IMG/VR virus record: IMGVR_UViG_3300037171_000150
Location: 1 to 64,000 of that record
Reading direction: 5' to 3' (one strand)
Length of the DNA stretch: 64,000 nucleotides
DNA from: a virus
Positions 1 through 64,000 of the stretch are shown here, in pieces. The notes under the pieces are model-generated. The model worked only from the letters and a program-made list of their open reading frames with translations, did no database searches and was not told the origin of the DNA. Made by a program: the position numbers and the translations under genes. The stretch's first letter is position 1. Every line of letters starts with the position of its first letter.

Positions 1-1
1 T

Positions 2-142
2 CCAGACGTAGGTGTTTGCAACTTCCCGAAGCATTCCACTCAGGCCAGCGCGAATCTCATCGTCAGTCAGCCCATGATGCGCCAGCGTTGCCGGTTCGTT
101 CGCTCGTTCGAGTATCGCTATTCTATTAGGGAAGTGGTCGTT
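2..142 (-). CDS. possible end-truncated ORF
   Basis: An open minus-strand frame runs from a TAA at 143-145 to the left edge of the window. It has no ATG, GTG or TTG before an internal ATG at 34. The translation looks protein-like and charged, with segments such as AHHGLTDDEIRAGL, but I do not recognise it. It could be the start of a gene using an unusual initiation codon, the internal ATG only, or chance. Confidence 0.22.
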
Positions 143-179
143 TTAATGACGCTCTGTGAACTTTTGGGGAAACCAGCGT

Positions 180-437
180 CTATGCGGGCTGTTGAGATGG
201 CTTGTCTACAATCGGTGCGGAATGTGAATCGAGAGACCGCCCAACTTCTAGATGACCCGAACTCGGAAGTCTAGCATCACACCAAAAAGAAGCCGGGTCG
301 CTGGCTTGAAGCCACTTCATCGCGCGTTCTAGAACGCTAATCCGACTGCATATAGTCGGATGTTTCTGTGTCTGTAAATACTCCAATAATCCCTCTACCT
401 CAGGGTCGCTCGCTTCCACTGTGAGCCGGATCGCCAT
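180..437 (-). CDS. hypothetical small protein, 85 aa
   Basis: An 85-residue protein of unknown function, beginning MAIRLTVEASDPEVEGLLEY. The ATG at 437 is chosen because GAGGTG lies 7 bases upstream; a GTG two codons earlier is possible. The N-terminal half is predicted helical with acidic residues. The C-terminal third is polar and probably disordered. A weak TTGGCC-16-TATATC promoter-like pair lies just upstream on the same strand. No family is recognised. Confidence 0.6.
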   Translation of the reverse strand: MAIRLTVEASDPEVEGLLEYLQTQKHPTICSRISVLERAMKWLQASDPASFWCDARLPSSGHLEVGRSLDSHSAPIVDKPSQQPA

Positions 438-670
438 AGACACACCTCAAAGATATAACTACCACAACCCTTAGGCCAACACACTACCTTGCGGGGAAAA
501 TCTTCAATTTTTCTCAAAACTGCCCGCTCAATCCCGCCACTTCCCTTCAAATCCCACCAACGCAAAATTAAGACAGTACCCAAGCCCATTATGAGGAATT
601 TTCCTCGTCCCACAGCACAATCCGTGCTCGCCTCGTCGGCAGCGCCAGCAGACTTTGGATGTGGGTTTCT

Positions 671-1294
671 TCACGCGGCGCGCTCCAGATCCGAGCCGGT
701 CTGGTCCATGCGTGGATTGGAGTCGTCGCGGTACAATTCCTTGAAATCCTTGAAGCGATAGCTCCAGTTCGACGTGTCAGCCAGAGCCGACCACCCGCCC
801 AGCGCCTGCACGGCGCGGAGGACAGCCGGCGGAACCAGGGGGATCGGCGTCACCTCGGCCACTCCATCGCGCAGCACAACCTTCTCTTCGAGCCGGTAGC
901 GGCCCTCCGGGTCCAGGCGTGCATGGTTGAGGAAAGTCTGTGTCGCGAAGTCCCAGGCGGCGGCCACCCGGCTCTGCGGCGGCTCGTAGCGCAACCCGGC
1001 CATCTCTCTGATGCGTGCGACACTGCAATCCCATCGGCTCCGGCTGACGGCAATCGCATCTCGCACGGCCCTCAAGAAGCGCTCTGAGCCTACAGCGGCC
1101 ACCACCTCGGCCAGAAGTTCAATGCGCAGCCTTGCCGCGGCATCGCTCTCCGGCTGGTTCGTCGGGAAAAACTCACGCACCATAGCGAGACCCACGGCGG
1201 CCATGCGCTCGTTCTCAATTAACGAGACGCTGGAGTTGTTCCCTCTCTTGAGTAAAGCCGTTGACGGGTTTTCTTGCCCAGGTTGCTTCGTCAT
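671..1294 (-). CDS. putative replication-associated protein
   Basis: A 207-residue soluble protein, probably a replication accessory factor such as a helicase loader. The middle contains an alpha-helical stretch ending in RWDCSVARIREMAG, a pattern common in phage replication-module proteins; the exact family is uncertain. The ATG at 1294 has GAGG 7 bases upstream and gives an 80-base overlap with the upstream gene. A later ATG at 1204 avoids the overlap but lacks a good SD. The role is inferred from position and gene 1215-1904. Confidence 0.6.
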   Translation of the reverse strand: MTKQPGQENPSTALLKRGNNSSVSLIENERMAAVGLAMVREFFPTNQPESDAAARLRIELLAEVVAAVGSERFLRAVRDAIAVSRSRWDCSVARIREMAGLRYEPPQSRVAAAWDFATQTFLNHARLDPEGRYRLEEKVVLRDGVAEVTPIPLVPPAVLRAVQALGGWSALADTSNWSYRFKDFKELYRDDSNPRMDQTGSDLERAA

Positions 1295-1904
1295 GCTCGT
1301 ACCTCGCTTCGTCAAAAAACTTGGCCGGCGCCGGGACGTATTGCATCTCATCCACTGGCCAGGTTGAGACCGCATCCCTGTAAGCCGTCACGCGCTCACT
1401 TAGGTAGGCCTCGGCGTTCACCTCTTGTTTGGCATAGCCGACGCGCAGAGGATTCTCTTCCATCCGCTCCAGCGCCTTGTCAATCGCGTTCAGCGCCGGC
1501 ACGAAAGCCGCCACCCGGTCGGAGAGCACGTTGATCCCTGGCATCTTCGGGTAGAGCGCCAAGATGCGCACGCAGGCCTTCAAGCGCTTCGGCATCGCGG
1601 CGGCCTGGGCCAGCGTCACTCGCAGATAACGCATCTGATGCAGCCATGTCGCCATCAGAGGGATGAATTTCTGCTCTCTGGCACCCATCTGGACGCGCGC
1701 CTCTTCTGTCTTCATGCGCAAGAACTCGATGGCCTCGGCCTGGGTGCGGGGCGCGCCGTCGATCTCGCCCATGCAGATGCGGTTCAGGGCTTCACGGATG
1801 CGGCGGAGCGCTTGCGGCCGGCCTGTGCGCCGCGGGTAGGCGTTGTAGATCGAGACCGGGACGGTTTCGGGGTAGTCGGCGGGTTCGGCGAAGAGTTCGG
1901 TCAT
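1215..1904 (-). CDS. putative phage replication protein (O/DnaD-type C-terminal-like domain)
   Basis: A 229-residue protein. Near residues 15-40 it carries a YPRRTGRPQALRRIREALN motif, and further on FIPLMATWLHQMRYL. These two motifs resemble the YPRKxxxxxA...FIPxPATWL module usually found at the C-terminus of phage O-like or DnaD-like replication initiators. That similarity is the only functional evidence. The start ATG overlaps the stop of the upstream gene (ATGA), so translation is probably coupled. No catalytic residues are evident. Confidence 0.7.
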   Translation of the reverse strand: MTELFAEPADYPETVPVSIYNAYPRRTGRPQALRRIREALNRICMGEIDGAPRTQAEAIEFLRMKTEEARVQMGAREQKFIPLMATWLHQMRYLRVTLAQAAAMPKRLKACVRILALYPKMPGINVLSDRVAAFVPALNAIDKALERMEENPLRVGYAKQEVNAEAYLSERVTAYRDAVSTWPVDEMQYVPAPAKFFDEARYEHDEATWARKPVNGFTQEREQLQRLVN

Positions 1905-2110
1905 ATCTTTTCTTTCGCTTTCTCTCGAAACTGCTCTAATGTCAGACCCCTACTCTTGAGAGCATCTTTCAATGCAAACTCAAATACGTTACAACCGGGG
2001 TCCCCGCCAAACATCTGCGCGTATTCATGAAAGTCTCCGATGAATTCCCTCTCCCAATCGAAGAATTGTGCTGCTTGGCGCATCGCCTGCGCGATTTCAG
2101 GGATATTCAT
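1901..2110 (-). CDS. hypothetical small protein, 69 aa
   Basis: A 69-residue, mostly helical protein beginning MNIPEIAQAMRQAAQFFD and ending in a lysine-rich helix. No known family is recognised. It is linked to both neighbours by 4-base ATGA overlaps, which fixes the start at 2110 rather than at an upstream GTG. It belongs to the same translationally coupled chain as the putative replication genes. Confidence 0.65.
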   Translation of the reverse strand: MNIPEIAQAMRQAAQFFDWEREFIGDFHEYAQMFGGDPGCNVFEFALKDALKSRGLTLEQFREKAKEKI

Positions 2111-2931
2111 ACACTCTCCATCTTTCTCACTGGCACGCCATAAGCCCATGACAGCGACTCAAGTCCCTCTTCGAGCAACCACAATTCCTTTGGATAAGCG
2201 AACTCCGAGCGGAACCCGTTCGTGCATTCTATGACGCGGCCCCAAATCTCAACCGTGCCGACCACCTTCACGTTGTTGGCGTAGCCCTCCAGCACCTTCA
2301 CCATATCCTCGAACTTCTTGAAGGACCAGTAGCCGCAAGCGCATTTCATTTGCGGGGCGGGATGATTGTGGTCTCGGCAATCTGCCTGCTCTGCTTTCTT
2401 TGGCCGCCATGTTGCATCGGATCCCAGCGCCGCAAGCCGTCCATTGTCGATGTCCCAGCCACGCCAGGCGGTGATGGTATGCACGTAGTCGGGCGACTTG
2501 ACTGGCTCCGGCGGTTCCGGGTCGGCGATCTTTGCGGCATTGACGCACTTCAACTTCTTGATCTTCCTGCCGAGCTTCGCGTAGGGAGTTTCGGTGAGTG
2601 GTGCCACGCTAGGATCTGCGCCGGGCGCGTAAGCTCTACGCAGGATGCCGCCGTAGGTTGGATACGTTGGCGAAGCCCAGAACGGCATCGATGTAAACGC
2701 ATTATTCATAATCGCATTCAAGGTGTCCTGCAAACTTCTCTTCGCCCAGATCGGGAACTCCGGCGTGCCCACGTTCTCGTAGTTGCCCTGCTTGGAGATG
2801 TCGTACTTGTCCATCTTCTCGTCGAGCGCGGAGCGCGGCGGGGCAACAATCCCACTCGGAGCCTCGGAGGGGAAATGCGTACTCACCTCAAGGCTGTCGA
2901 GGATTGCTTCGAGTTTCTTGCGATCAAACAC
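2107..2931 (-). CDS. hypothetical phage protein with Cys/His cluster
   Basis: A 274-residue protein of unknown function. The C-terminal part has a probable zinc-binding cluster (DHNHPAPQMKCACGYW) followed by a beta-rich segment containing VVGTVEIWGRVIEC and SEFAYPKELWLL. This pairing recurs in uncharacterised phage and mobile-element proteins. The GTG at 2931 is preferred over longer in-frame starts because the longer version reads through the coding sequence of the small gene 2924-3052 in an arginine/serine-rich shadow frame. The GTG overlaps that gene's stop. Confidence 0.68.
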   Translation of the reverse strand: MFDRKKLEAILDSLEVSTHFPSEAPSGIVAPPRSALDEKMDKYDISKQGNYENVGTPEFPIWAKRSLQDTLNAIMNNAFTSMPFWASPTYPTYGGILRRAYAPGADPSVAPLTETPYAKLGRKIKKLKCVNAAKIADPEPPEPVKSPDYVHTITAWRGWDIDNGRLAALGSDATWRPKKAEQADCRDHNHPAPQMKCACGYWSFKKFEDMVKVLEGYANNVKVVGTVEIWGRVIECTNGFRSEFAYPKELWLLEEGLESLSWAYGVPVRKMESV

Positions 2932-3052
2932 GGGCTGGCTCCTCTTCGGGTTGTCTTTCTGGTTGATGGTCGGGCTCCGGCTGCTCGCGCAACGGCTCCG
3001 GCAACTCGATCGGCTCGACGATGATCTCGCGCTGCGGCTCACCTATGTTCAT
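2924..3052 (-). CDS. small acidic Pro/Glu-rich protein, 42 aa
   Basis: A 42-residue ORF rich in proline, glutamate and glutamine (for example IELPEPLREQPEPDHQPE). It is linked by an ATGA overlap to the gene upstream and by an 8-base overlap to the gene downstream, and GGAGG sits 4-8 bases before the ATG. These features make it a likely real small gene. It is probably disordered. Function unknown. Confidence 0.55.
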   Translation of the reverse strand: MNIGEPQREIIVEPIELPEPLREQPEPDHQPERQPEEEPARV

Positions 3053-3414
3053 GGTTCCTCCACTGGTATTCCGAGTTTGGCGCAGACTTCGGCATAGCTT
3101 CCCTCACACCATCTGCCAGGATCTTCTCCGCCTTCGTTGCGCATGATGATGACGCATTGATCGGGCTTCGGTGAGGATACTGAGGCCACCTCGCGCGCAT
3201 CCACCACATACTTGAAGGTTCCCATCTTGAACCACACCCAACGCGGCTGCTGATTCGCTTCCGCCAACTGCCCGGCGATCTCGGCCAGCCAGTAGCAGAC
3301 GCCGAGCATCATTTCTTCCTGGCGCTGAATGTCCGACTGGCTATCGACAGACTCACGTCTATCCATGTCCTTGGCGATGGCTTCTTGCCGGGTACGAATT
3401 TCTGATGGGATCAC
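3049..3414 (-). CDS. hypothetical phage protein, 121 aa
   Basis: A 121-residue soluble protein with a central helix (MMLGVCYWLAEIAGQLAEA) followed by a compact beta region containing GTFKYVVDAREV. The GTG at 3414 overlaps the upstream stop as GTGA, so it is preferred; ATG 3366 is the alternative. An earlier in-frame start would overlap the upstream gene by 165 bases. No family recognised. Confidence 0.6.
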   Translation of the reverse strand: MIPSEIRTRQEAIAKDMDRRESVDSQSDIQRQEEMMLGVCYWLAEIAGQLAEANQQPRWVWFKMGTFKYVVDAREVASVSSPKPDQCVIIMRNEGGEDPGRWCEGSYAEVCAKLGIPVEEP

Positions 3415-3710
3415 TGAGCCACACTTTTGGGTTTCTTTTCGGGTTTGGGTTCGTCCAGGTAACGGACAAATTCTACACTCAAAGGCACCTCCCGCAACCA
3501 CCCTCCTTTCTGTGCGTGTTCGACTATTCGGAGGACTGCCGGTTTCATACAATCTCCGCAGTCCGGGCAAACTATCCAAGGGTTTTTGGGTGTTGGGGAA
3601 ACCGCCCAGGCCGTCCTAAGAACGTGGTGATTTGTCAAACAAGCATATCCCGACTGAAATGATTCTTCTGTCTCGGGTTCTTTCTTCGGCTTTTTATTCC
3701 ACCAGGTCAT
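3411..3710 (-). CDS. hypothetical protein with CPDCGDC zinc-knuckle motif
   Basis: A 99-residue protein. A CPDCGDC cluster in the middle suggests metal binding, and both ends are lysine/glutamate/proline rich. The ATG at 3710 (MTWWNKK) has GGAGG 5 bases upstream, so it is chosen over a start four codons earlier. It overlaps the upstream gene by 17 bases and the downstream gene by 4. Function unknown. Confidence 0.62.
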   Translation of the reverse strand: MTWWNKKPKKEPETEESFQSGYACLTNHHVLRTAWAVSPTPKNPWIVCPDCGDCMKPAVLRIVEHAQKGGWLREVPLSVEFVRYLDEPKPEKKPKSVAQ

Positions 3711-3909
3711 GTTTTCCTCCACATCCGTAGTCTACTACTTCTTTCAAGAAGTCCACAAACTTGTCGCTCCCTTGCAGGATCAGTTCGTGGAACTCGTCGG
3801 GTTGCATCAGCATGTGTCTCCTCAGAAACCAGCCCCAGGGAGAGTTGTTGTCCTCTATCCGCAGGTCGAGGGGTCCGGGTTTGGTGCCGTCGATGACTAA
3901 GCGTTTCAT
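3694..3909 (-). CDS. hypothetical small protein, 71 aa
   Basis: A 71-residue protein beginning MKRLVIDGTKPGPLDLRIED and containing WGWFLRRHMLMQPDEFHEL. No family recognised. The ATG at 3909 has AGGAG upstream and overlaps the stop of a possible tiny upstream ORF by ATGA. It forms part of the overlapping minus-strand chain down to 1215. Confidence 0.6.
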   Translation of the reverse strand: MKRLVIDGTKPGPLDLRIEDNNSPWGWFLRRHMLMQPDEFHELILQGSDKFVDFLKEVVDYGCGGKHDLVE

Positions 3910-4013
3910 TGAGACTCCTTGTCCATTATCCGGACGGGGTTGATTGTGCAAGCGGCTAAATCATCTGCGATCTCATCAACATCCTTTCTGCCGTGTGTTC
4001 GTTCGATAGACAA
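3906..4013 (-). CDS. possible 35-aa ORF with TTG start
   Basis: An open frame of 35 codons, MSIERTHGRKDVDEIADDLA onward, ends in a TGA that overlaps the next gene's ATG (ATGA), as in the real genes around it. Its only in-frame start is TTG at 4013 and no strong SD is visible. It may be a genuine small gene or chance. Confidence 0.32.
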   Translation of the reverse strand: MSIERTHGRKDVDEIADDLAACTINPVRIMDKESQ

Positions 4014-4066
4014 GGGAGATTGATTTTACAGCCAAACTCCCACTTATGGGAAGATTCAGGGAAGAG

Positions 4067-4609
4067 TTACTCGCGGGACTCCATCATCCAATCGGCCATC
4101 TGATATGCCAGCCCCGCTGTTGATTGATGCGCCTGCACTTGCGGATCAGCTAGCATCCCGTTCAGCGCCGCCATCGCAAACTGGTCGCGCAGAGTGGCCA
4201 TCTCCGGCATCGGCGTGTAGGTTATCTTGCCCGGCTGCGGGTCGAGGTAAAAGAACTTGGCATTACACTCGTCGCAATGGTGCGCGCCGTCCGTGTTGCG
4301 GTAGGAAACCTTGACCGGCTCCGGCACGACGTACATTCGGCGCTGCCACTCGGTCAACATAGTTCTCGCTTGATCTTTTTCGATGCAGGGTCGGTAACGC
4401 GCAAGCGATCTTCCAGTTGCCCTTATCAGGTTAATCAGTTCGTCACACTGCTCGTCGCTCGGCACCCTTGGGTTCTCAGACTGCCAGCGCAGGGCCGCTT
4501 CGAGAAATTCCCAATACGATGTGATGTTTGGCGTATTTGCCCAATCGTCAAGGGAATTACCCGCAGCCACTCTCATCCCTTCCGGTAATACAAATCGCTT
4601 CTCGCTCAT
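4067..4609 (-). CDS. hypothetical phage protein with CxxC motif
   Basis: A 180-residue protein. A HHCDECNAKFF segment around the middle suggests a small metal site. The C-terminal segment TLRDQFAMAALNGMLADPQ...AYQMADWMMESR matches a tail common to many small uncharacterised phage proteins. The ATG at 4609 overlaps the upstream DUF2188 gene's stop (ATGA). A start six codons earlier would overlap more and has no better SD. Exact function unknown. Confidence 0.65.
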   Translation of the reverse strand: MSEKRFVLPEGMRVAAGNSLDDWANTPNITSYWEFLEAALRWQSENPRVPSDEQCDELINLIRATGRSLARYRPCIEKDQARTMLTEWQRRMYVVPEPVKVSYRNTDGAHHCDECNAKFFYLDPQPGKITYTPMPEMATLRDQFAMAALNGMLADPQVQAHQSTAGLAYQMADWMMESRE

Positions 4610-4818
4610 GCCGTTACTTTCCTCCACCTGTCCCTGCCGCCGACATATATGTCGCGGACGCGCTCAACGTAAATGGTTGCACCAGGGTATCTCTCACGAG
4701 CCCAATCAATAGCTTCAGTTTGGGTCGGAAAGACTGCGCTAGCCCTTTCTGATCCTGGCCGTCTTACCGCATAGTCCCCCTGCTCACGTCTTTCGATATA
4801 CAGTTCGATCTTCCTCAT
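4606..4818 (-). CDS. DUF2188-like small protein
   Basis: A 70-residue beta-alpha protein. The pattern YAVRRPGSERASAVFPTQTE followed by AIDWARERY and a short final strand fits the DUF2188 family, whose function is unknown. It sits immediately downstream of the integrase and is joined to it and to the next gene by ATGA overlaps, so it should be co-translated with the integrase. Confidence 0.65.
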   Translation of the reverse strand: MRKIELYIERREQGDYAVRRPGSERASAVFPTQTEAIDWARERYPGATIYVERVRDIYVGGRDRWRKVTA

Positions 4819-5963
4819 GCGGTCCTCCGCTGTGGCAGCATCTCCACAATCTTAGCGTTCTCGGGCCGCAGATGCTCCGCGCTGTCCCGGCCGCCATAGG
4901 TGTTGATCGTCGTCGCGATCTTGGCGTGACGCATCAAGCCGCGCTGCGTCTCCATATCGATGCCAAGAGTGCGCATCATGGCGCGGTGCGTGTGGCGGAA
5001 ACTATGAAAGCCAAGCCCAGGCAGACCGATGCGCTCACCAGCCGGCTGCAGGTACTCTGCGCGGAGCCAATCTCGATCCAGTGGCCGCCCCGTCCGCTCC
5101 GAGCAGAATATCCAGCGGCTCTTCAACGCCTCGTGCGCCTTCCAGCCGCGCAAAATTTCAATAAGCGCGTCATGCAGCGGCAACGTGGCCGCCGAGGTCT
5201 TGCTCTTCGTGTCGTTGGCCTTGCCGTGGACCACGCTGCGCTGGATGTGGATGGTTTTGGCCTCGAAGTTGCAGTCTTCCCATCGGAGGCCGAGGATCTC
5301 GCTGACACGCAAGCCGAGCCCTGCCGCCATTTGTACCATGACTTTCACGACCTCCGGCAACTGCGGATCGTCGAGCAATGCCTGGTACTGGTCAAGGCTA
5401 AGGATGACGAGTTCCTTGGCGCGCGTCGAGGAGCCCTTCAAGCGGATGAGATCCATGGGATTCCGATCAACTTGAGCGTGACCCCAGAGCATCGCCTTCT
5501 CGATAAGCAGGTGGAGCAGGTTCCGTACTTGGCCGCGGTAGAGCGCCGACACCGGGACGGCCGGGCCGCGCTTCGGATGGCGCCCGATCACCGGCAAGTC
5601 TTTCAGCCAGGCCTCGACGGCCAGAACTTCCCGGCAGAAGGCGTCTATGCGTAGACCGCCCCACTGCGCCTCGATCCGCTTGAAGATGCTGCGGTAGCTG
5701 GCGGCAGTCGTCTCGCGCTCCGGCGGGCATTCTTTCCAGAATTTCTCGATAAGGTCGGCCATGGTGATGCACTCGACGTTGGAGTTGGCCAGCTTGCGGA
5801 AGCGCTCGGCGGCCTTCTCGGCCTGGGCGCGCAGTGGAAATTGCTTGACAGTGCCAACCCATTCGCTGCGCTGGACATCGCCTTCTCTCCAACGAAAACG
5901 CCATGCAGCGCCGCACTTGCGCTCGACTCTGACGATCGATCCCTGCTGGAATGAGGTTCGCAT
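4815..5963 (-). CDS. int: tyrosine-family site-specific integrase
   Basis: A 382-residue tyrosine recombinase that should integrate and excise the phage genome. An N-terminal AP2-like arm-binding region (residues 1-60) and a core-binding domain (about 65-165) precede the catalytic domain. Catalytic residues are visible: Arg219 in GLGLRVSEIL, a Lys near 253-255, His320 and Arg323 in HSFRH, His346 in MRHAKIA and nucleophile Tyr356 in INTYGG. The set is complete and length is normal, so the enzyme is probably active. It is the main evidence for a temperate phage. No attP core could be identified next to it by eye. Confidence 0.95.
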   Translation of the reverse strand: MRTSFQQGSIVRVERKCGAAWRFRWREGDVQRSEWVGTVKQFPLRAQAEKAAERFRKLANSNVECITMADLIEKFWKECPPERETTAASYRSIFKRIEAQWGGLRIDAFCREVLAVEAWLKDLPVIGRHPKRGPAVPVSALYRGQVRNLLHLLIEKAMLWGHAQVDRNPMDLIRLKGSSTRAKELVILSLDQYQALLDDPQLPEVVKVMVQMAAGLGLRVSEILGLRWEDCNFEAKTIHIQRSVVHGKANDTKSKTSAATLPLHDALIEILRGWKAHEALKSRWIFCSERTGRPLDRDWLRAEYLQPAGERIGLPGLGFHSFRHTHRAMMRTLGIDMETQRGLMRHAKIATTINTYGGRDSAEHLRPENAKIVEMLPQRRTA

Positions 5964-5978
5964 CGGTGGTTCCTTTCC

Positions 5979-6572
5979 TTACTTGGGAAGTGATTCAATA
6001 ATTGCTTTGATCCATGCGTTCGCTTCGGCATTGTTCTTCAAGTCTTTCGCCCAATACTCCGCATGGTAGGCAACGTTCCTTTCGAGTTCCGAACGCCGTG
6101 ATTCGATCCACGCGGCGATAGCCTTCTTGCTTGTGTTTGGCTTCTTGACAGCGTAGTATTTAAGGTCCGACAAAGAGATAGTCAACTGCTCTAACATGAA
6201 CTCTTTGTAGCGAATATGCTCAGGCGTGGGAGGCTTCCACTTCTTCGCCTGAGCGATCATGCGGTTGAGCCTCTTGTTCTCCTCGATTGCCCGCTTTCTG
6301 GATTCCTTCGACCGCTCGTAGCTCTCTTTGATAGCCAGGACGGCATTGTCGGCCTGGATTGCGGGTGTAAGAGAATTGAAGGCACAAAGAAGGATCTTCG
6401 CCTTCGCTAAGGATTTCTTGTGGTAGTCTCTCAGAGGTACTTCGGTGACCACCTTTCTCATATTCTCGCCTCGAAGACTAACGAGCGCTCCGAATGCGCT
6501 CATACACCTCAGCGCGAACTCGCGGAAGGTGATGTTTTTCTCGATCACATCGGCTGTATATCCGGTTGGCAT
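5979..6572 (-). CDS. conserved phage protein of the MPTGYT type
   Basis: A 197-residue charged, helical protein starting MPTGYTADVIEKNITFREFA. This opening, together with a later FMLEQLTISLSD region, is shared by many uncharacterised phage proteins. The ATG at 6572 is fixed by an AAGGAAAGGA ribosome site and by the family N-terminus. It has its own strong TTGCAA/TATAAT promoter (6597-6626) and lies just upstream of the integrase. Function unknown. Confidence 0.75.
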   Translation of the reverse strand: MPTGYTADVIEKNITFREFALRCMSAFGALVSLRGENMRKVVTEVPLRDYHKKSLAKAKILLCAFNSLTPAIQADNAVLAIKESYERSKESRKRAIEENKRLNRMIAQAKKWKPPTPEHIRYKEFMLEQLTISLSDLKYYAVKKPNTSKKAIAAWIESRRSELERNVAYHAEYWAKDLKNNAEANAWIKAIIESLPK

Positions 6573-6596
6573 GAGGTTCCTTTCCTTACGATTCCC

Positions 6597-6626
6597 ATTA
6601 TAAGCACAAAGCGAAACCAATTGCAA
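6597..6626 (-). promoter_or_regulatory. sigma-70-like promoter, TTGCAA-18-TATAAT
   Basis: On the minus strand, TTGCAA (6621-6626), preceded by CGC, is followed after 18 bases by a perfect TATAAT (6597-6602), 25 bases before the start at 6572. It is the strongest copy of a promoter type that recurs in this window. Confidence 0.7.
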
Positions 6627-6698
6627 GCGTGAAATTAAAACGACGGGCAACTTTACGTCACCCGCCGTCAACTCGTCTCTTCTCGCCGGCAGATGCCG

Positions 6699-7013
6699 TT
6701 ACTTGAGGGTGATAAAACTGGTGAAATTGTCCTCGACGCAGATGGCAACGTAGTTCGCCACGGTGCGCCGTTCAACCTTGGCTGCCGTTTCCAGGGCCGC
6801 GTACTGATCCGGGTTGAGCTGCAAGAGAACGCCTTTGGCCCCTGCGGGCCGGTTGGACTTGCGCTCCTTCGCGGCACCGGCCGGAGGTTCTGCTGCGGGT
6901 GCTGCGGGTTGATGCGCCGAGTTGAGCTTCTCCAGGCGCTTGCTGGCTTCTTCGATCTGCTCTTCGCTGAGCCGTTCCGTGTCAAACGATGTTGCTGTTC
7001 CGTTTCCTGCCAT
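6699..7013 (-). CDS. putative ribbon-helix-helix DNA-binding protein
   Basis: A 104-residue protein. The first 60 residues are polar with an Ala/Pro-rich linker. The C-terminal 40 residues (VLLQLNPDQYAALETAAKVE, then RTVANYVAICVEDNF) have the strand-helix-helix pattern of Arc/CopG-type ribbon-helix-helix regulators. The ATG at 7013 has GAGGAG 10 bases upstream; a longer start at 7106 is possible. Target unknown. It could regulate nearby early genes. Confidence 0.55.
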   Translation of the reverse strand: MAGNGTATSFDTERLSEEQIEEASKRLEKLNSAHQPAAPAAEPPAGAAKERKSNRPAGAKGVLLQLNPDQYAALETAAKVERRTVANYVAICVEDNFTSFITLK

Positions 7014-7247
7014 TTTCTCTTTCTCCTCGTCTTTGGATTTGTGGTGCGTTGAAAGTTTTGCGCGGTTGTCGAGGTGCTCCGTTATGCGGAATTTCGAGGA
7101 ATCCATTCCACCAAACTACGCCCAGATCCAATCCGGCACGCATCGCGTTTGGCTTAATCCTTTGAGTTGCGTCCGCCACGCTGCAACCGCGCATCCTCTA
7201 CAAACTTACCCAAAAGGGAATTACCCCAGAAGGGGATTGCAGAGAAA

Positions 7248-7484
7248 TTAAACCCCTTTGATATTCTTCACTGCGTCCACAACCTGTCCAACCGTCATCG
7301 CCGCGGTGATCGCGCTGTCGGGGATTTCAATGTCAAACTCTTCTTCGAGATCCTGGGCAAGTTCGATCAGTTCGATACTGTCCAAGCCAAGATCGTTCAC
7401 CAATTCATTATCGTCCGTGACGCTTGCAATGTCAATACCAAAGTTGAAGAGAACGCTGCGTACTTGCTTTGAGATTGTGTCCAT
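7248..7484 (-). CDS. acyl carrier protein
   Basis: A 78-residue acyl carrier protein: a small acidic four-helix protein that carries acyl groups on phosphopantetheine. The attachment site is Ser36 in LGLDSIELIELAQDLEEEF, and the flanking residues match bacterial AcpP closely. The length is normal. The ATG at 7484 follows a GGGGG/TAAC region. It lies 1 base after the helicase stop and is probably co-transcribed with it. No acyl synthase or transferase partner is visible nearby, so it probably uses host enzymes or binds host ACP partners. Confidence 0.9.
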   Translation of the reverse strand: MDTISKQVRSVLFNFGIDIASVTDDNELVNDLGLDSIELIELAQDLEEEFDIEIPDSAITAAMTVGQVVDAVKNIKGV

Positions 7485-7485
7485 G

Positions 7486-8904
7486 TTACCCCCTTGCCAG
7501 ATTGTCAAACCTTGTTAGACTGCCTTCAAATGCCAACTTCACTACGTCGGTAGGGCCGTTGCGCTGCTTTGCGATGATAATCTCAGCCAGACCCTTCAAA
7601 TCTTGATTGTCCCTATCATAATACTCTGGCCTGTGGACAAAACAAATCACATCTCCATCTTGCTCAATTTGTCCGCTTTCACGAAGGTCCGACAAAACAG
7701 GCCTCTTGTCTTGGCGCTGTTCCGGTTGGCGATTAAGTTGCGCTAGAGCTACTACACAACAATCCAACTCTTTCGCCATCGCTTTCAATGACCTGGATAC
7801 ATGAGCGATCTCCTCTTGCCTGTTTCCAGTCTTTACGCCAGCCGCCATTAGCTGTAAATAGTCGCACACGGCCAAGTCAAGCCTTCCCTCGCGCTGCTTA
7901 AGCCGACGCGCCTTAGCTCTCATCTGGACTGGCGTCAAGGTAGGGGAGTCGTCGATGAAGATATGAGATTCAAGAAGATCATTCAACGCAACTCCTAGTT
8001 TACGCTTCTCCTCGCCGCTCAGGAACCATCCGTCCATCGCCCGCTTCACGTCAACCCGCGCCCTTGACGCCATAAAACGCCGCTCAATAGACGACCTTGA
8101 CATTTCCAATGAGAAGAATGCAGCCACTTTATCTGTTCCGCAGCAGACGTTCTCGATGAGGTTCATAGCTATGGCCGTCTTACCCATACTCGGCCGTCCA
8201 GCCCAAACCGTCAACTCTTGCTTCTGCAGCCCGCCAGTGAGCCGGTCGTAGTCAATGAACCCCGTTTGCAGCCCCGTCTTGAATTGCGGCTCGGTGTACG
8301 CCTTCAAATAGGGATCAAGACCCCCCGCGGCTTCGACCGACTGATAAATCGTCCGCAGTGCGCCAGCCTGGGCGTCTTGCGCGATCTCAAGGAGCTGGCC
8401 CTCGGCCTCTTCGAGTATCTCCAGCGCCGTCTCGCCCTGGTCAGCCGCGCGCGCAATGCCGGCGGAGAAGATCAGCATCATTTTGCGCAGGCGGCTCTTA
8501 TCGAGGACCAGCCGGATATACTCGCCGATCACCGGGCGCCGGGGAAGCCCCTCCGTCAAGCTGGCCAGGTACGCAATGCCGCCGATAGTGTCCCGTTCCT
8601 TATAACGGTCGAGCTCCGCAGAGAGCGTCACAATGTCTACCGCCTGGTTCGCGTCCACCAGTTCACTCATGCGCAGGAAGATGCGGCGATGAGAATCAAG
8701 TGAAAAGTCGTCCTCGGAGAGCTTTTCGGCGGCCTCGTTGAAGGCGGTTTGGTCGAGGAGAATCGCCCCGAGGATCGTCTTTTCAGCATACACATTCGCC
8801 GGCAACCCCTGGTCGAGCGCCAAGTCGGGAATACGCGCCTGCTTCCGCTCTGCCGGCGGCTCAGGCGCTTTGTCGGGAAGTTTGAAGTTTTGCAGGTCAG
8901 ACAC
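7486..8904 (-). CDS. dnaB: DnaB-type replicative DNA helicase
   Basis: A 472-residue hexameric replicative helicase that unwinds the fork for phage DNA synthesis. An N-terminal DnaB domain (about residues 35-135) is joined to a RecA-like motor with Walker A GRPSMGKTA (236-244) and a Walker B region LAVCDYLQLM, followed by QLNRQPEQR and LRESGQIEQD, typical DnaB motifs H3 and H4. Length matches bacterial DnaB. The GTG start has GAAAGG upstream. No separate primase was found in the window, so host DnaG may be recruited. Confidence 0.95.
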   Translation of the reverse strand: MSDLQNFKLPDKAPEPPAERKQARIPDLALDQGLPANVYAEKTILGAILLDQTAFNEAAEKLSEDDFSLDSHRRIFLRMSELVDANQAVDIVTLSAELDRYKERDTIGGIAYLASLTEGLPRRPVIGEYIRLVLDKSRLRKMMLIFSAGIARAADQGETALEILEEAEGQLLEIAQDAQAGALRTIYQSVEAAGGLDPYLKAYTEPQFKTGLQTGFIDYDRLTGGLQKQELTVWAGRPSMGKTAIAMNLIENVCCGTDKVAAFFSLEMSRSSIERRFMASRARVDVKRAMDGWFLSGEEKRKLGVALNDLLESHIFIDDSPTLTPVQMRAKARRLKQREGRLDLAVCDYLQLMAAGVKTGNRQEEIAHVSRSLKAMAKELDCCVVALAQLNRQPEQRQDKRPVLSDLRESGQIEQDGDVICFVHRPEYYDRDNQDLKGLAEIIIAKQRNGPTDVVKLAFEGSLTRFDNLARG

Positions 8905-8906
8905 GC

Positions 8907-10379
8907 TTACCTTTCAGATATTAGGATGTTTCGGATCTCAGAGATCGTCTGGAACTTCTGCATCTTCCCATCGCAAAACACAGGCTTCAACAAACCCTGT
9001 CTCTCCTGTTTGCGTGTTTGATGATCGTAGAGGACGTAGTGGCCATTCTCTTTCTCAACGCGAATCAATCCGCAGGCCGACTTCTTGACTCCATTATCCG
9101 TTTTCGGGTCTTTGAAGAGTTCCCGTTCTGTGCCATTAACGACTCCCCAGGTTGCCTTGATCGCTGTTCCGAACGTGTCTCGCGTGACGTGCTGGTAGGT
9201 GAAGCTGCCGACACCAAAAACGATATTTTCGCTGGAGAATCCGTCGCAATACAACCTCTCCAAGATGTCAGTGGCGCGCTCTAGGCTGATACTGTCCCCG
9301 TAAATCAATCCAACGTGAGAGTCAAGGGTTTTGTACCCTTTGCTTGTCTCGGTTCCGCCGAAGACTTCCCATAGAACTTGAACCGCCCCTTTGCGCGCAG
9401 GGCTTCCCTCTGGAGCAATGGGGTCGCCGCAGATGATATTGGCGGGGTCACCACTATCGGGCCGAAACACCACCTTGCCATCGCGAATCAATATCATCGA
9501 CTTCAATTCGCTGGCCGTCTCGGTGAGTACGTGCCAGAAATCCCAGGTGTCGCTCACGATGCTGACAATGCCGACAGGGTAGACTTCGGAAATCAGGCGG
9601 CGATATGTCTCCAGTTCTCCAGCTTCTCCACCCATGCACATTACGGAGTGCTCGGTAGCCGGTACGCTTCCACCAATGAAATTTCCATCTCCGTAATACT
9701 CCTCCACGTAGTCGATCGCTGAGATTGTGTCGGTTCCCGTGAAGCTCAACAGGTGACCGGCTCCGCTCTGCGAGGCGTCCGTAATTCCGCTCAATCCTCG
9801 AAAACTGAAATCGTGTCCCTGCCAGGAGATGTAATCTTTGTCGGCTCCCGTGGTCTCGGCATAACGTTCCAGCAAGCGGCGGTATTCGTGGGCAATAGTC
9901 GCACTGGTCATTTGCTTCCACAACTCCGCGCTGAGCTGCGTCTCCAGATAGTTCGTCACCCAGAAGAACTCCGGTATCGTGTTGACGATAGTCCACATCG
10001 GAACGCGCATATCAACCCGGCTTCCCTCTGGAAGAGATTTGATGAGAACCGGAAGGTATCCCAGGTCGTACAATGCCTCAATATGCCCAACACTCACAGC
10101 ACCGGGACCAAGCGAACTATCCATGCGCCGCTGGTACTTCTCTAAAACCCAGGATTTTGGCTTCTGGAAGAACTCGCGATTCCACAGGTCGATCAACAGC
10201 CACTGGCAGACGCCCTGCAAACCGAAGAAAACAACCTTGTGGTCAAAATCCGGCAGCACTTGAGCCCATCGATCGCTACGACATGTCCAGTTGGAGTACA
10301 CGTATTCTGTCCCTTCCGGGTACTGGCGAATATGCCCAGTCTTGTAGAAGTCTGTTGCGTGGGGCGGGAAAATATGCAC
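8907..10379 (-). CDS. nicotinamide phosphoribosyltransferase-like enzyme (NAMPT/Namat)
   Basis: A 490-residue NAMPT homologue. The family joins nicotinamide to PRPP to make NMN; the phage NARP1 version joins it to ADP-ribose pyrophosphate to make NAD+ directly. Key residues correspond to the human enzyme: Arg194 in FRGLSG, Asp217 in TGTDTIS, catalytic His244 in VPATEHS, and Arg306/Asp308 in FRPDSGDP. The second GTG at 10379 is chosen because AGGAG sits 7 bases before it; GTG 10385 overlaps that site. It is next to the Prs-like gene. Which donor it uses cannot be told from sequence by eye. Confidence 0.93.
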   Translation of the reverse strand: MHIFPPHATDFYKTGHIRQYPEGTEYVYSNWTCRSDRWAQVLPDFDHKVVFFGLQGVCQWLLIDLWNREFFQKPKSWVLEKYQRRMDSSLGPGAVSVGHIEALYDLGYLPVLIKSLPEGSRVDMRVPMWTIVNTIPEFFWVTNYLETQLSAELWKQMTSATIAHEYRRLLERYAETTGADKDYISWQGHDFSFRGLSGITDASQSGAGHLLSFTGTDTISAIDYVEEYYGDGNFIGGSVPATEHSVMCMGGEAGELETYRRLISEVYPVGIVSIVSDTWDFWHVLTETASELKSMILIRDGKVVFRPDSGDPANIICGDPIAPEGSPARKGAVQVLWEVFGGTETSKGYKTLDSHVGLIYGDSISLERATDILERLYCDGFSSENIVFGVGSFTYQHVTRDTFGTAIKATWGVVNGTERELFKDPKTDNGVKKSACGLIRVEKENGHYVLYDHQTRKQERQGLLKPVFCDGKMQKFQTISEIRNILISER

Positions 10380-10388
10380 TGTCACCTC

Positions 10389-11198
10389 CTAGATGACTGT
10401 CAAAAGTTTATGGTTGAGATCAACTCCAGGGAACGGGTTGGCCGTGTACACGCCGTCAATCAGCCCGTTGAACACATCCAATCCTTTGCTGAATATTCCG
10501 TGCGTGACGTAGAGGTAAATCTTTCCATTAGTCAGAGGACGGAGAACCTTTGCCAGTTCAATGAAAGTTCGACCACCATCGCAGATGTCGTCGGCAATCA
10601 GAAAGTCGCGGTCGCCAATATGTTCGGAGTAGACCACGGTTCCAGTAATCTCTCCCGTATCCGCGCTCCGGATCTTATCTGCTCTAACCATTGGCAGACC
10701 AAGTTCCTTTGCCGCTTCCAAAGTCTTCTTCATAGCCCCAGCGTCGGGGGCGACAAGCACCGTGTTGGTCCACGGTATTCGACGATAGAAGTGATGCTGC
10801 TTTTTGTTGTGGACGCGATCTAACAGCGCCAAAGAAACGTCGCTGTGAACATCCCAGACAATCACAATGGAAAATCCAAGACTATTGACGATGTCGCACA
10901 TTACCTTGAGCGCCAACGACTCGCCAGGGAAGCACACGCGGTCCTGCCGGGCATATGGCAGATAGGGACACTCCAAGGAGATAACTCCGAAATCGCCAAT
11001 CATCCTGCGCAGCGCGTCTGTGAGGAGCATCAGTTCGACCACATGGCTCGGCTCTGTCATGCTGGCCCGTATGGTGAACACTGGAGTCGTCTCTTCTTCG
11101 GTCACCTCAAGATTAATGCGCGGCTGAAGTTCCCCTCCAGAAAACTTGACCATCTGGTATGGATGCCTGTTTCCGTAGCTGTCAAAAATTTCAAACAT
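10389..11198 (-). CDS. ribose-phosphate pyrophosphokinase-like enzyme (Prs/Adps)
   Basis: A 269-residue Prs homologue, shorter than the usual 310. Prs transfers pyrophosphate from ATP to ribose 5-phosphate; the NARP1 relative Adps uses ADP-ribose. Visible motifs are PYLPYARQDR (78-87), WDVHSD (115-120), the flexible-loop VAPDAGAMKKT (149-159) and the PRPP-loop DDICDGGRT (203-211), which differs from the canonical DDxxxTGGT at several positions. That divergence may reflect a changed substrate. AAAGGG precedes the ATG. It is co-directional with the NAMPT-like gene, 9 bases apart. Confidence 0.92.
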   Translation of the reverse strand: MFEIFDSYGNRHPYQMVKFSGGELQPRINLEVTEEETTPVFTIRASMTEPSHVVELMLLTDALRRMIGDFGVISLECPYLPYARQDRVCFPGESLALKVMCDIVNSLGFSIVIVWDVHSDVSLALLDRVHNKKQHHFYRRIPWTNTVLVAPDAGAMKKTLEAAKELGLPMVRADKIRSADTGEITGTVVYSEHIGDRDFLIADDICDGGRTFIELAKVLRPLTNGKIYLYVTHGIFSKGLDVFNGLIDGVYTANPFPGVDLNHKLLTVI

Positions 11199-11212
11199 AG
11201 TGACCCTTTCTG

Positions 11213-11716
11213 CTAGTATTCCAATACTACGAGATCTTCGTTTTCCCGCTCACAGTCATCCCGATGCCAGAAACGAAAACTCAATCCGGGGTGCTGAGTT
11301 GCGATCTCAATATGAGTATCCTCGACATGGAAGCGGACGGACACTTGTAGTCCTTTGAATGAGTCCCACACCTTACGAATCAGAGTATGAAACGCCTGCG
11401 GTTGATGTAGCCCAACATTGACGGCATTCACTCCCCATTCCGCCAGATCTCCGGCAACCTGCGGCGTCATATGTGTCCCATTCGTGTAGAGAACAATGAA
11501 CTTTCCGCGCGCCTTCATACAAACTTCACGCACACGCTCAAGAAATAACAGAGGCTCCCCGCCTGAGATGCAGATCACTTTGTACTGCGAGAAGTCCAGA
11601 TGGTCCATCGTTGCCGGACGGATCGATGCGCGGATCTCCGGCAACGTGTCGTTGCAGCAGTACGAGCACTTCAGGTTGCATGTCCATGAGACGAGAATGC
11701 GGAGAGTGTCCTTCAC
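11213..11716 (-). CDS. small radical SAM protein
   Basis: A 167-residue radical SAM enzyme. CNLKCSYC (Cys13, 17, 20) is the [4Fe-4S] cluster motif and ISGGEPL (about 50-56) is the SAM-binding motif. The protein is little more than a partial TIM barrel, similar in size to activating enzymes or minimal radical SAM proteins. The GTG at 11716, with AAGG upstream, is chosen; longer in-frame starts read through the genes upstream. It lies directly before the Prs/NAMPT pair, in the same operon. Substrate unknown; a role in nicotinamide or nucleotide chemistry is only inference. Confidence 0.88.
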   Translation of the reverse strand: MKDTLRILVSWTCNLKCSYCCNDTLPEIRASIRPATMDHLDFSQYKVICISGGEPLLFLERVREVCMKARGKFIVLYTNGTHMTPQVAGDLAEWGVNAVNVGLHQPQAFHTLIRKVWDSFKGLQVSVRFHVEDTHIEIATQHPGLSFRFWHRDDCERENEDLVVLEY

Positions 11717-11718
11717 TT

Positions 11719-11844
11719 TTACCTTTCCAGTTGAATCACAATCCCAAAGCAGGGAACAGGCAGGATGTACACCCGGCGCTTCACGCGGTCGATGTACACC
11801 CCCACCCACAAATCGCAAGGCTCGAAGATGAAGTAGAACTTCAT
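11719..11844 (-). CDS. small hypothetical protein, 41 aa
   Basis: A 41-residue hydrophobic, aromatic-rich ORF beginning MKFYFIFEPCDLWVGVYIDR. Its ATG overlaps the KTSC gene's stop (ATGA) and its stop lies 2 bases before the radical SAM start. This tight spacing suggests a real coupled gene. It has about the size and composition of a single beta hairpin and resembles no family I know. Confidence 0.5.
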   Translation of the reverse strand: MKFYFIFEPCDLWVGVYIDRVKRRVYILPVPCFGIVIQLER

Positions 11845-12062
11845 CCGACCTTCGTGAAAGTATGCTGGCCTTTGATGTCGGAGTGAAGGAATTCCCCGTG
11901 GCTGTCGGCGTCGGCGAATGCCTGGGCTTTGTCTGCGGAAACTTGATCGTAGACATAAGTTCCGCCGTGGTGAAAGCGAACGGTCAGCTTCTGTGAATCC
12001 GCATCGTAAGCTGCCGAATGGATGTTCTTGGATTGCTTGAGATTGAGAACCTGCTCTGCCAT
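11841..12062 (-). CDS. KTSC domain protein
   Basis: A 73-residue protein that is essentially one KTSC domain: KNIHSAAYDADSQKLTVRF, then GGTYVYDQVSADKAQAF and GEFLHSDIKG. The family is named after conserved Lys, Thr, Ser and Cys residues, and its function is unproven. GGAGGT lies 5 bases before the ATG. A second, more divergent KTSC-like domain begins the protein at 13350-14798. Confidence 0.85.
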   Translation of the reverse strand: MAEQVLNLKQSKNIHSAAYDADSQKLTVRFHHGGTYVYDQVSADKAQAFADADSHGEFLHSDIKGQHTFTKVG

Positions 12063-12063
12063 G

Positions 12064-12282
12064 TTACACCTCCGCCTTTCCGGTTATGACGACTCGCGCC
12101 GCCTGGGGCTTACCTTTTGGACCTGTTTCAAGGTCGAACTCGACAATATCTCCCTTGTCGAGCTTCTTGTAGCCGTCCTGAATCAATTCTGAGTAATGGC
12201 AAAAGATGTCGGGACCGCCTGCGCTGTTCGACAAAAATCCGTATCCCTTGACTGAGTTGAAGTGGATTACTGTTCCTGTCAT
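12064..12282 (-). CDS. cold-shock-like nucleic-acid-binding protein
   Basis: A 72-residue cold-shock domain protein, a small beta barrel that binds single-stranded RNA or DNA. RNP1 is KGYGFL (12-17) and RNP2 is DIFCHYS (25-31), with Tyr and Cys where bacterial CspA usually has Phe and Val. The C-terminal strands KGDIVEFDLETGPKGKPQAA fit well. It is probably an RNA chaperone for phage transcripts. The ATG overlaps the upstream stop (ATGA); longer in-frame starts run inside that gene. Confidence 0.9.
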   Translation of the reverse strand: MTGTVIHFNSVKGYGFLSNSAGGPDIFCHYSELIQDGYKKLDKGDIVEFDLETGPKGKPQAARVVITGKAEV

Positions 12283-12569
12283 GTCGTGCTGTTCCTTTTG
12301 TGAACAAAGTCGGCGAACCGCAAGAGCATGGCCGCTTCCTGGTCTAGCTTTGCTGCGATCCGCTCTTCGATCTTGTGGCTCTTTTCTTCCTCTTCCCTGC
12401 TCTGTAGCGGAAACTTTCGGCCCATCATTTGCTGTGCCAGTTGATGAGCCGCTTTGCGTTCTGCGTCGGAAGCAGGTGTCCGCGCGTAACCCTTGCGAGA
12501 TTCGGCCCACTTTGTCTTCTCGTGCGCTTCCTTGCGGAGCCATTGCTCCAGTTCGATAGCCGTGTCCAT
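12279..12569 (-). CDS. hypothetical charged helical protein, 96 aa
   Basis: A 96-residue protein rich in Lys, Glu, Arg and Gln (for example REEEEKSHKIEERIAAKLDQ), predicted to be almost all helix and possibly coiled coil. No family recognised. The ATG at 12569 has AGAGG upstream. It is coupled to the cold-shock gene by ATGA and follows the TrpF-like gene by 13 bases. Confidence 0.6.
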   Translation of the reverse strand: MDTAIELEQWLRKEAHEKTKWAESRKGYARTPASDAERKAAHQLAQQMMGRKFPLQSREEEEKSHKIEERIAAKLDQEAAMLLRFADFVHKRNSTT

Positions 12570-12582
12570 GCGAACCTCTTCC

Positions 12583-13302
12583 CTACTTTTGGTTAACCAA
12601 AGGAACGCAACTCTCAAGAACCTTCCGTACTTTGACTAGATCGAGATGCTCTTCTTCATCCCGAACCCTGCCCTCCATGTCGATCCAATATGGGGTTTCC
12701 AGAAGTCCAGGACCGAGCCGAAGACGATTAAGGGTGTTGACCTGTTCAACCACATTTGCAGGTCCGAGGCCACCCGCATAACCATACTTTCGGTTATCGC
12801 ACACCATCGGCCACTGATCGGGGAGAGTCCCGGCGCCGTGAGAGCAATCAAACAGCCCAGCGACGCTCAATTTACAATACGATGCGGCATCGAAGATGTG
12901 ATCATTCACTTGGTCGAGTTGAAAGATGAATTGTTTATGCCGGTGCCGCGCAATCCAGTCAATCGCGGCGCATGTCGAAATGTGCTCCTGGGCGTGTGTG
13001 TTGATCTGTACTCGCCCGGCCACTGCCCATATATCTGGTGGAAGAATATTCCACTCCAACTTCCCACGAAGCAAGTCCCGCACCCATTGGCCGCATACGT
13101 GCATTGACACTGATACTTCTTTGTTCTCTACTTTTTCAGCGAAGGATGCCATCCACACCCTTGACGGAAACCGCGACGAACCTTCCGAACGAAGAGAAAC
13201 AAGTATCCCCCATTCGACAAATGGAAACTCAGCCGTCAGATCAACCAGCGCCTCAATTGGCGTGGCGTCATCGGCTCCGGTGATCGTTACTTTCTCCAGC
13301 AT
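12583..13302 (-). CDS. phosphoribosylanthranilate-isomerase-like TIM barrel protein
   Basis: A 239-residue protein with the layout of a TrpF-related barrel: KVTITGADD at strand 1, a WGILVS strand, VQINTH, QFIFQLD, GLFDCSHGAG and the phosphate-binding-type YGYAGGLGP, ending in WIDMEGRVRDE. Bacterial genomes encode stand-alone relatives annotated as TrpF-like; their reaction is unclear. It binds a phosphoribosyl compound if the phosphate loop works as in TrpF. GGAG sits before the ATG. It heads the transcription unit that contains radical SAM, Prs and NAMPT-like genes, a striking context for a phosphoribosyl-handling fold. Confidence 0.75.
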   Translation of the reverse strand: MLEKVTITGADDATPIEALVDLTAEFPFVEWGILVSLRSEGSSRFPSRVWMASFAEKVENKEVSVSMHVCGQWVRDLLRGKLEWNILPPDIWAVAGRVQINTHAQEHISTCAAIDWIARHRHKQFIFQLDQVNDHIFDAASYCKLSVAGLFDCSHGAGTLPDQWPMVCDNRKYGYAGGLGPANVVEQVNTLNRLRLGPGLLETPYWIDMEGRVRDEEEHLDLVKVRKVLESCVPLVNQK

Positions 13303-13349
13303 CTTCTCCTACTTTCCGGCCCCAACAGAGCCAAGTGTAATTTCCTTCC

Positions 13350-14798
13350 CTACTTCTTCTTCCTGCGCACCGAAAGAGAACCGACCTCCTTAACGCTGAG
13401 GCCAGGAACATTAAACGAAGCGCCGAGAGCTCCAGCCAACTTGTTCGCGGCTGAAAGATCCCACTTGAGCAATGCCGCCGCCTGCTGCATATCGTACTTC
13501 CCGGCGATCACGGCGCGCATGAGAGCCACGATCGAAGCGGTATACGCTTGATCGTCTTCGATCAAATCCTCGTCCACTTTCCACTTGGTCGACGTGCTCT
13601 GCCCTTCGATCTTGGGCGCAGCCGGCGGAACATAGACTGGAGCCACATACGGGCGCGGCACCTCGATGACCGGCGCATCGAAGAGGGTCTCGGCGCGCTG
13701 CTCGTCGCCTTCGTCGAGCGCATCTTGCACATCGAGGAGTTTGAGCCGGGCCGCCTCCGCCTCCTGCAGACGGCGCGCCTCGGCATCACGGCGCTCGTTG
13801 TCCTCGCGAATCTTCTGCTGCCGGATGCGCTCCTGGGCCTGATCCCATCCGAGGATCTGCGCCTTGACGTGCTTGATGCCAGCCTCCAGCGGCTCCAGAC
13901 CGGCCTTAACCTTGCCGCCGGTCTCCATGTAGACCTCGTAGAGAACCTTGCGGAGCGGGTCCAGAGCGGCCTTGGTGGTGTCGGCCTTGCTCACCAGCCG
14001 GTTGAGTGTCTCGCTGGCCTCCACGCGCTTCTCGGCGGTGTCGATGCGCACGGTCAGCGCCTGCTGGCCCGTCTCGACGTTCTGGGCAATGATCGCCTTG
14101 ATCTCACCTTCGCGCTCGGAGAGCAGGTCCAGCGCCTCTGCCGCGGACTCAGGCGCGCGCCATGCGGCAAGGACTTCACCGACGGGCTGGCGAACGATGG
14201 CGGTCTGCCCAACGTCGATTCCTCCGTCAAGAGGCGTGAATGAGCCGTCTGGGTGCTGGCTGTAGACATCAACCCTGTCCACTTGTGGGTCCGGAAACTT
14301 CTCCGGGTCGCCGGGCTGCTTGGACCAGACCACCTCTTGCGGCTCACAGCCAATGCTCCGCGCATACTCGGCCTGCAACTTCTCGAAGGTGATATTGCCA
14401 GCGTCTGACGGCGGGTAGACTCCAGTTTCAATCTTCGGTTGCGGGTCGATGCTGTGACCGTTCCAGCCAAACTCACACAGTTTGATGTCTTCGTCCATCA
14501 CGCTCAGAGACTCGACAGGCTTCGCCTTCGGCGGCTCCGGCATTTGGCTGGGGTCGGCGCCGAGAACTTCGTACTCCCAGGCCGGGTTACCTTTGATCTG
14601 CGAATTAAAGAATTTCCCGAGAGACTCAGAAGTTAACGCGCTGTCGGCTACTTCCGGCGCAACGTTTTTGTAGGCTCTGATTTCCTTTGTTGAGAGGAAC
14701 TCGAAGAGCAGCTCCCATGTTGACTCGCTGTAACCGGCCCGGCTGAACATGCTAGACTTTACCGGCTTCAAGCACTCGTAGATTTTGGTATCAGGCAT
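13350..14798 (-). CDS. KTSC-like domain plus coiled-coil phage protein
   Basis: A 482-residue protein. Residues about 10-75 (KPVKSSMFSRAGYSESTWEL, then YKNVAPEVADSALTSESLGK) form a KTSC-like domain. The middle 230-370 is a long charged coiled coil (for example QEAEAARLKLLDVQDALDEG). The C-terminal 60 residues are a helical domain ending in basic SLSVRRKKK. Similar coiled-coil proteins sit in phage recombination modules. The ATG at 14798 overlaps the upstream gene by 8 bases. A structural or nucleoprotein role is inferred. Confidence 0.7.
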   Translation of the reverse strand: MPDTKIYECLKPVKSSMFSRAGYSESTWELLFEFLSTKEIRAYKNVAPEVADSALTSESLGKFFNSQIKGNPAWEYEVLGADPSQMPEPPKAKPVESLSVMDEDIKLCEFGWNGHSIDPQPKIETGVYPPSDAGNITFEKLQAEYARSIGCEPQEVVWSKQPGDPEKFPDPQVDRVDVYSQHPDGSFTPLDGGIDVGQTAIVRQPVGEVLAAWRAPESAAEALDLLSEREGEIKAIIAQNVETGQQALTVRIDTAEKRVEASETLNRLVSKADTTKAALDPLRKVLYEVYMETGGKVKAGLEPLEAGIKHVKAQILGWDQAQERIRQQKIREDNERRDAEARRLQEAEAARLKLLDVQDALDEGDEQRAETLFDAPVIEVPRPYVAPVYVPPAAPKIEGQSTSTKWKVDEDLIEDDQAYTASIVALMRAVIAGKYDMQQAAALLKWDLSAANKLAGALGASFNVPGLSVKEVGSLSVRRKKK

Positions 14799-14970
14799 CT
14801 GGTTTCCTTTCCTTGTTGAATCGTCGTTGTTCTGCAATTGCATCCTGTTGGCCGAACGTCTTACTTCCATCGCGAGGATGATACCAGCGCTCTTTGATAT
14901 ACATCCCGTGTTTCTTGCGCGACCAAAGACGCCAACCGTAACTCTCTAGATATTTCCGGTTTGCGCTCAT
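14791..14970 (-). CDS. small basic aromatic protein, 59 aa
   Basis: A 59-residue protein, MSANRKYLESYGWRLWSRKK onward, with a positive N-terminal half. It is coupled to the upstream nuclease gene by ATGA and overlaps the next start by 8 bases, which supports the start at 14970 rather than longer in-frame starts in a shadow of the nuclease. No family recognised. Confidence 0.6.
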   Translation of the reverse strand: MSANRKYLESYGWRLWSRKKHGMYIKERWYHPRDGSKTFGQQDAIAEQRRFNKERKPDA

Positions 14971-15629
14971 CCCGCCAACTCCAATTTCTTGCGAAGATCT
15001 TGACCGGCTTCCATGCGCCAGTAAACATTCCGCAGCGCCGCAATCCCGTTCGCGCTGTCCGACTCGTGATTCGTGTGCTCCGCGCCCAGGTTGTACTTCC
15101 CCGTCTTCATCAGCATCAGCGCAAATCGACGCACGCGACCACAGTGATTCGAGCTGAAAATTCCCATTTCCTGTAAGGCCGTCTGAATCGACCAACTCGG
15201 TTGCCGACTCGCTGTGCATTTCAATTCGACCAGCCACTTCTCGCGCTTCATCGTTCCGTAACAGTCCGGCGTTATACCCAGGGCCATGCCGTGTATCTTG
15301 GTAATCATGCTGCGCTCAGTCCATTCCGGGTCCGGCTTGAAGCCAGTGTCGGAGAGAAAATACATATAAGCCTCAAAATAAGGCATTGTCTCCTCTGTGA
15401 TCCAGTTTTCGTCCACCTCTCCATACTCATTGTAGGCCGCCGCCAGAGAATGAACCTCGGTTCCGCGTCTTGCTGCGTTCTCTAACACGTCGGGGTCAAT
15501 GCCGCTATAGTCGGACAAGCCTTGGAGCTTGAGAATTTGAGTCAGCGAAGGTACGAACTTACCCTGCTCATCCAGATATTGATGAGGATCGTCACTGAAG
15601 GTGCCGCCGGGAATTTGGAGAATTGCCAT
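14967..15629 (-). CDS. PD-(D/E)XK phage exonuclease
   Basis: A 220-residue nuclease of the PD-(D/E)XK fold, probably the DNA-end-resecting partner of RecT in this phage's recombination module. His60 in GTEVHSLAAA, Asp122 in GITPDCYG, and Glu136 with Lys138 in LVELKC form the expected catalytic set. The ATG at 15629 overlaps the previous stop (TGATG) and has GGGTGA upstream; ATG 15641 is possible. It lies in the same leftward transcription unit as RecT. Confidence 0.85.
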   Translation of the reverse strand: MAILQIPGGTFSDDPHQYLDEQGKFVPSLTQILKLQGLSDYSGIDPDVLENAARRGTEVHSLAAAYNEYGEVDENWITEETMPYFEAYMYFLSDTGFKPDPEWTERSMITKIHGMALGITPDCYGTMKREKWLVELKCTASRQPSWSIQTALQEMGIFSSNHCGRVRRFALMLMKTGKYNLGAEHTNHESDSANGIAALRNVYWRMEAGQDLRKKLELAG

Positions 15630-15991
15630 CAGTTCACCCATGTATGATGCAGTTCGCATTTCCAGTGGTAGCCAAGACGGCAGCGGCATCTCGGGTCAAG
15701 GAAAAGATCAATAGCGTGCTTCGCCATGTTCTCTTTGTCCCGCATCCAATTCTCCCTGTGTTGCTTCGACGCAAACTTCCACTCACCACTGCAATCAATC
15801 TTCGTCGCCGTGTAGTAATGGTCACCCGTGTTCGTCATGCCGACCCACTGAGCATGAACCGAGAGCGAGGATTGCGCTTCCCTGAAGCCGGTAAAGTGAA
15901 TGCTTTGCCACGAACGCCATCCATTAGTCTTGAAGTACTTGCGGTATTGGGTTGCGCGGAGGGTGTAGTAGAATCGAGGGATGATATTCAT
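15629..15991 (-). CDS. hypothetical protein, 120 aa
   Basis: A 120-residue aromatic and basic protein with WRSWQSIHF, a central GDHYYTATK region, and a C-terminal CRCRLGYHWKCELHH cluster that could bind zinc. ATGA overlap upstream and TGATG downstream fix its limits. No family recognised. It lies between the C39-like and nuclease genes. Confidence 0.6.
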   Translation of the reverse strand: MNIIPRFYYTLRATQYRKYFKTNGWRSWQSIHFTGFREAQSSLSVHAQWVGMTNTGDHYYTATKIDCSGEWKFASKQHRENWMRDKENMAKHAIDLFLDPRCRCRLGYHWKCELHHTWVN

Positions 15992-16503
15992 TCGGGAATC
16001 TCCACACTATGCGTCAAATGCCACTTTCCATTCGCCCGCTTGATGTTGCTCGTGATGAACGGAACCATCATGCTCGTCCAATCCGCTAAGCTCACCCACC
16101 CGGTTCTGTTGTCGATGGTCAAGCAGTTGATGTCCCAGATGCCTATGTCATGCCTATTGGCTCCGTTGCATCCAACCCAATGCGTGTGACGGTATCTCGC
16201 AGCCATCGGCACACCGTCAGCCGTCCATGGACCTTCCCATTGAATCCGGGCAAGGCCATAGTTGGGCCACGCCACGCCGCCAGGAGTTCCTGTGCTCATT
16301 CGATAATTCACACCCAGGTTGCGCAGTATCTCCCACATCAACGTCGGGTTCGTGTACCGCTTTAACTCGAAGTCGCCCAGGTGGGGACGAATTTCGTCGA
16401 ATGCTAGGCCACAGATCGCCATGACAGCAGCAGGGCCACAATTGAAACCCCATGTCTCGTTGGCTAGCTCCGCGCCTTCGACGCTGAATTTTAGACGTCT
16501 CAT
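15988..16503 (-). CDS. putative C39-like cysteine peptidase-fold protein
   Basis: A 171-residue protein that looks like a papain/C39-type fold. WGFNCGPAAVMAICG places Cys22 at the start of a helix, YRHTHWVGCNG supplies His108, and IWDINC supplies Asp124, in the order Cys-His-Asp. Such domains occur in phage and bacterial proteins as peptidases or inactive relatives. No signal peptide is present, so it should act in the cytoplasm or the virion. Coupled to neighbours by ATGA. A host target is unknown. Confidence 0.65.
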   Translation of the reverse strand: MRRLKFSVEGAELANETWGFNCGPAAVMAICGLAFDEIRPHLGDFELKRYTNPTLMWEILRNLGVNYRMSTGTPGGVAWPNYGLARIQWEGPWTADGVPMAARYRHTHWVGCNGANRHDIGIWDINCLTIDNRTGWVSLADWTSMMVPFITSNIKRANGKWHLTHSVEIPE

Positions 16504-16679
16504 GCGCTCACCTCGACAAACTCCACCGCCTTATACTTGCAGCGGGAAATCCCCTGCCAGCCGTTCATCTTGTCCGCGGCGGCCGTCGCCTTGTCATGGT
16601 CCTTGTAGAGATGGTACGGCGTGTAAAGTCCATAAGTCTTGCCGCCGTCGCGAGATTGCTTGATTAGCCAGATGGTCAT
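16500..16679 (-). CDS. small hypothetical protein, 59 aa
   Basis: A 59-residue protein, MTIWLIKQSRDGGKTYGLYT onward, with a beta hairpin followed by a helix (DHDKATAAADKMNG). Its size and pattern resemble small phage proteins like DUF2188, without a clear match. Both ends overlap neighbours by ATGA, which is strong support for a gene. Confidence 0.6.
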   Translation of the reverse strand: MTIWLIKQSRDGGKTYGLYTPYHLYKDHDKATAAADKMNGWQGISRCKYKAVEFVEVSA

Positions 16680-17170
16680 TGGTATACCGTCTCCATCAGA
16701 AGTTCAACCCTCTCCTGCAATGGTGCTGTTTTGTCGCCTTCATAGAACTCGGCCACGTTATCGCAGAATTTGAGGATGTTTTTCTCGCTCCCATCGCCGG
16801 GGTTCCACTCGCCAAGATAGTCCGGCCCTTGCAGCCGATCCGCTGAATGAAACGAGCATTGCCCGTTGGGAAGATCAACATAGAGAACCCACGGATAGCC
16901 CTTTGTATTCGGGTCCGGCTTCCATCCCCACTTGAAGTTGTACTTCGACGCGAGCATGATGCGGCATATCTCTCCCAGGCTCCAGTTCTTCACATCGTAG
17001 GCCGCACCCCGGTACTGGCGACCACGGTATTTTTTGGCAGCCGTCGAGCGCTTCTGCGCGCGAAATAAAGCCACGGCGAGCTGGCCCAAGAAGCCCTTGC
17101 CGTTCATCTCGGCATAGTAGGCTTTGGTCACGTCGCCATTGTTTTGGTTGAAGATTTGGGAGGCTTTCAT
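16676..17170 (-). CDS. conserved phage protein (MKASQIFN family)
   Basis: A 164-residue protein of a common uncharacterised phage family. KGFLGQLAVALFRAQKRS, KYRGRQYRGAAYDVKNWSLG, and WVLYVDLPNGQCSFHSADR are the typical motifs. The ATG at 17170 follows AAAGGAAAGGA and gives the family N-terminus. Usually found in phage early or recombination regions. Function unknown. Confidence 0.75.
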   Translation of the reverse strand: MKASQIFNQNNGDVTKAYYAEMNGKGFLGQLAVALFRAQKRSTAAKKYRGRQYRGAAYDVKNWSLGEICRIMLASKYNFKWGWKPDPNTKGYPWVLYVDLPNGQCSFHSADRLQGPDYLGEWNPGDGSEKNILKFCDNVAEFYEGDKTAPLQERVELLMETVYQ

Positions 17171-17269
17171 TCCGTTCCTTTCCTTTCGCTCCGCCCGGCC
17201 AGAATCCTGCTGCCCCATGAAGGCGAACAGAACTCTGACCCGTGGCGCACTCCACCGTCGCCGGCAAAG

Positions 17270-17746
17270 CTATTCAGTTTTGATGTCGTACCGCTCCAAC
17301 TCGCGCTCCAGTTCCTCGCAGCGCAGGCTGTGGTACTGGTACTCGCGCTCCAGGATGGCCTTGAGGTCGTCCACGGCGTTTTCCGCCTTGTCGAGATCAG
17401 TGTCGATGCGGTCGATGTACTGCTTGGCCTCTTCGAGCTGCGCAGCCAGGTTCTCGCCTGCGGGCTGAACTGCTTCGCCGGTCAGTCTGTCGAAGTGGAT
17501 CTGCGGCTGCAAGTGCATGTCGGCGTAGTGAACCCCTTTGAACTTCTTTGTCCGCTTTTTCGCGGCCTTCTTCGCTGGCGAGAGGTCGAGGATTCTCGGT
17601 CCACGCTTCGCCGCCTTCTTCGCCGTCGGAGCCTTGGTGGCCGGCTTCCCGGCCTTGACTGCTGCCCAGCGCTTCTTCTGCGCGTCTGCAATGCGCTGCC
17701 TGGCCTCGGGGCTCAGGACGCGCTTCGGTTTTGTCTCGTCTGCCAT
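17270..17746 (-). CDS. histone-H1-like Lys/Ala-rich protein with coiled coil
   Basis: A 158-residue protein. Residues 1-75 are rich in Lys, Ala and Pro in H1-like repeats (KAPTAKKAAKRGP, SPAKKAAKKRTKKFKG). The C-terminal half is acidic coiled coil (LEEAKQYIDRIDTDLDKAEN). The first part suggests nonspecific nucleic-acid binding and the second oligomerisation. The ATG at 17746 follows AGAGGA. A chromatin-like or regulatory role is inference. Confidence 0.6.
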   Translation of the reverse strand: MADETKPKRVLSPEARQRIADAQKKRWAAVKAGKPATKAPTAKKAAKRGPRILDLSPAKKAAKKRTKKFKGVHYADMHLQPQIHFDRLTGEAVQPAGENLAAQLEEAKQYIDRIDTDLDKAENAVDDLKAILEREYQYHSLRCEELERELERYDIKTE

Positions 17747-17939
17747 TGTTCGATCCTCTTTTCTTTGGTTTTGGTTGAACTTCAATGCGCAACGGGCTGA
17801 CTCACGGACCATGGTTTGTGGCCAGCCTTCCTACGCTTTCTTCGCAGGACCAGCCTGCTCACGCGCCATGTAGGTGTCACTAGCGTTTCAACTCGAAGTG
17901 CGCCCCGATCGCCGCCGCGTATCTCCCCTTGCGGGAAGG

Positions 17940-18260
17940 TCAAAATAGAATATCGTCGTCGCTTGTTGGCTTCGCCGGAGCAGGTACAACCTCTGCTGAC
18001 GGCTCTTCGATTAACAGAGCCTCATCTTCCGGCAAAGCTTCAATCTCCTCAACAAAGCTCACGTTATTGAAAGACGCAAATCTCTCCAGCCGAGTATCAC
18101 CCGGGTTGGCGCGAAAGAGGTCGAGTTGGTTTTCGTTGGCCGCCCAATAATAATGGCAGGCGCGGTAGATGGCTCTCTCGCCGTTGAATTTTCCGATGCG
18201 CAGGTATAGAGGGTGAAGATACGCATTCGACAGGTTTCGTCCTTGAACGTCATTCGCCAT
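17940..18260 (-). CDS. protein with SSB-like acidic C-terminal tip
   Basis: A 106-residue protein whose last residues, PTSDDDILF, copy the DDDIPF tip with which bacterial SSB recruits repair and replication proteins. The preceding 30 residues are Pro/Ala/Glu-rich, like an SSB linker. The N-terminal 75 residues do not obviously form an OB fold. It lies just downstream of RecT in the same operon, so it may be a divergent ssDNA-binding protein or an SSB mimic. The ATG at 18260 is the first start with aligned upstream AAGGA. Confidence 0.6.
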   Translation of the reverse strand: MANDVQGRNLSNAYLHPLYLRIGKFNGERAIYRACHYYWAANENQLDLFRANPGDTRLERFASFNNVSFVEEIEALPEDEALLIEEPSAEVVPAPAKPTSDDDILF

Positions 18261-18364
18261 GAAATCGTCCCTTTCCTTGAACGGTCTGGTTTGCCGGACG
18301 CCGCCGGCTGGCTTACGCCCACGGGCTGACCAAACCCACCCCAGTCTATGCGTGGATTCTCGTC

Positions 18365-19339
18365 TTACTCCCCGCGCTGTTCCTTGTCGCGCCGCTCGAT
18401 CTCTGCGGCAAGTTCTTTGTCGATCGCCGTCCAGTCCGCCTTGTGCTCCTGGAAGAACTTCAGACGCTCCTCTTGGTTCCAACCGAGCGCCTCGAATTTG
18501 CTTTCGGCTGCGATGCGCGCCGGCGAGTGCGTGTTAGCCCACTGCCAGGCCTTGCCTTCCGGGAGCCATTCGATAAGCGGAATATCTCGGCTGTCCTTCT
18601 TGTTGTGAGGTTCGCCGATCTGGAGAGTATCGCGAAGGAAGGCACGGGAATCGTCGACTGTCCAGCCAGAAGCGCGGTAGGCTTTGTAGAACGCCGACCC
18701 GCCGCTTTGCCCGATAGTCTCTTCCGCCTTCTCTGCGGCTGGCGCCGGAGCGCTCGATTGCGGCTGCCCTTCGATGGTCTCGCCGGGGTAGTCGCGGACC
18801 TCTTCGACGGTTTTGATGCCCTTGAGTGCGTCGGGGAACTGATCGCGCATAGCGAAGGCCCGCGCGCGCATCTGCATCATGCGGAACGGGGCAGTTGTCC
18901 AAGGTCCAGCCTTTTTCCAGAGTCCGGCGGTCGCGGCGTCGTCCTGCCCGAAAGTTGCTTTCACGTCCGGCTGGCCACGGCGCTTGATGATACAAGTTGC
19001 CTTGTTGTTCTTCTTGATCGTCTCGATGTCGTTCTCTTCGATGGATACGAAGTCTGGATGACCTTTGATGATAGCCAGCGCGCCGTCTCCCCAAAGGGTT
19101 GGACGATTGTTAATCACACAGACAGATTGGAGCGCTTGGATTGGAAGTAGGCCGACCTCCATCCCCATCTGGATTGCGACGATGATTGCGCCTGGCCGAC
19201 CAGCAAAATCCTTCGGAACCATCCCGGAGTCGGCAATGAGAGTTGCAAACTCAATGGCCTCTTTGAGAGTCCGAGGCGCGAAGGTTACTGGTTGTTCAAG
19301 TTGTGCGGGTGATTGAACTGCAAGAGCGTTATCTGCCAT
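18365..19339 (-). CDS. recT: RecT-family single-strand annealing protein
   Basis: A 324-residue RecT homologue that anneals complementary single strands during phage recombination. The diagnostic region is IVAIQMGMEVGLLPIQALQS, followed by CVINNRPTLWGDGALAIIKG, and then the WKKAGPW...RMMQMRARAFAMR region. The C-terminal 100 residues are variable, with a linker rich in Ala and Pro. AAAGGAAAG precedes the ATG. It is the first gene of a leftward operon that also carries the PD-(D/E)XK nuclease. Its promoter faces a divergent regulatory unit. Confidence 0.88.
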   Translation of the reverse strand: MADNALAVQSPAQLEQPVTFAPRTLKEAIEFATLIADSGMVPKDFAGRPGAIIVAIQMGMEVGLLPIQALQSVCVINNRPTLWGDGALAIIKGHPDFVSIEENDIETIKKNNKATCIIKRRGQPDVKATFGQDDAATAGLWKKAGPWTTAPFRMMQMRARAFAMRDQFPDALKGIKTVEEVRDYPGETIEGQPQSSAPAPAAEKAEETIGQSGGSAFYKAYRASGWTVDDSRAFLRDTLQIGEPHNKKDSRDIPLIEWLPEGKAWQWANTHSPARIAAESKFEALGWNQEERLKFFQEHKADWTAIDKELAAEIERRDKEQRGE

Positions 19340-19377
19340 ACTGCTTTCCTTTCTGATTTTTCATCTTAACAATTGCA

Positions 19378-19406
19378 AGCGTAGTCTACCAAAGCGCCGT
19401 TGTCAA
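19378..19406 (-). promoter_or_regulatory. promoter of the recT operon
   Basis: Minus-strand TTGACA (19401-19406), 17 bases, TACGCT (19378-19383), about 39 bases before the recT ATG. The -10 box overlaps AATTGCAAGCG (19371-19381), which is the inverted copy of CGCTTGCAATT at 19411-19421, so a repressor binding the pair could control both directions. Confidence 0.55.
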
Positions 19407-19413
19407 CCCCCGC

Positions 19414-19442
19414 TTGCAATTATTTTCAAGGTTCCTTATACT
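19414..19442 (+). promoter_or_regulatory. promoter TTGCAA-17-TATACT for a leaderless mRNA
   Basis: TTGCAA (19414-19419), 17 bases, TATACT (19437-19442). Only six bases separate the -10 box from the ATG at 19449, so transcription would begin at or next to the start codon. No SD is present. Confidence 0.65.
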
Positions 19443-19448
19443 GAACCC

Positions 19449-19679
19449 ATGGCGAAGAAGAAACCATTGACGAGAAGGCACCTCAAGCCGGGGGCAAAAG
19501 AGAAGCTGACGAAGGATATGCCCGACTTCTACGCCAAACTGGGCAGCCGCGGTGGCGACAACACACTCAGGAACAACGGCCCGCTCTTCTTCAGCCGCAT
19601 CGCCCACTTGGCCCACCAGAAGCGCCGCGAGAATGCCGCCGCCCGCGAACTGGAGAACGATGCCAGATCCGCCCGTTGA
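19449..19679 (+). CDS. small KGG-like basic protein, possible regulator
   Basis: A 76-residue basic protein, MAKKKPLTRRHLKPGAKEKL onward. The central FYAKLGSRGGDNTLRNNGP resembles the GG-x-T/L-KxxGxE motif of stress-induced KGG-type small proteins. It is translated without an SD from a probably leaderless mRNA and overlaps the next gene by 20 bases. It is the first gene of a rightward unit that opposes the recT operon, a layout typical of a regulatory pair. Confidence 0.62.
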   Translation: MAKKKPLTRRHLKPGAKEKLTKDMPDFYAKLGSRGGDNTLRNNGPLFFSRIAHLAHQKRRENAAARELENDARSAR

Positions 19680-20463
19680 GTCTATCTCCCTCGCTGATCT
19701 AGCGAAGGAACTCGGCGCGAAGGCTGACCGTCTCCCCCCGCTCGTCATCGAAGGATACCTCCACCTGGTTAAGTCCGGATGCTACGCGGAGGACACTTTT
19801 GTCGAGAGGCCGGCGGCCGGCGCAAGGGAATGGCTTCGCACCATGTTCGCGCCGCTCAAGCAGCGCCCCATGCTGCCCATCAAGGATGTGGCTAGATTTC
19901 TCGAGATGGGCCTGCTGGAACTGCGGCGCTGGTGCTTGCACTTCAACATCCCGATCTATATGGATACCGCCTTCGGGGAGCTGCTCTCGCTCAAGAGCTT
20001 CTACAGCCTGCAGAATGGGTTCTTCGATATCCGAAATCCGCTGCGCACTGACCGCCAAGCGCTGCTTGTCCTCTTCTCCTTTGTCAAGCGGATTGGCCGG
20101 CATGAGCGGGTCCAACTAAGGAGATATGATCACCGGCTCGAAGAGGAACTCAAGCGCATTGTCGCCCTGCCGGAGCCGCAGAGGACAATCCAGGCTACAT
20201 TGTTTTGGTCAAATTATCGGGATGCTAAGACGATAGCCGAGTGTATTTTCCATACGAAAAGAATTCCGTCTCACAGAATGAAAGAATTCGACAGAAAAGC
20301 AAAGGTTATCGATGCTTCTCTGAATAAGAAGAAGATGCGGAGGAAGAGTTGGAATCTTAGATCGCATTACCTCAAGGTTCCGAGGGGAGGTCATCCGCTT
20401 CCGCCTGTTATCGAGACGGAGAACGGCGAACAGGAGCACGACGCTTCGGCTTCCGCGTCTTGA
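19660..20463 (+). CDS. putative DNA-binding protein, 267 aa
   Basis: A 267-residue protein. Residues about 68-110 (MLPIKDVARFLEMGLLELRR, then FGELLSLKSF) look like a winged-helix of the excisionase/MerR sort. The region 165-245 is rich in Lys and Arg. The ATG at 19660 gives a 20-base overlap with the preceding gene; an in-frame start at 19552 lies deep within that gene. A regulatory or small-terminase-like role is possible, but no family is certain. Confidence 0.6.
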   Translation: MPDPPVESISLADLAKELGAKADRLPPLVIEGYLHLVKSGCYAEDTFVERPAAGAREWLRTMFAPLKQRPMLPIKDVARFLEMGLLELRRWCLHFNIPIYMDTAFGELLSLKSFYSLQNGFFDIRNPLRTDRQALLVLFSFVKRIGRHERVQLRRYDHRLEEELKRIVALPEPQRTIQATLFWSNYRDAKTIAECIFHTKRIPSHRMKEFDRKAKVIDASLNKKKMRRKSWNLRSHYLKVPRGGHPLPPVIETENGEQEHDASASAS

Positions 20464-20549
20464 CCGTGCGCCCGTTGACTCGTTTGTAGGTCCAGCGATT
20501 TTTGCCGCGCATAGATTCAATCTACTCCTAAGAATCATCGCTTGCAACA

Positions 20550-20581
20550 AAAAAGGTCCGGCTGGTTGGCCGAACCTTTTT
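20550..20581. terminator. bidirectional intrinsic terminator
   Basis: AAAAAGGTCCGGC and GCCGAACCTTTTT flank a 5-base loop, forming a 13-base stem with one mismatch on the plus strand (a G-U wobble on the minus strand) and U-runs at both ends. It lies between the converging units ending at 20463 and 20641 and should stop both. Confidence 0.8.
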
Positions 20582-20640
20582 GTCGTCCTTGGAGGTTTTT
20601 TGGTTCTCTGTCCATGAAAGCAGTGTACTCCATTCCCCTA

Positions 20641-20877
20641 TTATTTTGGGTGAACAACTTCGGAAATCATCTTCGGAAGACCAACGGAAATTGATACATC
20701 GGTAAGGTCACGACCCACGATCGATCCGTATTGAACTTCCCCCGCCAGTACGAACATTGTGTTCAGGTGATGGATGATTAGGTTGGGGGTTGGAATGTCC
20801 GCATGAATTACTTGCGCGGGCATCAGTCGTGAAGTAATTGCGCTAAGTTGGGTTGGTGTTACTTCGACGATTTTCAT
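20641..20877 (-). CDS. hypothetical protein, 78 aa
   Basis: A 78-residue protein, MKIVEVTPTQLSAITSRLMP onward, with a beta-rich C-terminal half containing GEVQYGSIVGRDLTD. The ATG at 20877 follows AAAAGGAGATAAC, a strong ribosome site. Last gene of a four-gene unit that ends at the terminator. No family recognised. Confidence 0.62.
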   Translation of the reverse strand: MKIVEVTPTQLSAITSRLMPAQVIHADIPTPNLIIHHLNTMFVLAGEVQYGSIVGRDLTDVSISVGLPKMISEVVHPK

Positions 20878-20919
20878 TGTTATCTCCTTTTTACTTTTTG
20901 ATTTTTCGCCCATCTTCCA

Positions 20920-21483
20920 TTACTCAACCCTCGCCACCTGAAAAATATCTCCCACGCTCGTTCTCTCATACGTATCTTTGGAAATGTAAAGTTTGTTTCC
21001 AATATGGTTGTGGTCAACCTCGACCCAATACTCAGATACAACCTCCCCTTTGTTTTTCTGAGTCTCGCTTCTCCCTATGCCAATAACCTTATGCTCTGAA
21101 AGCAGTTTAATCTTCATAGTGCGATCTCCTTTTTTACCGATCAACCTTTGGGTAGTAGTTTCTAACCGACCCCATGTATCCTGCGATATTTTTCCGGGGC
21201 GAGAAACTACTCCGTTTGTTTTTAGGCTATCATTCTTTTCCCTTTGGGCTGGTTTAACATCTTCGAGGGAGCACGCAAAACTATGCGTACCAGTTTTAAC
21301 GCGCACTCCAATCTCAAGTTCATATGGGGCAGAAAGACCAACAAAGAAACCGTTAAAATCTCCAGTGCGCTGTTTGCCGTCTTTCTCGAAGGACACTTTT
21401 CCGCAGCTCAATATATCTGCCATGCGTCGCAGATCGCATGGAGTCTTCTCCTCGAAACCTTCCCAATTCGGATTGTTTTCCAT
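20920..21483 (-). CDS. hypothetical protein with an internal translation start
   Basis: A 187-residue ORF. The N-terminal 120 residues include CDLRRMADILSCGKVSFEKD and are not recognised. The last 65 residues (MKIKLLSEHKVIGIGRSET onward) are preceded by AAAAAAGGAGATCGCACT and an in-frame ATG at 21118, so a shorter second protein is probably also made. The start of the full ORF overlaps the upstream stop (TAATG). The whole may be two ancestral genes joined in frame. Confidence 0.6.
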   Translation of the reverse strand: MENNPNWEGFEEKTPCDLRRMADILSCGKVSFEKDGKQRTGDFNGFFVGLSAPYELEIGVRVKTGTHSFACSLEDVKPAQREKNDSLKTNGVVSRPGKISQDTWGRLETTTQRLIGKKGDRTMKIKLLSEHKVIGIGRSETQKNKGEVVSEYWVEVDHNHIGNKLYISKDTYERTSVGDIFQVARVE

Positions 21484-21737
21484 TATAGATTTGCCTCGCT
21501 TTCTAGGAACCTATCTTCCGACTGTTTAATATTTTCCACTTCTTCGGGATGCCGTCGGCACACGGAAAGAGCTTGATCCCATGCGTCAACCTCGTTCCCG
21601 TGTAAATTAGAAAGGTTTACATTTCCCCTACCAGCGTACTCAAAAGCTACGATCTGGAATTGAGATGATCCCCTTGGAATGCAATCGACCGTTCCTGCCA
21701 GGTCTCGGCAAGCCGCTTTAGAGCTAAGGTTTTCCAT
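21483..21737 (-). CDS. hypothetical protein, 84 aa
   Basis: An 84-residue protein, MENLSSKAACRDLAGTVDCI onward, with one helix near the C-terminus (EVENIKQSEDRFLESE). Its N-terminus (MEN) and length class resemble its neighbours in this small unit, but no family is recognised. AAAAGGA precedes the ATG. Linked to the next gene by TAATG. Confidence 0.58.
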   Translation of the reverse strand: MENLSSKAACRDLAGTVDCIPRGSSQFQIVAFEYAGRGNVNLSNLHGNEVDAWDQALSVCRRHPEEVENIKQSEDRFLESEANL

Positions 21738-21752
21738 GCGTTATCCTTTTCT

Positions 21753-22139
21753 CTACTTGATTCCTGCGCCCATCTTCCATTCTTTCCAGAACGTAGACTC
21801 GCTCATCCATCGAACGACCGTGGTGGCGTCTACGGCGAATGCTTTCCCCACCTCGCCCACGATGGAGCACATTATGACGCCAACGGATTCGCTATAGCGT
21901 TCGTTCGCGGTCATCCTTTCGTCGTAGTGAATCCGCACGACACAATCGCCACGCCCTTCGTTTTCGTTGTGCATTGAAAGCGGGGTGTTTACTGATTCAG
22001 ACCCAGGAACGACTTCCGCAAACTGAGGGAAGTTGGCTCTCAGGTATTGAGAAAACTGCGAAGAGATGCTCCCGGACTGCCGGGCTTTCTCGTACATCTT
22101 CAGGCAGGAATCCTTGACGTAAATGGTCTTGTTCGGCAT
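21753..22139 (-). CDS. hypothetical protein, 128 aa, first gene of a small operon
   Basis: A 128-residue protein starting MPNKTIYVKDSCLKMYEKAR, an opening seen in several plasmid and phage proteins of unknown role, with a C-terminal helical part (FAVDATTVVRWMSESTFWKE). The ATG at 22139 has GAGG 6 bases upstream and a near-consensus promoter 25 bases further back. It starts a unit placed directly after the late operon, possibly expressed at a different time. Confidence 0.6.
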   Translation of the reverse strand: MPNKTIYVKDSCLKMYEKARQSGSISSQFSQYLRANFPQFAEVVPGSESVNTPLSMHNENEGRGDCVVRIHYDERMTANERYSESVGVIMCSIVGEVGKAFAVDATTVVRWMSESTFWKEWKMGAGIK

Positions 22140-22163
22140 GAACAACCTCTATGCACAACTACA

Positions 22164-22192
22164 ACTATACGCATACTGCGGTGGCGTGTCAA
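22164..22192 (-). promoter_or_regulatory. near-consensus sigma-70 promoter
   Basis: Minus-strand TTGACA (22187-22192), exactly 17 bases, TATAGT (22164-22169). It begins 1 base after the stop codon of the giant gene and would drive 22139-20641 independently of the late operon. Confidence 0.75.
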
Positions 22193-25100
22193 CTAGAACC
22201 GGCTGGTCGTCTTGTGCCGCCGTCCGTGGTGCGACGGTTCAACCTTCTTCGGAGCCATGCCGGGGAGCAGGTTGGTGCCGACGACCTCTTCGGCGAGCAG
22301 GCGCTTGATGATGTTTTTACGCCGATCATCAACACTCAGTTTGTGCTTGCCGGTGTCGGCGGTCGTGTTCACCATATCCTCAGTGGCCGTGGAGAATGCC
22401 TCCATATCCTGACCGGGGATGCCCATGACCTGCGCGGCTACGTCTTTCGTCAAGCCATGCCGCCCTGCCAGTTTCGCGTGATCTTTGGCGTTGTGGGTAG
22501 CCATCGCCTGAAACAAGCTCGACGGGCCTTGCAGACCGATCGCCATGGTGTAGTTCGCCATCGCCCACCAGAGAGCCTCGGACGAGGCGGGGTGCGCCGC
22601 CAGCCATTCGTTCCTCCGTTTCTCGATCTCCGCTTCCGGCGATCCAACCAAGCGATGACGCTGGTAGATCAACTGGTTGAGCGCGAATCCGGCCAGGCCG
22701 GCATTGAACGCGAAGCGTAGCAGTTGCTTATAAGTGTCTGAACTCTTGAAGCCCTCTTCTTTCATCTCATCAAACACCCGGTCTCCAACTTGATTCGCCG
22801 TCTTAATCATGTACTGATGCAGCATCTGAGTGCAGCGGAATAGCGTGTTGAGGTGAATCATTGTAGGCGAAGCGTTCTTGTCTGGGCGGAAGATAGGCGG
22901 AAGCTCCGAAGCATATCCGCCGCCGACGATGTTGTTGGCGAGTCCAAGTTCCATGCGACGCACATCGTCTGGCCCGTAGCCGTTCTTGATGATGTTGTCG
23001 AGGTGCTCGTCAGAGAACCCCCACAGGTTTCTCAATTTCCTTCTGAGCGCGGTGTTGGTTGGATCTTTGACAAGCTCTGGATACGCGTATCTCTCGAAGA
23101 ACGCGCGCCCTGTCGCGGCAAGAAAGATGCGCGACATTTGAACCTCGAAGTTAAACCCATTGAAGCGCAAGAATTTATTACCAATACTCTCCCTCTTGAG
23201 CCCGATCTCTCGCATATAAGCGCTCTGCGTGTAGTCGAGTAGGGCGTTGCAATCCATCGCCCGCTGTACCAGTTCTTTCGGGTGTGTCATTCCACGCATA
23301 AGCCCAAAGAAGAGGCTCCTCGTGTTGGCGTCGGCTGTTGCTCTCCATATATGGGTTCCTACTTTAATAGGACTCCACAACATCTTGCCAGTAATGACGA
23401 TCGTGGAAGTCGTGCCGAGAACTTCCTTGTCCACCTCTGGAAGATGCACGGGGTCCATATCGCTCGTAAGGATGTGGTCGATAATAGACGCATCTCCATG
23501 AGAGAGTTTATTAAGAAGCGGTTCCGTCTTTTCGCGGAACTGGCCATGGACCTCGGTAGAAGCCAAAACAGATGATACTTGGTCAATGTAGCGTTCAATC
23601 GACCTCCGACCACGTTCATACAATGGAATATCAAACTCGCGCGCCCGCTCCGCATTTCCTTGTAGGCGAATGCCGCGGTCATTCTTATCGAAGAACGCTT
23701 GCGCCTTGTTCCTGGAAATGCCGTGCTCATCTGCAAACCTATCAACCAGTTTTTCCCGCTTAATATCAGCGGGGTCCATGTCCATTATTTCTCCGAGAGT
23801 ATGGCGCTCAACCTTTCCTGTCTCCGCATTGATGCTCTTATACTCTTTGTTCCAATCGTAAATCCGATGAAAGTAATACGGGTCGTCCTCGATGGCAGAG
23901 TATGGCCTATGCTTCTGCATCCCATCTTCAAAATACACAACGACGCTCCCGACACTAGCGAACGTGCGGCGAATGTCTCTCATAAGGTTGCGATACTCGA
24001 AAGCGGCATTGACGATGCGTTCTGGTATATCTGGCACCACTTTCAACATCTTGGCATCGTACACATACCCCGGCAGCGCTCGGTTCTCCACGACCCGCGA
24101 CATGGTTTCGATGTCTTTTTCGCTCAGTTTGTGGCCTTCTATGATCCCATGGAAAGCGGTCTGTAAACGTCCCTGATACCCTCCCTTCGTGAGAATCCAA
24201 TCCGTCCGACGCCGCCGCATTTCCTGGCCGTCTTCTTTCAAACCAGCGCGCCGGTAAACTTTCTCGATCACCCTATACCCGGAGGTGAAAACTGACCATC
24301 CGAGTTCTTGCGCAGCTTTTGCTTTTCTCTGTATGCTCTTTTTTCCATGATAAAGCGCATCTGAGTTGTCCATGAACAAACGGATGTCATTTGCCATATC
24401 CCGCGTCTTGCGAGTAGCCGCGTTCTCCGCCGACTCTCCAGACCCCATCGCGGCCCGGCCCGCCTCTTCCGCTTCCAGGCGAATGACGCCCTTGTTGGCG
24501 GTGACGGCGCGCGCCTCCGGCGCCGACAGTTTTTTGAGTTCACCAAAGAGTCCATCCCACGCGGCGCTGCCCAGGCGCTCGAAGGGATCTTCGTCCTTCG
24601 GGCCTTGGTAGAGTTTTTCGCCTTTCCCCTTATACTTCATGCCTTTGTTCTTGGCTTTGGCCGCGCTGGGAATCTCGACATCATCAATATGTGTGTAGCT
24701 GACTCCTTTGCCATCCTGCTCGAAGTCCGCGGCGTCCGGCTTCTCTTCGTCCTGCATAAAATCTCTCACTTCGGCAGGAATTCCAGCGGCGTCACGAAAC
24801 GCCTTAGACACATCCGATTCATACTTCTCGCCATAGACCGCCGCCTTCAAAGAGCGCATCCTGGGAAGAGTCTTTGTCGCCAGCGTTTTCATCTCGGGAA
24901 GCGAGTCTGATGTGAAGAAATACATGGCCACATTCGACTTCGATCCGTAGCGCCACGGTCTAGCTGTGCCTTGCTCCAGCATCACTGGAGACCACGGTAC
25001 GTCGATAAATAACGCCGCGCGAGGTTTGGTGCCTATTTTGTCTTGAGCGTTAGCCCCAATGGAACCAGCGGCAAAGCTCATATACATCGCATCTTTTTCA

Positions 25101-28100
25101 CCAGCCTGAAAAGCCTTCAGTTCACCTGCTCGAACCGCATTATGAGGACCGGCAAAGATAGCGATCTTGTCCCCAAAAGCCTCTCTCATCTTCTCTACCA
25201 CGTTTGGCAGAGGCGGCAGCATCTTGTTGATCTCCGCGCCCAGGCCGGCTGGCAATTCGTTAAAGAATTCCATCCCCTCCTCAGCCGGCGAGCGGTACTC
25301 GGTGAACATGATAGGCGACCACCCTTTTTCGGACAGATCCTTTGCCAATTTGATGACGTTCGGAAGCCTTGCCGCTGTCAAGTATCGCTTCAGATAGATC
25401 ACCTCATGCCCCTTGACAGGGGTAATGTATTTACTCATTCCCGCCTTCTGGAATGCGGCCCCCGCTTTGGCGAACGCGGCACGAATACTGCGCACTCCAG
25501 CGCGAACTTCTTCCGTCTGAGGAACGAGCGCTACGCGCGCCTCAACTCCAGTCATATCCTTATATAGCGTCTGCCACTGGCCGCGTTCGATAAGTTGCTG
25601 GCGCAATTTGGCTAGTTGCTCTGGCGTGGATCGGCTGCTGTATTCGTTTGGTCCGCTCTCGACCAATCCGAATTGCTTTGCCCATTGAGGGAATCCTCCT
25701 TTTGGCCACAAACCTAGTTTGTGCATATAGCCGATCTGCATGATCTTGGAGTATGGCGTGGCACTGGAGTAGACAACCTTCTTGGCGACATGGCCGAGAA
25801 GCGTTACAGCTTTCCCTTGCTCTGCTTCTTCCCAATTACTCGCCTCTGCGCTCTCGTCAAACAAGACGAAATCCCACGGTACGGATAGAACATCTTTGTC
25901 GCCCCTTATCGACGTATATGTTGTGGCGTACATACCCGTCTGCAGTTGCGACATATCGGATGGGAGATTATCCACATCAATTCCGAACTTGCGGGCTACG
26001 TCCATGTAGCCGTCATCATCCTCAATCAAGTTGCGACTTTTGGTTACAAGCAAACCGACCTTTTCGCCGCCATCTCCGAGAAGATGATGAGCTATGGCTG
26101 ACAGAAGCCATGTCTTTCCTGCCCCGGCTGGAGCGGCGAGGATTGTTGCGTCCTGATGTTGAAGAGCCGAGAGGGAGCCTTCGGCGGCCTCTGCCTGCCC
26201 TGGATAGATCATCATCTCGCGCACATCAGGGTCCAGCCGAACTGTAGGCGGCGGTGTTCCCTCCGGTAAGCCGAGAGCTTCTACGTGGCCGCGCCATACG
26301 TCAGGGTCTACCACAGGTGTCCCGCGAGGCTTCTTGGGAGCTTGAAGGCTTGCCGCCGGTACATCGCAAAGAGGATTCTTACTCGGCTCCGCTATCTTTC
26401 CTGTTTTTGTCTTTCTCGGAGAACTCTCCCCAAGCGAAACCGCCGTCGGATCACCGCGTACCTGCTGCACGGTCACAGCCTGCGCCGGGGTCGTCGGCTC
26501 ATCTAGCCGCGGCATCTCGCTGACGCCGTGAACAAGTTGGATGATGCTGGTATCCTTCGGCTCCGGCTTCCCGGCCCCAATAATACTGGTGGAGCCGCGC
26601 AGTTTATCTTCGATATTGTTCAACTGGCCGCGCAGTAACGCTCGACGTTCAGGGTTATTCTCCCGCTTCAAATCATCTTCAATCGACCTGGCCTTGCGTG
26701 CCAACTCGATCGTTTCGTTCAACCCAGGTTGACGCAACTTCATTGATAAGCTACCAACCCTTATGTATGTAGTCTCCTCTCCTTTAACTTTTAACATCTC
26801 ATAATATCCAATCTTTTTTGCATTTCTCTTGAGAAACGCCTTGGCGAGTTTTTCGTCAGTGAAAACCACATCCTGCGTCTTGCCGGACACGGGTCTGGCT
26901 GACTTCTCGATCACCTTCGCTTCTTTAGGAATTTCTACCTTGTCGGCGAACTCGGCAATAGCATCAATATCCACTCTCTTTATAAATGGTTTGCGCTCAG
27001 CCGTACTCCAATCATGCCATTCATCAAACATGGCATCAAGTTCTTTGTTCCCCGGACCATTCGCAAACGTGCGAACTGAATTATAAATGGACTGCATCGC
27101 CCGGCTTATATGGGCAAACACGCCCTCCATTTTCTTCGTACCCTCCGCGTTGCCGCGCTTGATTCCTCCGTCGTGATAGTAGTGAACAAACGCATCCGCG
27201 AATCTCTCTTCCTGCTCAGGTGACCACTCTCTTCCCTCTCCCGGAACAAAACCAACAAACTTGTTGGCGATGGCCTGGTATTCCGGTTTCATGAACCGGC
27301 GGATATTATGCGCCATCTCGTGAAGATAAGTTGAAGAGTCTGCTGTGTCGCACAAGTGAATCATCGCTTGCGCTTCGTTGAGCATCATAAAATATCCGCC
27401 GCTCTTTGGAGCTTCGGGATCTTCGCCGCCGAATACATAGGTTAATCTGCGGTTGCCGAGAATATCCTCCATGGATTCACCCAACGCCGTCGGGAGAATA
27501 TGCTCGAACATCTGCGTGATCTTCTCGGTAGTTTCGATGTCCTTATTGAGTTCTGGATGTGCTGCCAGCGCCTTGCGTAATTCCCTCACTGACCGCGGGC
27601 CTTCCGGCAGCGCCTCGACCACGCTCGACGAGTCCGGCTGTACATCGGCAATCACCGTCTCCGCGTGAACTTCTGCCTCAACCGGCAGCGGGCCGCGCGC
27701 ATCTTCGATCGCCGCCTTGACCGCTTCGGGCATCGGCGCAACCGCGCCCCACTCTTCGGGGATGACGCGCAGTGGGTTACCTTCGCCGTTCTTGAACTTT
27801 CCAGCGATCTCAGCATTAAACACGTCTGCCGGGTGTTCGGCACCAAACATAGACGGCTTTGTCCTATCGGCGTACTTCGCCAGCATCAACGCATATTCGC
27901 GCGGCGTCTGCTCAAGAGCCATCGCCATAGCGGTAACCGCGTCTGTCTCTGGGTGGCCTAAAGATTGACCGTCCGCAAAAGAGAATGAGTCGAGACTAAG
28001 ATCGCCCTGTTCTGCATTCAGACCGTTCTTATCCTCATAATTTCCAGTGTAGAGATACTTCTCAATCAGCGAAGAACTCCCTGCGCCTTTTGACGTTGCC

Positions 28101-31100
28101 TCCGAGGTTCCTCTAAGGCGGGACAGGCGATAGGACATTGCATCGGCTTTGGTATACAGCCGCACAGCGTCTGTGTTGTAAGACGCAAGATTCCAGTTTT
28201 CCCCGGCGCTCTTCGCTTTAACAAAGAACACTCCAGCCCTTGCTAACTTATTCTTCACGTCAGCGGGCGCGTCGGTGAGAACCTGCGGGTCAGTGACCGT
28301 CAACCCGATCAACATATTCTCTATCAAGTCTTTGGTTTTAGGTGTTAGATCCCCTTTACTCTCTCCATTTTGGACGATATATTCTGTCCGCTTGTTGGGC
28401 GCGATTATTCCTGCGTCCACTAGCAACTGAACAATATCAGAGGAGCGGGTTCGCATTGCTGTGCGCAACGAAATAGGATGTTCTCTTCCCTGCTTGTCTG
28501 TTTCGATGTGCGGCAACGACGAGAAAATGTTGTCGAGGCGGTCGAGATACTCTGGCGTGAGCAGCCTGGACATTGCCACGCCCTCTTCTTCCGCGCTCGA
28601 TCCTTTCATTGGATCACGGTTTGAGTCTTCGCCGAGCCTTGTCCACTCGATCTCGCTGGTAACAGGCTCATCCAAAAGCCTGTAAACGTCGTATGGTTCG
28701 CCTCCAAACTCTACATTCCCCGCGGCGTCCGAGAGGCCAAATCTGTCAATGCGCGTAGACCGGAAGTTCATCAACTTCTCATGCGCATCCGAATGAAGCA
28801 ATCTTGCCCTCTGCCGAATCATCTCCCGGCCATTGCCGCCGACAACTTCAAGGACTGTCGCGCTTCCATCTGCATCCGGACGCCACGCAACCACAGGCGG
28901 ACCGTCCATCGTAAGAGGAGTATCCGAGTATAGAATCCTGCCATCGGGGTTGGCACCGTTGACAGTCACGTCTGCCTGCGCCGATTTATCGGTGTCGTAA
29001 TGGCGCTTCTGGACCTTCTGGTCGTATCCTTCGGTTGGTTCAAAAGTGACAGGGTGGTGAGAGGTGCGCACAGCCTTCGAGGGAAGCAGGACGTAATGAG
29101 CCTTGAGGCCTTCTGGATGATTTGGGGTAACAATCTCCGTCACGCCGCCAAGAACAATCTTCGGACGAGGCCGACCATGAGGCGGTGGCGGAGCCGGATT
29201 TTGAACCGACTCCGCGCCCGCCACAACGGCTTCCGCCTTTTGTCGGACGAAATCCGCCGTCTGCCGTGCGGCATCAGCCGCGGCCGCTTGACCTTGCATA
29301 CGCAGGTCGTCTGCGGCTTGTTGCAGCTCGCTGGATTGAATGGAGAGTCGCGCCACCTGCTCGATTGCGGCGGGCCGCGCCTCTTCCGCGTTCTCCCTGA
29401 AACTGGCCGCAGTCCGCTCTGCCAGTTCCGTCGCGATGTGCGCCTGCGCCGCGGCGCGCACCTGGCGCATCCGAACCAGAAACTCATTGACCGCCGGCGT
29501 CCGCGTCCGTTCCGGCAATGCCTTCACATCTTTTTCGATCCTGAAAAGGTCTGCTGGTGAATGGACTTCCCCGAGGCCCATCTTCGACGCCTGCTCCGAA
29601 AGTCCCTTGCTAACTCGGCTCACCTCATCCAGCGACGGCGAGCGCCCGGTGTCCGAAGCCGTGATTGCCGACGCAAGTTCGCTGTGATGGCTGTCACGCT
29701 CCTCTGTGACCATGCGCGCGGCCAGGTCTTCGTCCATCAACCGGCGAATCGAATCGCGCTGGTCCATGCGTAGACTGGCGCGCTGCCGCATCAAGCCCGC
29801 CGCGTCCATATTTGCGATGTCGATGTGTTGGCCGGTACGCATCCGCTCGGTCAGGTCCACCGTTATAAACGAGTGAATCTTTTCCGGCTTCGTGCGCAGG
29901 TAGTCAGCCAGCGCCGGCGCGCGCATCTCGGCGGGGAGAGCGTCGAAAGATTTCCCGATGAATCGCTCGGTGTGCTCATTGAGGTCGCGGCTGGTTTCAG
30001 GGTCCGCCTTGAGCACGGAATCGATGTTGCTGCGGTTGAGGATGAGCTTGGCCGCGCCGGAGAAATCGTCCGCGCCCGGTGCCAGCGGCTGCTCGTCGCC
30101 CGTGGCATTGCGCTCCAGGTACTGCTTGACCGCGGCGTCGGCCATGTCCGCGTGCTTCACATCGGAAACGTGGCGCTCGTAGGCCGGGGTTCCTTTGAAG
30201 GCTTCCCATTGCTCGGGGTGATTCTTCTCCAGCCACGCGGCGGCGAGCTTCTGGCGATCGACAGGCAGCGAGGTGAAGGATTGGCCGAACTGCGCCTCTG
30301 TGCGCTCCTGGACGGCGCGCTCGGCGGCCGTGGTCTTGGCCTTGACTTCCGGTGTCGGCTCCCCGGAGGCTTTCGCTATCAAAGTCTTTCCGAGCTTGTT
30401 CCATTCCCTATTACGTTCCTGCCAATCCGTGGGCATGAAATCTACAACTTCTTGATGTATTCTGGCTGTGCCCCAGTCAGGGTTACGACGGGCCACATTG
30501 CCATAAATTCTCTGATACCGAGCATCATCCTTGGGATCAGTTAGTTCTTCTGGCGTGGGCTCTCCGGCAGCGGCGCGGCGGTCGACGACCGGGATGGCTG
30601 GTTCTGTTGGTACAGGTTCGTCTCTCTGCTCCGGTCCCGCCTCGCGCTCTGAGGTTTTTACGGTGGTTCGGCGTTCGAGGAGTTCCGGGTCTTCGCGATT
30701 CACTTCGACGTGAACCCCACCCTGCTCCTCGGCTGACGGAATGGTGTCGGCTTGGCGAGACTGCTCTTGCGCATCGGCGGCTTGCCGCGCGGCGTGCTCG
30801 CGCTGGGATGCGCCCTGTTTGAAGGCTTCGGAGCTTATGCCGCGCTCGATGATTTGGTTCAAAACTGTCTTAGCTGCCTGGAGTCGCGTATTTCTGTCAA
30901 CGACAGACTTCACCGCTTCATCTGCGAACGTCTTTGAGGCTCCGGCCTTTTTGCGCGCCTTTTGAATCTTACTAACTTCTCGATTTACTGTTTGCTTGAA
31001 ATCGAGATCTATGCACTCGGCTGCATCATAAAGGACAGCGGCTTTCTCGTGAGGTTTAAGTTTGGTAAACTTTTTCCCATAAAGATCAGAGGCACTTTTA

Positions 31101-32074
31101 TTCAAATCCTCCGTGTAGCGCCCTTCTGGACCGGCTTCCACGGCCTTGAATCCATAGTGCATACCGGCGAGAACAATCATGTTTCCAAGAACATCCCCCC
31201 ATGCGCCTTCTTCGTGCTTTGGATCACCCTCATCTGCATGAGCAACCGCGCGATAAGCACTTTCCGCCATCCCCTTCAATGCTGGTCCAAGAAAAGTTGC
31301 CTTCAAGGCCCATGCTGACGCTTGAGGACTCGCCAACATCTGACCGACTTTAGTCAATCCAACCTTTGATGCCGACACCCCTGCAACCCCCAAACCGTAC
31401 CCCATCAACGGCTCAAGGAAAGTTCCTCCAACCATCCATTCCAGTTGTGTCTTCGCCGATTCGGAACTGGTAAAAGCGCTAACAACATCCGATGCTCGCG
31501 TTATGTTTGGATGGGCGCGGCGCTGGTCTAAAGTCATCGCCGAAGATATGTTGATTGCTCCCTGTTGATTTTGATGGGTGAGTAAGTCTTCTGTGTCGCT
31601 GACAATCCCTAAAAGGGGGATCGCGGCCATTTTATTGAGAGGTTTCTCGTCTTGAACTTTTTGCGCAGCCTGATATTGCATATACTGCTCAGTGCTCATG
31701 TTTTCCAGTGTGCGTGCGCGCTCGTGAGAAAAAGATTCGCCGAATCCTAGATTCCGGCCAGCATATCCGGTCTTGAAGATATTTTTGGTTCTCTCCCACC
31801 CAGTAGGCTCCCACGCCGAAACCGTCACGTCAGCATGAGGGTGAATCTTGGCGGCTTGCTCATCATAATAGTTAGGAGTTGGCGCAGGCTGTGTGACAGT
31901 CTTCTGCATTTTCGCCAACTTGGAGTTCACGAGATCAGCGAACTTGTCTTTGCGACCGCCTTCAATCTTGCGAAGTTTCTTGTTTACGAGATCAGCGAAG
32001 GCATCTTTACCCTCACCACTCTGAGGTGCGGTGGGCGCGGGCGGAGTGGCGGTATTCGTCTGAGTGTCGGCCAT
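22193..32074 (-). CDS. giant polyvalent virion protein (DdrB/DarB-like, protease, SF2 helicase)
   Basis: A 3,293-residue protein, probably packaged in the head and injected with the DNA. In order: two short FADLVN repeats (25-55); a DdrB/ParB-like region (about 980-1250, including VLEVVGGNGREMIRQRARLL); a zinc-protease motif HEMAH (about 1586); an SF2 helicase like phage P1 DarB, with Walker A APAGAGKTW (about 1985), box II FDES (about 2073), SSATPY and motif VI ARPWRYG (about 2370); and about 900 helical residues with a hydrophobic stretch near 3128. The DNA methyltransferase part of DarB is not evident. Last gene of the late operon. Anti-restriction roles are inferred from DarB/DdrB. Confidence 0.85.
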   Translation of the reverse strand: MADTQTNTATPPAPTAPQSGEGKDAFADLVNKKLRKIEGGRKDKFADLVNSKLAKMQKTVTQPAPTPNYYDEQAAKIHPHADVTVSAWEPTGWERTKNIFKTGYAGRNLGFGESFSHERARTLENMSTEQYMQYQAAQKVQDEKPLNKMAAIPLLGIVSDTEDLLTHQNQQGAINISSAMTLDQRRAHPNITRASDVVSAFTSSESAKTQLEWMVGGTFLEPLMGYGLGVAGVSASKVGLTKVGQMLASPQASAWALKATFLGPALKGMAESAYRAVAHADEGDPKHEEGAWGDVLGNMIVLAGMHYGFKAVEAGPEGRYTEDLNKSASDLYGKKFTKLKPHEKAAVLYDAAECIDLDFKQTVNREVSKIQKARKKAGASKTFADEAVKSVVDRNTRLQAAKTVLNQIIERGISSEAFKQGASQREHAARQAADAQEQSRQADTIPSAEEQGGVHVEVNREDPELLERRTTVKTSEREAGPEQRDEPVPTEPAIPVVDRRAAAGEPTPEELTDPKDDARYQRIYGNVARRNPDWGTARIHQEVVDFMPTDWQERNREWNKLGKTLIAKASGEPTPEVKAKTTAAERAVQERTEAQFGQSFTSLPVDRQKLAAAWLEKNHPEQWEAFKGTPAYERHVSDVKHADMADAAVKQYLERNATGDEQPLAPGADDFSGAAKLILNRSNIDSVLKADPETSRDLNEHTERFIGKSFDALPAEMRAPALADYLRTKPEKIHSFITVDLTERMRTGQHIDIANMDAAGLMRQRASLRMDQRDSIRRLMDEDLAARMVTEERDSHHSELASAITASDTGRSPSLDEVSRVSKGLSEQASKMGLGEVHSPADLFRIEKDVKALPERTRTPAVNEFLVRMRQVRAAAQAHIATELAERTAASFRENAEEARPAAIEQVARLSIQSSELQQAADDLRMQGQAAAADAARQTADFVRQKAEAVVAGAESVQNPAPPPPHGRPRPKIVLGGVTEIVTPNHPEGLKAHYVLLPSKAVRTSHHPVTFEPTEGYDQKVQKRHYDTDKSAQADVTVNGANPDGRILYSDTPLTMDGPPVVAWRPDADGSATVLEVVGGNGREMIRQRARLLHSDAHEKLMNFRSTRIDRFGLSDAAGNVEFGGEPYDVYRLLDEPVTSEIEWTRLGEDSNRDPMKGSSAEEEGVAMSRLLTPEYLDRLDNIFSSLPHIETDKQGREHPISLRTAMRTRSSDIVQLLVDAGIIAPNKRTEYIVQNGESKGDLTPKTKDLIENMLIGLTVTDPQVLTDAPADVKNKLARAGVFFVKAKSAGENWNLASYNTDAVRLYTKADAMSYRLSRLRGTSEATSKGAGSSSLIEKYLYTGNYEDKNGLNAEQGDLSLDSFSFADGQSLGHPETDAVTAMAMALEQTPREYALMLAKYADRTKPSMFGAEHPADVFNAEIAGKFKNGEGNPLRVIPEEWGAVAPMPEAVKAAIEDARGPLPVEAEVHAETVIADVQPDSSSVVEALPEGPRSVRELRKALAAHPELNKDIETTEKITQMFEHILPTALGESMEDILGNRRLTYVFGGEDPEAPKSGGYFMMLNEAQAMIHLCDTADSSTYLHEMAHNIRRFMKPEYQAIANKFVGFVPGEGREWSPEQEERFADAFVHYYHDGGIKRGNAEGTKKMEGVFAHISRAMQSIYNSVRTFANGPGNKELDAMFDEWHDWSTAERKPFIKRVDIDAIAEFADKVEIPKEAKVIEKSARPVSGKTQDVVFTDEKLAKAFLKRNAKKIGYYEMLKVKGEETTYIRVGSLSMKLRQPGLNETIELARKARSIEDDLKRENNPERRALLRGQLNNIEDKLRGSTSIIGAGKPEPKDTSIIQLVHGVSEMPRLDEPTTPAQAVTVQQVRGDPTAVSLGESSPRKTKTGKIAEPSKNPLCDVPAASLQAPKKPRGTPVVDPDVWRGHVEALGLPEGTPPPTVRLDPDVREMMIYPGQAEAAEGSLSALQHQDATILAAPAGAGKTWLLSAIAHHLLGDGGEKVGLLVTKSRNLIEDDDGYMDVARKFGIDVDNLPSDMSQLQTGMYATTYTSIRGDKDVLSVPWDFVLFDESAEASNWEEAEQGKAVTLLGHVAKKVVYSSATPYSKIMQIGYMHKLGLWPKGGFPQWAKQFGLVESGPNEYSSRSTPEQLAKLRQQLIERGQWQTLYKDMTGVEARVALVPQTEEVRAGVRSIRAAFAKAGAAFQKAGMSKYITPVKGHEVIYLKRYLTAARLPNVIKLAKDLSEKGWSPIMFTEYRSPAEEGMEFFNELPAGLGAEINKMLPPLPNVVEKMREAFGDKIAIFAGPHNAVRAGELKAFQAGEKDAMYMSFAAGSIGANAQDKIGTKPRAALFIDVPWSPVMLEQGTARPWRYGSKSNVAMYFFTSDSLPEMKTLATKTLPRMRSLKAAVYGEKYESDVSKAFRDAAGIPAEVRDFMQDEEKPDAADFEQDGKGVSYTHIDDVEIPSAAKAKNKGMKYKGKGEKLYQGPKDEDPFERLGSAAWDGLFGELKKLSAPEARAVTANKGVIRLEAEEAGRAAMGSGESAENAATRKTRDMANDIRLFMDNSDALYHGKKSIQRKAKAAQELGWSVFTSGYRVIEKVYRRAGLKEDGQEMRRRRTDWILTKGGYQGRLQTAFHGIIEGHKLSEKDIETMSRVVENRALPGYVYDAKMLKVVPDIPERIVNAAFEYRNLMRDIRRTFASVGSVVVYFEDGMQKHRPYSAIEDDPYYFHRIYDWNKEYKSINAETGKVERHTLGEIMDMDPADIKREKLVDRFADEHGISRNKAQAFFDKNDRGIRLQGNAERAREFDIPLYERGRRSIERYIDQVSSVLASTEVHGQFREKTEPLLNKLSHGDASIIDHILTSDMDPVHLPEVDKEVLGTTSTIVITGKMLWSPIKVGTHIWRATADANTRSLFFGLMRGMTHPKELVQRAMDCNALLDYTQSAYMREIGLKRESIGNKFLRFNGFNFEVQMSRIFLAATGRAFFERYAYPELVKDPTNTALRRKLRNLWGFSDEHLDNIIKNGYGPDDVRRMELGLANNIVGGGYASELPPIFRPDKNASPTMIHLNTLFRCTQMLHQYMIKTANQVGDRVFDEMKEEGFKSSDTYKQLLRFAFNAGLAGFALNQLIYQRHRLVGSPEAEIEKRRNEWLAAHPASSEALWWAMANYTMAIGLQGPSSLFQAMATHNAKDHAKLAGRHGLTKDVAAQVMGIPGQDMEAFSTATEDMVNTTADTGKHKLSVDDRRKNIIKRLLAEEVVGTNLLPGMAPKKVEPSHHGRRHKTTSRF

Positions 32075-32076
32075 GG

Positions 32077-34248
32077 CTATTTGATTGTACCGCCTTGCGC
32101 CTTGAAGTCTGCATCATCGGCAAGTTGCTTTGTTTCGGCATCGGTCAATTTGATTGTTCCGTGAAGTTGCCCGTGCTGGTAGATTTTGCGCTCTCGTGGC
32201 TCATCGCTTTTACCGCCCTTTCCACTCTGGTTACCTCTGTTGTGCAGGACGTTGGCATAGGAGTCCGCATCGTGAGGATTGTCGAACTTGCCGAGGTTCT
32301 CGCCGGTTTGAAGGTAGTGCTGCCATGCCTTCTGGAACATCGCCTTCTCTTCGGAACTTCCTTCGCGCGGCTTCTTCCCGTCCGGAGTGAGGAATTTTCC
32401 ATTGACCACGGTCGGCACAAGAACCTCATTGCCGGTTTTCTCGTCACGAAATGAGGTCGAATACTCACTACTATGGGTTCCGTCTGCATTTTGCACGGTA
32501 GGCCTATCCCATATTGGGATATTTCCCGGCTCCCTAAGACCTTTCGGGTTAGGAATAGCCATGAATTGTGATTTACCACCCTGCGCCGGAGACGAGGCCG
32601 ACGCAGGCGTGGCAGCACCCGCCTGTGGCGATCCAGGCGTCACGGTGCTTCCTGCTGAAGAAGAGTTTCCAACCCAAAGAGGTTTGAGCCTACCCTTCAC
32701 CGCATTCAGTTCGTCCGAGGTCAACCCTCTAAGGTTTGGGGATTTAAGGACATCTCGTATCTGGTTCTGAAGATCGGCCTCCAGCCTTACCAATCCCTCG
32801 TGGTCAAGATTTCCAGAGTACATCCCCTTCGAGTCCGGCTGGATCTGATCTTTCCCAGATTGCTGACGATACTGATATTGCGCATCTTCTCCATCGTTAT
32901 TTGTTCTTCCAACAATGCTAGCGATGGCCCCGTCGAAAGTGTCGTCATCCATCTTTTTATATTGAGGCAGATCGCGGAGCTTGCCTACTGCTACCGTGGT
33001 TACATCGTTGGCAAACTGGTCGGGATCATCCTTTGCATTTTTGGCGTTAATGTCGCGCGAAGTACCCGCAACTCCTTCCACGGTCGGCATCGCTTGAGCC
33101 TCTGCCTCTGCGCGAGTCATTCCAGGATGGTGATTCATTAAGAAGTTAACATCTTCCCGAAACTTTTTCTCCATACTTCCGCCGCTTGCGCCGCCTTCAC
33201 CGCGAGGCTCATACGCCTTCTGGACCCCGCGCTTGATGTCGTATGTTCCGTCATCATGCTCTTCGATAATCTCGCCCCGGCTGGTCACATGGAGCTTTGA
33301 CTTCGGATCGATGTTAATTTTGTTGGCCCGGAAAATGTCTTTGTCGGCGTCGGTCAGTTTGTAGCCGGGTTGCGAAATCCTTTTTACAACCTCGTCGAGC
33401 GCCATCTTGGTTTCGTCGCCCGGCTTGGGCTCTTCGATCTTCGGCGGATTCACCACGCCATAAGCCTGCTTGTATTGCGCGACCAGACTCTTTTCAGAAT
33501 CAGTCCACTGGTCTTGCGGTTTGTTCTGGATCTGCGCAATCTGCGGGCCGAGCTTGGAGATTGTCGATCTCGCCTGCAACTCGTCCGTCTGCAGCCCCTG
33601 CGCCGTCCCTTGATTTGTGCGCTGCTGCTGCGCCTGCGGCGTGTAGAACCGGGCAACCTGCGCGAGAACCGGCGGCCCAGCCTGCATGGACACCTGATGC
33701 AGCGCCTGAGCCTTCTCCTGCGGTGTCGAGGCTGGGTTCGAGAGAACGGCTGCCGGCGGGAGTTGCTGCCCGTCTTTGCCCTTCCCCTTCTTTTTCTTGC
33801 CGCCTTCCTGCTGGTCGATGAGTTGGCCACGGAAGTCCTGCAGCGCGCCCCATGAACCGTTCACCGCGGACTGTGCCGACTTGAACGCATCCGAGTTCTG
33901 AGGAATGCCCGCCGAGGCCAACTGGTACAGCCGCTGGGCATCCTGATTGTAGGAGTTCTGCAGATCGTCCGACTTGCGCTTGAGCTTCATCGCCTGCTGC
34001 GCGTTGACCATATTCCGGCCTTGCACGTAGCCACGAAGGATTCCGTCGGCCATGTAGGCAATTGCCCCGCCATGCGTCAACGCGCCCGGATTCTGAGGGC
34101 GCTGATCTGGCGGAAGCTGAATCTGCGGCTTCTCTGGGATGGACGGAGCATCCATCTTGGTGTAGGGAGATTCGGACGTGTTGTAAGTTGGCAGATCCTG
34201 CGCAGCGGGTGCGGCGGAGGAATCGGGTTGTTGATCGTCTTGAGCCAC
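32077..34248 (-). CDS. internal virion-associated protein
   Basis: A 723-residue Gln/Ala/Lys-rich protein, largely disordered, with coiled-coil stretches (50-150, 240-330). Its distinctive part is around residues 575-670: IPIWDRPTVQNADGTHSSEY, EVLVPTVVNGKFLTPDGKKP, GENLGKFDNPHDADSYANVL, a small domain seen in many phage virion and tail-fibre-associated proteins. Position between two virion proteins supports an internal or ejection role. The start ATG lies just after the previous stop. Confidence 0.7.
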   Translation of the reverse strand: MAQDDQQPDSSAAPAAQDLPTYNTSESPYTKMDAPSIPEKPQIQLPPDQRPQNPGALTHGGAIAYMADGILRGYVQGRNMVNAQQAMKLKRKSDDLQNSYNQDAQRLYQLASAGIPQNSDAFKSAQSAVNGSWGALQDFRGQLIDQQEGGKKKKGKGKDGQQLPPAAVLSNPASTPQEKAQALHQVSMQAGPPVLAQVARFYTPQAQQQRTNQGTAQGLQTDELQARSTISKLGPQIAQIQNKPQDQWTDSEKSLVAQYKQAYGVVNPPKIEEPKPGDETKMALDEVVKRISQPGYKLTDADKDIFRANKINIDPKSKLHVTSRGEIIEEHDDGTYDIKRGVQKAYEPRGEGGASGGSMEKKFREDVNFLMNHHPGMTRAEAEAQAMPTVEGVAGTSRDINAKNAKDDPDQFANDVTTVAVGKLRDLPQYKKMDDDTFDGAIASIVGRTNNDGEDAQYQYRQQSGKDQIQPDSKGMYSGNLDHEGLVRLEADLQNQIRDVLKSPNLRGLTSDELNAVKGRLKPLWVGNSSSAGSTVTPGSPQAGAATPASASSPAQGGKSQFMAIPNPKGLREPGNIPIWDRPTVQNADGTHSSEYSTSFRDEKTGNEVLVPTVVNGKFLTPDGKKPREGSSEEKAMFQKAWQHYLQTGENLGKFDNPHDADSYANVLHNRGNQSGKGGKSDEPRERKIYQHGQLHGTIKLTDAETKQLADDADFKAQGGTIK

Positions 34249-34256
34249 GAGTCCTC

Positions 34257-34988
34257 CTATACTAAGACCGATGCTGCTCCACCACCGGCTGCTACTCCGC
34301 CACTGTAGTCCATCCCGATGTCATTGGCGCCGGTCATTCCATCGCCGCCGCCGATTCCATACCCAGCCCCACCGGAACCAAAATTATCTGCGGGTATTGT
34401 CTGTGAAGGACTTTGCCCCGCCATTCCTGGGTTTTGCTTTCCGCCCGTCGCCAGGTCTTGAGTGAACGAACTGTAGGCTCCAAGCGTCTGACCCTTCTGC
34501 TGCATATTTTGCTGGATGATGCCCGACTGAATCTGGCTGGCCGCGTTATACCCCTGCATCGCCTGCCCGGTCATCGCATTGCTCGCGCCGATTCCCTGAC
34601 CAGATAGTTTGGCGAGTGCGTTGAACGAGCCAAGGTAACCTTCGCTGGCAACCCTTCCCACCTGCGCTCCCTGGCTCACATCAGCATTCTCCAGCGCGAG
34701 CACCTTGGTTCCGCCTGCCGGGGAGTTGTTCATGATATTGTCTTTGGCGCCGGCTGTGGCTTGAGCGATCTGCTGTGTTGCAGGAGATGCTGCGCGCGCA
34801 ATAGCGTAAGGATCTCCCGAAGCCATGGTTTCGTAAAACTGATTCGCTTGCTCATATCCAGGAAGTGCTTGATTAAACAAAGTTTGCGCATCCGCATTTT
34901 GAGATGTTGCAATTTGTGTTAATGCGTCGGCGTTAGACGTTTCGGATGCCTGCAGCGATGCGTCTTGTCTTATTGCACCCTTTCCCAT
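34257..34988 (-). CDS. putative internal virion protein, Ala/Gln/Gly-rich
   Basis: A 243-residue protein, mostly helical with many Ala, Gln and Ser (ASETSNADALTQIATSQNAD) and a Gly-rich C-terminus (SGGAGYGIGGGDGMTG). This composition and its location just upstream of the 723- and 3,293-residue proteins are typical of small ejection proteins of podoviruses. It starts 1 base after the GIY-YIG gene's stop. Confidence 0.6.
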   Translation of the reverse strand: MGKGAIRQDASLQASETSNADALTQIATSQNADAQTLFNQALPGYEQANQFYETMASGDPYAIARAASPATQQIAQATAGAKDNIMNNSPAGGTKVLALENADVSQGAQVGRVASEGYLGSFNALAKLSGQGIGASNAMTGQAMQGYNAASQIQSGIIQQNMQQKGQTLGAYSSFTQDLATGGKQNPGMAGQSPSQTIPADNFGSGGAGYGIGGGDGMTGANDIGMDYSGGVAAGGGAASVLV

Positions 34989-34989
34989 T

Positions 34990-35934
34990 TTAAGCCGCCT
35001 TTCCGAGATATTGACGCTCGATACGTTTCAGCGCCGCTATCCGCATTTTAGCTTTGGCCTCTGGGGTATGGAGATGCCCTGGACGCCCCTTTTGTTTTTC
35101 CCCAAACTCTTTACGTTTCTCTGGAGTCCACGCCCTGCAGATTGATTCATTCCGTCTTTTGATAAGATCGGGGGACTGCAAAATTCCCCTAGCTCTCTCA
35201 TAGCGCTCTCTCATAATCTCGGAGCGCTCTTCGGCGGGGATCTTTGCCCAGCAGAGCCGTGCCGACTCCGCTAGAATAATTTTGTTTTCTTCTGTCAAGG
35301 GGTGTCCCGGACGCGGCTTCAATGCCCGCGAAGCCCTCTGACGTTTTGAGTGTTCCGCTCGGAGTTCAGGAGTCCACGCGGCGAGCATACCGGCCCTCAT
35401 CCTCTCTATTTGTTCAGGAGTTCTTTTTTTACCTAGACCTGGAGGGTTGGCGCGCATTGCAGCGGCGCGTTCCGCCGACACCGGCCTCCCTTTACGGATA
35501 GCTGATTGCTTATCTCGTGTCTCCTGGGAAACAAACTTACCAATCTGCGCGGATGAAATCTTCGCCCTCATCTCTGGAGTGCAAGGACGGCCCTTCATCC
35601 TCTCGCGGACTTCAGGCGTTGGAATACCGCTCTGGCCACCAAGCGTACTGTTGTACCCTACTCGCCGATTCGTACTGTTGAGACGCGCAATCCACTCCAT
35701 CTCTTTGCCAAGAAGTTCCTCATCTAAAAGAGCGTGGTCGATAACCTCAACCGTGAAGTTCTCGACCCCGTGTTTGCGCATGGCGTTATAGAGATAAGAG
35801 TCTCCCCGGCTACCCTTCTGTTTATTCCGGGCGCAATCCTTGTGCTGGCTCCATCGCCTACCGAGGACGCCGATGGTTTTTCCAATATAGATTTTGGAAT
35901 TCACCGTGTTCGTGATCTTGTAAATAACGCCCAC
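34990..35934 (-). CDS. GIY-YIG homing endonuclease with NUMOD3 repeats
   Basis: A 314-residue free-standing homing endonuclease. The catalytic domain (1-95) shows GVIYKITN and KIYIGKT, then GRRWSQHK with the catalytic Arg, and a Glu region DEELLGKEMEW. Residues 105-300 carry at least six Lys/Arg-rich NUMOD3-type DNA-binding repeats (GRPCTPEMRAKIS, GRPVSAERAAAMR, GHPLTEENKIILA). The second GTG at 35934 is chosen because AGGAG lies 8 bases upstream. It interrupts the virion genes as a mobile selfish gene. Confidence 0.9.
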   Translation of the reverse strand: MGVIYKITNTVNSKIYIGKTIGVLGRRWSQHKDCARNKQKGSRGDSYLYNAMRKHGVENFTVEVIDHALLDEELLGKEMEWIARLNSTNRRVGYNSTLGGQSGIPTPEVRERMKGRPCTPEMRAKISSAQIGKFVSQETRDKQSAIRKGRPVSAERAAAMRANPPGLGKKRTPEQIERMRAGMLAAWTPELRAEHSKRQRASRALKPRPGHPLTEENKIILAESARLCWAKIPAEERSEIMRERYERARGILQSPDLIKRRNESICRAWTPEKRKEFGEKQKGRPGHLHTPEAKAKMRIAALKRIERQYLGKAA

Positions 35935-36008
35935 GCAGCACACTCCTACGACGCAATGGTATCAGATTCAGCGCCGGGAGCGTGTCAGTTGCGGGAAGAA
36001 ATTTCTGA

Positions 36009-37196
36009 TCAGAATGGCAACTCCGGCTGCCCATCATCATCCGTGAACGCGACGACTTCGCACCTGCATCCAGGGAAGCGTTGCTTGAAAGCCTCGATCT
36101 GGAAAGCAACCGCCTCGGCTGTCCGCTCGACAGGCTTATCGTCCAACTGCACGCCGTCGGCGTCGAACGCCTGGACGACGACCCAATCCTCAACAACAGG
36201 CGGCGCGGTGCGCTCTGCTTCGGGAATGACCTCATCGACTTCCGGCCACTGGACATCGATCACGGGCGAGGGCGGAACCAAACGCGGCTGCGGAATAATC
36301 TTGACCAACTCAACCTGTTCCTCTTCAACCTTCCGGGGGTTGAAAAAATAGATGCCTTCTCCAAGTTGCCCTTGCGGCACCACCTTCAATTCCATCCCCA
36401 TTGGGATCCCCGGAACGTAGGTTGCACTGTAGGGGAAGTAGACCACCGCAATCTCGCCAGCGGCCAGCCGGGCCACTTGTTCGTCGATCGACTCACGGGA
36501 GTTATCGAAGACCGGCTGTGCAGCGGCCACAGGCGCTAGAGTATCGACCTCTGCCGCCCGATACTGCTTGACCAGGAAGTCGGCCACGTAATCCTCGAAG
36601 TCCGTGCGCAGCAAAGTCGATATGATCCCCGTAGATAGTTTGTTGCCCTTCAGTTGGTAATAGGGAATCGCACCGTCCACTTTGAATCCAAATTTTGCCA
36701 TGAAACGGGCGGTGAGCAGGTTCTCCTCGTAGCGGATTCCGTGCAGGGCAACAATGTCGAGTTCCTTGAAGAGATAGGCTAGTCCCAGCATGGTGACGAT
36801 TTCTTGGTCGGCGGTGCCCCATGCGTCCCGAAAAAATCCATAGCCGCCAAAGAGGCTTTTCTCTGTGTGGGGGAAGCCGCAAGAGATGACCGAAAAAGCA
36901 AAGCCGAGCTCGTGAAACTTCTCGCCTTCCCATCGGCCAAGGATTATGAGATATGAGCGTGAGGCGAGATAGGTAACGATGGAATTGAAGTCGGATGCGG
37001 GGTTGCCGCCAAAGAGTTGCGTCAGAATGCCATCCCCAGAACGCCTCTTTGATTCTCGGCAACGGTGATAGAGATGACCTAGATAATCGTCTGGGAAGAG
37101 GTCTGTATTTTTGCGGTCATACCTAATGGCGGCCAGATCGCCAAGGCGGTATTCGTCTTCTTTCAAAGCGCCAAGAACATCAACTTTATCCACCAT
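36009..37196 (-). CDS. GNAT-like acetyltransferase-domain virion-operon protein
   Basis: A 395-residue protein. Residues about 20-205 have a GNAT-like outline: FNSIVTYLASRSYLIILGRW, an FFRDAWGTADQEIVTMLGL turn-helix, and FKELDIVALHGIRYEENLLT followed by AKFGFKVDG. Similar domains occur in the internal-protein cluster of podoviruses. The C-terminal half is acidic and proline-rich with a small beta domain. The catalytic role is uncertain, and the acetyl-CoA loop is not clear. Confidence 0.6.
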   Translation of the reverse strand: MVDKVDVLGALKEDEYRLGDLAAIRYDRKNTDLFPDDYLGHLYHRCRESKRRSGDGILTQLFGGNPASDFNSIVTYLASRSYLIILGRWEGEKFHELGFAFSVISCGFPHTEKSLFGGYGFFRDAWGTADQEIVTMLGLAYLFKELDIVALHGIRYEENLLTARFMAKFGFKVDGAIPYYQLKGNKLSTGIISTLLRTDFEDYVADFLVKQYRAAEVDTLAPVAAAQPVFDNSRESIDEQVARLAAGEIAVVYFPYSATYVPGIPMGMELKVVPQGQLGEGIYFFNPRKVEEEQVELVKIIPQPRLVPPSPVIDVQWPEVDEVIPEAERTAPPVVEDWVVVQAFDADGVQLDDKPVERTAEAVAFQIEAFKQRFPGCRCEVVAFTDDDGQPELPF

Positions 37197-37398
37197 ACAC
37201 CACCAACTCCTTCGGACCTTCCTTGACCAGTTCCAGTACGGGTTTTCGATTCCACGGCAAGTCCGCTACGTCCCATGAAATGAAAGCAACTTGCGCTGGT
37301 CCTTCAAAGAGAATCTGATTGCCAATCTGACGGCGCATGAAGATCGTTCCATTACCGTTCTTGAAGTAACTCTCGCGGACTTCGACAAGGCCTTCCAT
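37186..37398 (-). CDS. hypothetical small beta-rich protein, 70 aa
   Basis: A 70-residue protein, MEGLVEVRESYFKNGNGTIF onward, probably all beta. ATG 37398 overlaps the membrane-protein stop (TGATG). It overlaps the following gene by 11 bases. No family recognised. The position suggests a virion or lysis accessory protein. Confidence 0.58.
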   Translation of the reverse strand: MEGLVEVRESYFKNGNGTIFMRRQIGNQILFEGPAQVAFISWDVADLPWNRKPVLELVKEGPKELVVYGG

Positions 37399-37607
37399 CA
37401 CCGTCCAACCTCCAACGCCAGCAACACCACGCCGGCAATCAGCAGCGCGACCGAAGAGAAGCCGAGTGAGTAGAGAATCAGCAGCGGGAAGAAGGCTCCC
37501 GGCTTCGTGCCCTGTCCGTGGTCCATTTCATAAGGACCGGCTGGCAGGGCAAGGCGAAGGGCGATCCACAGAGCGACGGGCAGGGCAATTACAAGATAGA
37601 TGGTCAT
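37398..37607 (-). CDS. two-helix membrane protein, holin candidate
   Basis: A 69-residue protein with two transmembrane segments, about residues 3-23 (YLVIALPVALWIALRLALP) and 43-66 (LYSLGFSSVALLIAGVVLL), joined by a short charged loop (EMDHGQGTK). Size and topology fit a small class II holin, but no endolysin gene is recognised nearby, so another membrane role is possible. GAGG precedes the ATG. Confidence 0.55.
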   Translation of the reverse strand: MTIYLVIALPVALWIALRLALPAGPYEMDHGQGTKPGAFFPLLILYSLGFSSVALLIAGVVLLALEVGR

Positions 37608-37685
37608 TGGCTACCTCTTTCCGGCGTGAAGGAGCGCGTCGAGTAATTCATCGGCGCGCTTCCCTTGTTCATGTTCAGGGTTCTA

Positions 37686-37961
37686 CTATACCCGGCGCGG
37701 CCCAGGAGCCTGCTGCGGCAGAGCCAGGCCGGAAGCGGAAGGTCCGGCGTCGAAGGCATCCGCGGAAGCCTTGAGTTGAATGGCGCTGTTCAACATTTGG
37801 CCCAGCGGAGGGTCAGCCACGGAATATGCGCCGTCGAGAATGAGCGCGCCGCCGACGCGACCCAGGAATGTACTCACATCCCGCAAAGTGTTCACGAGTT
37901 GGCTTTTGGTGGGGGGTTGGTTGAAGGAGATTGCGTCAAGTTCCAAATCTTTCACATCCAT
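37686..37961 (-). CDS. hypothetical protein, 91 aa
   Basis: A 91-residue protein, MDVKDLELDAISFNQPPTKS onward, mostly helical with a low-complexity end (QQAPGPRRV) and two adjacent TAG stops. GAGG precedes the ATG. It follows the promoter at 38002-38030 and may be the first gene of a separately boosted internal-virion segment. After the double stop the same frame stays open for 21 codons to another TAG. Confidence 0.58.
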   Translation of the reverse strand: MDVKDLELDAISFNQPPTKSQLVNTLRDVSTFLGRVGGALILDGAYSVADPPLGQMLNSAIQLKASADAFDAGPSASGLALPQQAPGPRRV

Positions 37962-38001
37962 GAATTGTCCTCGTCTAAGCGTTGGTTACGCTTGCAATTC
38001 A

Positions 38002-38030
38002 AATGTACACCCGGTATCCGATTCTTGCAA
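38002..38030 (-). promoter_or_regulatory. internal late-operon promoter, TTGCAA-17-TACATT
   Basis: Minus-strand TTGCAA (38025-38030), preceded by CGC, then 17 bases, then TACATT (38002-38007). A second, oppositely oriented CGCTTGCAATT lies at 37989-37999, downstream of the -10. It would drive 37961 and the ejection-protein genes. Confidence 0.55.
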
Positions 38031-38038
38031 GCGGAAAA

Positions 38039-38251
38039 TCAGGCGCTCACTGCTCGGGCCGTAAACTGCTTCATTGTCTCAGGGAAATCAGATTCCTTGT
38101 CGGATAGGCGGTAGATTCTGTGCTCGTCGACAAAATTCGTCTCCATGAACCTCTCGTAGCAGGCGAAGCATTTGAGGCGCCCGTCCACCTGAAACACCGC
38201 CTTCGGGTGTCTCGACCTGCATTTCTTGTCTTCACATAGCCTAAACGCCAC
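38039..38251 (-). CDS. small zinc-finger-like protein, 70 aa
   Basis: A 70-residue protein with CEDKKC and LKCFAC pairs (four cysteines, about residues 6-32), a probable zinc site, followed by a charged tail. The GTG at 38251 is set by GGAGG 6 bases upstream. The small promoter region at 38002 overlaps its 3-prime flank. Function unknown. Confidence 0.65.
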   Translation of the reverse strand: MAFRLCEDKKCRSRHPKAVFQVDGRLKCFACYERFMETNFVDEHRIYRLSDKESDFPETMKQFTARAVSA

Positions 38252-38262
38252 AGTCGCCTCCG

Positions 38263-41200
38263 TTACGTTTGAAGTTCATACGGCCTGAAATTATTACCCG
38301 CACCAACCGGCTTCCACTCGATCTTGATCGGAGCCCACATCTGGAAGCGATCTGGCGGAACCGCTCCGGTTGCCAGCGCAACCAGTCGCCATGTCCTGAA
38401 GGTGAACGCCGTCGTCCCTGGGTTATTGTTCCCAAATCTCTGCCGGATCACCGTGCGCGTCACGGCCGCAGGCAGCGTGAACGTGAAGTAGGGAATCGCG
38501 TTGTTGTCGGCATAGAGGCTCACAGCGATCGGCGCCGGGGAACTGTAATCAAAGTAGGCCTGCTTGGCGAACTTCGATTCGTCTGTCCCAAACTTGATCC
38601 AGTAGGAATCAACAGTCGCCGTCAGCTCCGCCAACTCGGCCGCGTAGATGTCCTCCTGGTAGAGAATTGGCGCAACCGTCACCGGGATGGTGTGAACGAT
38701 TGATGCGCGATACGCCTCCTGCCCGAGTCCGTTGTTGACGAAGAGATTCACTTTGTCCCGATGCGTGGTTGAGGCATTCGCTAGCGGAACCGAAATGAAC
38801 CCGTCCTCGAAGAGCAGCATCGAGGTCATCACTTGACCCTGCGTGTTCACGTCCACTTCATAGCAGTTCCACTGCTTCTTGTTGTGCGGCTTGCCGAGGT
38901 CGCGGTACGGCGACTGGATGATCAAGTTGATCGGCGTCTGGATAAGCGTCGGCGGGCTGGCCGTGTTCCATCCACCGTCGTCGTAGTCGCCCACCTGATC
39001 CTGCACCACGGCGTACTTTCCGGCCCCGATCTGCTTGCCGACGAGGAAGACGTTCGTGTCGCGCTCCCAGAGCATCGCGGTCGCGGCCACGTCATCATAC
39101 CGGAAGCGTTGGTACTGCGTGTCGTAGCTCATGCGATACCGTGGGCTGCCGGCGTTGAGGCTGACATAAGAGCCAAAAATCTGATTGTTATAGTAGGCGA
39201 ACACGTCCTGTCCGGCCTGAGTTGGGTCGGCCTGCGGCGGGATGCACTGCGGGTTTCCGCGGAAGATCCATTCAATCGGTAGCGTCTTGTATACGCCGTC
39301 GGCCCCGGTGAACTCGCGCCAGCCGTCAGCCGCACGGTAATAGACCGCCCCCTCAACCTCAATCCAACCATTCCTCGCCACGATGCCATGCACGGAGCCT
39401 GTCGTCTGAGGATAGGGCTGCGCGCCGCCCACAATGATCTTCCACGTCTTCAGCGTACCGACAATCAGCGTTCCGCGCCAGTTGATGACCGCGTTGATAA
39501 TGTCGTCTGGAGTTGAGACAGGAATGTAGTTCTGCGGACCGAAATTCTCCGGTAACCCTTTTTTCGAGTAGTAAAGGTTGTTGGGATTGTTCACGTCGCC
39601 AGCCAGCCACACCTGGCCGTAGGCCTCGGCGCACAGACTGCATGGCTGCCGGGGAACGGCGTAGACGCTTACCGGCTCACCCTGATTGTGCTGGAGGCGG
39701 AGAATTGCCGAGAAGGTTGTATTTCCGCCAGAGGTACTTCCTCCTCCAACTACTGCAACAACCTCTTCGTTTGACGGGTTTCCGACGATGACGAGTTGAT
39801 TTTGGACGATAGTATACAATCCGACTATTTGGACCAGCTGCGGGGTAAAGGTGCTGTAGATCGAAGAGAGGCCAGAAACAATGGTCGATGAGGCCAGCGT
39901 GGTCTGAATTGGAGTGACAAGCGATCTCGTTACCGGCGGATCGTTATCGAGAACCAAAATCTGCGCCTGCTGAATATAGGCGTCCGCGATCACATCCTTG
40001 AAGACAAACTGGCCGGTCCCGGTCACGTTCGGAATCTGTCCAACCTGAACCCAATTCGATGACAGCGTTCCACCACGGCGGTACTGGCGCACATGGGTTA
40101 CTTGTGGATCGGGAGAATACTGGCCTACCACCTGCGCGGCCTGGCACAAGAATATCGGCGCGGATGTTGATGCAAGATAGCCAAAATCCGCATTGAACAT
40201 CTGCTCTGGGCAAGGTGACGACTCGGTTCCAGTCGCGGAGTTATAGTATGTTGAGCGATAGTCGTAGCCAACTCCCGAGAACGATGATGGTCCATATCCC
40301 CATTGCAGGTACAATCCATTGCAGGAGAATGATGCGCCACCATTTGAATTGGTTGTTACCGTCAGCATCCATCCAGTCACATTCGACCAATCCATACCGG
40401 CCTGACCGGCCTGACCAACGGGAAGGAAATTTCCACGAGGGATGTAGCAGGCTTTCCATGAGTCCGACCCAGTTGACATACTCGTCGGCTGCAATTGCGC
40501 TGTGGTTGTTCCTATTGTCTGTCCAGAAATTAGACCTAGAGTGTCCGCTAGTATCTGGTTTTCTGTGGTCTGGTACGCCAACTGGTTTCCATCCACCCCT
40601 TGTTGATAGTAAGCTGGAGATATAAACGCCGTGTAATAGTTATTCGTTCCCGATCCAACGAAGAATTGCAGTTGTACTTGCGCTATATTAGCAGGATCAG
40701 AAGTAAGGAAAGTCAGAACTATTAGGTCGCTATCTGTCACCTGGTTGCTCTGGTTTAAGTCTAGAGATGTGGCGCTACTCACTGTCCCGGTTGAGCTTGC
40801 TGCCGCAATCGTGCCACTCCATGCGCCAATCGGGAAATTTGCCGTGGTAGGAGGAACCCACTCGTAAAATCCCCACGCGCTCATCTGTGAAGGATATGGA
40901 GAAGTATACTGATTTGTCAACACGCAAGCGGGTGGGTTTCCGGCATAACTACCGCTTGCATCCGCATATGTTACATACCCCCCCGTTGCTCCAATCTGCG
41001 TTGCCGACTGATATGCTACCACTAAACTTGTCGTCGTCGGAGCGGATATAACTTGATAAAATCCGTCCACAAGATCGCTTGACGATGCGTAAATTGCCAT
41101 CAAGTTATTAGCCACCAAACCGTGCGCGGATGATGTGTTGACAAGTAATTGTGTGTATAGTCCTCCAACAACGGTCTGTGATGTTACGCTCAATATGTTC

Positions 41201-42414
41201 ACAACCGCCTGCGTATTGGAGTTGAGGACCGATAGCATCCCGTTTTGTATTGGACCAAACGCCCCCGCGCTACTTACTGTCGCATAGGCATATGTTATAT
41301 ACCCTGCTGCTGTGACCTGACCTGCTCCAACTACATACGAACTATATACCAGTGCGGTATTGTATATTCTAAATTCCAAAAGCGACAAATTTCCTGTTGC
41401 CACACTGAATGACACCGTTGTAGACGGTAAGGTATTGACTCCTGTACTGTTGTTATTAAAACTATAAAAGCTATTCCATGTGACTCCTCCATCTGGGCTA
41501 TATTGATAATTAACTTCCGCATTACCGGAAGTTAGCGCCGACACAGACGTACTAGCTTCTATTGTCACGAATGCAGTTACTGTTTCTCCAGATGCGGGGA
41601 CAATCGAAGCAAACCCACTTATCGACGCGGATGTGTTCGCGCTGGAGCCTATCCCGTTTTGGATAGCGTTGGCAAACGCACTTCCCAGACTACCCGATGT
41701 TGGATACCTGGTTCCTCCACCTCCTAACGGTTGCACCCCTATAAACTGAGTAAAATCAACTATATTATTTCCTGTATTTGCCGTTAGGGTATTGATGTTA
41801 CCCCATCCCCACGGAGAAATTCCTACAATGGTATATGAATTTGTCTGCGCAAAACTATCAATCATAGTGAGCAGCGGGGCGTAAGGATTCACATTCAGGG
41901 TATACGGAGATGGATCAATGCCGGTGAGTTGCGGGGAGCCTGTTCCTTGGTCCTTGATACTGGCGTTCTGGTCGTAGATGAAGAGATAGGCTTGGCTTGT
42001 CTCGAAGCAACTTTGGATGATAGACTCAAATGGCTGGCCGGAGAGAACAATTTGTGTCCCGGTAGCGGTTGTCGGCAGAGTTAGACCCGTGTAAGCACCT
42101 TGCGCGTTGCCAGCGCGCCGCCAGAGAGAACCATCAGAAAGTCCAGCATAACGCCATGCGCTACCAAGAAATGTGAGGCGGCTCAAACTGGTAACTGGCT
42201 CGGTAAAATAATAATTGCTGGTCCCTGTGCCTGCGGGGTCGCGATTGATAATAATTGTCCCGTAACGGCTGGACATCGAATTTTCTGCCCTGGAAAGACA
42301 ATTTAAATCGTTGAGGTAAGTATCTGGCGGGCACTGATCTTCTATATCTCTTGTGATTAAACCTCTGTCGCGATAGATGAATGGAATCGATTTGTATGTT
42401 GTTTCCTCTGCCAT
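38263..42414 (-). CDS. large tail protein, tubular/hub-like beta-rich
   Basis: A 1,383-residue structural protein. The first 150 residues (LNDLNCLSRAENSMSSRYGT) and residues about 900-1200 (VWLAGDVNNPNNLYYSKKGL, DDIINAVINWRGTLIVGTLK, then GSVHGIVARNGWIEVEGAVY) resemble the blades of podovirus tail tubular proteins. Residues about 190-650 are Ser/Thr/Asn-rich, lower in GC and beta-like, and look like an inserted receptor-binding or decoration part. Position after the connector genes fits tail nozzle or tubular B. Confidence 0.7.
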   Translation of the reverse strand: MAEETTYKSIPFIYRDRGLITRDIEDQCPPDTYLNDLNCLSRAENSMSSRYGTIIINRDPAGTGTSNYYFTEPVTSLSRLTFLGSAWRYAGLSDGSLWRRAGNAQGAYTGLTLPTTATGTQIVLSGQPFESIIQSCFETSQAYLFIYDQNASIKDQGTGSPQLTGIDPSPYTLNVNPYAPLLTMIDSFAQTNSYTIVGISPWGWGNINTLTANTGNNIVDFTQFIGVQPLGGGGTRYPTSGSLGSAFANAIQNGIGSSANTSASISGFASIVPASGETVTAFVTIEASTSVSALTSGNAEVNYQYSPDGGVTWNSFYSFNNNSTGVNTLPSTTVSFSVATGNLSLLEFRIYNTALVYSSYVVGAGQVTAAGYITYAYATVSSAGAFGPIQNGMLSVLNSNTQAVVNILSVTSQTVVGGLYTQLLVNTSSAHGLVANNLMAIYASSSDLVDGFYQVISAPTTTSLVVAYQSATQIGATGGYVTYADASGSYAGNPPACVLTNQYTSPYPSQMSAWGFYEWVPPTTANFPIGAWSGTIAAASSTGTVSSATSLDLNQSNQVTDSDLIVLTFLTSDPANIAQVQLQFFVGSGTNNYYTAFISPAYYQQGVDGNQLAYQTTENQILADTLGLISGQTIGTTTAQLQPTSMSTGSDSWKACYIPRGNFLPVGQAGQAGMDWSNVTGWMLTVTTNSNGGASFSCNGLYLQWGYGPSSFSGVGYDYRSTYYNSATGTESSPCPEQMFNADFGYLASTSAPIFLCQAAQVVGQYSPDPQVTHVRQYRRGGTLSSNWVQVGQIPNVTGTGQFVFKDVIADAYIQQAQILVLDNDPPVTRSLVTPIQTTLASSTIVSGLSSIYSTFTPQLVQIVGLYTIVQNQLVIVGNPSNEEVVAVVGGGSTSGGNTTFSAILRLQHNQGEPVSVYAVPRQPCSLCAEAYGQVWLAGDVNNPNNLYYSKKGLPENFGPQNYIPVSTPDDIINAVINWRGTLIVGTLKTWKIIVGGAQPYPQTTGSVHGIVARNGWIEVEGAVYYRAADGWREFTGADGVYKTLPIEWIFRGNPQCIPPQADPTQAGQDVFAYYNNQIFGSYVSLNAGSPRYRMSYDTQYQRFRYDDVAATAMLWERDTNVFLVGKQIGAGKYAVVQDQVGDYDDGGWNTASPPTLIQTPINLIIQSPYRDLGKPHNKKQWNCYEVDVNTQGQVMTSMLLFEDGFISVPLANASTTHRDKVNLFVNNGLGQEAYRASIVHTIPVTVAPILYQEDIYAAELAELTATVDSYWIKFGTDESKFAKQAYFDYSSPAPIAVSLYADNNAIPYFTFTLPAAVTRTVIRQRFGNNNPGTTAFTFRTWRLVALATGAVPPDRFQMWAPIKIEWKPVGAGNNFRPYELQT

Positions 42415-42424
42415 GTTGTTCTCT

Positions 42425-42934
42425 TTACGTCGGCGCCGTGAAGGCAGTTACCAATCCTGCGGTGAAAGTCAAAGATCCATTCATCCCGCCGACTGTTAGT
42501 TTGACCAGTGTCACCGTTCCGCTCACTCCAGTTGCCAAGGTTGCCGTGATCGTTGCAATTTTTGATGCCTGAGAGTTCGAGGTCACCTGCAATCCCGTCA
42601 ATCCCTTTAAGGCATTAGATCCGCCGATGTCGAGTTGCGGCCCGAGAGACGCGGCGCCATACTGAGTGGCCGCATGACCCGCCGAGATTGCGTCTGATGG
42701 GGAAGTGGGCGCGGCCAGGCCTGTGATTGTGCTGCCGGCCACGTCAATACCTGAAGGGAGAACACTCGGGCCGCTCGATCCTTGCAGAGATTGAATCGCT
42801 CCAATGACCTGGTTCAGCGTCACATTGACGCTCCCTGGGTTCTCCGCAAAGTCTTTGGCGGTAAACTGGACACGCTGAATCGGCAGCGGTGTGGCGGCCG
42901 GGGGAGCGGGGCGAGGGGTTGGGTTGGCGCTCAT
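42425..42934 (-). CDS. hypothetical structural protein, 169 aa
   Basis: A 169-residue protein. It is Pro/Ala-rich at the start, then has a NPGSVNVTLNQVIGAIQSL helix region and a Gly/Ser/Thr-rich C-terminal half (ATLATGVSGTVTLVKLTVGG) that looks beta-like. The ATG at 42934 overlaps the upstream stop (ATGA). Probably a minor tail or fibre-related protein. No family recognised. Confidence 0.58.
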   Translation of the reverse strand: MSANPTPRPAPPAATPLPIQRVQFTAKDFAENPGSVNVTLNQVIGAIQSLQGSSGPSVLPSGIDVAGSTITGLAAPTSPSDAISAGHAATQYGAASLGPQLDIGGSNALKGLTGLQVTSNSQASKIATITATLATGVSGTVTLVKLTVGGMNGSLTFTAGLVTAFTAPT

Positions 42935-44031
42935 TGTTTCGTCCCCATCTTCATAGCCTGGATATACCGCCCGGTCGCCATGACCACTTGAGTATACCGC
43001 TTGAGCGCGAACTCGGCCATCTGCGGCTGCTGAGCTACCCCGTCCTTGCCCCAAGCGTAAGAGAGCGCCAAATACTTGACTCCGTGGATCGCCACATCAG
43101 GGACAAGAAATTGATCGAGCATCCCCAGCGTGTCCGTGTCTCGCGCCGCGCAGAGCAACTCGACCGGAAAGTTCGACGATGGCCGCCCGCCGACTCCCCA
43201 GCGGTAGAGCCCGGCCCGGTCCTCAAACCAGCTTTGTAGCGGCCCGACGTAATTGGACTGCCAACTACGATCTTGCTGGACGAGCTCCTCCTGCGTCAAC
43301 TCGTACAGTCTACGCATGGATTGAATTGTACCGCCTGTCGTCGATCCATCGGCGCCGACCTGCCGGTAAGTGATGACGTTGGGTGACGGCGCGCTGACAA
43401 CCGCGAAGACGCCGGCGAAGGATGGATCGGTCGGATTGACCACGGCGAAGGTGTTGTACTGGACCAGGTTTGTCGGCCCGCCCGCGGTAAGCGTCACAAC
43501 TCCGCCGGCGCGCACCATGCTGGTGATGCCGATGTCGAGCGCCGAGGCCGCGATGCGGTCGATCAGGATGGCCGTGGGCGGCGTGTCCTGGTAGATCTGG
43601 CCTATATTCACCGTCTGGAAGAACCGCTGGTAGAAGCACGGCACAGCCATCAGGAACTCATTCTGCGCGCGCGACAGGTACTGCAGCATCTCCGCTTGAG
43701 TGAAGATCGGGTCCGTGGCCTCTTGTGTTGGGAAGGTTGCTCCCCAGACAGGTGCAGCCGCGGCGTGCGCGTTGACGAAGTTGGCGGTGAAAGTGGTGGG
43801 AGAGGGAACCGTCAGGACGGTGACAACCTCCTGGGCGGCGTTGCCCGGCACCTCGACGACGAGTTGCGCGCCGGGGTACATTGCGTAGGTGCTGGCGACA
43901 GTGGCTGTGCGCGCCGCGCCTGCTGTGATGGGGCTGGAGAGGGCGACATAGACGGCGGGTTGGACAAGGTGGGCTGCCACCTCCATCAGAACATCAGCCG
44001 CCGTTCTAAACCCCGTCCCTGGACTTGCCAC
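42931..44031 (-). CDS. putative head-tail connector / structural protein, 366 aa
   Basis: A 366-residue protein. The N-terminal 110 residues contain a beta domain (YPGAQLVVEVPGNAAQEVVT). The central part has TQAEMLQYLSRAQNEFLMAV and YELTQEELVQQDRSWQS helices, similar in layout to the 334- and 229-residue proteins nearby. GTG start with GGGGTGAAG upstream. The three related layouts suggest duplicated adaptor proteins. Inference only. Confidence 0.55.
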   Translation of the reverse strand: MASPGTGFRTAADVLMEVAAHLVQPAVYVALSSPITAGAARTATVASTYAMYPGAQLVVEVPGNAAQEVVTVLTVPSPTTFTANFVNAHAAAAPVWGATFPTQEATDPIFTQAEMLQYLSRAQNEFLMAVPCFYQRFFQTVNIGQIYQDTPPTAILIDRIAASALDIGITSMVRAGGVVTLTAGGPTNLVQYNTFAVVNPTDPSFAGVFAVVSAPSPNVITYRQVGADGSTTGGTIQSMRRLYELTQEELVQQDRSWQSNYVGPLQSWFEDRAGLYRWGVGGRPSSNFPVELLCAARDTDTLGMLDQFLVPDVAIHGVKYLALSYAWGKDGVAQQPQMAEFALKRYTQVVMATGRYIQAMKMGTKQ

Positions 44032-44079
44032 TCTTCACCCCGCAATGCTCCACGTGCCGCCTTTTCCCCGTTTGTTCCC

Positions 44080-44382
44080 TTACGCTACGACGAGCGCCTC
44101 TTCCGGAACAGCAACCGGGTGCGTCTCATCCCAGTCCGCCGGCTTATTGACGCCAAACTTTCCAACTCCACCGCAGCTCGAACACGTCGCCGACATGACG
44201 CCGGGGCCGCCCGCCATCTTCTGCGTGGTCTGGCCGTGGCCGTCACAGCCGAGGCATTCTGCCACGAATGCTCTGCCGAAGCAGATTTTGCAGGCCCGCT
44301 CGCCCGTGCCTTCGGGATGCTTTGCGAGGCCGCACGAGCACTCGCTTACTGCGCCGTGAAATTGCTGGATTCCGTTCGCCAT
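44080..44382 (-). CDS. DnaJ-type zinc-finger protein, 100 aa
   Basis: A 100-residue protein with four CxxC-type pairs: CSCG, CKIC, CLGCDGHG and CSSCGGVG. The last two match the CxxCxGxG repeats of the DnaJ cysteine-rich domain, which binds two zinc ions. There is no J domain. It starts after GGAG and sits among connector genes, so it may assist folding or assembly of virion proteins. Confidence 0.75.
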   Translation of the reverse strand: MANGIQQFHGAVSECSCGLAKHPEGTGERACKICFGRAFVAECLGCDGHGQTTQKMAGGPGVMSATCSSCGGVGKFGVNKPADWDETHPVAVPEEALVVA

Positions 44383-44391
44383 GGAAATCTC

Positions 44392-45081
44392 CTATCTCTT
44401 GGTTGTTGGGTTGATGTTGGATGCCGCGCCGTATCCGCTCGTGAAAAGCAGCGGGTCGCGCAGGTCTTGCACGGCGGACATCCTCTTCGCGCCCTGCAGG
44501 TACTGGTCGAAGAGTTTCATGCCCTCCTGGAACTCTCCTCCGAGTTCCTTGATTCGGCAGTAAAAAGCTGCGTACTCCTCGATCAACTGGAAGAAGTTGT
44601 CCTCGAAGACTACGCTCTCGCTTCCAGTGTACGGCCAAACGTCGGTCGTTGGATACTGAATTGCGGTCACGTTGACGGTTTGTGGCGTGGAGACTGCCGG
44701 GTGGACGACAAAGAGGTTGAACCCGATCGGCGCCCAGCGTACGGCAACATCGTCCACATCCTGGCTCCAATCGCTCTGCCAACTTGTTTGCAGGTAGTCG
44801 AGATCCCACAGGTTCACCTTGTACAGCGGCGAACCCGCGCCCTGAATGTCGGTGATCGCCAGGTAGCCTTTCGGCACGGCCTGCCAAACGGAGTTCGCTG
44901 TCAGCGTGAAGGGAACGTTGACGATTTGCGTAGGCCGGCCGACAAGTAGGAGCAGATCGTTTTGCGCTTCCATCAAAGCGCTGAAGACCTCAAACTGCTG
45001 GCTCCACCACTGCCCAGGCCCGCCTGGATTTTCTTCCAAGCGGGATTGGACGTTCGCGGCGAGCGTGGAGATCGTGGCCAT
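44392..45081 (-). CDS. putative tail adaptor protein, 229 aa
   Basis: A 229-residue protein beginning MATISTLAANVQSRLEENPG with WWSQQFEVFSALMEAQNDLL, then a beta region (VPFTLTANSVWQAVPKGYLA), then helices (FFQLIEEYAAFYCRIKELGG). The helix-beta-helix plan resembles podovirus adaptor (tail tubular A / gp11) proteins. Similar plan to 46573-47577. Name not certain. Confidence 0.6.
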   Translation of the reverse strand: MATISTLAANVQSRLEENPGGPGQWWSQQFEVFSALMEAQNDLLLLVGRPTQIVNVPFTLTANSVWQAVPKGYLAITDIQGAGSPLYKVNLWDLDYLQTSWQSDWSQDVDDVAVRWAPIGFNLFVVHPAVSTPQTVNVTAIQYPTTDVWPYTGSESVVFEDNFFQLIEEYAAFYCRIKELGGEFQEGMKLFDQYLQGAKRMSAVQDLRDPLLFTSGYGAASNINPTTKR

Positions 45082-45084
45082 GGG

Positions 45085-45660
45085 TTATATCTGCGTGAAG
45101 CGCGGAACCAGAGTGCCGGACCCGAGCACCCAGAACTGCGACAACTGCATGGGCTGGCTCTGTCCGATAGACTCGAAATCAAGCGGAGTCGTGGCCCCGG
45201 AAGCGAGGTAGTCCATGACGCTCAGATCGGTAGAGGCCACAGTCGAAGCGTTCCCGATGTAGGTTGCCGCGGAAAGAGAGACTGGCTGGATATGCACGTT
45301 GCCGGCGTCCTCATTGAGCACACACCATTCACCGCTGGCTGCATGGGATTGCTTCAAGCCTTGAACCACCATCACGGTTCCAGATGTAATAGTCTTCACT
45401 GTCCCTTGATCTGGAATGGAGCCGACAGCGACAATGCCTGGCAGGAACGCCGCGGCCAAGCCGACAGCTACGCGATCGCCCGGCAAGAACCCTTTGGTCG
45501 AGGTGACGGTCAAAGAGCACTGCGTCTCGTTTGAGCCCGGCGTGAGGACTCCGCTGAATTGGTCCGGAGGCGGCGTGACAGCGGCGGTGACGGCCGACCC
45601 GAACAGTGGTTGCGCGGCGCCTGAAAGTGTGATGATTCCTGCAAATGGGCGAACGGCCAT
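45085..45660 (-). CDS. beta-rich virion protein, 191 aa
   Basis: A 191-residue protein rich in Ala, Thr, Val and Gly. LTVTSTKGFLPGDRVAVGLA is the signature of a small beta domain that also occurs in related form in the tail proteins of this window. Probably a head-decoration or tail protein. Start at 45660 follows GGAG. Unknown family. Confidence 0.58.
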   Translation of the reverse strand: MAVRPFAGIITLSGAAQPLFGSAVTAAVTPPPDQFSGVLTPGSNETQCSLTVTSTKGFLPGDRVAVGLAAAFLPGIVAVGSIPDQGTVKTITSGTVMVVQGLKQSHAASGEWCVLNEDAGNVHIQPVSLSAATYIGNASTVASTDLSVMDYLASGATTPLDFESIGQSQPMQLSQFWVLGSGTLVPRFTQI

Positions 45661-45663
45661 AGC

Positions 45664-46023
45664 TTAATCTCCCTTCAATCTGGTCAACGGATTCTTGGCG
45701 TCGCGACCATACGGCGACGGGCAGCATCCTGGCCCTTCTGTGCTGGTCACCTCGGCTGGATCATTCGTGTTGCGGTAGCTGGACTTGTAGCCGATGCCGC
45801 CCATGGCGCCACGAACGTTGTCCATGATGCTATTCGGCTTCGGAACGTACTTCCCCATCCCGCCCCAATCGTTCTTCACCTCGGGATCATACTCCTCGTG
45901 CGTCCCCAGGCGCGCGCGATCAATGTGGAAGTTGTCGGTGGCCGGCTTCGAGTTGGCTGGCGCGTCCACCTTGCCGAAACTCTTGCGCCGGAATACGTCG
46001 GTGACTCGTTCCGATGGGTTCAT
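45664..46023 (-). CDS. hypothetical protein, 119 aa
   Basis: A 119-residue protein that is polar and probably disordered, MNPSERVTDVFRRKSFGKVD onward, with a Gly/Asp/Asn-rich middle (WGGMGKYVPKPN) and CCPSPYGRD near the end. Joined to the basic small gene upstream by ATGA. Function unknown; likely virion-associated by position. Confidence 0.55.
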   Translation of the reverse strand: MNPSERVTDVFRRKSFGKVDAPANSKPATDNFHIDRARLGTHEEYDPEVKNDWGGMGKYVPKPNSIMDNVRGAMGGIGYKSSYRNTNDPAEVTSTEGPGCCPSPYGRDAKNPLTRLKGD

Positions 46024-46187
46024 GGTTGCCTGCTTCCCGCCCTGCGCTTTGTGGCGCGGTGCAACTTGCGCTTTTTCGTTTTGCGCTTCACCGTCTTCCG
46101 CTTGGAAGAAAGCCTGGCTGCCTTCTTCAAAAACCTCGACGAGTAGCTACGAGCTTCCATTTCTGGAGTTTCTTTGTCTTCACGCAT
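46020..46187 (-). CDS. very basic small protein, 55 aa
   Basis: A 55-residue protein, MREDKETPEMEARSYSSRFL, followed by a tail dominated by Lys and Arg (SSKRKTVKRKTKKRKLHRA). GAGG precedes the ATG, and the stop overlaps the next ATG. A DNA-neutralising or capsid-internal role is plausible; functional evidence is absent. Confidence 0.6.
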   Translation of the reverse strand: MREDKETPEMEARSYSSRFLKKAARLSSKRKTVKRKTKKRKLHRATKRRAGSRQP

Positions 46188-46542
46188 ATCTCTGCCTCAC
46201 TTGAGAGAATTTTCTTTTAACAAGATCGCTTACCGTTACCTCGCGCTGCTGCGGTGGATCGTCGAAGTTCTGTGCATCTGAGTTCAGGACTACGCTTTGG
46301 AACCCGTAAGTCTTTTCCGCCGCCGACAACTCCCGCAAATTACCAACATGAACCTTTTTTCCAAAGGAGTCATGGACGTGATCCAGTGTGATGTCGAAGC
46401 TGTTAGCTGTCGTATCAGCTAGTTCTCGCGGCCTCTTCATACATCCACAATCCACTCCATGCCATTGCCCCTTATAGGGAGGCTCAAGTCGAAAAATACG
46501 CCGATAAACCACTACGCCGCATCTGTCGCAAGTCTGTGCCAT
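46180..46542 (-). CDS. zinc-ribbon-like protein, 120 aa
   Basis: A 120-residue protein. CDRCGVVVYRR and HGVDCGCMKR (Cys 5, 8, 32, 34) are probably a zinc ribbon. The rest contains SFDITLDHVHDSFGKKVHVG and is not recognised. It overlaps the basic small gene by 8 bases and sits in the late operon. Function unknown. Confidence 0.62.
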   Translation of the reverse strand: MAQTCDRCGVVVYRRIFRLEPPYKGQWHGVDCGCMKRPRELADTTANSFDITLDHVHDSFGKKVHVGNLRELSAAEKTYGFQSVVLNSDAQNFDDPPQQREVTVSDLVKRKFSQVRQRYA

Positions 46543-46572
46543 CTCGTCTCTTACCTCGTCTCCATCTTACCA

Positions 46573-47577
46573 CTACCAATCGTTTATCGCACCACCACTC
46601 ATGACAGCGTGCTGCGCATCCCAGAGCGATCCACCCGGCGTATAGAACGGCAGATCCTCGCCCTGGATCGTCGCGCTCGTCCGGTACAGATTCTCGTCCT
46701 CGTTCATCATCTCGACCAACAGGCCTTCGTACTCTTGGTGGAAGGTGCTCGCCAGCGACAGCGCCGTCTGCGGATCATAGCCGGGGTTATCCTTCGGCTT
46801 GTAGCGCAGCGCCCAGCACATCGCCTCTTTGATCACCACGTCGCAGCGGATGTACGGCGGCAGGGAATCAGTATCGTTTACGAGGTTGGCCGGCTGCGTG
46901 TACGCCATGAAGGGCAGTGCCTGTTGCGTGAAGGGCGCGGGCCAAAGCTCAATCAGATAGTTCCCATTCGGATCCGCCGGCATCGGTGCCAGTCCCCACG
47001 GAAAGTTCACAGTGATGCGCCACGGGTCGCGATTGTCCAAATAATCTTGAGTGAGATTCGTCCACAACTTGAATCCCATCTGCATGTTGACGCACGTCTT
47101 GATGTACTTGATGTTTGGGCCGAAACTGTAATACATCTGCACGATGTAGTAGCCGGTCGTCTGCGTCGTCTGCCCCGGTGGGAACGGGCCGCCCCAGGGA
47201 AGCTCCAGCGTCAGCACCTGCGCAAAGGGATCAACTCCCGTGATCGTGTAGATCGGAGTGTTGAGCCCGGCGCGGAACTGGCGGCCGATGAGCGTCTGGT
47301 CCCATGTTGTATTGTTGCCCTGCACGGTGTTGGAGTTAAAGGTGACCGTGGCCGTTCCGCCGCTGACTGAGGCCGGGCAGATGATCTGGCCTTTTGTGAA
47401 GAGGCCGTACCAAGTCTTGCGCGCGTAGATCTGGCGCACAATTTGATTTATGGCGTTCGGAGCCTGGGCCACAAAGTTCGGATTCCAAGCAGTAACTGCT
47501 CCCTGAATCTGCCCAAAATTATATTGCTGGACAAACGGAAGCACGCCAGCGTTCGGCTGGACCTGCTGGGGGATCAC
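46573..47577 (-). CDS. putative tail adaptor / structural protein, 334 aa
   Basis: A 334-residue protein with an N-terminal helix (PNFVAQAPNAINQIVRQIYA), a beta domain (ATVTFNSNTVQGNNTTWDQT) and C-terminal helices (LSLASTFHQEYEGLLVEMMN). It shares this plan with 44392-45081 and 42931-44031. Fits a head-tail connector. The GTG start lacks a clear SD; a hairpin and GGAGGG lie upstream. Name uncertain. Confidence 0.6.
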   Translation of the reverse strand: MIPQQVQPNAGVLPFVQQYNFGQIQGAVTAWNPNFVAQAPNAINQIVRQIYARKTWYGLFTKGQIICPASVSGGTATVTFNSNTVQGNNTTWDQTLIGRQFRAGLNTPIYTITGVDPFAQVLTLELPWGGPFPPGQTTQTTGYYIVQMYYSFGPNIKYIKTCVNMQMGFKLWTNLTQDYLDNRDPWRITVNFPWGLAPMPADPNGNYLIELWPAPFTQQALPFMAYTQPANLVNDTDSLPPYIRCDVVIKEAMCWALRYKPKDNPGYDPQTALSLASTFHQEYEGLLVEMMNEDENLYRTSATIQGEDLPFYTPGGSLWDAQHAVMSGGAINDW

Positions 47578-47622
47578 GATGGGAGGCGAAATAATTTTGA
47601 TACCCTCCGTTCTTTAGGAGGG

Positions 47623-47657
47623 GAGGGGCGCGGTAACCGTCTGTGACCCCGCCCCTC
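47623..47657 (-). other. GC-rich stem-loop between structural genes
   Basis: GAGGGGCGCGG and CCCCGCCCCTC (plus strand) make an 11-base stem with one mismatch around a 13-base loop, between genes ending at 47671 and starting at 47577. No U-run follows on the minus strand, so it is more likely an RNA processing, stability or attenuation element than a full terminator. Confidence 0.45.
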
Positions 47658-47670
47658 TTTGGTTGATGCC

Positions 47671-48897
47671 TTACATTCCGCCGTTCAGGAAGTCGAGGAA
47701 CCAGTAGCATGAACTCAGATCGGTTCCAGGAGAAACCTGCGGTGTGGTTGTCGGGTTTCCAGTAACAAGCAGGGCAGAGACTCCAGCATCAGCCCCGGTC
47801 GAATAGCCGCCGTTCTGACCGTTCATCTTGAATAACGCGTTGGTTAGGCCGGTTGCGATTACAGCGCTCACGGTGCCGTTTGACTTGGCGCCGTTGGTCA
47901 AACCCTGCGTGACAACAATGTTGCCGGGGACGTAGTTATTAGCCGCGGTGAGGGTGATGACGCCAGCCGTGGCAGCCGAAGACGCCGTTGCGAGAGAGTT
48001 GCTGATGGTTGACCACGCTGCGCTCGTAACCAGCGCATTGCCCGCCGTCACGAGTTGCCAGACGTTGCCGGTATCAGCCGCAGTCGTGAAGGTGTTTCCA
48101 GTTCCATTCCAGTTCGCGGTGAACTGCGTCGAGGAGGAGGATGCAACCTGGGCGATGACTCCGTTCGCCTTCGCGCCGTTGGTCAGGTTGTCAATGTAGA
48201 CGAAACTTCCAACCGGGGGATTGAGGCTGGAAGTCATCGTCAACAAGCCGGCTGTAGCCAGAGAGTTGGTGATGGTCGCCGTCGCACCGAGTTGAAGCAG
48301 GTTCCCCAGTCCAGCTTGGACAACCTGGAAGGTGCCCGTGGTATCCGCGCCTGAAGTCACTGCGGCTGCTGTCCCAAGATTGAACGTGAATGCCGCCGTG
48401 GTCGCCGAAGCAACACGAACGATCGTCCCGTTCAAGGCTCCGAGTTGCGTGAAGGATTGCAGATAGACGAACTGATTCGCCTTCAAGGTATTACCCACAG
48501 TGACCGTGCCAACGTTTGCCACCACCGCACTCAAAGTCGAGGCTGCCGATGCCGTACCGAGGCCGAGCGGCACACCGGCGGGAGCGCCACCGGCCAAGCC
48601 AACGATCATCGTCACGGACTGAGCGGGAGCGGGTGTCGCACCAAACGAACTGGCCGGGAAGATGAACTGTGGCATGAACGCAGATCCGGCGGCATTACTC
48701 CCTTGAGTGTCCACGGCATAGCAAAACTCCGCACCAAAGTTTCCGATGACAGTCGTGCTGGTTGTCAGGGCTCCTGGAATAACGTAGCCTCCAGACGGAT
48801 AATCCGAAGCGGCGGGCTGCGCCTGAAAAACCGTGTTTACCTGAGAAACGCCGACATTCTGCGTGCTGTCAGGAACTTTTGTAATCGTCAAAGCCAT
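47671..48897 (-). CDS. repeat-containing beta-rich virion protein
   Basis: A 408-residue protein rich in Ala, Thr, Gly and Ser. It has about three copies of a 60-residue unit: one around FVYLQSFTQLGALNGTIVRV, one around FVYIDNLTNGAKANGVIAQV and one around IVVTQGLTNGAKSNGTVSAV, each followed by a shorter strand pair. The protein lies between the major capsid gene and the connectors; a decoration or fibre role is likely. AAGGAG precedes the ATG. Confidence 0.7.
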   Translation of the reverse strand: MALTITKVPDSTQNVGVSQVNTVFQAQPAASDYPSGGYVIPGALTTSTTVIGNFGAEFCYAVDTQGSNAAGSAFMPQFIFPASSFGATPAPAQSVTMIVGLAGGAPAGVPLGLGTASAASTLSAVVANVGTVTVGNTLKANQFVYLQSFTQLGALNGTIVRVASATTAAFTFNLGTAAAVTSGADTTGTFQVVQAGLGNLLQLGATATITNSLATAGLLTMTSSLNPPVGSFVYIDNLTNGAKANGVIAQVASSSSTQFTANWNGTGNTFTTAADTGNVWQLVTAGNALVTSAAWSTISNSLATASSAATAGVITLTAANNYVPGNIVVTQGLTNGAKSNGTVSAVIATGLTNALFKMNGQNGGYSTGADAGVSALLVTGNPTTTPQVSPGTDLSSCYWFLDFLNGGM

Positions 48898-48951
48898 GAC
48901 TGTTACTCCTTAGGTTCAACCCGCGCACCACTTCGATGCGCGGGCTTCCAT

Positions 48952-49605
48952 TTAGAAAGTGGGATCGCAGTTGATCCAGATGTCGGAAGTGACAGCGGTG
49001 GAGACTGCAGTCAATGCAATGGCGTTGCGCGAGCTGAGCGGAGCCGAACCCGAAGCCGTGCGGGTTACAACGAAGTTCCCCGTCGCGCCGATCAGCGCAT
49101 CGCCGATGGCAGTCAAGGCCACAACCGCGGCGCCCGAAAGGAATCCCTTGGTGGCGATGAAGATGAAGTTGCCATTGATGATCGTGTTCAACTGCGCGCC
49201 AGTCTTCGACCCCGGATAGCTGGTCGTATTCGGCAGAGCCCATCCCGCGAGGGAGTTCAGGTTGCCGCCCAGACCTTCCGACATCGTGCCGCTGACGGTC
49301 GTGTAGGTCTCATCCGTCCAGTAGACTGGGGCCGGATAGGCCAACCAGGCCGCACCGGTGGTCGAGACATAGCGCACATAGCGCACGATCAGCGGAGCGC
49401 CGTACCCGTTGCCGCCGTACAGCATCGACGGACCCTCGGATGCGCCCGGCGAAAGCAGATACGCCGCGCCGATGGGATTCTGCGCACCATTCGGCCAGCT
49501 TGGCGAGTTGACCGGAGGCTGAGTCGTGATCGTCGACGCATATGTGTCGATCGCGGTGTACAGGTTGCCAGTTGTGATGATCGGAAATTCTGTTCCGAGA
49601 GCCAT
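48952..49605 (-). CDS. virion structural protein, 217 aa
   Basis: A 217-residue protein, MALGTEFPIITTGNLYTAID onward, with TKGFLSGAAVVALTAIGDAL resembling the small beta signature of its neighbours. GGAGG 8 bases upstream fixes the start at 49605. Immediately downstream of the major capsid gene, hence a capsid-decoration or minor head protein is likely. Not recognised by family. Confidence 0.6.
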   Translation of the reverse strand: MALGTEFPIITTGNLYTAIDTYASTITTQPPVNSPSWPNGAQNPIGAAYLLSPGASEGPSMLYGGNGYGAPLIVRYVRYVSTTGAAWLAYPAPVYWTDETYTTVSGTMSEGLGGNLNSLAGWALPNTTSYPGSKTGAQLNTIINGNFIFIATKGFLSGAAVVALTAIGDALIGATGNFVVTRTASGSAPLSSRNAIALTAVSTAVTSDIWINCDPTF

Positions 49606-49680
49606 GTGAAGCCTCCAGCGCCGTTGCGCCATTGCAAAATTCTTGTGGGCGGGAATCACCCCGCCCCGTTCAAACCACTA

Positions 49681-50655
49681 CTAGCCCGTCACCCCGGACA
49701 AAATGAAGCCCAGCCGCGGCGCGCTGACCACAATGTTGCCGCCGAAGCAGAGCTGGCCGGCAGAATCAACCGAGTTCGGCAGTTCCTTGAAGCCGGTGAA
49801 TCCGAAGCCGAACAACTCGTGATCCGAGATGTGGACGTTCATGAAGTCGGTGTTCATGCCGAAGACGTAGCCGCTGGGCACATACTGGTCGACCACGAGC
49901 CGCTGGTTGTTGAACCGGATGGCCGTGAAGCCGATATTCTGCGCCTGGTCGACCATGATGTTGTCGTTGACGCGCTGCGCCGGGACCATTTTGTTGTAGA
50001 GCTGGTTGTAGATCGACTGCGTGGTCGCGATCAGGTTCGGCTGGCGATTGCCAAAGGTGCCCTGGCCGTAGGCCTTCTGCAGCGCGGTGATCGACAGCGG
50101 CCCACCGACATTCTGGTAGTAGCCGTTGATGCCGGTCGAGGCGCCCGAGCCGGTGGCCGCGCGCGGCAAGCCGCCGTAGGTCGGATAGTTGGTGCCGTCA
50201 TCGTACCCGGCGAGCAGGCCGTCCAGCGCAATCTGCGAGGACACGGTTCCCTGGCCGTCGTTGTAGATGTCGATCGCCAACGCCTGAGCCAGCGCCTGCG
50301 AGCCGTTGATCATCTTCTCTTCGACGAAGCTCATCACCGCATTGTTGCCCATGTTGATCGGCAACTGCGTGCCTTGAATGGTCACGTTTGCGTAGTAGAA
50401 CTTCACCGCGAAGGTCATCGCCGTGTCCGTTTGGACATAGGAGATGTCGAAGGTGGAGCCTGGGGCAAATGGACCAGCCTTCAGCGGCGCATACTGGATG
50501 GGCTGCTGAATGTAGAGGCCACCCGGAAAGGGCTTGACTGTATCACCCTTGAAGATTTGAACGAAAACTGGAGATACCTTGTAATACTCGTCCACGATCT
50601 CGGGGACAATCTCCTGCTTCGTTACTGCGCTGATGTCATTGATGTTAAGCGCCAT
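49681..50655 (-). CDS. major capsid protein
   Basis: A 324-residue capsid protein, MALNINDISAVTKQEIVPEI onward. Features include an N-terminal arm, a beta E-loop-like segment (PIQYAPLKAGPFAPGSTFDI) and a C-terminal part with DHELFGFGFTGFKELPNSVD. Position immediately after the scaffold-like gene and downstream of portal fits the order terL-portal-scaffold-capsid. GGAGG upstream supports ATG 50655 over GTG 50658. HK97-fold assignment is inferred from position and size. Confidence 0.8.
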   Translation of the reverse strand: MALNINDISAVTKQEIVPEIVDEYYKVSPVFVQIFKGDTVKPFPGGLYIQQPIQYAPLKAGPFAPGSTFDISYVQTDTAMTFAVKFYYANVTIQGTQLPINMGNNAVMSFVEEKMINGSQALAQALAIDIYNDGQGTVSSQIALDGLLAGYDDGTNYPTYGGLPRAATGSGASTGINGYYQNVGGPLSITALQKAYGQGTFGNRQPNLIATTQSIYNQLYNKMVPAQRVNDNIMVDQAQNIGFTAIRFNNQRLVVDQYVPSGYVFGMNTDFMNVHISDHELFGFGFTGFKELPNSVDSAGQLCFGGNIVVSAPRLGFILSGVTG

Positions 50656-50687
50656 CACTGGCCTCCGTGGTTAAAGTTTGTTGAGTC

Positions 50688-51404
50688 CTAGCTCGCCATT
50701 TCAACCTGGCGAGCCTGAAGCCTGTCGAGTGCCGCGGCCGCGCGCCCCGCACCGGTCGCTGGAGCACCATCCGCGCCGGTCTTGCCGCGGTTGATGAACA
50801 TTCGGATATTGCTGTTTGTCGCTGGCGGCGGAGTGGTTCCCGGTACGCCTGCGGATCCAGACCTTGCCTTCACGCGCTTCTCGACTTCTGTTTCGATGGT
50901 GCGCTCTGTCACGACCGGAGCCACGTAGTCGTTGTATGCATCGGTGATCGAACGATACCCGCGCGCCTTGGTTTCCGGCTTCTCCAGAAACGCATTGAAG
51001 TCGGCGGAGTCGAACGGCTTGCCAACCTCGCGCTCATGGCGGCCGTAGATGCGGTTCAACTCGTCGGCCCGCTGAATCGAAATCTTCACGGCGTTGTTGA
51101 CCAACTCGTCGCCGCGCGTTTTCACCACATCGGCAATCCGAGCGTCAACGGTCTCGTTGATCTTGCCGAGTTTTGCGTCGAGCATCCGATCGATCGCACT
51201 CAAATCGAACTGCCCAGCGGCGGGCGGCGGTGTGCTACGCGCCGGAGGCGGATCGACCACTTCGGCCACTGGCGGCTCATCGCCGTCGTAGTAACTGACC
51301 AACTCTTCGCCACGGGCAAGGCGGGTCGCCACCGCGCTGTTGCCCTGAATCTTCGCGAATTCTGCCGGGCTCAAAAGCCCTTTCAAATCGTCGAGCAATG
51401 CCAT
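50688..51404 (-). CDS. scaffold-like protein
   Basis: A 238-residue protein with a Pro-rich linker (about 50-65), a long helical region (IDRMLDAKLGKINETVDARI...) and a disordered C-terminus (TPPPATNSNIRMFINRGKTG). This composition, plus its position directly upstream of the capsid gene, is typical of internal scaffolding proteins. AAGGGAG precedes the ATG. Confidence 0.7.
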   Translation of the reverse strand: MALLDDLKGLLSPAEFAKIQGNSAVATRLARGEELVSYYDGDEPPVAEVVDPPPARSTPPPAAGQFDLSAIDRMLDAKLGKINETVDARIADVVKTRGDELVNNAVKISIQRADELNRIYGRHEREVGKPFDSADFNAFLEKPETKARGYRSITDAYNDYVAPVVTERTIETEVEKRVKARSGSAGVPGTTPPPATNSNIRMFINRGKTGADGAPATGAGRAAAALDRLQARQVEMAS

Positions 51405-51421
51405 ACACTACTCCCTTCGCA

Positions 51422-51793
51422 CTAAGCTGCGTGCGACTCGTCTGTTTGGGATGGTGGAGGTGATGGAGGCCCGCCAGCCGGCGGCTCCGGTGGTGCTTCT
51501 GCCGGCTTATCGTCGCCGGAATCCAAGTCTTTCGGATCTTTCTTCAAACCCTGGACAACCAGAACTTTGATGTCTTCCTTGATCTTGTCGATGCCAGGCT
51601 TCAGTTCCTTTTTGAGCTTCGACATCTTGCTCAGGACACGGTACACGCCCGTCAACCCCTTCATTAACTCCTCGTCCGCATCCGGTTCGCCGCCGGGCTT
51701 CTTTTGGGGAGGTCCACCCGCCGCAGCATCCCCGCCCGCAGGCAGGTTGTCGTAGAAATTCGGAGGGGCGGCTGTGGGGGCTGGCATTGGCAT
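51422..51793 (-). CDS. hypothetical Pro/Lys-rich protein, 123 aa
   Basis: A 123-residue protein with Pro/Gly/Ala-rich ends and a central lysine-rich helix (VLSKMSKLKKELKPGIDKIK). Disordered ends suggest a small head-assembly factor. It lies 3 bases from the upstream stop region in the head operon. Family not recognised. Confidence 0.6.
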   Translation of the reverse strand: MPMPAPTAAPPNFYDNLPAGGDAAAGGPPQKKPGGEPDADEELMKGLTGVYRVLSKMSKLKKELKPGIDKIKEDIKVLVVQGLKKDPKDLDSGDDKPAEAPPEPPAGGPPSPPPSQTDESHAA

Positions 51794-51796
51794 GGC

Positions 51797-51982
51797 TTAG
51801 TTACTCTTTCCGCGACCGTTTACCGGGTTGCCGGTTTTGACATTGACACTGTAGCCGCGCGACGAAATCGGTTCGCCGTCGTGGATCATGTGGCCGAAGA
51901 GCGCGATCTTGCCGCCGGTCATCTTGGGGGCCGTCACGGTCGGGCCAAAGGTCTCTTCGCTGACGCGATCATTCTTTGCCAT
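51797..51982 (-). CDS. hypothetical small head-operon protein, 61 aa
   Basis: A 61-residue protein, MAKNDRVSEETFGPTVTAPK onward, beta-like in its second half. AGGAG 8 bases before ATG 51982 fixes the start. It begins like a small head-associated protein. Function unknown. Confidence 0.62.
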   Translation of the reverse strand: MAKNDRVSEETFGPTVTAPKMTGGKIALFGHMIHDGEPISSRGYSVNVKTGNPVNGRGKSN

Positions 51983-52060
51983 GGGAATTACTCCTGGGTA
52001 GTGGGGGCCGGCGCACCGGCCCCAGTTCACTGTTGTGGTTGGTGCTTGACTACGCGAGAA

Positions 52061-52132
52061 CTACTTCTCGCGCTTGGAGCCGCGATGAGTCTTCCGCGAC
52101 TTGTGACCGCGCTTGTGACCTTTGCGAGCCAT
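52061..52132 (-). CDS. tiny basic peptide, 23 aa
   Basis: A 23-codon ORF, MARKGHKRGHKSRKTHRGSK plus three residues, with AAGGAGG 6 bases before the ATG, one of the best ribosome sites in the late operon. Half of its residues are Lys, Arg or His. It is likely translated and could bind DNA in the head. The size is below most gene-calling limits. Confidence 0.55.
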   Translation of the reverse strand: MARKGHKRGHKSRKTHRGSKREK

Positions 52133-52282
52133 AGGCGTCCTCCTTCTTTGGAGCGGTTTTTTAACGTGGCCTTCACCACGGTCAAGCAAGATGTTGCCAT
52201 CAAGCCTTCGATGCCAATATCGCACCACCGAGGAGGTTCCAGTCCCGCCTTGCGTCGCGAATTTTGATGGAAAATTACAGAT

Positions 52283-52312
52283 TTGCAACAATGCGCTACA
52301 ATGCGCTACTAT
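52283..52312 (+). promoter_or_regulatory. promoter TTGCAA-18-TACTAT for a leaderless mRNA
   Basis: TTGCAA (52283-52288), 18 bases, TACTAT (52307-52312), with only six bases to the ATG at 52319. No SD exists. Two tandem CAATGCGCTA copies fill the spacer. On the minus strand, the same TTGCAA is followed by a weaker CAAAAT after 16 bases. Confidence 0.65.
52289..52308 (+). repeat. tandem 10-base operator-like repeat
   Basis: Two perfect copies of CAATGCGCTA lie head to tail between the -35 and -10 boxes. The 10-base period places both on the same DNA face, and the second copy overlaps the -10 box, as expected for a repressor or activator site. Confidence 0.6.
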
Positions 52313-52318
52313 TCGTGC

Positions 52319-52492
52319 ATGGGAAACTTTTACCTCTCACCCACGCAGGTTGCATCCAAACTCCACGTTGGGGTCGAATCGATTCGCCGCTATTTGAGAT
52401 CAGGTGAATTGGTTGGGGTTCATGTCAGCCGAAAATGCTGGCGCATCTCCGATGACGACCTGAATGAGTTTTTAAAGAAACGGAAGAGTTAG
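52319..52492 (+). CDS. excisionase-like helix-turn-helix protein, 57 aa
   Basis: A 57-residue DNA-binding protein of the helix-turn-helix 17 / excisionase kind: YLSPTQVASKLHVGVESIRR is the HTH, followed by the wing LRSGELVGVHVSRKCWRISD. It may control late gene direction, integrase excision or its own promoter. It is read rightward against the leftward late operon, from a probably leaderless mRNA, and ends 2 bases before the portal stop. Start chosen at 52319; an in-frame ATG at 52283 falls inside the promoter. Confidence 0.8.
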   Translation: MGNFYLSPTQVASKLHVGVESIRRYLRSGELVGVHVSRKCWRISDDDLNEFLKKRKS

Positions 52493-52494
52493 CT

Positions 52495-54285
52495 CTACTT
52501 CTTCCCGTGTGGATGCTGCATCGCGCCCGCCGCGCCGGCCATCGCAATCTTCTCCGCGGCCTCTTCTTTGAGCTCGGCTTCGATCTTCTCCGCGTCAGCT
52601 TTTGGTACGCCCAGTTTGCGATAGAGGCCTTTGCGAGACAAGTCTCCAAGTTTGCGCATAACGAACGCCACCTGCACCTCGTCCTGTTTTTCGATGGCTA
52701 GCAGACTTCCTTTGCGAATCGAGAAGGTCGCCTGGCGGACGAACTCTTCCGGCTCCATTCCCTTTTCCAGCCACTGCCCGTAGAGCGGCTCGAAGTCCGC
52801 ATCCGTCAAGCCCTTGACGCCAAATTTCTTGATGCGGCTCTTGGATGTCTCGAACTGCATTTTGTTAGCTGTGACCATCGTGCCGACATCGGTGAGAAAA
52901 CTGTGAAGGCCGCGGCCCATGAAGCGAATCGGAATGGACCGGGAGTTCATGATCATCTCCAGCGAGTCGCCACCCGGCACCTGCTTCTTCTGCGCCGCCT
53001 GGTTGATGGCCGCCGCGCCCGAGGTCATGTCCTGCTCTTTTTCCACATCCTGCTTCATTTGGAGGACGTAGGCCGGCAACTCAGGCGGCTTCGGGAACTC
53101 AGGAGACTTCGGCGCATTGTTGTTGTACATGATCTTGCCGCCGGGCGCGCCGGGATCCATCGAATCCCAAACTGACTGCGCAAACGCCGCCTTCGGCGCC
53201 ACCATGCGCGGCTCGATCGCCGCCCGGATCATATCCATGATTCCGCCGTTGATCCGGTTCACAATGTCGCTCATCATGGCAATCGGTTCGAGTGGCGAGC
53301 AGCCGTTCGGAGACCAGGGAACCCGAATCAGCCGGAGTTTGGCGAAAGGGTACATCGCGTGCCAGTAGGGGTTCGGACCATCCTGCAGGAGCTTGCCGCC
53401 GGCCGCGATAACAAACCTGCCGCGGGGATACCAGAGGCAACCAGGTTCAACCATGTACGACCAGTTGTAATTGGCATCGCCGACCCGCTTTGTCTCGCCG
53501 GTTTCGTTTTTTGCCCCATCTTTGAACCAAAATTGCTTGAGCATGGCCTTGGGATAGCGCGACCGCTTCCCGTCCGCCTGCTTTTTGCCGAGCAACTTTT
53601 TGAGCGCCGGGTTCAGCCGGACCCACGAGGCTTCGGACATCTTGCCGGGCCTGGACATATCCCCGGTTGGCTCATTGCCTTCGAGATCTGGGTGTACATC
53701 GTTAGCCAGGTCTCCGTAGGCGCGCTTCAGGGTTTCGATGGTCACAGGCCAGCGCGCGATAACGCATTCGTCGTCCTGAATCCGGCTGCCCGCGCCAATC
53801 GTCATCACGTTGAGCGGCCCAAGCGGCATGAACTCGCAATCGCCCATTCCGTTGTTGAGCGCGGAGTTCCACTGGATTTTAGCGTAGCCCGTGTGGAGAA
53901 GTGCCCACATCACAGCCTGGGTTAGCTCCGCCTCGAAGTCGGTGAATCGCGCCCACATCCCGGTCATCTCGTTGAGCAGGTCTTGAAGTTTAGTAAACTC
54001 CTCGTCCTCGTTAGCGAATTTGACTTGGAAGTCGGGTTCGATGTCGGTGAGCAAGCCGGCCATCTCGACAAACTGCCGGAAGAGGCGGTTGACTGTGGGG
54101 CGGGAGCGGCCAAACCGGGACTTCGCGTTCCACTGCTGGCCGGAGATGTAGTCGATGAGCCGGGAGGTCAGACGGATCTCGCGGGAGTCCGCAAGTTCGC
54201 GCTCGCCTTCTTCGTAAACGGCATCTGCCCAAGCGAGAACATCCCGCTCCAGCGCCTTTTCCGGTCTCTCTTTGAAGTCAGCCAT
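52495..54285 (-). CDS. portal protein
   Basis: A 596-residue portal, the ring through which DNA enters the head. An N-terminal DYISGQQW motif is typical of podovirus-type portals. The middle carries PFAKLRLIRVPWSPNGCSPL and DIVNRINGGIMDMIRAAIEP, and the end has a long helical crown-like region. Length fits. ATG 54285 is the best ATG; a TTG eight codons upstream exists but has no SD. It is flanked by terminase on one side and scaffold on the other. Confidence 0.85.
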   Translation of the reverse strand: MADFKERPEKALERDVLAWADAVYEEGERELADSREIRLTSRLIDYISGQQWNAKSRFGRSRPTVNRLFRQFVEMAGLLTDIEPDFQVKFANEDEEFTKLQDLLNEMTGMWARFTDFEAELTQAVMWALLHTGYAKIQWNSALNNGMGDCEFMPLGPLNVMTIGAGSRIQDDECVIARWPVTIETLKRAYGDLANDVHPDLEGNEPTGDMSRPGKMSEASWVRLNPALKKLLGKKQADGKRSRYPKAMLKQFWFKDGAKNETGETKRVGDANYNWSYMVEPGCLWYPRGRFVIAAGGKLLQDGPNPYWHAMYPFAKLRLIRVPWSPNGCSPLEPIAMMSDIVNRINGGIMDMIRAAIEPRMVAPKAAFAQSVWDSMDPGAPGGKIMYNNNAPKSPEFPKPPELPAYVLQMKQDVEKEQDMTSGAAAINQAAQKKQVPGGDSLEMIMNSRSIPIRFMGRGLHSFLTDVGTMVTANKMQFETSKSRIKKFGVKGLTDADFEPLYGQWLEKGMEPEEFVRQATFSIRKGSLLAIEKQDEVQVAFVMRKLGDLSRKGLYRKLGVPKADAEKIEAELKEEAAEKIAMAGAAGAMQHPHGKK

Positions 54286-54350
54286 CGCGGAAAGTTTACC
54301 TGATGCCAAGGGTTTCGATGAGAACTTGCGGGGATATTTTCCTGGGGTGG

Positions 54351-54839
54351 TTATTCAGTGTGTGCCAGAGCCCCGGCGATGCGCGTCTCCCACTTGATGA
54401 CCTCGGCGGTCAGATTCTCCACCTGGCCGGATAGATCGGCGTTCAATTTGGCCGCAGCCACCATCTCGGCGCCGTTCTTCACGCCCAACTTTCGCAGTTC
54501 GGCCGCCTGCGCGCCGTCGATCAGAACCGGCTCGCCAGCCATGCAGCACCGGATGAGCGAGGCTATTGTCGGATGGAAGCGCTCGCCCAGCGCCTCTTTC
54601 GCTCTCATCAACACTTCCTGGTTCACCCATACCTCGGCTTTCACGTCGCCGGCTCCCGCCGCAAACCGAACCTCGGTTTTCATCATGTCCGGCTTCATCG
54701 CCCAAAACTGCGCGTGGCTGAGCCGGTGGCCCATCAAGCAAAAGCAATCCCTGTTATCCCGCATCGCCTGGACTGCAGGGCTTCCATTGTTGCGGCACAT
54801 CGGGCAGTACGCCCCGGTCACATTGTCGCCTGTCAGCAT
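54351..54839 (-). CDS. zinc-binding protein in packaging operon
   Basis: A 162-residue protein with CPMCRNNGS and CFCLMGHRL (four Cys, likely zinc), then helical segments (EVLMRAKEALGERFHPTIAS) and a C-terminal coiled coil (AAAKLNADLSGQVENLTAEV). It lies between large terminase and portal. No family recognised; a packaging accessory role is inferred. Confidence 0.62.
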   Translation of the reverse strand: MLTGDNVTGAYCPMCRNNGSPAVQAMRDNRDCFCLMGHRLSHAQFWAMKPDMMKTEVRFAAGAGDVKAEVWVNQEVLMRAKEALGERFHPTIASLIRCCMAGEPVLIDGAQAAELRKLGVKNGAEMVAAAKLNADLSGQVENLTAEVIKWETRIAGALAHTE

Positions 54840-54848
54840 TCTCGTCTC

Positions 54849-56981
54849 CTACCACTCATCGCCGAAGTCTTCCAATCCCCGCCCTGGCCCGGCGTTGGCC
54901 ATAGCGCTCTTGTAAGCCCACACCAGATCCGGAGTGATGTCCGTCGTGGCGAGGCCGTGCTTCGAGTGTAAATCAAATTCAGCGCCCATGGTGTCGAAGA
55001 TTGGCGAGTAGAGTGTATTCGCGTTGCAAACCAGAATTGGCTTCACCTGCCAGCCAGCCTTGCCTTTGATCATCGTGTCGGCTTCCGCCTGGGTGTTGTA
55101 CTGCCCGCGCTGGCGCATGATGTTGTCGTAGACGCCGTAGATGTGAAGTTCGCCGCTCTGCCGGACGTGCTCGGTCGCCGCGCTGGTCTTCAAGTGCTTC
55201 GTCGTCTCGCGCAAGCAATAGAGGCCGATCATTGCCGTCATCACGCCATCATCTTCATTTCCCTGCCCTTGAGATTTCCCGCCGTTCTCTAGCGCCGCAA
55301 AATCTACCATCTCGTCGAGCAGGTCGGCATCTCGGATAACAACTGTCCGGTCGAGCAGTGCCTCGTTCATGGTTCCGATGATCTCGTCGCGAGTCTTTGA
55401 TGTGGTCAGCCAATGCAGGTAATTGCTCGCTTGATGCGTCAGCCGGTCTTTGAATTGCGGGCGGTAAAGGTTTGGGTAATCCATGTCGCGCAACTCGTTG
55501 CCGGTTGTGATGCCGTCCTTCATGTACTCGTTGGCTACTTCGGCACCATTGTAGAAGAGGCCGATTGCCGCAACGACGTGCGCGAATTTCTTCGGAGGTA
55601 TCCAGCCCCACCAGGTCGCAACTTGTGTATCTGGCTCTATGCCTTGCCCGGCACGAAAAACATTCGCAACCGAGAAGTCTCCGCCGTTTCCAAGCGCAAC
55701 GTCATCGGACACATAGTAAGTTGCCCCCTGCTCCGGCATCTCCCAGATGTGCATTCTCTTCCCGCCACGTCCCGACTTACGTCTTGGGAGAATCTCATCA
55801 TCCGCAACTGGCATGATGTCGTCAGTGTTGAATCGCGGCGGCTCCATCGAAACCAGACTAATCTCTCCGGCATAGAGCGGCTTGCAAACCTTGTTGATTT
55901 CCTGCCATTCAAGAGAGTCGCGATCAAACGCGCAGAGGCCTGATGATTGAAACGCTTCATTGGGTGTGAGGGGATACGACTCAAGGAATCCAGCTTTGGT
56001 CCCTGAGCGCTTCGCCGCGCGCAGACGAACACGCCGGAAGTTCCAGAAAGTATCTGGTATCTCGAAGTGCTCTTCTTTTTTAATGCGCTTATTGAATGTC
56101 GTCTCTTCTTCGGATAAATCAAACGCTCCCTTGATCGGCAGATAGTATTTCTTTACCTTATAGACTGGAATCCAGACCGGGCGCATATCGCCGTCTCCAT
56201 CAACCGCCGAACTCCATTGGTCATAAAACAATCCTTGACGCCCATATCCAGTTGACTCGAAGACCTGGAAGGTGTCGAGCGCGTTCATTGACGGCTTCAC
56301 GTCGCCTTCGTAAATCTCATCGTTAGGCCAACGACTTACCTCTGAAGCATGGAGACATCTGATAGTGCGGCCGATGGCCACTCCTGAAGTTTGTGTCGCT
56401 GGAGATACTTGCAAGGCGGAGCCAAGCCCAGGGTCTACCATGCGCTCTTTCTCGTCGGCGCGCTGAAACTCAATGGCCCCTTTCTTCGTCTTGTACATAT
56501 ACTCAGGCCTCAGCCACCATGGAAGATTCGCATAGGCATTCAAGCTGAGTTTGTAGATATGCTCTGATGTTACCTCGTTCTGCGCGATAATCATTGTGAA
56601 GCAATGCGGAGTGAAGATGGTTCGATGGAACATAGCCGCCGCCGTCCAGACCGAGATACCTGTTTGCCGCGGCTTGAGAACGATAATCTTACAATAACCG
56701 TTCGCCGCCCACTCCTCGCACATCGCCTGATAGACAATCTCTTGATGGTCCCAGAATGGATAAAGGGATTTTAGAACACCTTGCTCGGTCGTGATGAAGT
56801 GGTAGTTCTCAAGATAGTAGCGGAGGTCAAGCGCTTTTTGAACTTCGTTCTCTATGAATACAAGACCGTCTTTGGGAAGTTCCGCCCAGGCGCGAGTAAT
56901 ATCCTGATCGCAGCGGATATAGTGGTCCTGCAAAACATCGATAGCGTCGTTGAGTGAGGAGTCTTTACGTGGTACTCTCAT
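54849..56981 (-). CDS. terL: terminase large subunit
   Basis: A 710-residue DNA-packaging motor: N-terminal ATPase and C-terminal nuclease. Walker A is KPRQTGIS (103-110), Walker B plus catalytic Glu is IRCLHASEVSRW (Glu214), and a motif III-like VFESTGYG follows. The nuclease part shows YYVSDDVALGNGGDFSVANV with metal-binding Asp residues. The ATG at 56981 has AGAGG upstream and overlaps the small-terminase candidate by 17 bases. Complete and probably functional. Confidence 0.92.
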   Translation of the reverse strand: MRVPRKDSSLNDAIDVLQDHYIRCDQDITRAWAELPKDGLVFIENEVQKALDLRYYLENYHFITTEQGVLKSLYPFWDHQEIVYQAMCEEWAANGYCKIIVLKPRQTGISVWTAAAMFHRTIFTPHCFTMIIAQNEVTSEHIYKLSLNAYANLPWWLRPEYMYKTKKGAIEFQRADEKERMVDPGLGSALQVSPATQTSGVAIGRTIRCLHASEVSRWPNDEIYEGDVKPSMNALDTFQVFESTGYGRQGLFYDQWSSAVDGDGDMRPVWIPVYKVKKYYLPIKGAFDLSEEETTFNKRIKKEEHFEIPDTFWNFRRVRLRAAKRSGTKAGFLESYPLTPNEAFQSSGLCAFDRDSLEWQEINKVCKPLYAGEISLVSMEPPRFNTDDIMPVADDEILPRRKSGRGGKRMHIWEMPEQGATYYVSDDVALGNGGDFSVANVFRAGQGIEPDTQVATWWGWIPPKKFAHVVAAIGLFYNGAEVANEYMKDGITTGNELRDMDYPNLYRPQFKDRLTHQASNYLHWLTTSKTRDEIIGTMNEALLDRTVVIRDADLLDEMVDFAALENGGKSQGQGNEDDGVMTAMIGLYCLRETTKHLKTSAATEHVRQSGELHIYGVYDNIMRQRGQYNTQAEADTMIKGKAGWQVKPILVCNANTLYSPIFDTMGAEFDLHSKHGLATTDITPDLVWAYKSAMANAGPGRGLEDFGDEW

Positions 56982-57678
56982 CCTCAACCTCTTCCTCGTC
57001 TTCGCCTTCGTCTCCGCCAAAATCTTTGAATTCGTCGGCGATCTCATCTTCGGCGCTGACTACCTCGGCCTCTTCGATCTCCTGTTCGTTCGCCAGGCCG
57101 ATCTGTTCGCGCTTCTTGCGAAGGATCTGCTCGAAGCTCATGCCGGGACCGAAGCCGTCTCCGGCAATACCTCCGGCATTGAATTGTTGATTCAACTGCA
57201 AAGCCGGAGTCTTCGGCTGGACCGTCTCCATCATGCCGCGGACTTGCTCAACAGTTTTCAGGCGCATCGCGGTGTCGGGATGGGTTTTCACTTTCCCGGT
57301 TTCCTTGTCCACGAAGATGACCTTCTCAGCTTTCATGCCGTCTTTGAAAACAGTGCTTACACCTTCAAGCTGGTCCATCAGCACCTGGACAGCCTTGACG
57401 TTGAGCACGGAGAGTTGGTTGCGGAAGGTCCATTCCTTGATGCGGTCAATCGACGCCTTGACGGTGAGCGGATTGACGCCCTCCTCGGCCGCCAACTGCG
57501 CTTCGGTTTTTTGAAGGCCTTCGATCTGGAACCAGCGCCGGAGATCTGCCTCGGTGGGACTCGCCAAGTTCCGATAGCGGTTCACGCGGCTCTTGCTGCG
57601 CACGGCCAGCGCCGAACCTGGCGGCGGCACAGGAGCTTTGGGTGGCCTGTCTTGCTTTATTTTTGCCGCTGCGGGCAT
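56965..57678 (-). CDS. putative terminase small subunit
   Basis: A 237-residue protein. Its position directly upstream of large terminase, a helix-turn-helix-like segment (EAQLAAEEGVNPLTVKASID), a central helical region and an acidic tail (GDEGEDEEEVEDES) are the usual layout of a small terminase that recognises phage DNA. It may set the packaging site. The basic first 35 residues could contact DNA. Confidence 0.65.
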   Translation of the reverse strand: MPAAAKIKQDRPPKAPVPPPGSALAVRSKSRVNRYRNLASPTEADLRRWFQIEGLQKTEAQLAAEEGVNPLTVKASIDRIKEWTFRNQLSVLNVKAVQVLMDQLEGVSTVFKDGMKAEKVIFVDKETGKVKTHPDTAMRLKTVEQVRGMMETVQPKTPALQLNQQFNAGGIAGDGFGPGMSFEQILRKKREQIGLANEQEIEEAEVVSAEDEIADEFKDFGGDEGEDEEEVEDESTT

Positions 57679-57681
57679 GGA

Positions 57682-58275
57682 CTAGACCTCGGCTGGGGAT
57701 TCTGTGAGGAGCGCCTGCTCTTCGGTTTGGGCTTGCTGATCGAGGGCCGCGGTGGGGCTCAAGCCAAACCCGGACGGAGGCGCGCCAAAAGTGGACTCCT
57801 CGGGCGCAAATTCTTCGGCGCCGTACTCGTGTGTCGACCTGGACTCGGTTTCGAGGAAGAGCTGCTGGAGGACGCCGATCGCCTTCTCCAGCCGGAGGCA
57901 GGCTTGGATGCTGCGCGCGGCGGCACCCTGTAGAGCCTCAGCGTTGATTTTGTCGATCCCGGCCTGCATGGCGGCGCGGTGTGCTTCCAGGATGGCGGCC
58001 AGCTCCCGGCGGTGGTCTTCGAGCAGCCCGCGGACCTCGGTGCGAATTGCGACGAAACTTGACTTAGCTGACTCGATGGTAGCCTTACTCTCCGCCTGGT
58101 GCGCGGCCAGTAGCCGGCCAGTCTCTGCGTAGACTGCGGTGAATTGCTCTTTCGCGGCGGCGAGTTGGCGCTTCAAACTCAATGCCAACCAAATCAGCAC
58201 GGCAACCCCGCCCAGCAGCAGGAACAGGAACAAGGCGGCGAGGATGGAGAGGGACACGATTCCGACAATGCTCAT
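57682..58275 (-). CDS. membrane-anchored coiled-coil protein, 197 aa
   Basis: A 197-residue protein with one N-terminal transmembrane helix (ILAALFLFLLLGGVAVLIWL, about 11-30) and then about 110 residues of coiled coil (AEGRLL.. to EAIGVLQQLFLETESRS), ending in a disordered acidic tail. It resembles DUF948/spanin-like membrane proteins. It is the first late gene and starts 7 bases after a TAAACT -10 box, so its mRNA may be leaderless. Holin, spanin or DNA-ejection help is possible. Confidence 0.65.
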   Translation of the reverse strand: MSIVGIVSLSILAALFLFLLLGGVAVLIWLALSLKRQLAAAKEQFTAVYAETGRLLAAHQAESKATIESAKSSFVAIRTEVRGLLEDHRRELAAILEAHRAAMQAGIDKINAEALQGAAARSIQACLRLEKAIGVLQQLFLETESRSTHEYGAEEFAPEESTFGAPPSGFGLSPTAALDQQAQTEEQALLTESPAEV

Positions 58276-58282
58276 GGTTGGC

Positions 58283-58311
58283 AGTTTACGCTTTCATTTT
58301 TCCGCTTGCAA
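58283..58311 (-). promoter_or_regulatory. late-operon promoter, TTGCAA-17-TAAACT
   Basis: Minus-strand TTGCAA (58306-58311), 17 bases, TAAACT (58283-58288), 7 bases before the ATG at 58275. Shares its palindromic -35 with the rightward promoter at 58306-58334. It would start the long packaging and structural operon. Confidence 0.65.
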
Positions 58312-58334
58312 GTTTTTTTGTGGTGAGGTAGACT
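58306..58334 (+). promoter_or_regulatory. promoter TTGCAA-17-TAGACT for the rightward unit
   Basis: TTGCAA (58306-58311), preceded by CGC, 17 bases, TAGACT (58329-58334), giving a leader of about 105 bases to the TTG start at 58447. The -35 box is the same as that of the leftward late promoter. Confidence 0.62.
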
Positions 58335-58408
58335 GAATTCGTCCTGCCGCCCAGGTTGGACTTGTAGGCGCCCTGGCTGATCACTGGGGTTGAAAAGTGG
58401 TGGGGGTG

Positions 58409-58440
58409 TCCTCAAGCATCCCCGCCCGCCTGCTTGAGGA
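58409..58440 (+). promoter_or_regulatory. SD-hiding mRNA hairpin
   Basis: TCCTCAAGC (58409-58417) and GCTTGAGGA (58432-58440) are perfect complements separated by 14 bases. The right arm includes the first half of the GAGGAGG ribosome site for 58447, so folding would lower translation. It could also act as an attenuator. Confidence 0.55.
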
Positions 58441-58446
58441 GGAATT

Positions 58447-58800
58447 TTGAGTAAGAACACCGATATTTGGATGCCGCTCTACATCGGCGATTATTTGGCG
58501 GACACGTCGCACCTTGACGCTGAGCGAAGCGGAGCCTACCTTCACTTGTTGATGCATTACTGGCGAAAAGGCCCACTCCCAAACGACATCGACGCGATCG
58601 TGTCGATCACCAAACTCCGAGCAGAAAATGCTTCAAGCATTGCTCAAGCATTGCTCAATGAGTATTTTTTCCTCAATGGCGATGGTCGATGGCACCAAGG
58701 CCGAGCAGATGTTGAAATTGAAAAGTGGAACACTAAGAAACAGAAAGCAAAAGAGAAAGCGGAATTAGCAGCAAAAAGAAGGTGGAATAATAATGCTTGA
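58447..58800 (+). CDS. DUF1376 phage replication-associated protein
   Basis: A 117-residue protein of the DUF1376 family, often found in phage replication modules. MSKNTDIWMPLYIGDYLADT and RSGAYLHLLMHYWRKGPLPN are the family motifs, and the end is lysine-rich (KQKAKEKAELAAKRRW). The TTG start is fixed by GAGGAGG 4 bases upstream and by the family N-terminus. The family usually continues into a low-complexity SP-rich tail; here the stop cuts it, while another frame continues (see finding). Confidence 0.85.
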   Translation: MSKNTDIWMPLYIGDYLADTSHLDAERSGAYLHLLMHYWRKGPLPNDIDAIVSITKLRAENASSIAQALLNEYFFLNGDGRWHQGRADVEIEKWNTKKQKAKEKAELAAKRRWNNNA

Positions 58801-58873
58801 AGCATTGCTCTATGTATTGCTTGAAGGTATGCTTAACACTATGCTTGGGCGATGCCCTTCACCATCACCTTAA
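58793..58873 (+). CDS. possible overlapping C-terminal extension of DUF1376
   Basis: A 26-codon open frame, MLEALLYVLLEGMLNTMLGR then CPSPSP, starts with an ATG that overlaps the DUF1376 stop (ATGCTTGA). Its SPSP ending is exactly what DUF1376 proteins usually carry. Either a frameshift joins them, or this is a decayed tail. Confidence 0.35.
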   Translation: MLEALLYVLLEGMLNTMLGRCPSPSP

Positions 58874-58988
58874 TCATCAGATGGGATTTACTTATTAGTT
58901 TTTCTATGTAGTGTATTTATCTCTCTGTACTTTTGTGGGCAAAACATCGAATTTGAATGATTTACAACGGTTACGAAAGGAAACTTCA

Positions 58989-59672
58989 ATGCCAGCAAAC
59001 CTCGAGCTTCTAGCCGCAAGCCGCGTGATGGTCGACCAGGTGATCGCCCGCGGACAGGTTCCCGTCATGTTCTTTATGAACCGCGCAACCTCCCAGGCGC
59101 TCGCCGAGACGCTGGCCGCCGCCTACAGGGAGCGCTTGTCCACCTTCCGGCGGCTGTGGCTGCGAATCCAGCGCGGGAAGGCTGTGCCTCAACTGGAGTC
59201 CCTGCACGGCATCCCTGTGGGCCGGGCCGACTACCTGCCACCTGGGGGTTTGTTCCTACAGAGCGTGGACCGCGCTCAGATGGGCCAGCCAGCGGCGCCA
59301 GCAGTTCCAACGTCGATGAGACCACCTGCCGGCATGGAACAGGCCGCTCAAGACGCGCGGCAGCAGCTCGCGGCGCGGGGTGAGGAATTCTGGAAGAAGG
59401 ATCGCGTCCAGGCGCTGAACGACGCGATGGACGGCGTAGCGGCTGGCGAGATCCGGCCGACGCTGAACGACCTGTCGAGTGGGAACGGCGAGCGGCCGTC
59501 GGCGAGCGATGTGCTGATGAAGGCGATGGATGACGTGGATGATCTGAACGGCGTGGTGGTCGTGCGGGTCCATAGGAACGGGAGCGTAGACCTATGCCTC
59601 AATGTAGACCAGTTCGCCGCCCAGGGTGTGCTACAGCGCACGCAGATGTATTTGGCGCAGAGGGGTTACTGA
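58989..59672 (+). CDS. hypothetical protein, 227 aa
   Basis: A 227-residue protein. The N-terminal half is helical and basic (LAAAYRERLSTFRRLWLRIQ), the middle is Pro/Ala-rich, and the end is a small domain (DDVDDLNGVVVVRVHRNGSV, then LCLNVDQFAAQ). The ATG at 58989 has AAAGGAAA upstream; the longer in-frame start is less likely. It overlaps the next gene's start by 1 base (TGATG). No family recognised. Confidence 0.62.
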   Translation: MPANLELLAASRVMVDQVIARGQVPVMFFMNRATSQALAETLAAAYRERLSTFRRLWLRIQRGKAVPQLESLHGIPVGRADYLPPGGLFLQSVDRAQMGQPAAPAVPTSMRPPAGMEQAAQDARQQLAARGEEFWKKDRVQALNDAMDGVAAGEIRPTLNDLSSGNGERPSASDVLMKAMDDVDDLNGVVVVRVHRNGSVDLCLNVDQFAAQGVLQRTQMYLAQRGY

Positions 59673-60475
59673 TGAAACACATCGTCTGTTTTAGCGGGGG
59701 AAAGGACTCAACGGCTTTGGTTCTCTGGGCTATTGAGAATCTGCCGGAGTTCACTGCCGTTTTCTGCGATACAGGATGGGAGCACAAGATTACCTATGCC
59801 TATATAGAGGAGATCAACCAATCACTGTTGGGCGGTAAACTCGTGACCCTTAAAAGCTATAAATATCCAGATGGAATGCGTCAACTTGTCCAGATCAAAA
59901 AGAGAGCTCCATCGGCTAAAGCGCGATTCTGCACCGAGGCTTTGAAGGTGCGCCCGATGATCGATTGGTTGAAGACCATAGACGATGAGATCACGGTCTA
60001 TCAGGGGATCAGGGCCGACGAGAGTGAAAGCCGCTCTCGGATGGTTCACCGTCAGTGGTCAGACGATTTCGATGCATGGATCGATCGTCCGCTGCTGACC
60101 TGGACCGCAGGCCAATGCTTTGCGCTGATGGCCGAGCGTGGCGTCAAGCCGAACCCGCTCTACCTGATGGGCGCTTGCCGCGTCGGATGTTTCCCGTGCG
60201 TGATGGTCAACATGCGCGAACTGAAGGCGTATCTCGGTGGGACGCTGGGCGCTGAATTGCGCCGCCGGGTGCTCGACCTCGAAGCCATTGTCGGCAGCTC
60301 GTTCTTTGCGCCGACCTACATCCCTGAACGGTTCTGCACCGGCTTCGACGAGAAGAGCGGCAAGCGGTTCCCCTGGGCGCAAGACGTTTTCCGCTACATC
60401 GAGAGTGTGGACGAGGACCAGATCCCGATGTTTCCAGCGCGTTCATGTATGAGCGTGTACAACTTATGCGAGTGA
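59672..60475 (+). CDS. PAPS-reductase/PP-loop family protein
   Basis: A 267-residue PP-loop protein. SGGKDS (8-13) is the ATP-pyrophosphate loop; RFCTEALKVRPM and MGACRVGCFPC carry conserved Cys residues, and a C-terminal CMSVYNLC could help bind a cluster. Members act as sulfate-adenylate reductases or as S-transferring enzymes; phage relatives are of unknown function. Translationally coupled to the preceding gene, ends 1 base from the HTH gene's stop. Confidence 0.85.
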   Translation: MKHIVCFSGGKDSTALVLWAIENLPEFTAVFCDTGWEHKITYAYIEEINQSLLGGKLVTLKSYKYPDGMRQLVQIKKRAPSAKARFCTEALKVRPMIDWLKTIDDEITVYQGIRADESESRSRMVHRQWSDDFDAWIDRPLLTWTAGQCFALMAERGVKPNPLYLMGACRVGCFPCVMVNMRELKAYLGGTLGAELRRRVLDLEAIVGSSFFAPTYIPERFCTGFDEKSGKRFPWAQDVFRYIESVDEDQIPMFPARSCMSVYNLCE

Positions 60476-60476
60476 T

Positions 60477-60713
60477 CTACTCTTCTACCAGTGTCCAGCA
60501 GCCGTGGTGAACAAACTTCTTACCCTTCGGCGCAAGATACTTGAGGACGAGTTCGTTACCGGGTGACCTGTCACCTTTGTAGATTTGAGAAAGTAACTGC
60601 ATTGAGATACCAATCTCATTTGCAAACTGGACTTGAGTTTGCCCACCCTGACGATCCTTCAGCATCTCCCGCAATTCTCTTGCCGTGTATGGCGCTGGTG
60701 TGGGTTTAGGCAT
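60477..60713 (-). CDS. Cro/C1-type helix-turn-helix protein, 78 aa
   Basis: A 78-residue XRE-family DNA-binding protein: RQGGQTQVQFANEIGISMQL followed by LSQIYKGDRSPGNELVLKYL forms the five-helix domain. It lacks a cleavage or dimerisation domain, so it resembles a Cro-like repressor. ATG 60713 overlaps the previous stop by 8 bases. It is convergent with the rightward unit, which it may regulate. Confidence 0.78.
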   Translation of the reverse strand: MPKPTPAPYTARELREMLKDRQGGQTQVQFANEIGISMQLLSQIYKGDRSPGNELVLKYLAPKGKKFVHHGCWTLVEE

Positions 60714-61125
60714 GGTTCTTCCCCCATGCGCCCTTGACTCCCAATCCGAAGGGCAACGAGTAAGTGGACGGCAACACCCAGAGTACGCGCAGATGAAGTT
60801 TGGTCTTCCACTCATCAGTCAGCGCCGGGTACACCTCGACAGCCACAACTTCATGACCGAATATCTCGTGGAGCGCGCGCTGAATCTCTTCCCACGACAA
60901 CTGCTCAATATCGCCGTGCCTTATCAATGTCGCCTGGACGACTCCTCCGATCGAAGTCTCCACTTTGAATAACTGGCATTCGATGCGGCTGTTGGCGTAG
61001 ATAGCCATGCAGTTGATGAGCAACGGGTACTCCTGCTGCATTTGGTCTGTGATCTCTACTTTCTCGAACGGAGTCCACTGCCGGCCATAGGCTTTGAGTA
61101 ATGCTGTCTTGCGAACCTTCGTCAT
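60706..61125 (-). CDS. hypothetical phage protein, 139 aa
   Basis: A 139-residue protein, MTKVRKTALLKAYGRQWTPF onward, with a small beta domain around CMAIYANSRIECQLFKVETS and LSWEEIQRALHEIFGHEVVA. Coupled to RusA by ATGA. Fits uncharacterised phage proteins next to RusA. No function. Confidence 0.6.
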   Translation of the reverse strand: MTKVRKTALLKAYGRQWTPFEKVEITDQMQQEYPLLINCMAIYANSRIECQLFKVETSIGGVVQATLIRHGDIEQLSWEEIQRALHEIFGHEVVAVEVYPALTDEWKTKLHLRVLWVLPSTYSLPFGLGVKGAWGKNHA

Positions 61126-61547
61126 CGTAATGCCTCCACTGTGATTTCCACGCGCTCAGGAAGGCCGTAGCGTTTGGCGCTTACGCCATGCTCTATCACC
61201 TGCGCGTCGTCCATGTAGATGATTCCCTTGAGCGCATCCATCACCGCCCTCTTGAGTTTGTCTAGGTCCGGCTTAACCGTGGGAAAGATGCGACGCTTTG
61301 GGGCGCTCTTGGGACGCGCGAATACGAACCAAGTTGTGAGTCGGACAGGAACATCAGAACCCCAAGGCTCATATATTCCAGCCTTACCACGGGCTTCAAG
61401 AGCCGTCCAGCCGATCTGTTGTCGCCAAGGCTTCATCTTGGGATTGTCGCTAGTCATGTTCGCGTGTCCCGCCTTGTCGATGAATGGCCTCATGCTTCCT
61501 TGCGGGCGCGGAGTGCCGAGTACCGTAAATTCAATTCGTTCGCTCAT
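61122..61547 (-). CDS. rusA: RusA-family Holliday junction resolvase
   Basis: A 141-residue crossover-junction endonuclease that resolves Holliday junctions. The catalytic cluster KPDLDKLKRAVMDALKGIIY with MDDAQV is typical RusA, with the metal-binding Asp residues present. Length matches RusA (120-140). It overlaps the previous gene by 17 bases and lies within the replication-recombination part of the right end. Confidence 0.92.
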   Translation of the reverse strand: MSERIEFTVLGTPRPQGSMRPFIDKAGHANMTSDNPKMKPWRQQIGWTALEARGKAGIYEPWGSDVPVRLTTWFVFARPKSAPKRRIFPTVKPDLDKLKRAVMDALKGIIYMDDAQVIEHGVSAKRYGLPERVEITVEALR

Positions 61548-62007
61548 CGTCCCCGCCTCTCTTCCCCGCTAGTGGCTGCTCTTCGTTGTGAACAAAAAAG
61601 TAACTATCGTCGTCGCGGTACTCCTTCTTGGGAGCGCACCAGCACTCAGGAACCAGGCAGTGATTACGGCCGAACGTCGGAATGCTGTGATAGACCGATC
61701 CGTGTTCATCGCGCCAGTTGATAACGACCCAGCCATGCGCTTCAACCTCTTCCAACGTCGGCACATACTCATCGTCAACCTCATGCCCGTCAGAGAAACA
61801 AAGCGGAGCCTTCGCCTTATAGTGCTCGCTGTCCGTGATGAAGAATTTTATGTACTGGCCGTTCTCGAACATGAGTTGGATGAAGCCGTCGGCGTCTTTT
61901 TCGGCGAGCTCGCCAACTTCGTTTTGCGTGATCTCCAGCAGACGCTGGCCGATGAACGAGCCGAGGATTTCGCGGATGTTAGCTACAACTTCTGGTTCGT
62001 CGGTCAT
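61531..62007 (-). CDS. hypothetical protein, 158 aa
   Basis: A 158-residue acidic protein, MTDEPEVVANIREILGSFIG onward, with a beta region (QLMFENGQYIKFFITDSEHY) and a Cys/His patch (RNHCLVPECWCAPKK) that may bind metal. ATGA overlap upstream. No family recognised. Confidence 0.6.
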   Translation of the reverse strand: MTDEPEVVANIREILGSFIGQRLLEITQNEVGELAEKDADGFIQLMFENGQYIKFFITDSEHYKAKAPLCFSDGHEVDDEYVPTLEEVEAHGWVVINWRDEHGSVYHSIPTFGRNHCLVPECWCAPKKEYRDDDSYFFVHNEEQPLAGKRGGDDERTN

Positions 62008-62216
62008 CTTTTTTCTTTCTCCATGCAGCGGAACATCCAGTGCTTGAATTTATCCACAAGGAAGTTTGCCTGGGCCACGGTCAAACAATTGTCCATCGAC
62101 CCACCAGTGCCGTCACTCTTCCGCGTGTAGAGGATTAGAACTTCCTCAATGTCGTCAGCTTTACCAGCAATATCCGCGGCGAGATCCACGATGCTTTCGA
62201 TGTGCTTTGATTTCAT
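62004..62216 (-). CDS. hypothetical small protein, 70 aa
   Basis: A 70-residue mixed alpha-beta protein, MKSKHIESIVDLAADIAGKA onward, with a beta strand (EVLILYTRKSDG) and a C-terminal helix. Coupled to both neighbours by ATGA. Function unknown. Confidence 0.62.
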   Translation of the reverse strand: MKSKHIESIVDLAADIAGKADDIEEVLILYTRKSDGTGGSMDNCLTVAQANFLVDKFKHWMFRCMEKEKR

Positions 62217-62611
62217 GCCGCCTTCTTTCTCGGCTTGGGTCCGCGCTTGCGGGCAACCATTACTTTGATGCGCTCCAGAAATTCGTTCATCGGAGGATTG
62301 CAGAGAACATGGTCAGAGTAGATTTGATCAACAACAGGTTTCGTGCTGGTAAGAACTAGGACAGGAACGATACCTTTCGCCTTGGAAATCAGATCATCGA
62401 TACCTGTGATGGGTAACTGCAAAAGCATCAGATCGAATTCGCAACTCGTCAGATAATTGAGAGCCTCTTGGCTATTCGTCGCCGCGGTGACGCGATAGCA
62501 AGTTCCCGTATTCCCAATAGGTTGAGGATGAGAGTTCATCAAGACATAGCGCAACGGCGAGAGCATGAACTCATTCTCTCCGACAAGCAGTATCTTCTTT
62601 CCTGATCTCAT
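62213..62611 (-). CDS. degenerate response-regulator receiver domain
   Basis: A 132-residue stand-alone receiver-like domain. KKILLVGENEFMLSPLRYVL begins like a receiver, but the phospho-acceptor Asp expected in LLxxLP is Gln (DLMLLQLPITG), and the final basic tail (KVMVARKRGPKPRKKAA) is unusual. It cannot be phosphorylated normally and may act as a constitutive binding mimic of a host receiver. Starts at 62611, overlapping the small Cys-rich gene by ATGA. Confidence 0.72.
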   Translation of the reverse strand: MRSGKKILLVGENEFMLSPLRYVLMNSHPQPIGNTGTCYRVTAATNSQEALNYLTSCEFDLMLLQLPITGIDDLISKAKGIVPVLVLTSTKPVVDQIYSDHVLCNPPMNEFLERIKVMVARKRGPKPRKKAA

Positions 62612-62781
62612 GCAGCCTTCTTGTGCAGCGGGTAATCCGCCGGGAAACCGCAGTGCGCGCAACCCTTGCAGCACGGCTTACCCATGGGCACGAACTGGTG
62701 GGCACCATCGATCGGAGTCGGCTCGGGATAGCGCCAGCCGCCGAAGTGGAGAGTGACCTTGTTTTCGTTGAGCGTCGGCAT
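62608..62781 (-). CDS. small Cys-rich protein, 57 aa
   Basis: A 57-residue protein, MPTLNENKVTLHFGGWRYPE onward, with CCKGCAHC as a probable metal site. AGGAGG 6 bases before the ATG and an ATGA link to the receiver-like gene support it. First gene after the promoter at 62799-62827. Confidence 0.62.
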   Translation of the reverse strand: MPTLNENKVTLHFGGWRYPEPTPIDGAHQFVPMGKPCCKGCAHCGFPADYPLHKKAA

Positions 62782-62798
62782 GGGAACCTCCTGAATGC

Positions 62799-62827
62799 AT
62801 ACTACGCAAGATTGCGGATAATTGCAA
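62799..62827 (-). promoter_or_regulatory. promoter TTGCAA-17-TAGTAT
   Basis: Minus-strand TTGCAA (62822-62827), preceded by CGC, 17 bases, TAGTAT (62799-62804), 17 bases before the ATG at 62781, which carries an SD. It would drive 62781 leftward through RusA to 60477. Confidence 0.65.
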
Positions 62828-62830
62828 GCG

Positions 62831-63427
62831 TTAAATTGGTGGCGCGTCTTTGGCTATCATCGGAAATGGGATAACCTTGTCTACCTTGCCGGCGGCGATG
62901 AGCATCAAGGCCTGTTGGCGCCAGGCGACGGCCTCATCCTTGGTGATGACCCAGCCCAATTTTTCATCGCGCGGATCCGCCGCTGTCTGGAGTGAACCCA
63001 GAGACGGCGCGCCTTTGTGGACTGGACACAGGTCGGGAACGAATACCTCAGACCCGCCAGTTGATTCACAGGTTCCGTTGCCGCAGGTGAAGGACACATC
63101 CATCGTCCCGCAGATGAAGATAGTCTCGCCCTGGGTCCGGCACACCTCGCACACCGGCAAGTCGCAGGTGAACATCTCGGATTTGCTGTCTGTCACCCGG
63201 CGGCCTGGCGCGGCCTTCTTATTGAACAAGGTCTCCTCTACCGGCTCGATAAACTGCGCGCACTCGAAGCCGATCGGCGCATCGCACACGAGGTCGGTGA
63301 GAGCAATCCCGCAGAAGACGCAGGTGTCGTAGTCGCCGCGGCGTCGGATGAACTCTTCGGCGGATTCTATTAGTTCCAGACGGCTTTCGGCGTCCATGCC
63401 GTTCAGGAGTTGGGGGAAGGTGGTCAT
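62831..63427 (-). CDS. cysteine-rich zinc-binding protein, 198 aa
   Basis: A 198-residue protein with at least nine cysteines in CxxC-like pairs (CVFCGIALTDLVCD, CDLPVCEVC, CGNGTCE), so probably multi-zinc. The last 45 residues are helical (ITKDEAVAWRQQALMLIAAG). ATGA overlap with the methyltransferase gene upstream. Family not recognised. Confidence 0.65.
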   Translation of the reverse strand: MTTFPQLLNGMDAESRLELIESAEEFIRRRGDYDTCVFCGIALTDLVCDAPIGFECAQFIEPVEETLFNKKAAPGRRVTDSKSEMFTCDLPVCEVCRTQGETIFICGTMDVSFTCGNGTCESTGGSEVFVPDLCPVHKGAPSLGSLQTAADPRDEKLGWVITKDEAVAWRQQALMLIAAGKVDKVIPFPMIAKDAPPI

Positions 63428-64000
63428 TTCAAATCCTCGACTTGTTGGATGCGGGAACCTATCCAGGAAACGACGGGGATTGCGAACCCGTTGCCGATCA
63501 TCTTGTAGCGCGGCCCGTCTGCCATCGGTTTACCGTGGTAGGGAACCTGGGTGTGACCATCGGGAAGCCCCTGAAGGCGTTCACATTCTGTTGGTGTGAG
63601 GCGGCGCACAACCATTTGGGGCGCGACGTAGGTTCTCGAACTACCGCCGGATGCCGCCCGCACGCTTGCCATCTCCGCCATCTCCGCCATCGAACCGCCT
63701 TCGCGGCCACGGAGATTGAAGGCAACGAGATCAGCGTTTACCGGGTCTTGCCAACCACGTGCTCCCTCACCGCCCGGTGTCATGGTCATAGCAACATCGG
63801 GAATACTCACGGGAATAAGCATCGGCCCGGCGCTTGTATCGCTACTGTCAGGCTGCTTGCCATAGTTTTGCGTGAGGCAAGGGGCGATTACCGGCACCAG
63901 GGGCGTACCCCGCCCGGTTCCATCCTCGGACGCATCGAAGCCCTCGGCGCGCAGCGAGTGCGTGATAAGGCCGTACTCTTCCGCGCCCCGGTCGGCATAG
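63424..64000 (-). CDS. cytosine-C5 DNA methyltransferase, C-terminal part
   Basis: An open frame that continues past the right edge of the window. The C-terminal motif RRLTPTECERLQGLPDGHTQ followed by RYKMIGNGFAIPVVSWIGSR is motif IX-X of Dcm-type cytosine-5 methyltransferases. The upstream stretch HSLRAEGFDASEDGTGRGTP is also typical of phage Dcm. The catalytic PC motif lies outside the window. Probable role: self-protection from host restriction. Confidence 0.85.
   Translation of the reverse strand, partial: YADRGAEEYGLITHSLRAEGFDASEDGTGRGTPLVPVIAPCLTQNYGKQPDSSDTSAGPMLIPVSIPDVAMTMTPGGEGARGWQDPVNADLVAFNLRGREGGSMAEMAEMASVRAASGGSSRTYVAPQMVVRRLTPTECERLQGLPDGHTQVPYHGKPMADGPRYKMIGNGFAIPVVSWIGSRIQQVEDLK

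What the first reader, a model, noticed from the sequence alone, without database searches (positions are those of the whole stretch)
8907..11198. NARP1-like NAD+ rebuilding pair
NAMPT-like and Prs-like genes are adjacent and co-directional. In known phage NARP1, Prs-like Adps makes ADP-ribose pyrophosphate and NAMPT-like Namat joins it to nicotinamide, rebuilding NAD+ after an NADase defence. Here the nicotinamide-site residues (Arg194, Asp217, His244, Arg306, Asp308) are kept, while the Prs PRPP loop (DDICDGGRT) and length (269 aa) diverge from normal Prs, as expected for a changed substrate. No NMN adenylyltransferase is seen, which favours NARP1 over NARP2.
Basis: partly seen in the sequence, partly recalled or inferred. 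Interest (0 to 1): 0.82.

Follow-up and report, generated by a model that had tools for sequence, protein, structure and literature searches.

The report
Phage NAD+-rebuilding gene pair (NARP1)
This phage genome carries a known two-enzyme pathway that phages use to rebuild the coenzyme NAD+ after bacteria destroy it as a defence; it sits in a three-gene insert that the closest phage relatives lack.

Summary
A Prs-like gene (10389-11198, minus) is followed after a few bases by a NAMPT-like gene (8907-10379 or 10385, minus), both intact, in a 65.6 kb virus record with no NMN adenylyltransferase match. The NARP1 interpretation is well supported. The NAMPT-like protein's best solved match is the crystallised SPbetaL1 Namat (553 bits, about 50% identical, TM 0.94), against 223 bits for human NAMPT. 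It has the published adenine "selectivity clamp": Arg in the loop and GSFTYQHVTRD in the helix, with the same Phe/His pair as the assayed DyoEdafos Namat. True NAMPTs have Gly/Ala and Lys/Glu/Gln there. The Prs-like protein keeps the diphosphokinase catalytic residues but has the DDICDGGRTF loop of Felixounavirus Adps, not the DDMIDTGGTL of Prs. Of 32 viral contigs with this Namat type, 31 also have Adps nearby, while almost no other window gene is shared with them.

New here: a near relative (flanks 88-98% identical on one side, 83% on the other) lacks the pair. The window's insert is about 2.8 kb, cut at gene boundaries, and holds a short radical-SAM gene plus adps plus namat. Eight other relatives held across this site also lack it. 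New member of a known kind; substrate use was not assayed.

The parts
8907..10385 (-). namat-like gene (nicotinamide ADP-ribose transferase); likelier start GTG at 10379 (490 aa)
   Evidence: Best PDB match SPbetaL1 Namat 9w5x, 553 bits; fold match TM 0.94; Namat clan in tree
9177..9209 (-). Selectivity-clamp helix motif GSFTYQHVTRD (residues 393-403 of the 492-aa ORF)
   Evidence: Aligned to SPbetaL1 G390-D400; F and H at the adenine-stacking positions 392 and 396, as in DyoEdafos (PMC12774641)
10269..10271 (-). Arg39, equivalent of clamp-loop Arg40 of SPbetaL1 Namat
   Evidence: Alignment column
10389..11198 (-). adps-like gene (ADP-ribose pyrophosphate synthetase), 269 aa
   Evidence: PHROG 619 E 6e-78; Prs fold TM 0.8; loop and score range shared with known Adps
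10563..10592 (-). Adps-type phosphate loop DDICDGGRTF
   Evidence: Identical in Felixounavirus; E. coli Prs has DDMIDTGGTL
11213..11716 (-). Short radical-SAM gene (167 aa, CxxxCxxC) on the same insert; role unknown
   Evidence: Pfam Radical_SAM E 1e-12; start placed by junction with the empty-site relative
8905..11718 (.). About 2.8 kb insert (radical-SAM, adps, namat) absent from relatives
   Evidence: Relative L099 joins the flanks directly; eight further relatives have no such insert
7486..8904 (-). DnaB-type helicase gene, 3' flank of the insert (backbone gene)
   Evidence: Pfam DnaB_C E 3e-94; in relatives directly after the KTSC gene
11841..12062 (-). KTSC-domain gene, 5' flank of the insert (backbone gene); followed by a 124-base stretch with a possible 40-aa ORF
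   Evidence: Conserved upstream of DnaB in relatives

Best explanation
The pair is a NARP1 module. When a host NADase defence splits NAD+ into ADP-ribose and nicotinamide, Adps uses ATP to put a pyrophosphate on C1 of the free ribose of ADP-ribose (ADPR-PP). Namat then exchanges that pyrophosphate for nicotinamide, giving NAD+ in two steps, so that the infection goes on. Shown here: gene identity, catalytic residues, adenine clamp, tree position, pairing, and presence as an accessory insert. Inferred: the substrates, the reaction and the anti-defence effect.
For: (1) Namat-like protein: 553 bits to crystallised Namat against 427 HdNadV, 223 human NAMPT and 192 Xanthomonas NAMPT (names). (2) Clamp: Arg (loop), Ser-Phe...His, Thr-Arg-Asp. 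This matches the published signature GSX-phi-X-phi-X-phi-TRD except that position 7 is His rather than Tyr/Phe, and DyoEdafos Namat, assayed as NAD+-forming with its Adps, has the same Phe and His. (3) Control for the clamp: all 49 Namat-type proteins with an adps neighbour and a readable motif have Phe/Tyr at 392, and none has Arg/Lys/Glu/Gln at 396. Those without one (RB43, PVA23, Xanthomonas, rat, HdNadV, two Desulfotomaculaceae) have Arg/Lys/Glu/Gln at 396; the one exception, L026, is cut by a contig end. (4) The Adps-like protein keeps Prs R96, D98, H131, K194, R196, D220, D221, but the phosphate loop is Adps-type, and its score against the generic Prs model (126 bits) lies in the range of known or presumed Adps (82-126) and not of Prs (423). 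(5) Namat and Adps occur together in 31 of 32 viral contigs, almost without other window genes. (6) No NMNAT match in the record.
Against: No assay. Namat itself can also make NMN from PRPP in vitro (PMC12774641), so dual use is possible. An NMN-forming enzyme, HdNadV, lies in the same clan. His at clamp position 396 is the less common residue. The substrate determinants of Adps have not been solved, so the loop argument for Adps rests on family resemblance. The closest bacterial relative (Acinetobacter, 64%) sits beside a NadM-Nudix gene, as in a classical salvage operon.
Confidence: 0.87

Rival explanations
1. Ordinary salvage: the first protein is a PRPP synthetase feeding PRPP to an NMN-forming NAMPT, and the host's adenylyltransferase finishes NAD+ (a NARP2-like or plain metabolic role).
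For: Database names (TIGR01251 just over cut-off, PRK09198) say so; HdNadV, an NMN-former (PMC6095924), is in the same clan; the Acinetobacter relative lies beside NadM-Nudix.
Against: Clamp present and Prs loop changed; known or presumed Adps score in the same range on the Prs model; no NMNAT match in the record; true phage NAMPTs fetched here (RB43, PVA23) stand outside the clan and have no Adps/Prs neighbour.
Confidence: 0.1
2. Dual-use enzymes: the pair makes NAD+ from ADP-ribose after an attack, and PRPP/NMN for general nucleotide supply otherwise. (This overlaps with the best explanation rather than excluding it.)
For: SPbetaL1 Namat makes NMN from PRPP at about half the human rate (PMC12774641).
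Against: The paper reports a strong preference for ADPR-PP; the Adps loop lacks the first Thr of Prs (DTGGT changed to DGGRT), which argues against good ribose-5-phosphate binding (inference).
Confidence: 0.2
3. A three-gene unit: the radical-SAM protein that came with the pair is part of the anti-defence function, for example acting on a nucleotide signal or product.
For: Radical-SAM, adps and namat sit on one insert, with short gaps, same strand, similar G+C; phages do insert helper enzymes into NARP1 operons (RyDEP in DyoEdafos, PMC13232231).
Against: The radical-SAM gene was found beside no other adps/namat pair and has no close viral relative; it is unlike viperin beyond the core domain (25 bits against a 180 cut-off).
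Confidence: 0.08

Closest known systems
NARP1 of Bacillus phage SPbetaL1 (Adps + Namat; PDB 9w5w, 9w5x)
   Same: Gene order adps then namat, catalytic core and clamp elements, fold (TM 0.94), about 50% identity for Namat
   Different: Clamp Tyr396 is His; Adps loop is DDICDGGRTF against DDLSSFGGTF; phage unrelated; window insert has a radical-SAM gene
NARP1 of Mycobacterium phage DyoEdafos (gp77, gp79)
   Same: Clamp Phe/His identical (GSFTYQH-x-TRD); Adps loop DDICDGG-x-TF; pair lies near a DnaB helicase gene
   Different: DyoEdafos has the RyDEP glycosidase gene between the two; the window has none and instead a radical-SAM gene upstream
Felixounavirus adps/namat pair (the group to which, from memory, Escherichia phage Bas63 belongs)
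   Same: Adps loop DDICDGGRTF identical; Namat clamp present
   Different: Longer Namat (593 aa) and an HNH gene between the two genes in the record read
Haemophilus ducreyi NadV (PDB 9ke8) and classical NAMPT
   Same: NAM site and phosphoribosyltransferase chemistry
   Different: No adenine clamp (Ala, Gln, Arg; or Gly/Ala, Lys in NAMPT); make NMN from PRPP
Acinetobacter prs-nadV-nadM/Nudix operon
   Same: NadV 64% identical to the window protein, with a full clamp; Prs-like protein with Adps-type loop
   Different: Chromosomal, followed by an NMN adenylyltransferase/Nudix gene

Membership tests
NARP1 (Namat) | Homology to Namat rather than Nampt | tested here: met
   Tree split with SH-aLRT 100; 553 against 223 bits
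NARP1 (Namat) | Helix signature GSX-phi-X-phi-X-phi-TRD with aromatic residues most often at the X positions, adenine contacts at positions 3 and 7 | tested here: met
   GSFTYQHVTRD; position 7 is His, as in the assayed DyoEdafos Namat
NARP1 (Namat) | Clamp-loop stacking residue (Arg, or Lys/Tyr with the next residue) | tested here: met
   Arg39 aligned to Arg40
NARP1 (Namat) | Catalytic core (Phe189, Arg192, Asp215, His, Arg306, Asp308, Asp13, Tyr15) | tested here: met
   All identical
NARP1 (Adps) | Prs-like diphosphokinase next to namat | tested here: met
   Catalytic residues kept; genes adjacent
NARP1 (Adps) | Groups with known Adps apart from Prs | tested here: inconclusive
   Tree has only one Prs outgroup and weak inner support; profile scores and loop agree with Adps
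NARP1 | NAD+ made from ADP-ribose, ATP and nicotinamide | not testable with these tools
   Needs enzyme assay
NARP1 | Protects phage or cells from NAD+-depleting defence | not testable with these tools
   Needs infection or toxicity assay
NARP2 (Nampt + Nmnat) | Phage NMN adenylyltransferase | tested here: not met
   No PF01467 match in the 65.6 kb record; record may be incomplete
Classical NMN-forming NAMPT | Clamp positions Gly/Ala and Lys-type | tested here: not met
   Phe and His instead

The most novel reading that the evidence does not exclude
The insert is a three-gene extended NARP1 unit in which the short radical-SAM enzyme is a working partner, for example modifying a NAD-derived immune product or feeding ADP-ribose to Adps.
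Probability: 0.08. Interest if true: 0.6.

Novelty: new member of a known kind. Interest (0 to 1): 0.33.

Why it matters
It adds an uncultivated, integrase-bearing phage lineage to the known spread of NARP1. It also gives a clean natural comparison: close phage relatives with and without the module, at a site where the module lies between two backbone genes. This supports NARP1 as exchangeable anti-defence cargo rather than housekeeping metabolism. The correlation between clamp and Adps partner gives a simple sequence rule for telling Namat from NadV, two enzymes that databases give the same name.

Tried and rejected
Clade membership alone as proof: rejected, because HdNadV falls in the same clan. 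RyDEP-like, Nudix or NMNAT helper in the record: none found. Radical-SAM gene as a viperin: rejected, 25 bits against a cut-off of 180, only the common core matches. Radical-SAM gene as a usual NARP1 neighbour: no counterpart in the fetched loci and no relative in viral contigs. The long radical-SAM ORF (11213-11956): rejected; its first 80 residues are read-through of a conserved backbone stretch, and the gene starts at 11716. The original NARP paper (Nature 2024) is not in the library, so features described only there were not tested.

Full report
What is there. The window is positions 1-64000 of a 65,611-base virus record with a tyrosine integrase, RecT, DnaB, portal, terminase and major head protein genes. 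On the minus strand, a 269-codon Prs-like gene (10389-11198) is followed by a NAMPT-like gene (8907-10385; the second GTG at 10379, just after AGGAGG, is the likelier start).

The NAMPT-like protein is a Namat. Its best solved matches are 9w5x/9w5w at 553 bits, which the fold library names as crystal structures of Namat. The residue numbers of that chain fit the SPbetaL1 Namat of PMC12774641, and its sequence is 100% identical to a protein of Bacillus phage SPbetaL1. An AlphaFold model of the window protein (mean pLDDT 92) superposes on it with TM 0.94, against 0.87 for human NAMPT. That paper assigns ADPR-PP selectivity to a clamp: a loop residue (Arg40) and a helix signature GSX-phi-X-phi-X-phi-TRD, with stacking residues 392 and 396. 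In the window the loop Arg is kept and the helix is GSFTYQHVTRD. His at 396 is less usual, but DyoEdafos Namat has the same Phe and His, and a preprint reports that this protein, with its Adps, turns ADP-ribose into NAD+ (PMC13232231).

A control for the clamp. Among fetched relatives with an adps neighbour, every readable motif (49 of 49) has Phe or Tyr at 392, and Tyr, Phe, His, Met or Cys at 396. The proteins without such a neighbour have Arg, Lys, Gln or Glu at 396, apart from one (L026) cut by a contig end. HdNadV (9ke8), which makes NMN in E. coli (PMC6095924), lies in the Namat clan of the tree but has Ala-Gln...Arg. So tree position alone would mislead; the clamp is the better evidence.

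The Prs-like protein is an Adps. It keeps E. coli Prs residues R96, D98, H131, K194, R196, D220 and D221 and folds as a Prs (pLDDT 93; TM about 0.8 to E. coli Prs). The phosphate loop DTGGT has become DGGRT. The window loop DDICDGGRTF is identical in the Felixounavirus protein and close to that of DyoEdafos, while SPbetaL1 has yet another form. The window protein scores 126 bits on the generic Prs model, like Felixounavirus (125.5), SPbetaL1 (106) and DyoEdafos (82), and far from E. coli Prs (423). The Adps tree itself is weakly resolved and has one Prs outgroup only.

The pair travels as a unit. Of 32 viral contigs found with the window Namat, 31 have an Adps-type gene within about 2.5 kb, before or after it; the exception is cut by a contig end. 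Almost no other window gene is shared with them. The closest pair, L004 (78% and 64% identical), lies in a 106 kb contig with otherwise different genes.

An empty site. A search with the terminase found 37 related loci. Of 19 such phage records searched whole, none has adps or namat, although most are fragments. One, a 65 kb record (L099), matches the window at 88-98% on the side of the KTSC gene and at 83% on the DnaB side, and joins window position 11719 directly to about 8915. The DNA at the junctions shows that the window's extra 2.8 kb begins just after a spacer that precedes dnaB in the relative, and ends just before the dnaB start codon. Both junctions of the window carry GAAAGGTAA, a short shared sequence at a stop codon and ribosome-binding site. 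The insert holds three genes: a 167-aa radical-SAM protein, adps and namat. In eight other relatives held across the site the KTSC gene is followed by dnaB without these genes; one (L106) has a different small insert there. Gain in the window lineage is the simplest reading; loss in the others is not excluded.

The radical-SAM gene. It has a CxxxCxxC core and matches only the general family. It was found beside no other fetched pair and has no close viral relative. Whether it takes part in NAD+ repair is open; I think it more likely that it is a passenger.

Verdict. A NARP1 module, new member of a known kind, confidence 0.87. The mechanism (ADP-ribose plus ATP gives ADPR-PP; ADPR-PP plus nicotinamide gives NAD+) is inferred from family membership and residues. 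The interest lies in the accessory insert and the sequence rule, not in a new system.

Noticed in passing
L002:9105-12322: An Acinetobacter piece (filed as 'Acinetobacter phage MD-2021a', but with host-type genes around) has a Prs-like gene with DDICDGGAT loop, a NadV with the full Namat clamp (GSFTYNYLTRD), and NadM-Nudix: it may be an unrecognised bacterial NARP1 with a classical salvage gene beside it.
   Followed up: partly
L052:1041-2555 and L054:3977-5482: Desulfotomaculaceae Namat-like proteins with Arg at clamp position 396 and no Adps found in the DNA held, like HdNadV: probably NMN-forming members of the Namat clan.
   Followed up: partly
L106:1680-2365: In another relative of this phage a different small insert occupies the same site between the KTSC gene and dnaB, so the site may be a cargo spot.
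   Followed up: no
22193-32074: A 3293-codon ORF with a helicase-like stretch (AAA_34/ResIII) around residues 1950-2130; otherwise unmatched.
   Followed up: no
7248-7508: A phage acyl carrier protein gene directly after dnaB, kept in nearly all relatives read.
   Followed up: no
59594-60475: A PAPS-reductase-like gene on the plus strand, against the direction of most genes.
   Followed up: no
34990-35943: A GIY-YIG/NUMOD3 homing-endonuclease gene, in the direction of its neighbours.
   Followed up: no
L019-L024, L028, L029, L031, L035, L041, L042: Many Namats are 560-600 aa, with an extra internal stretch absent from the window and SPbetaL1 proteins.
   Followed up: no
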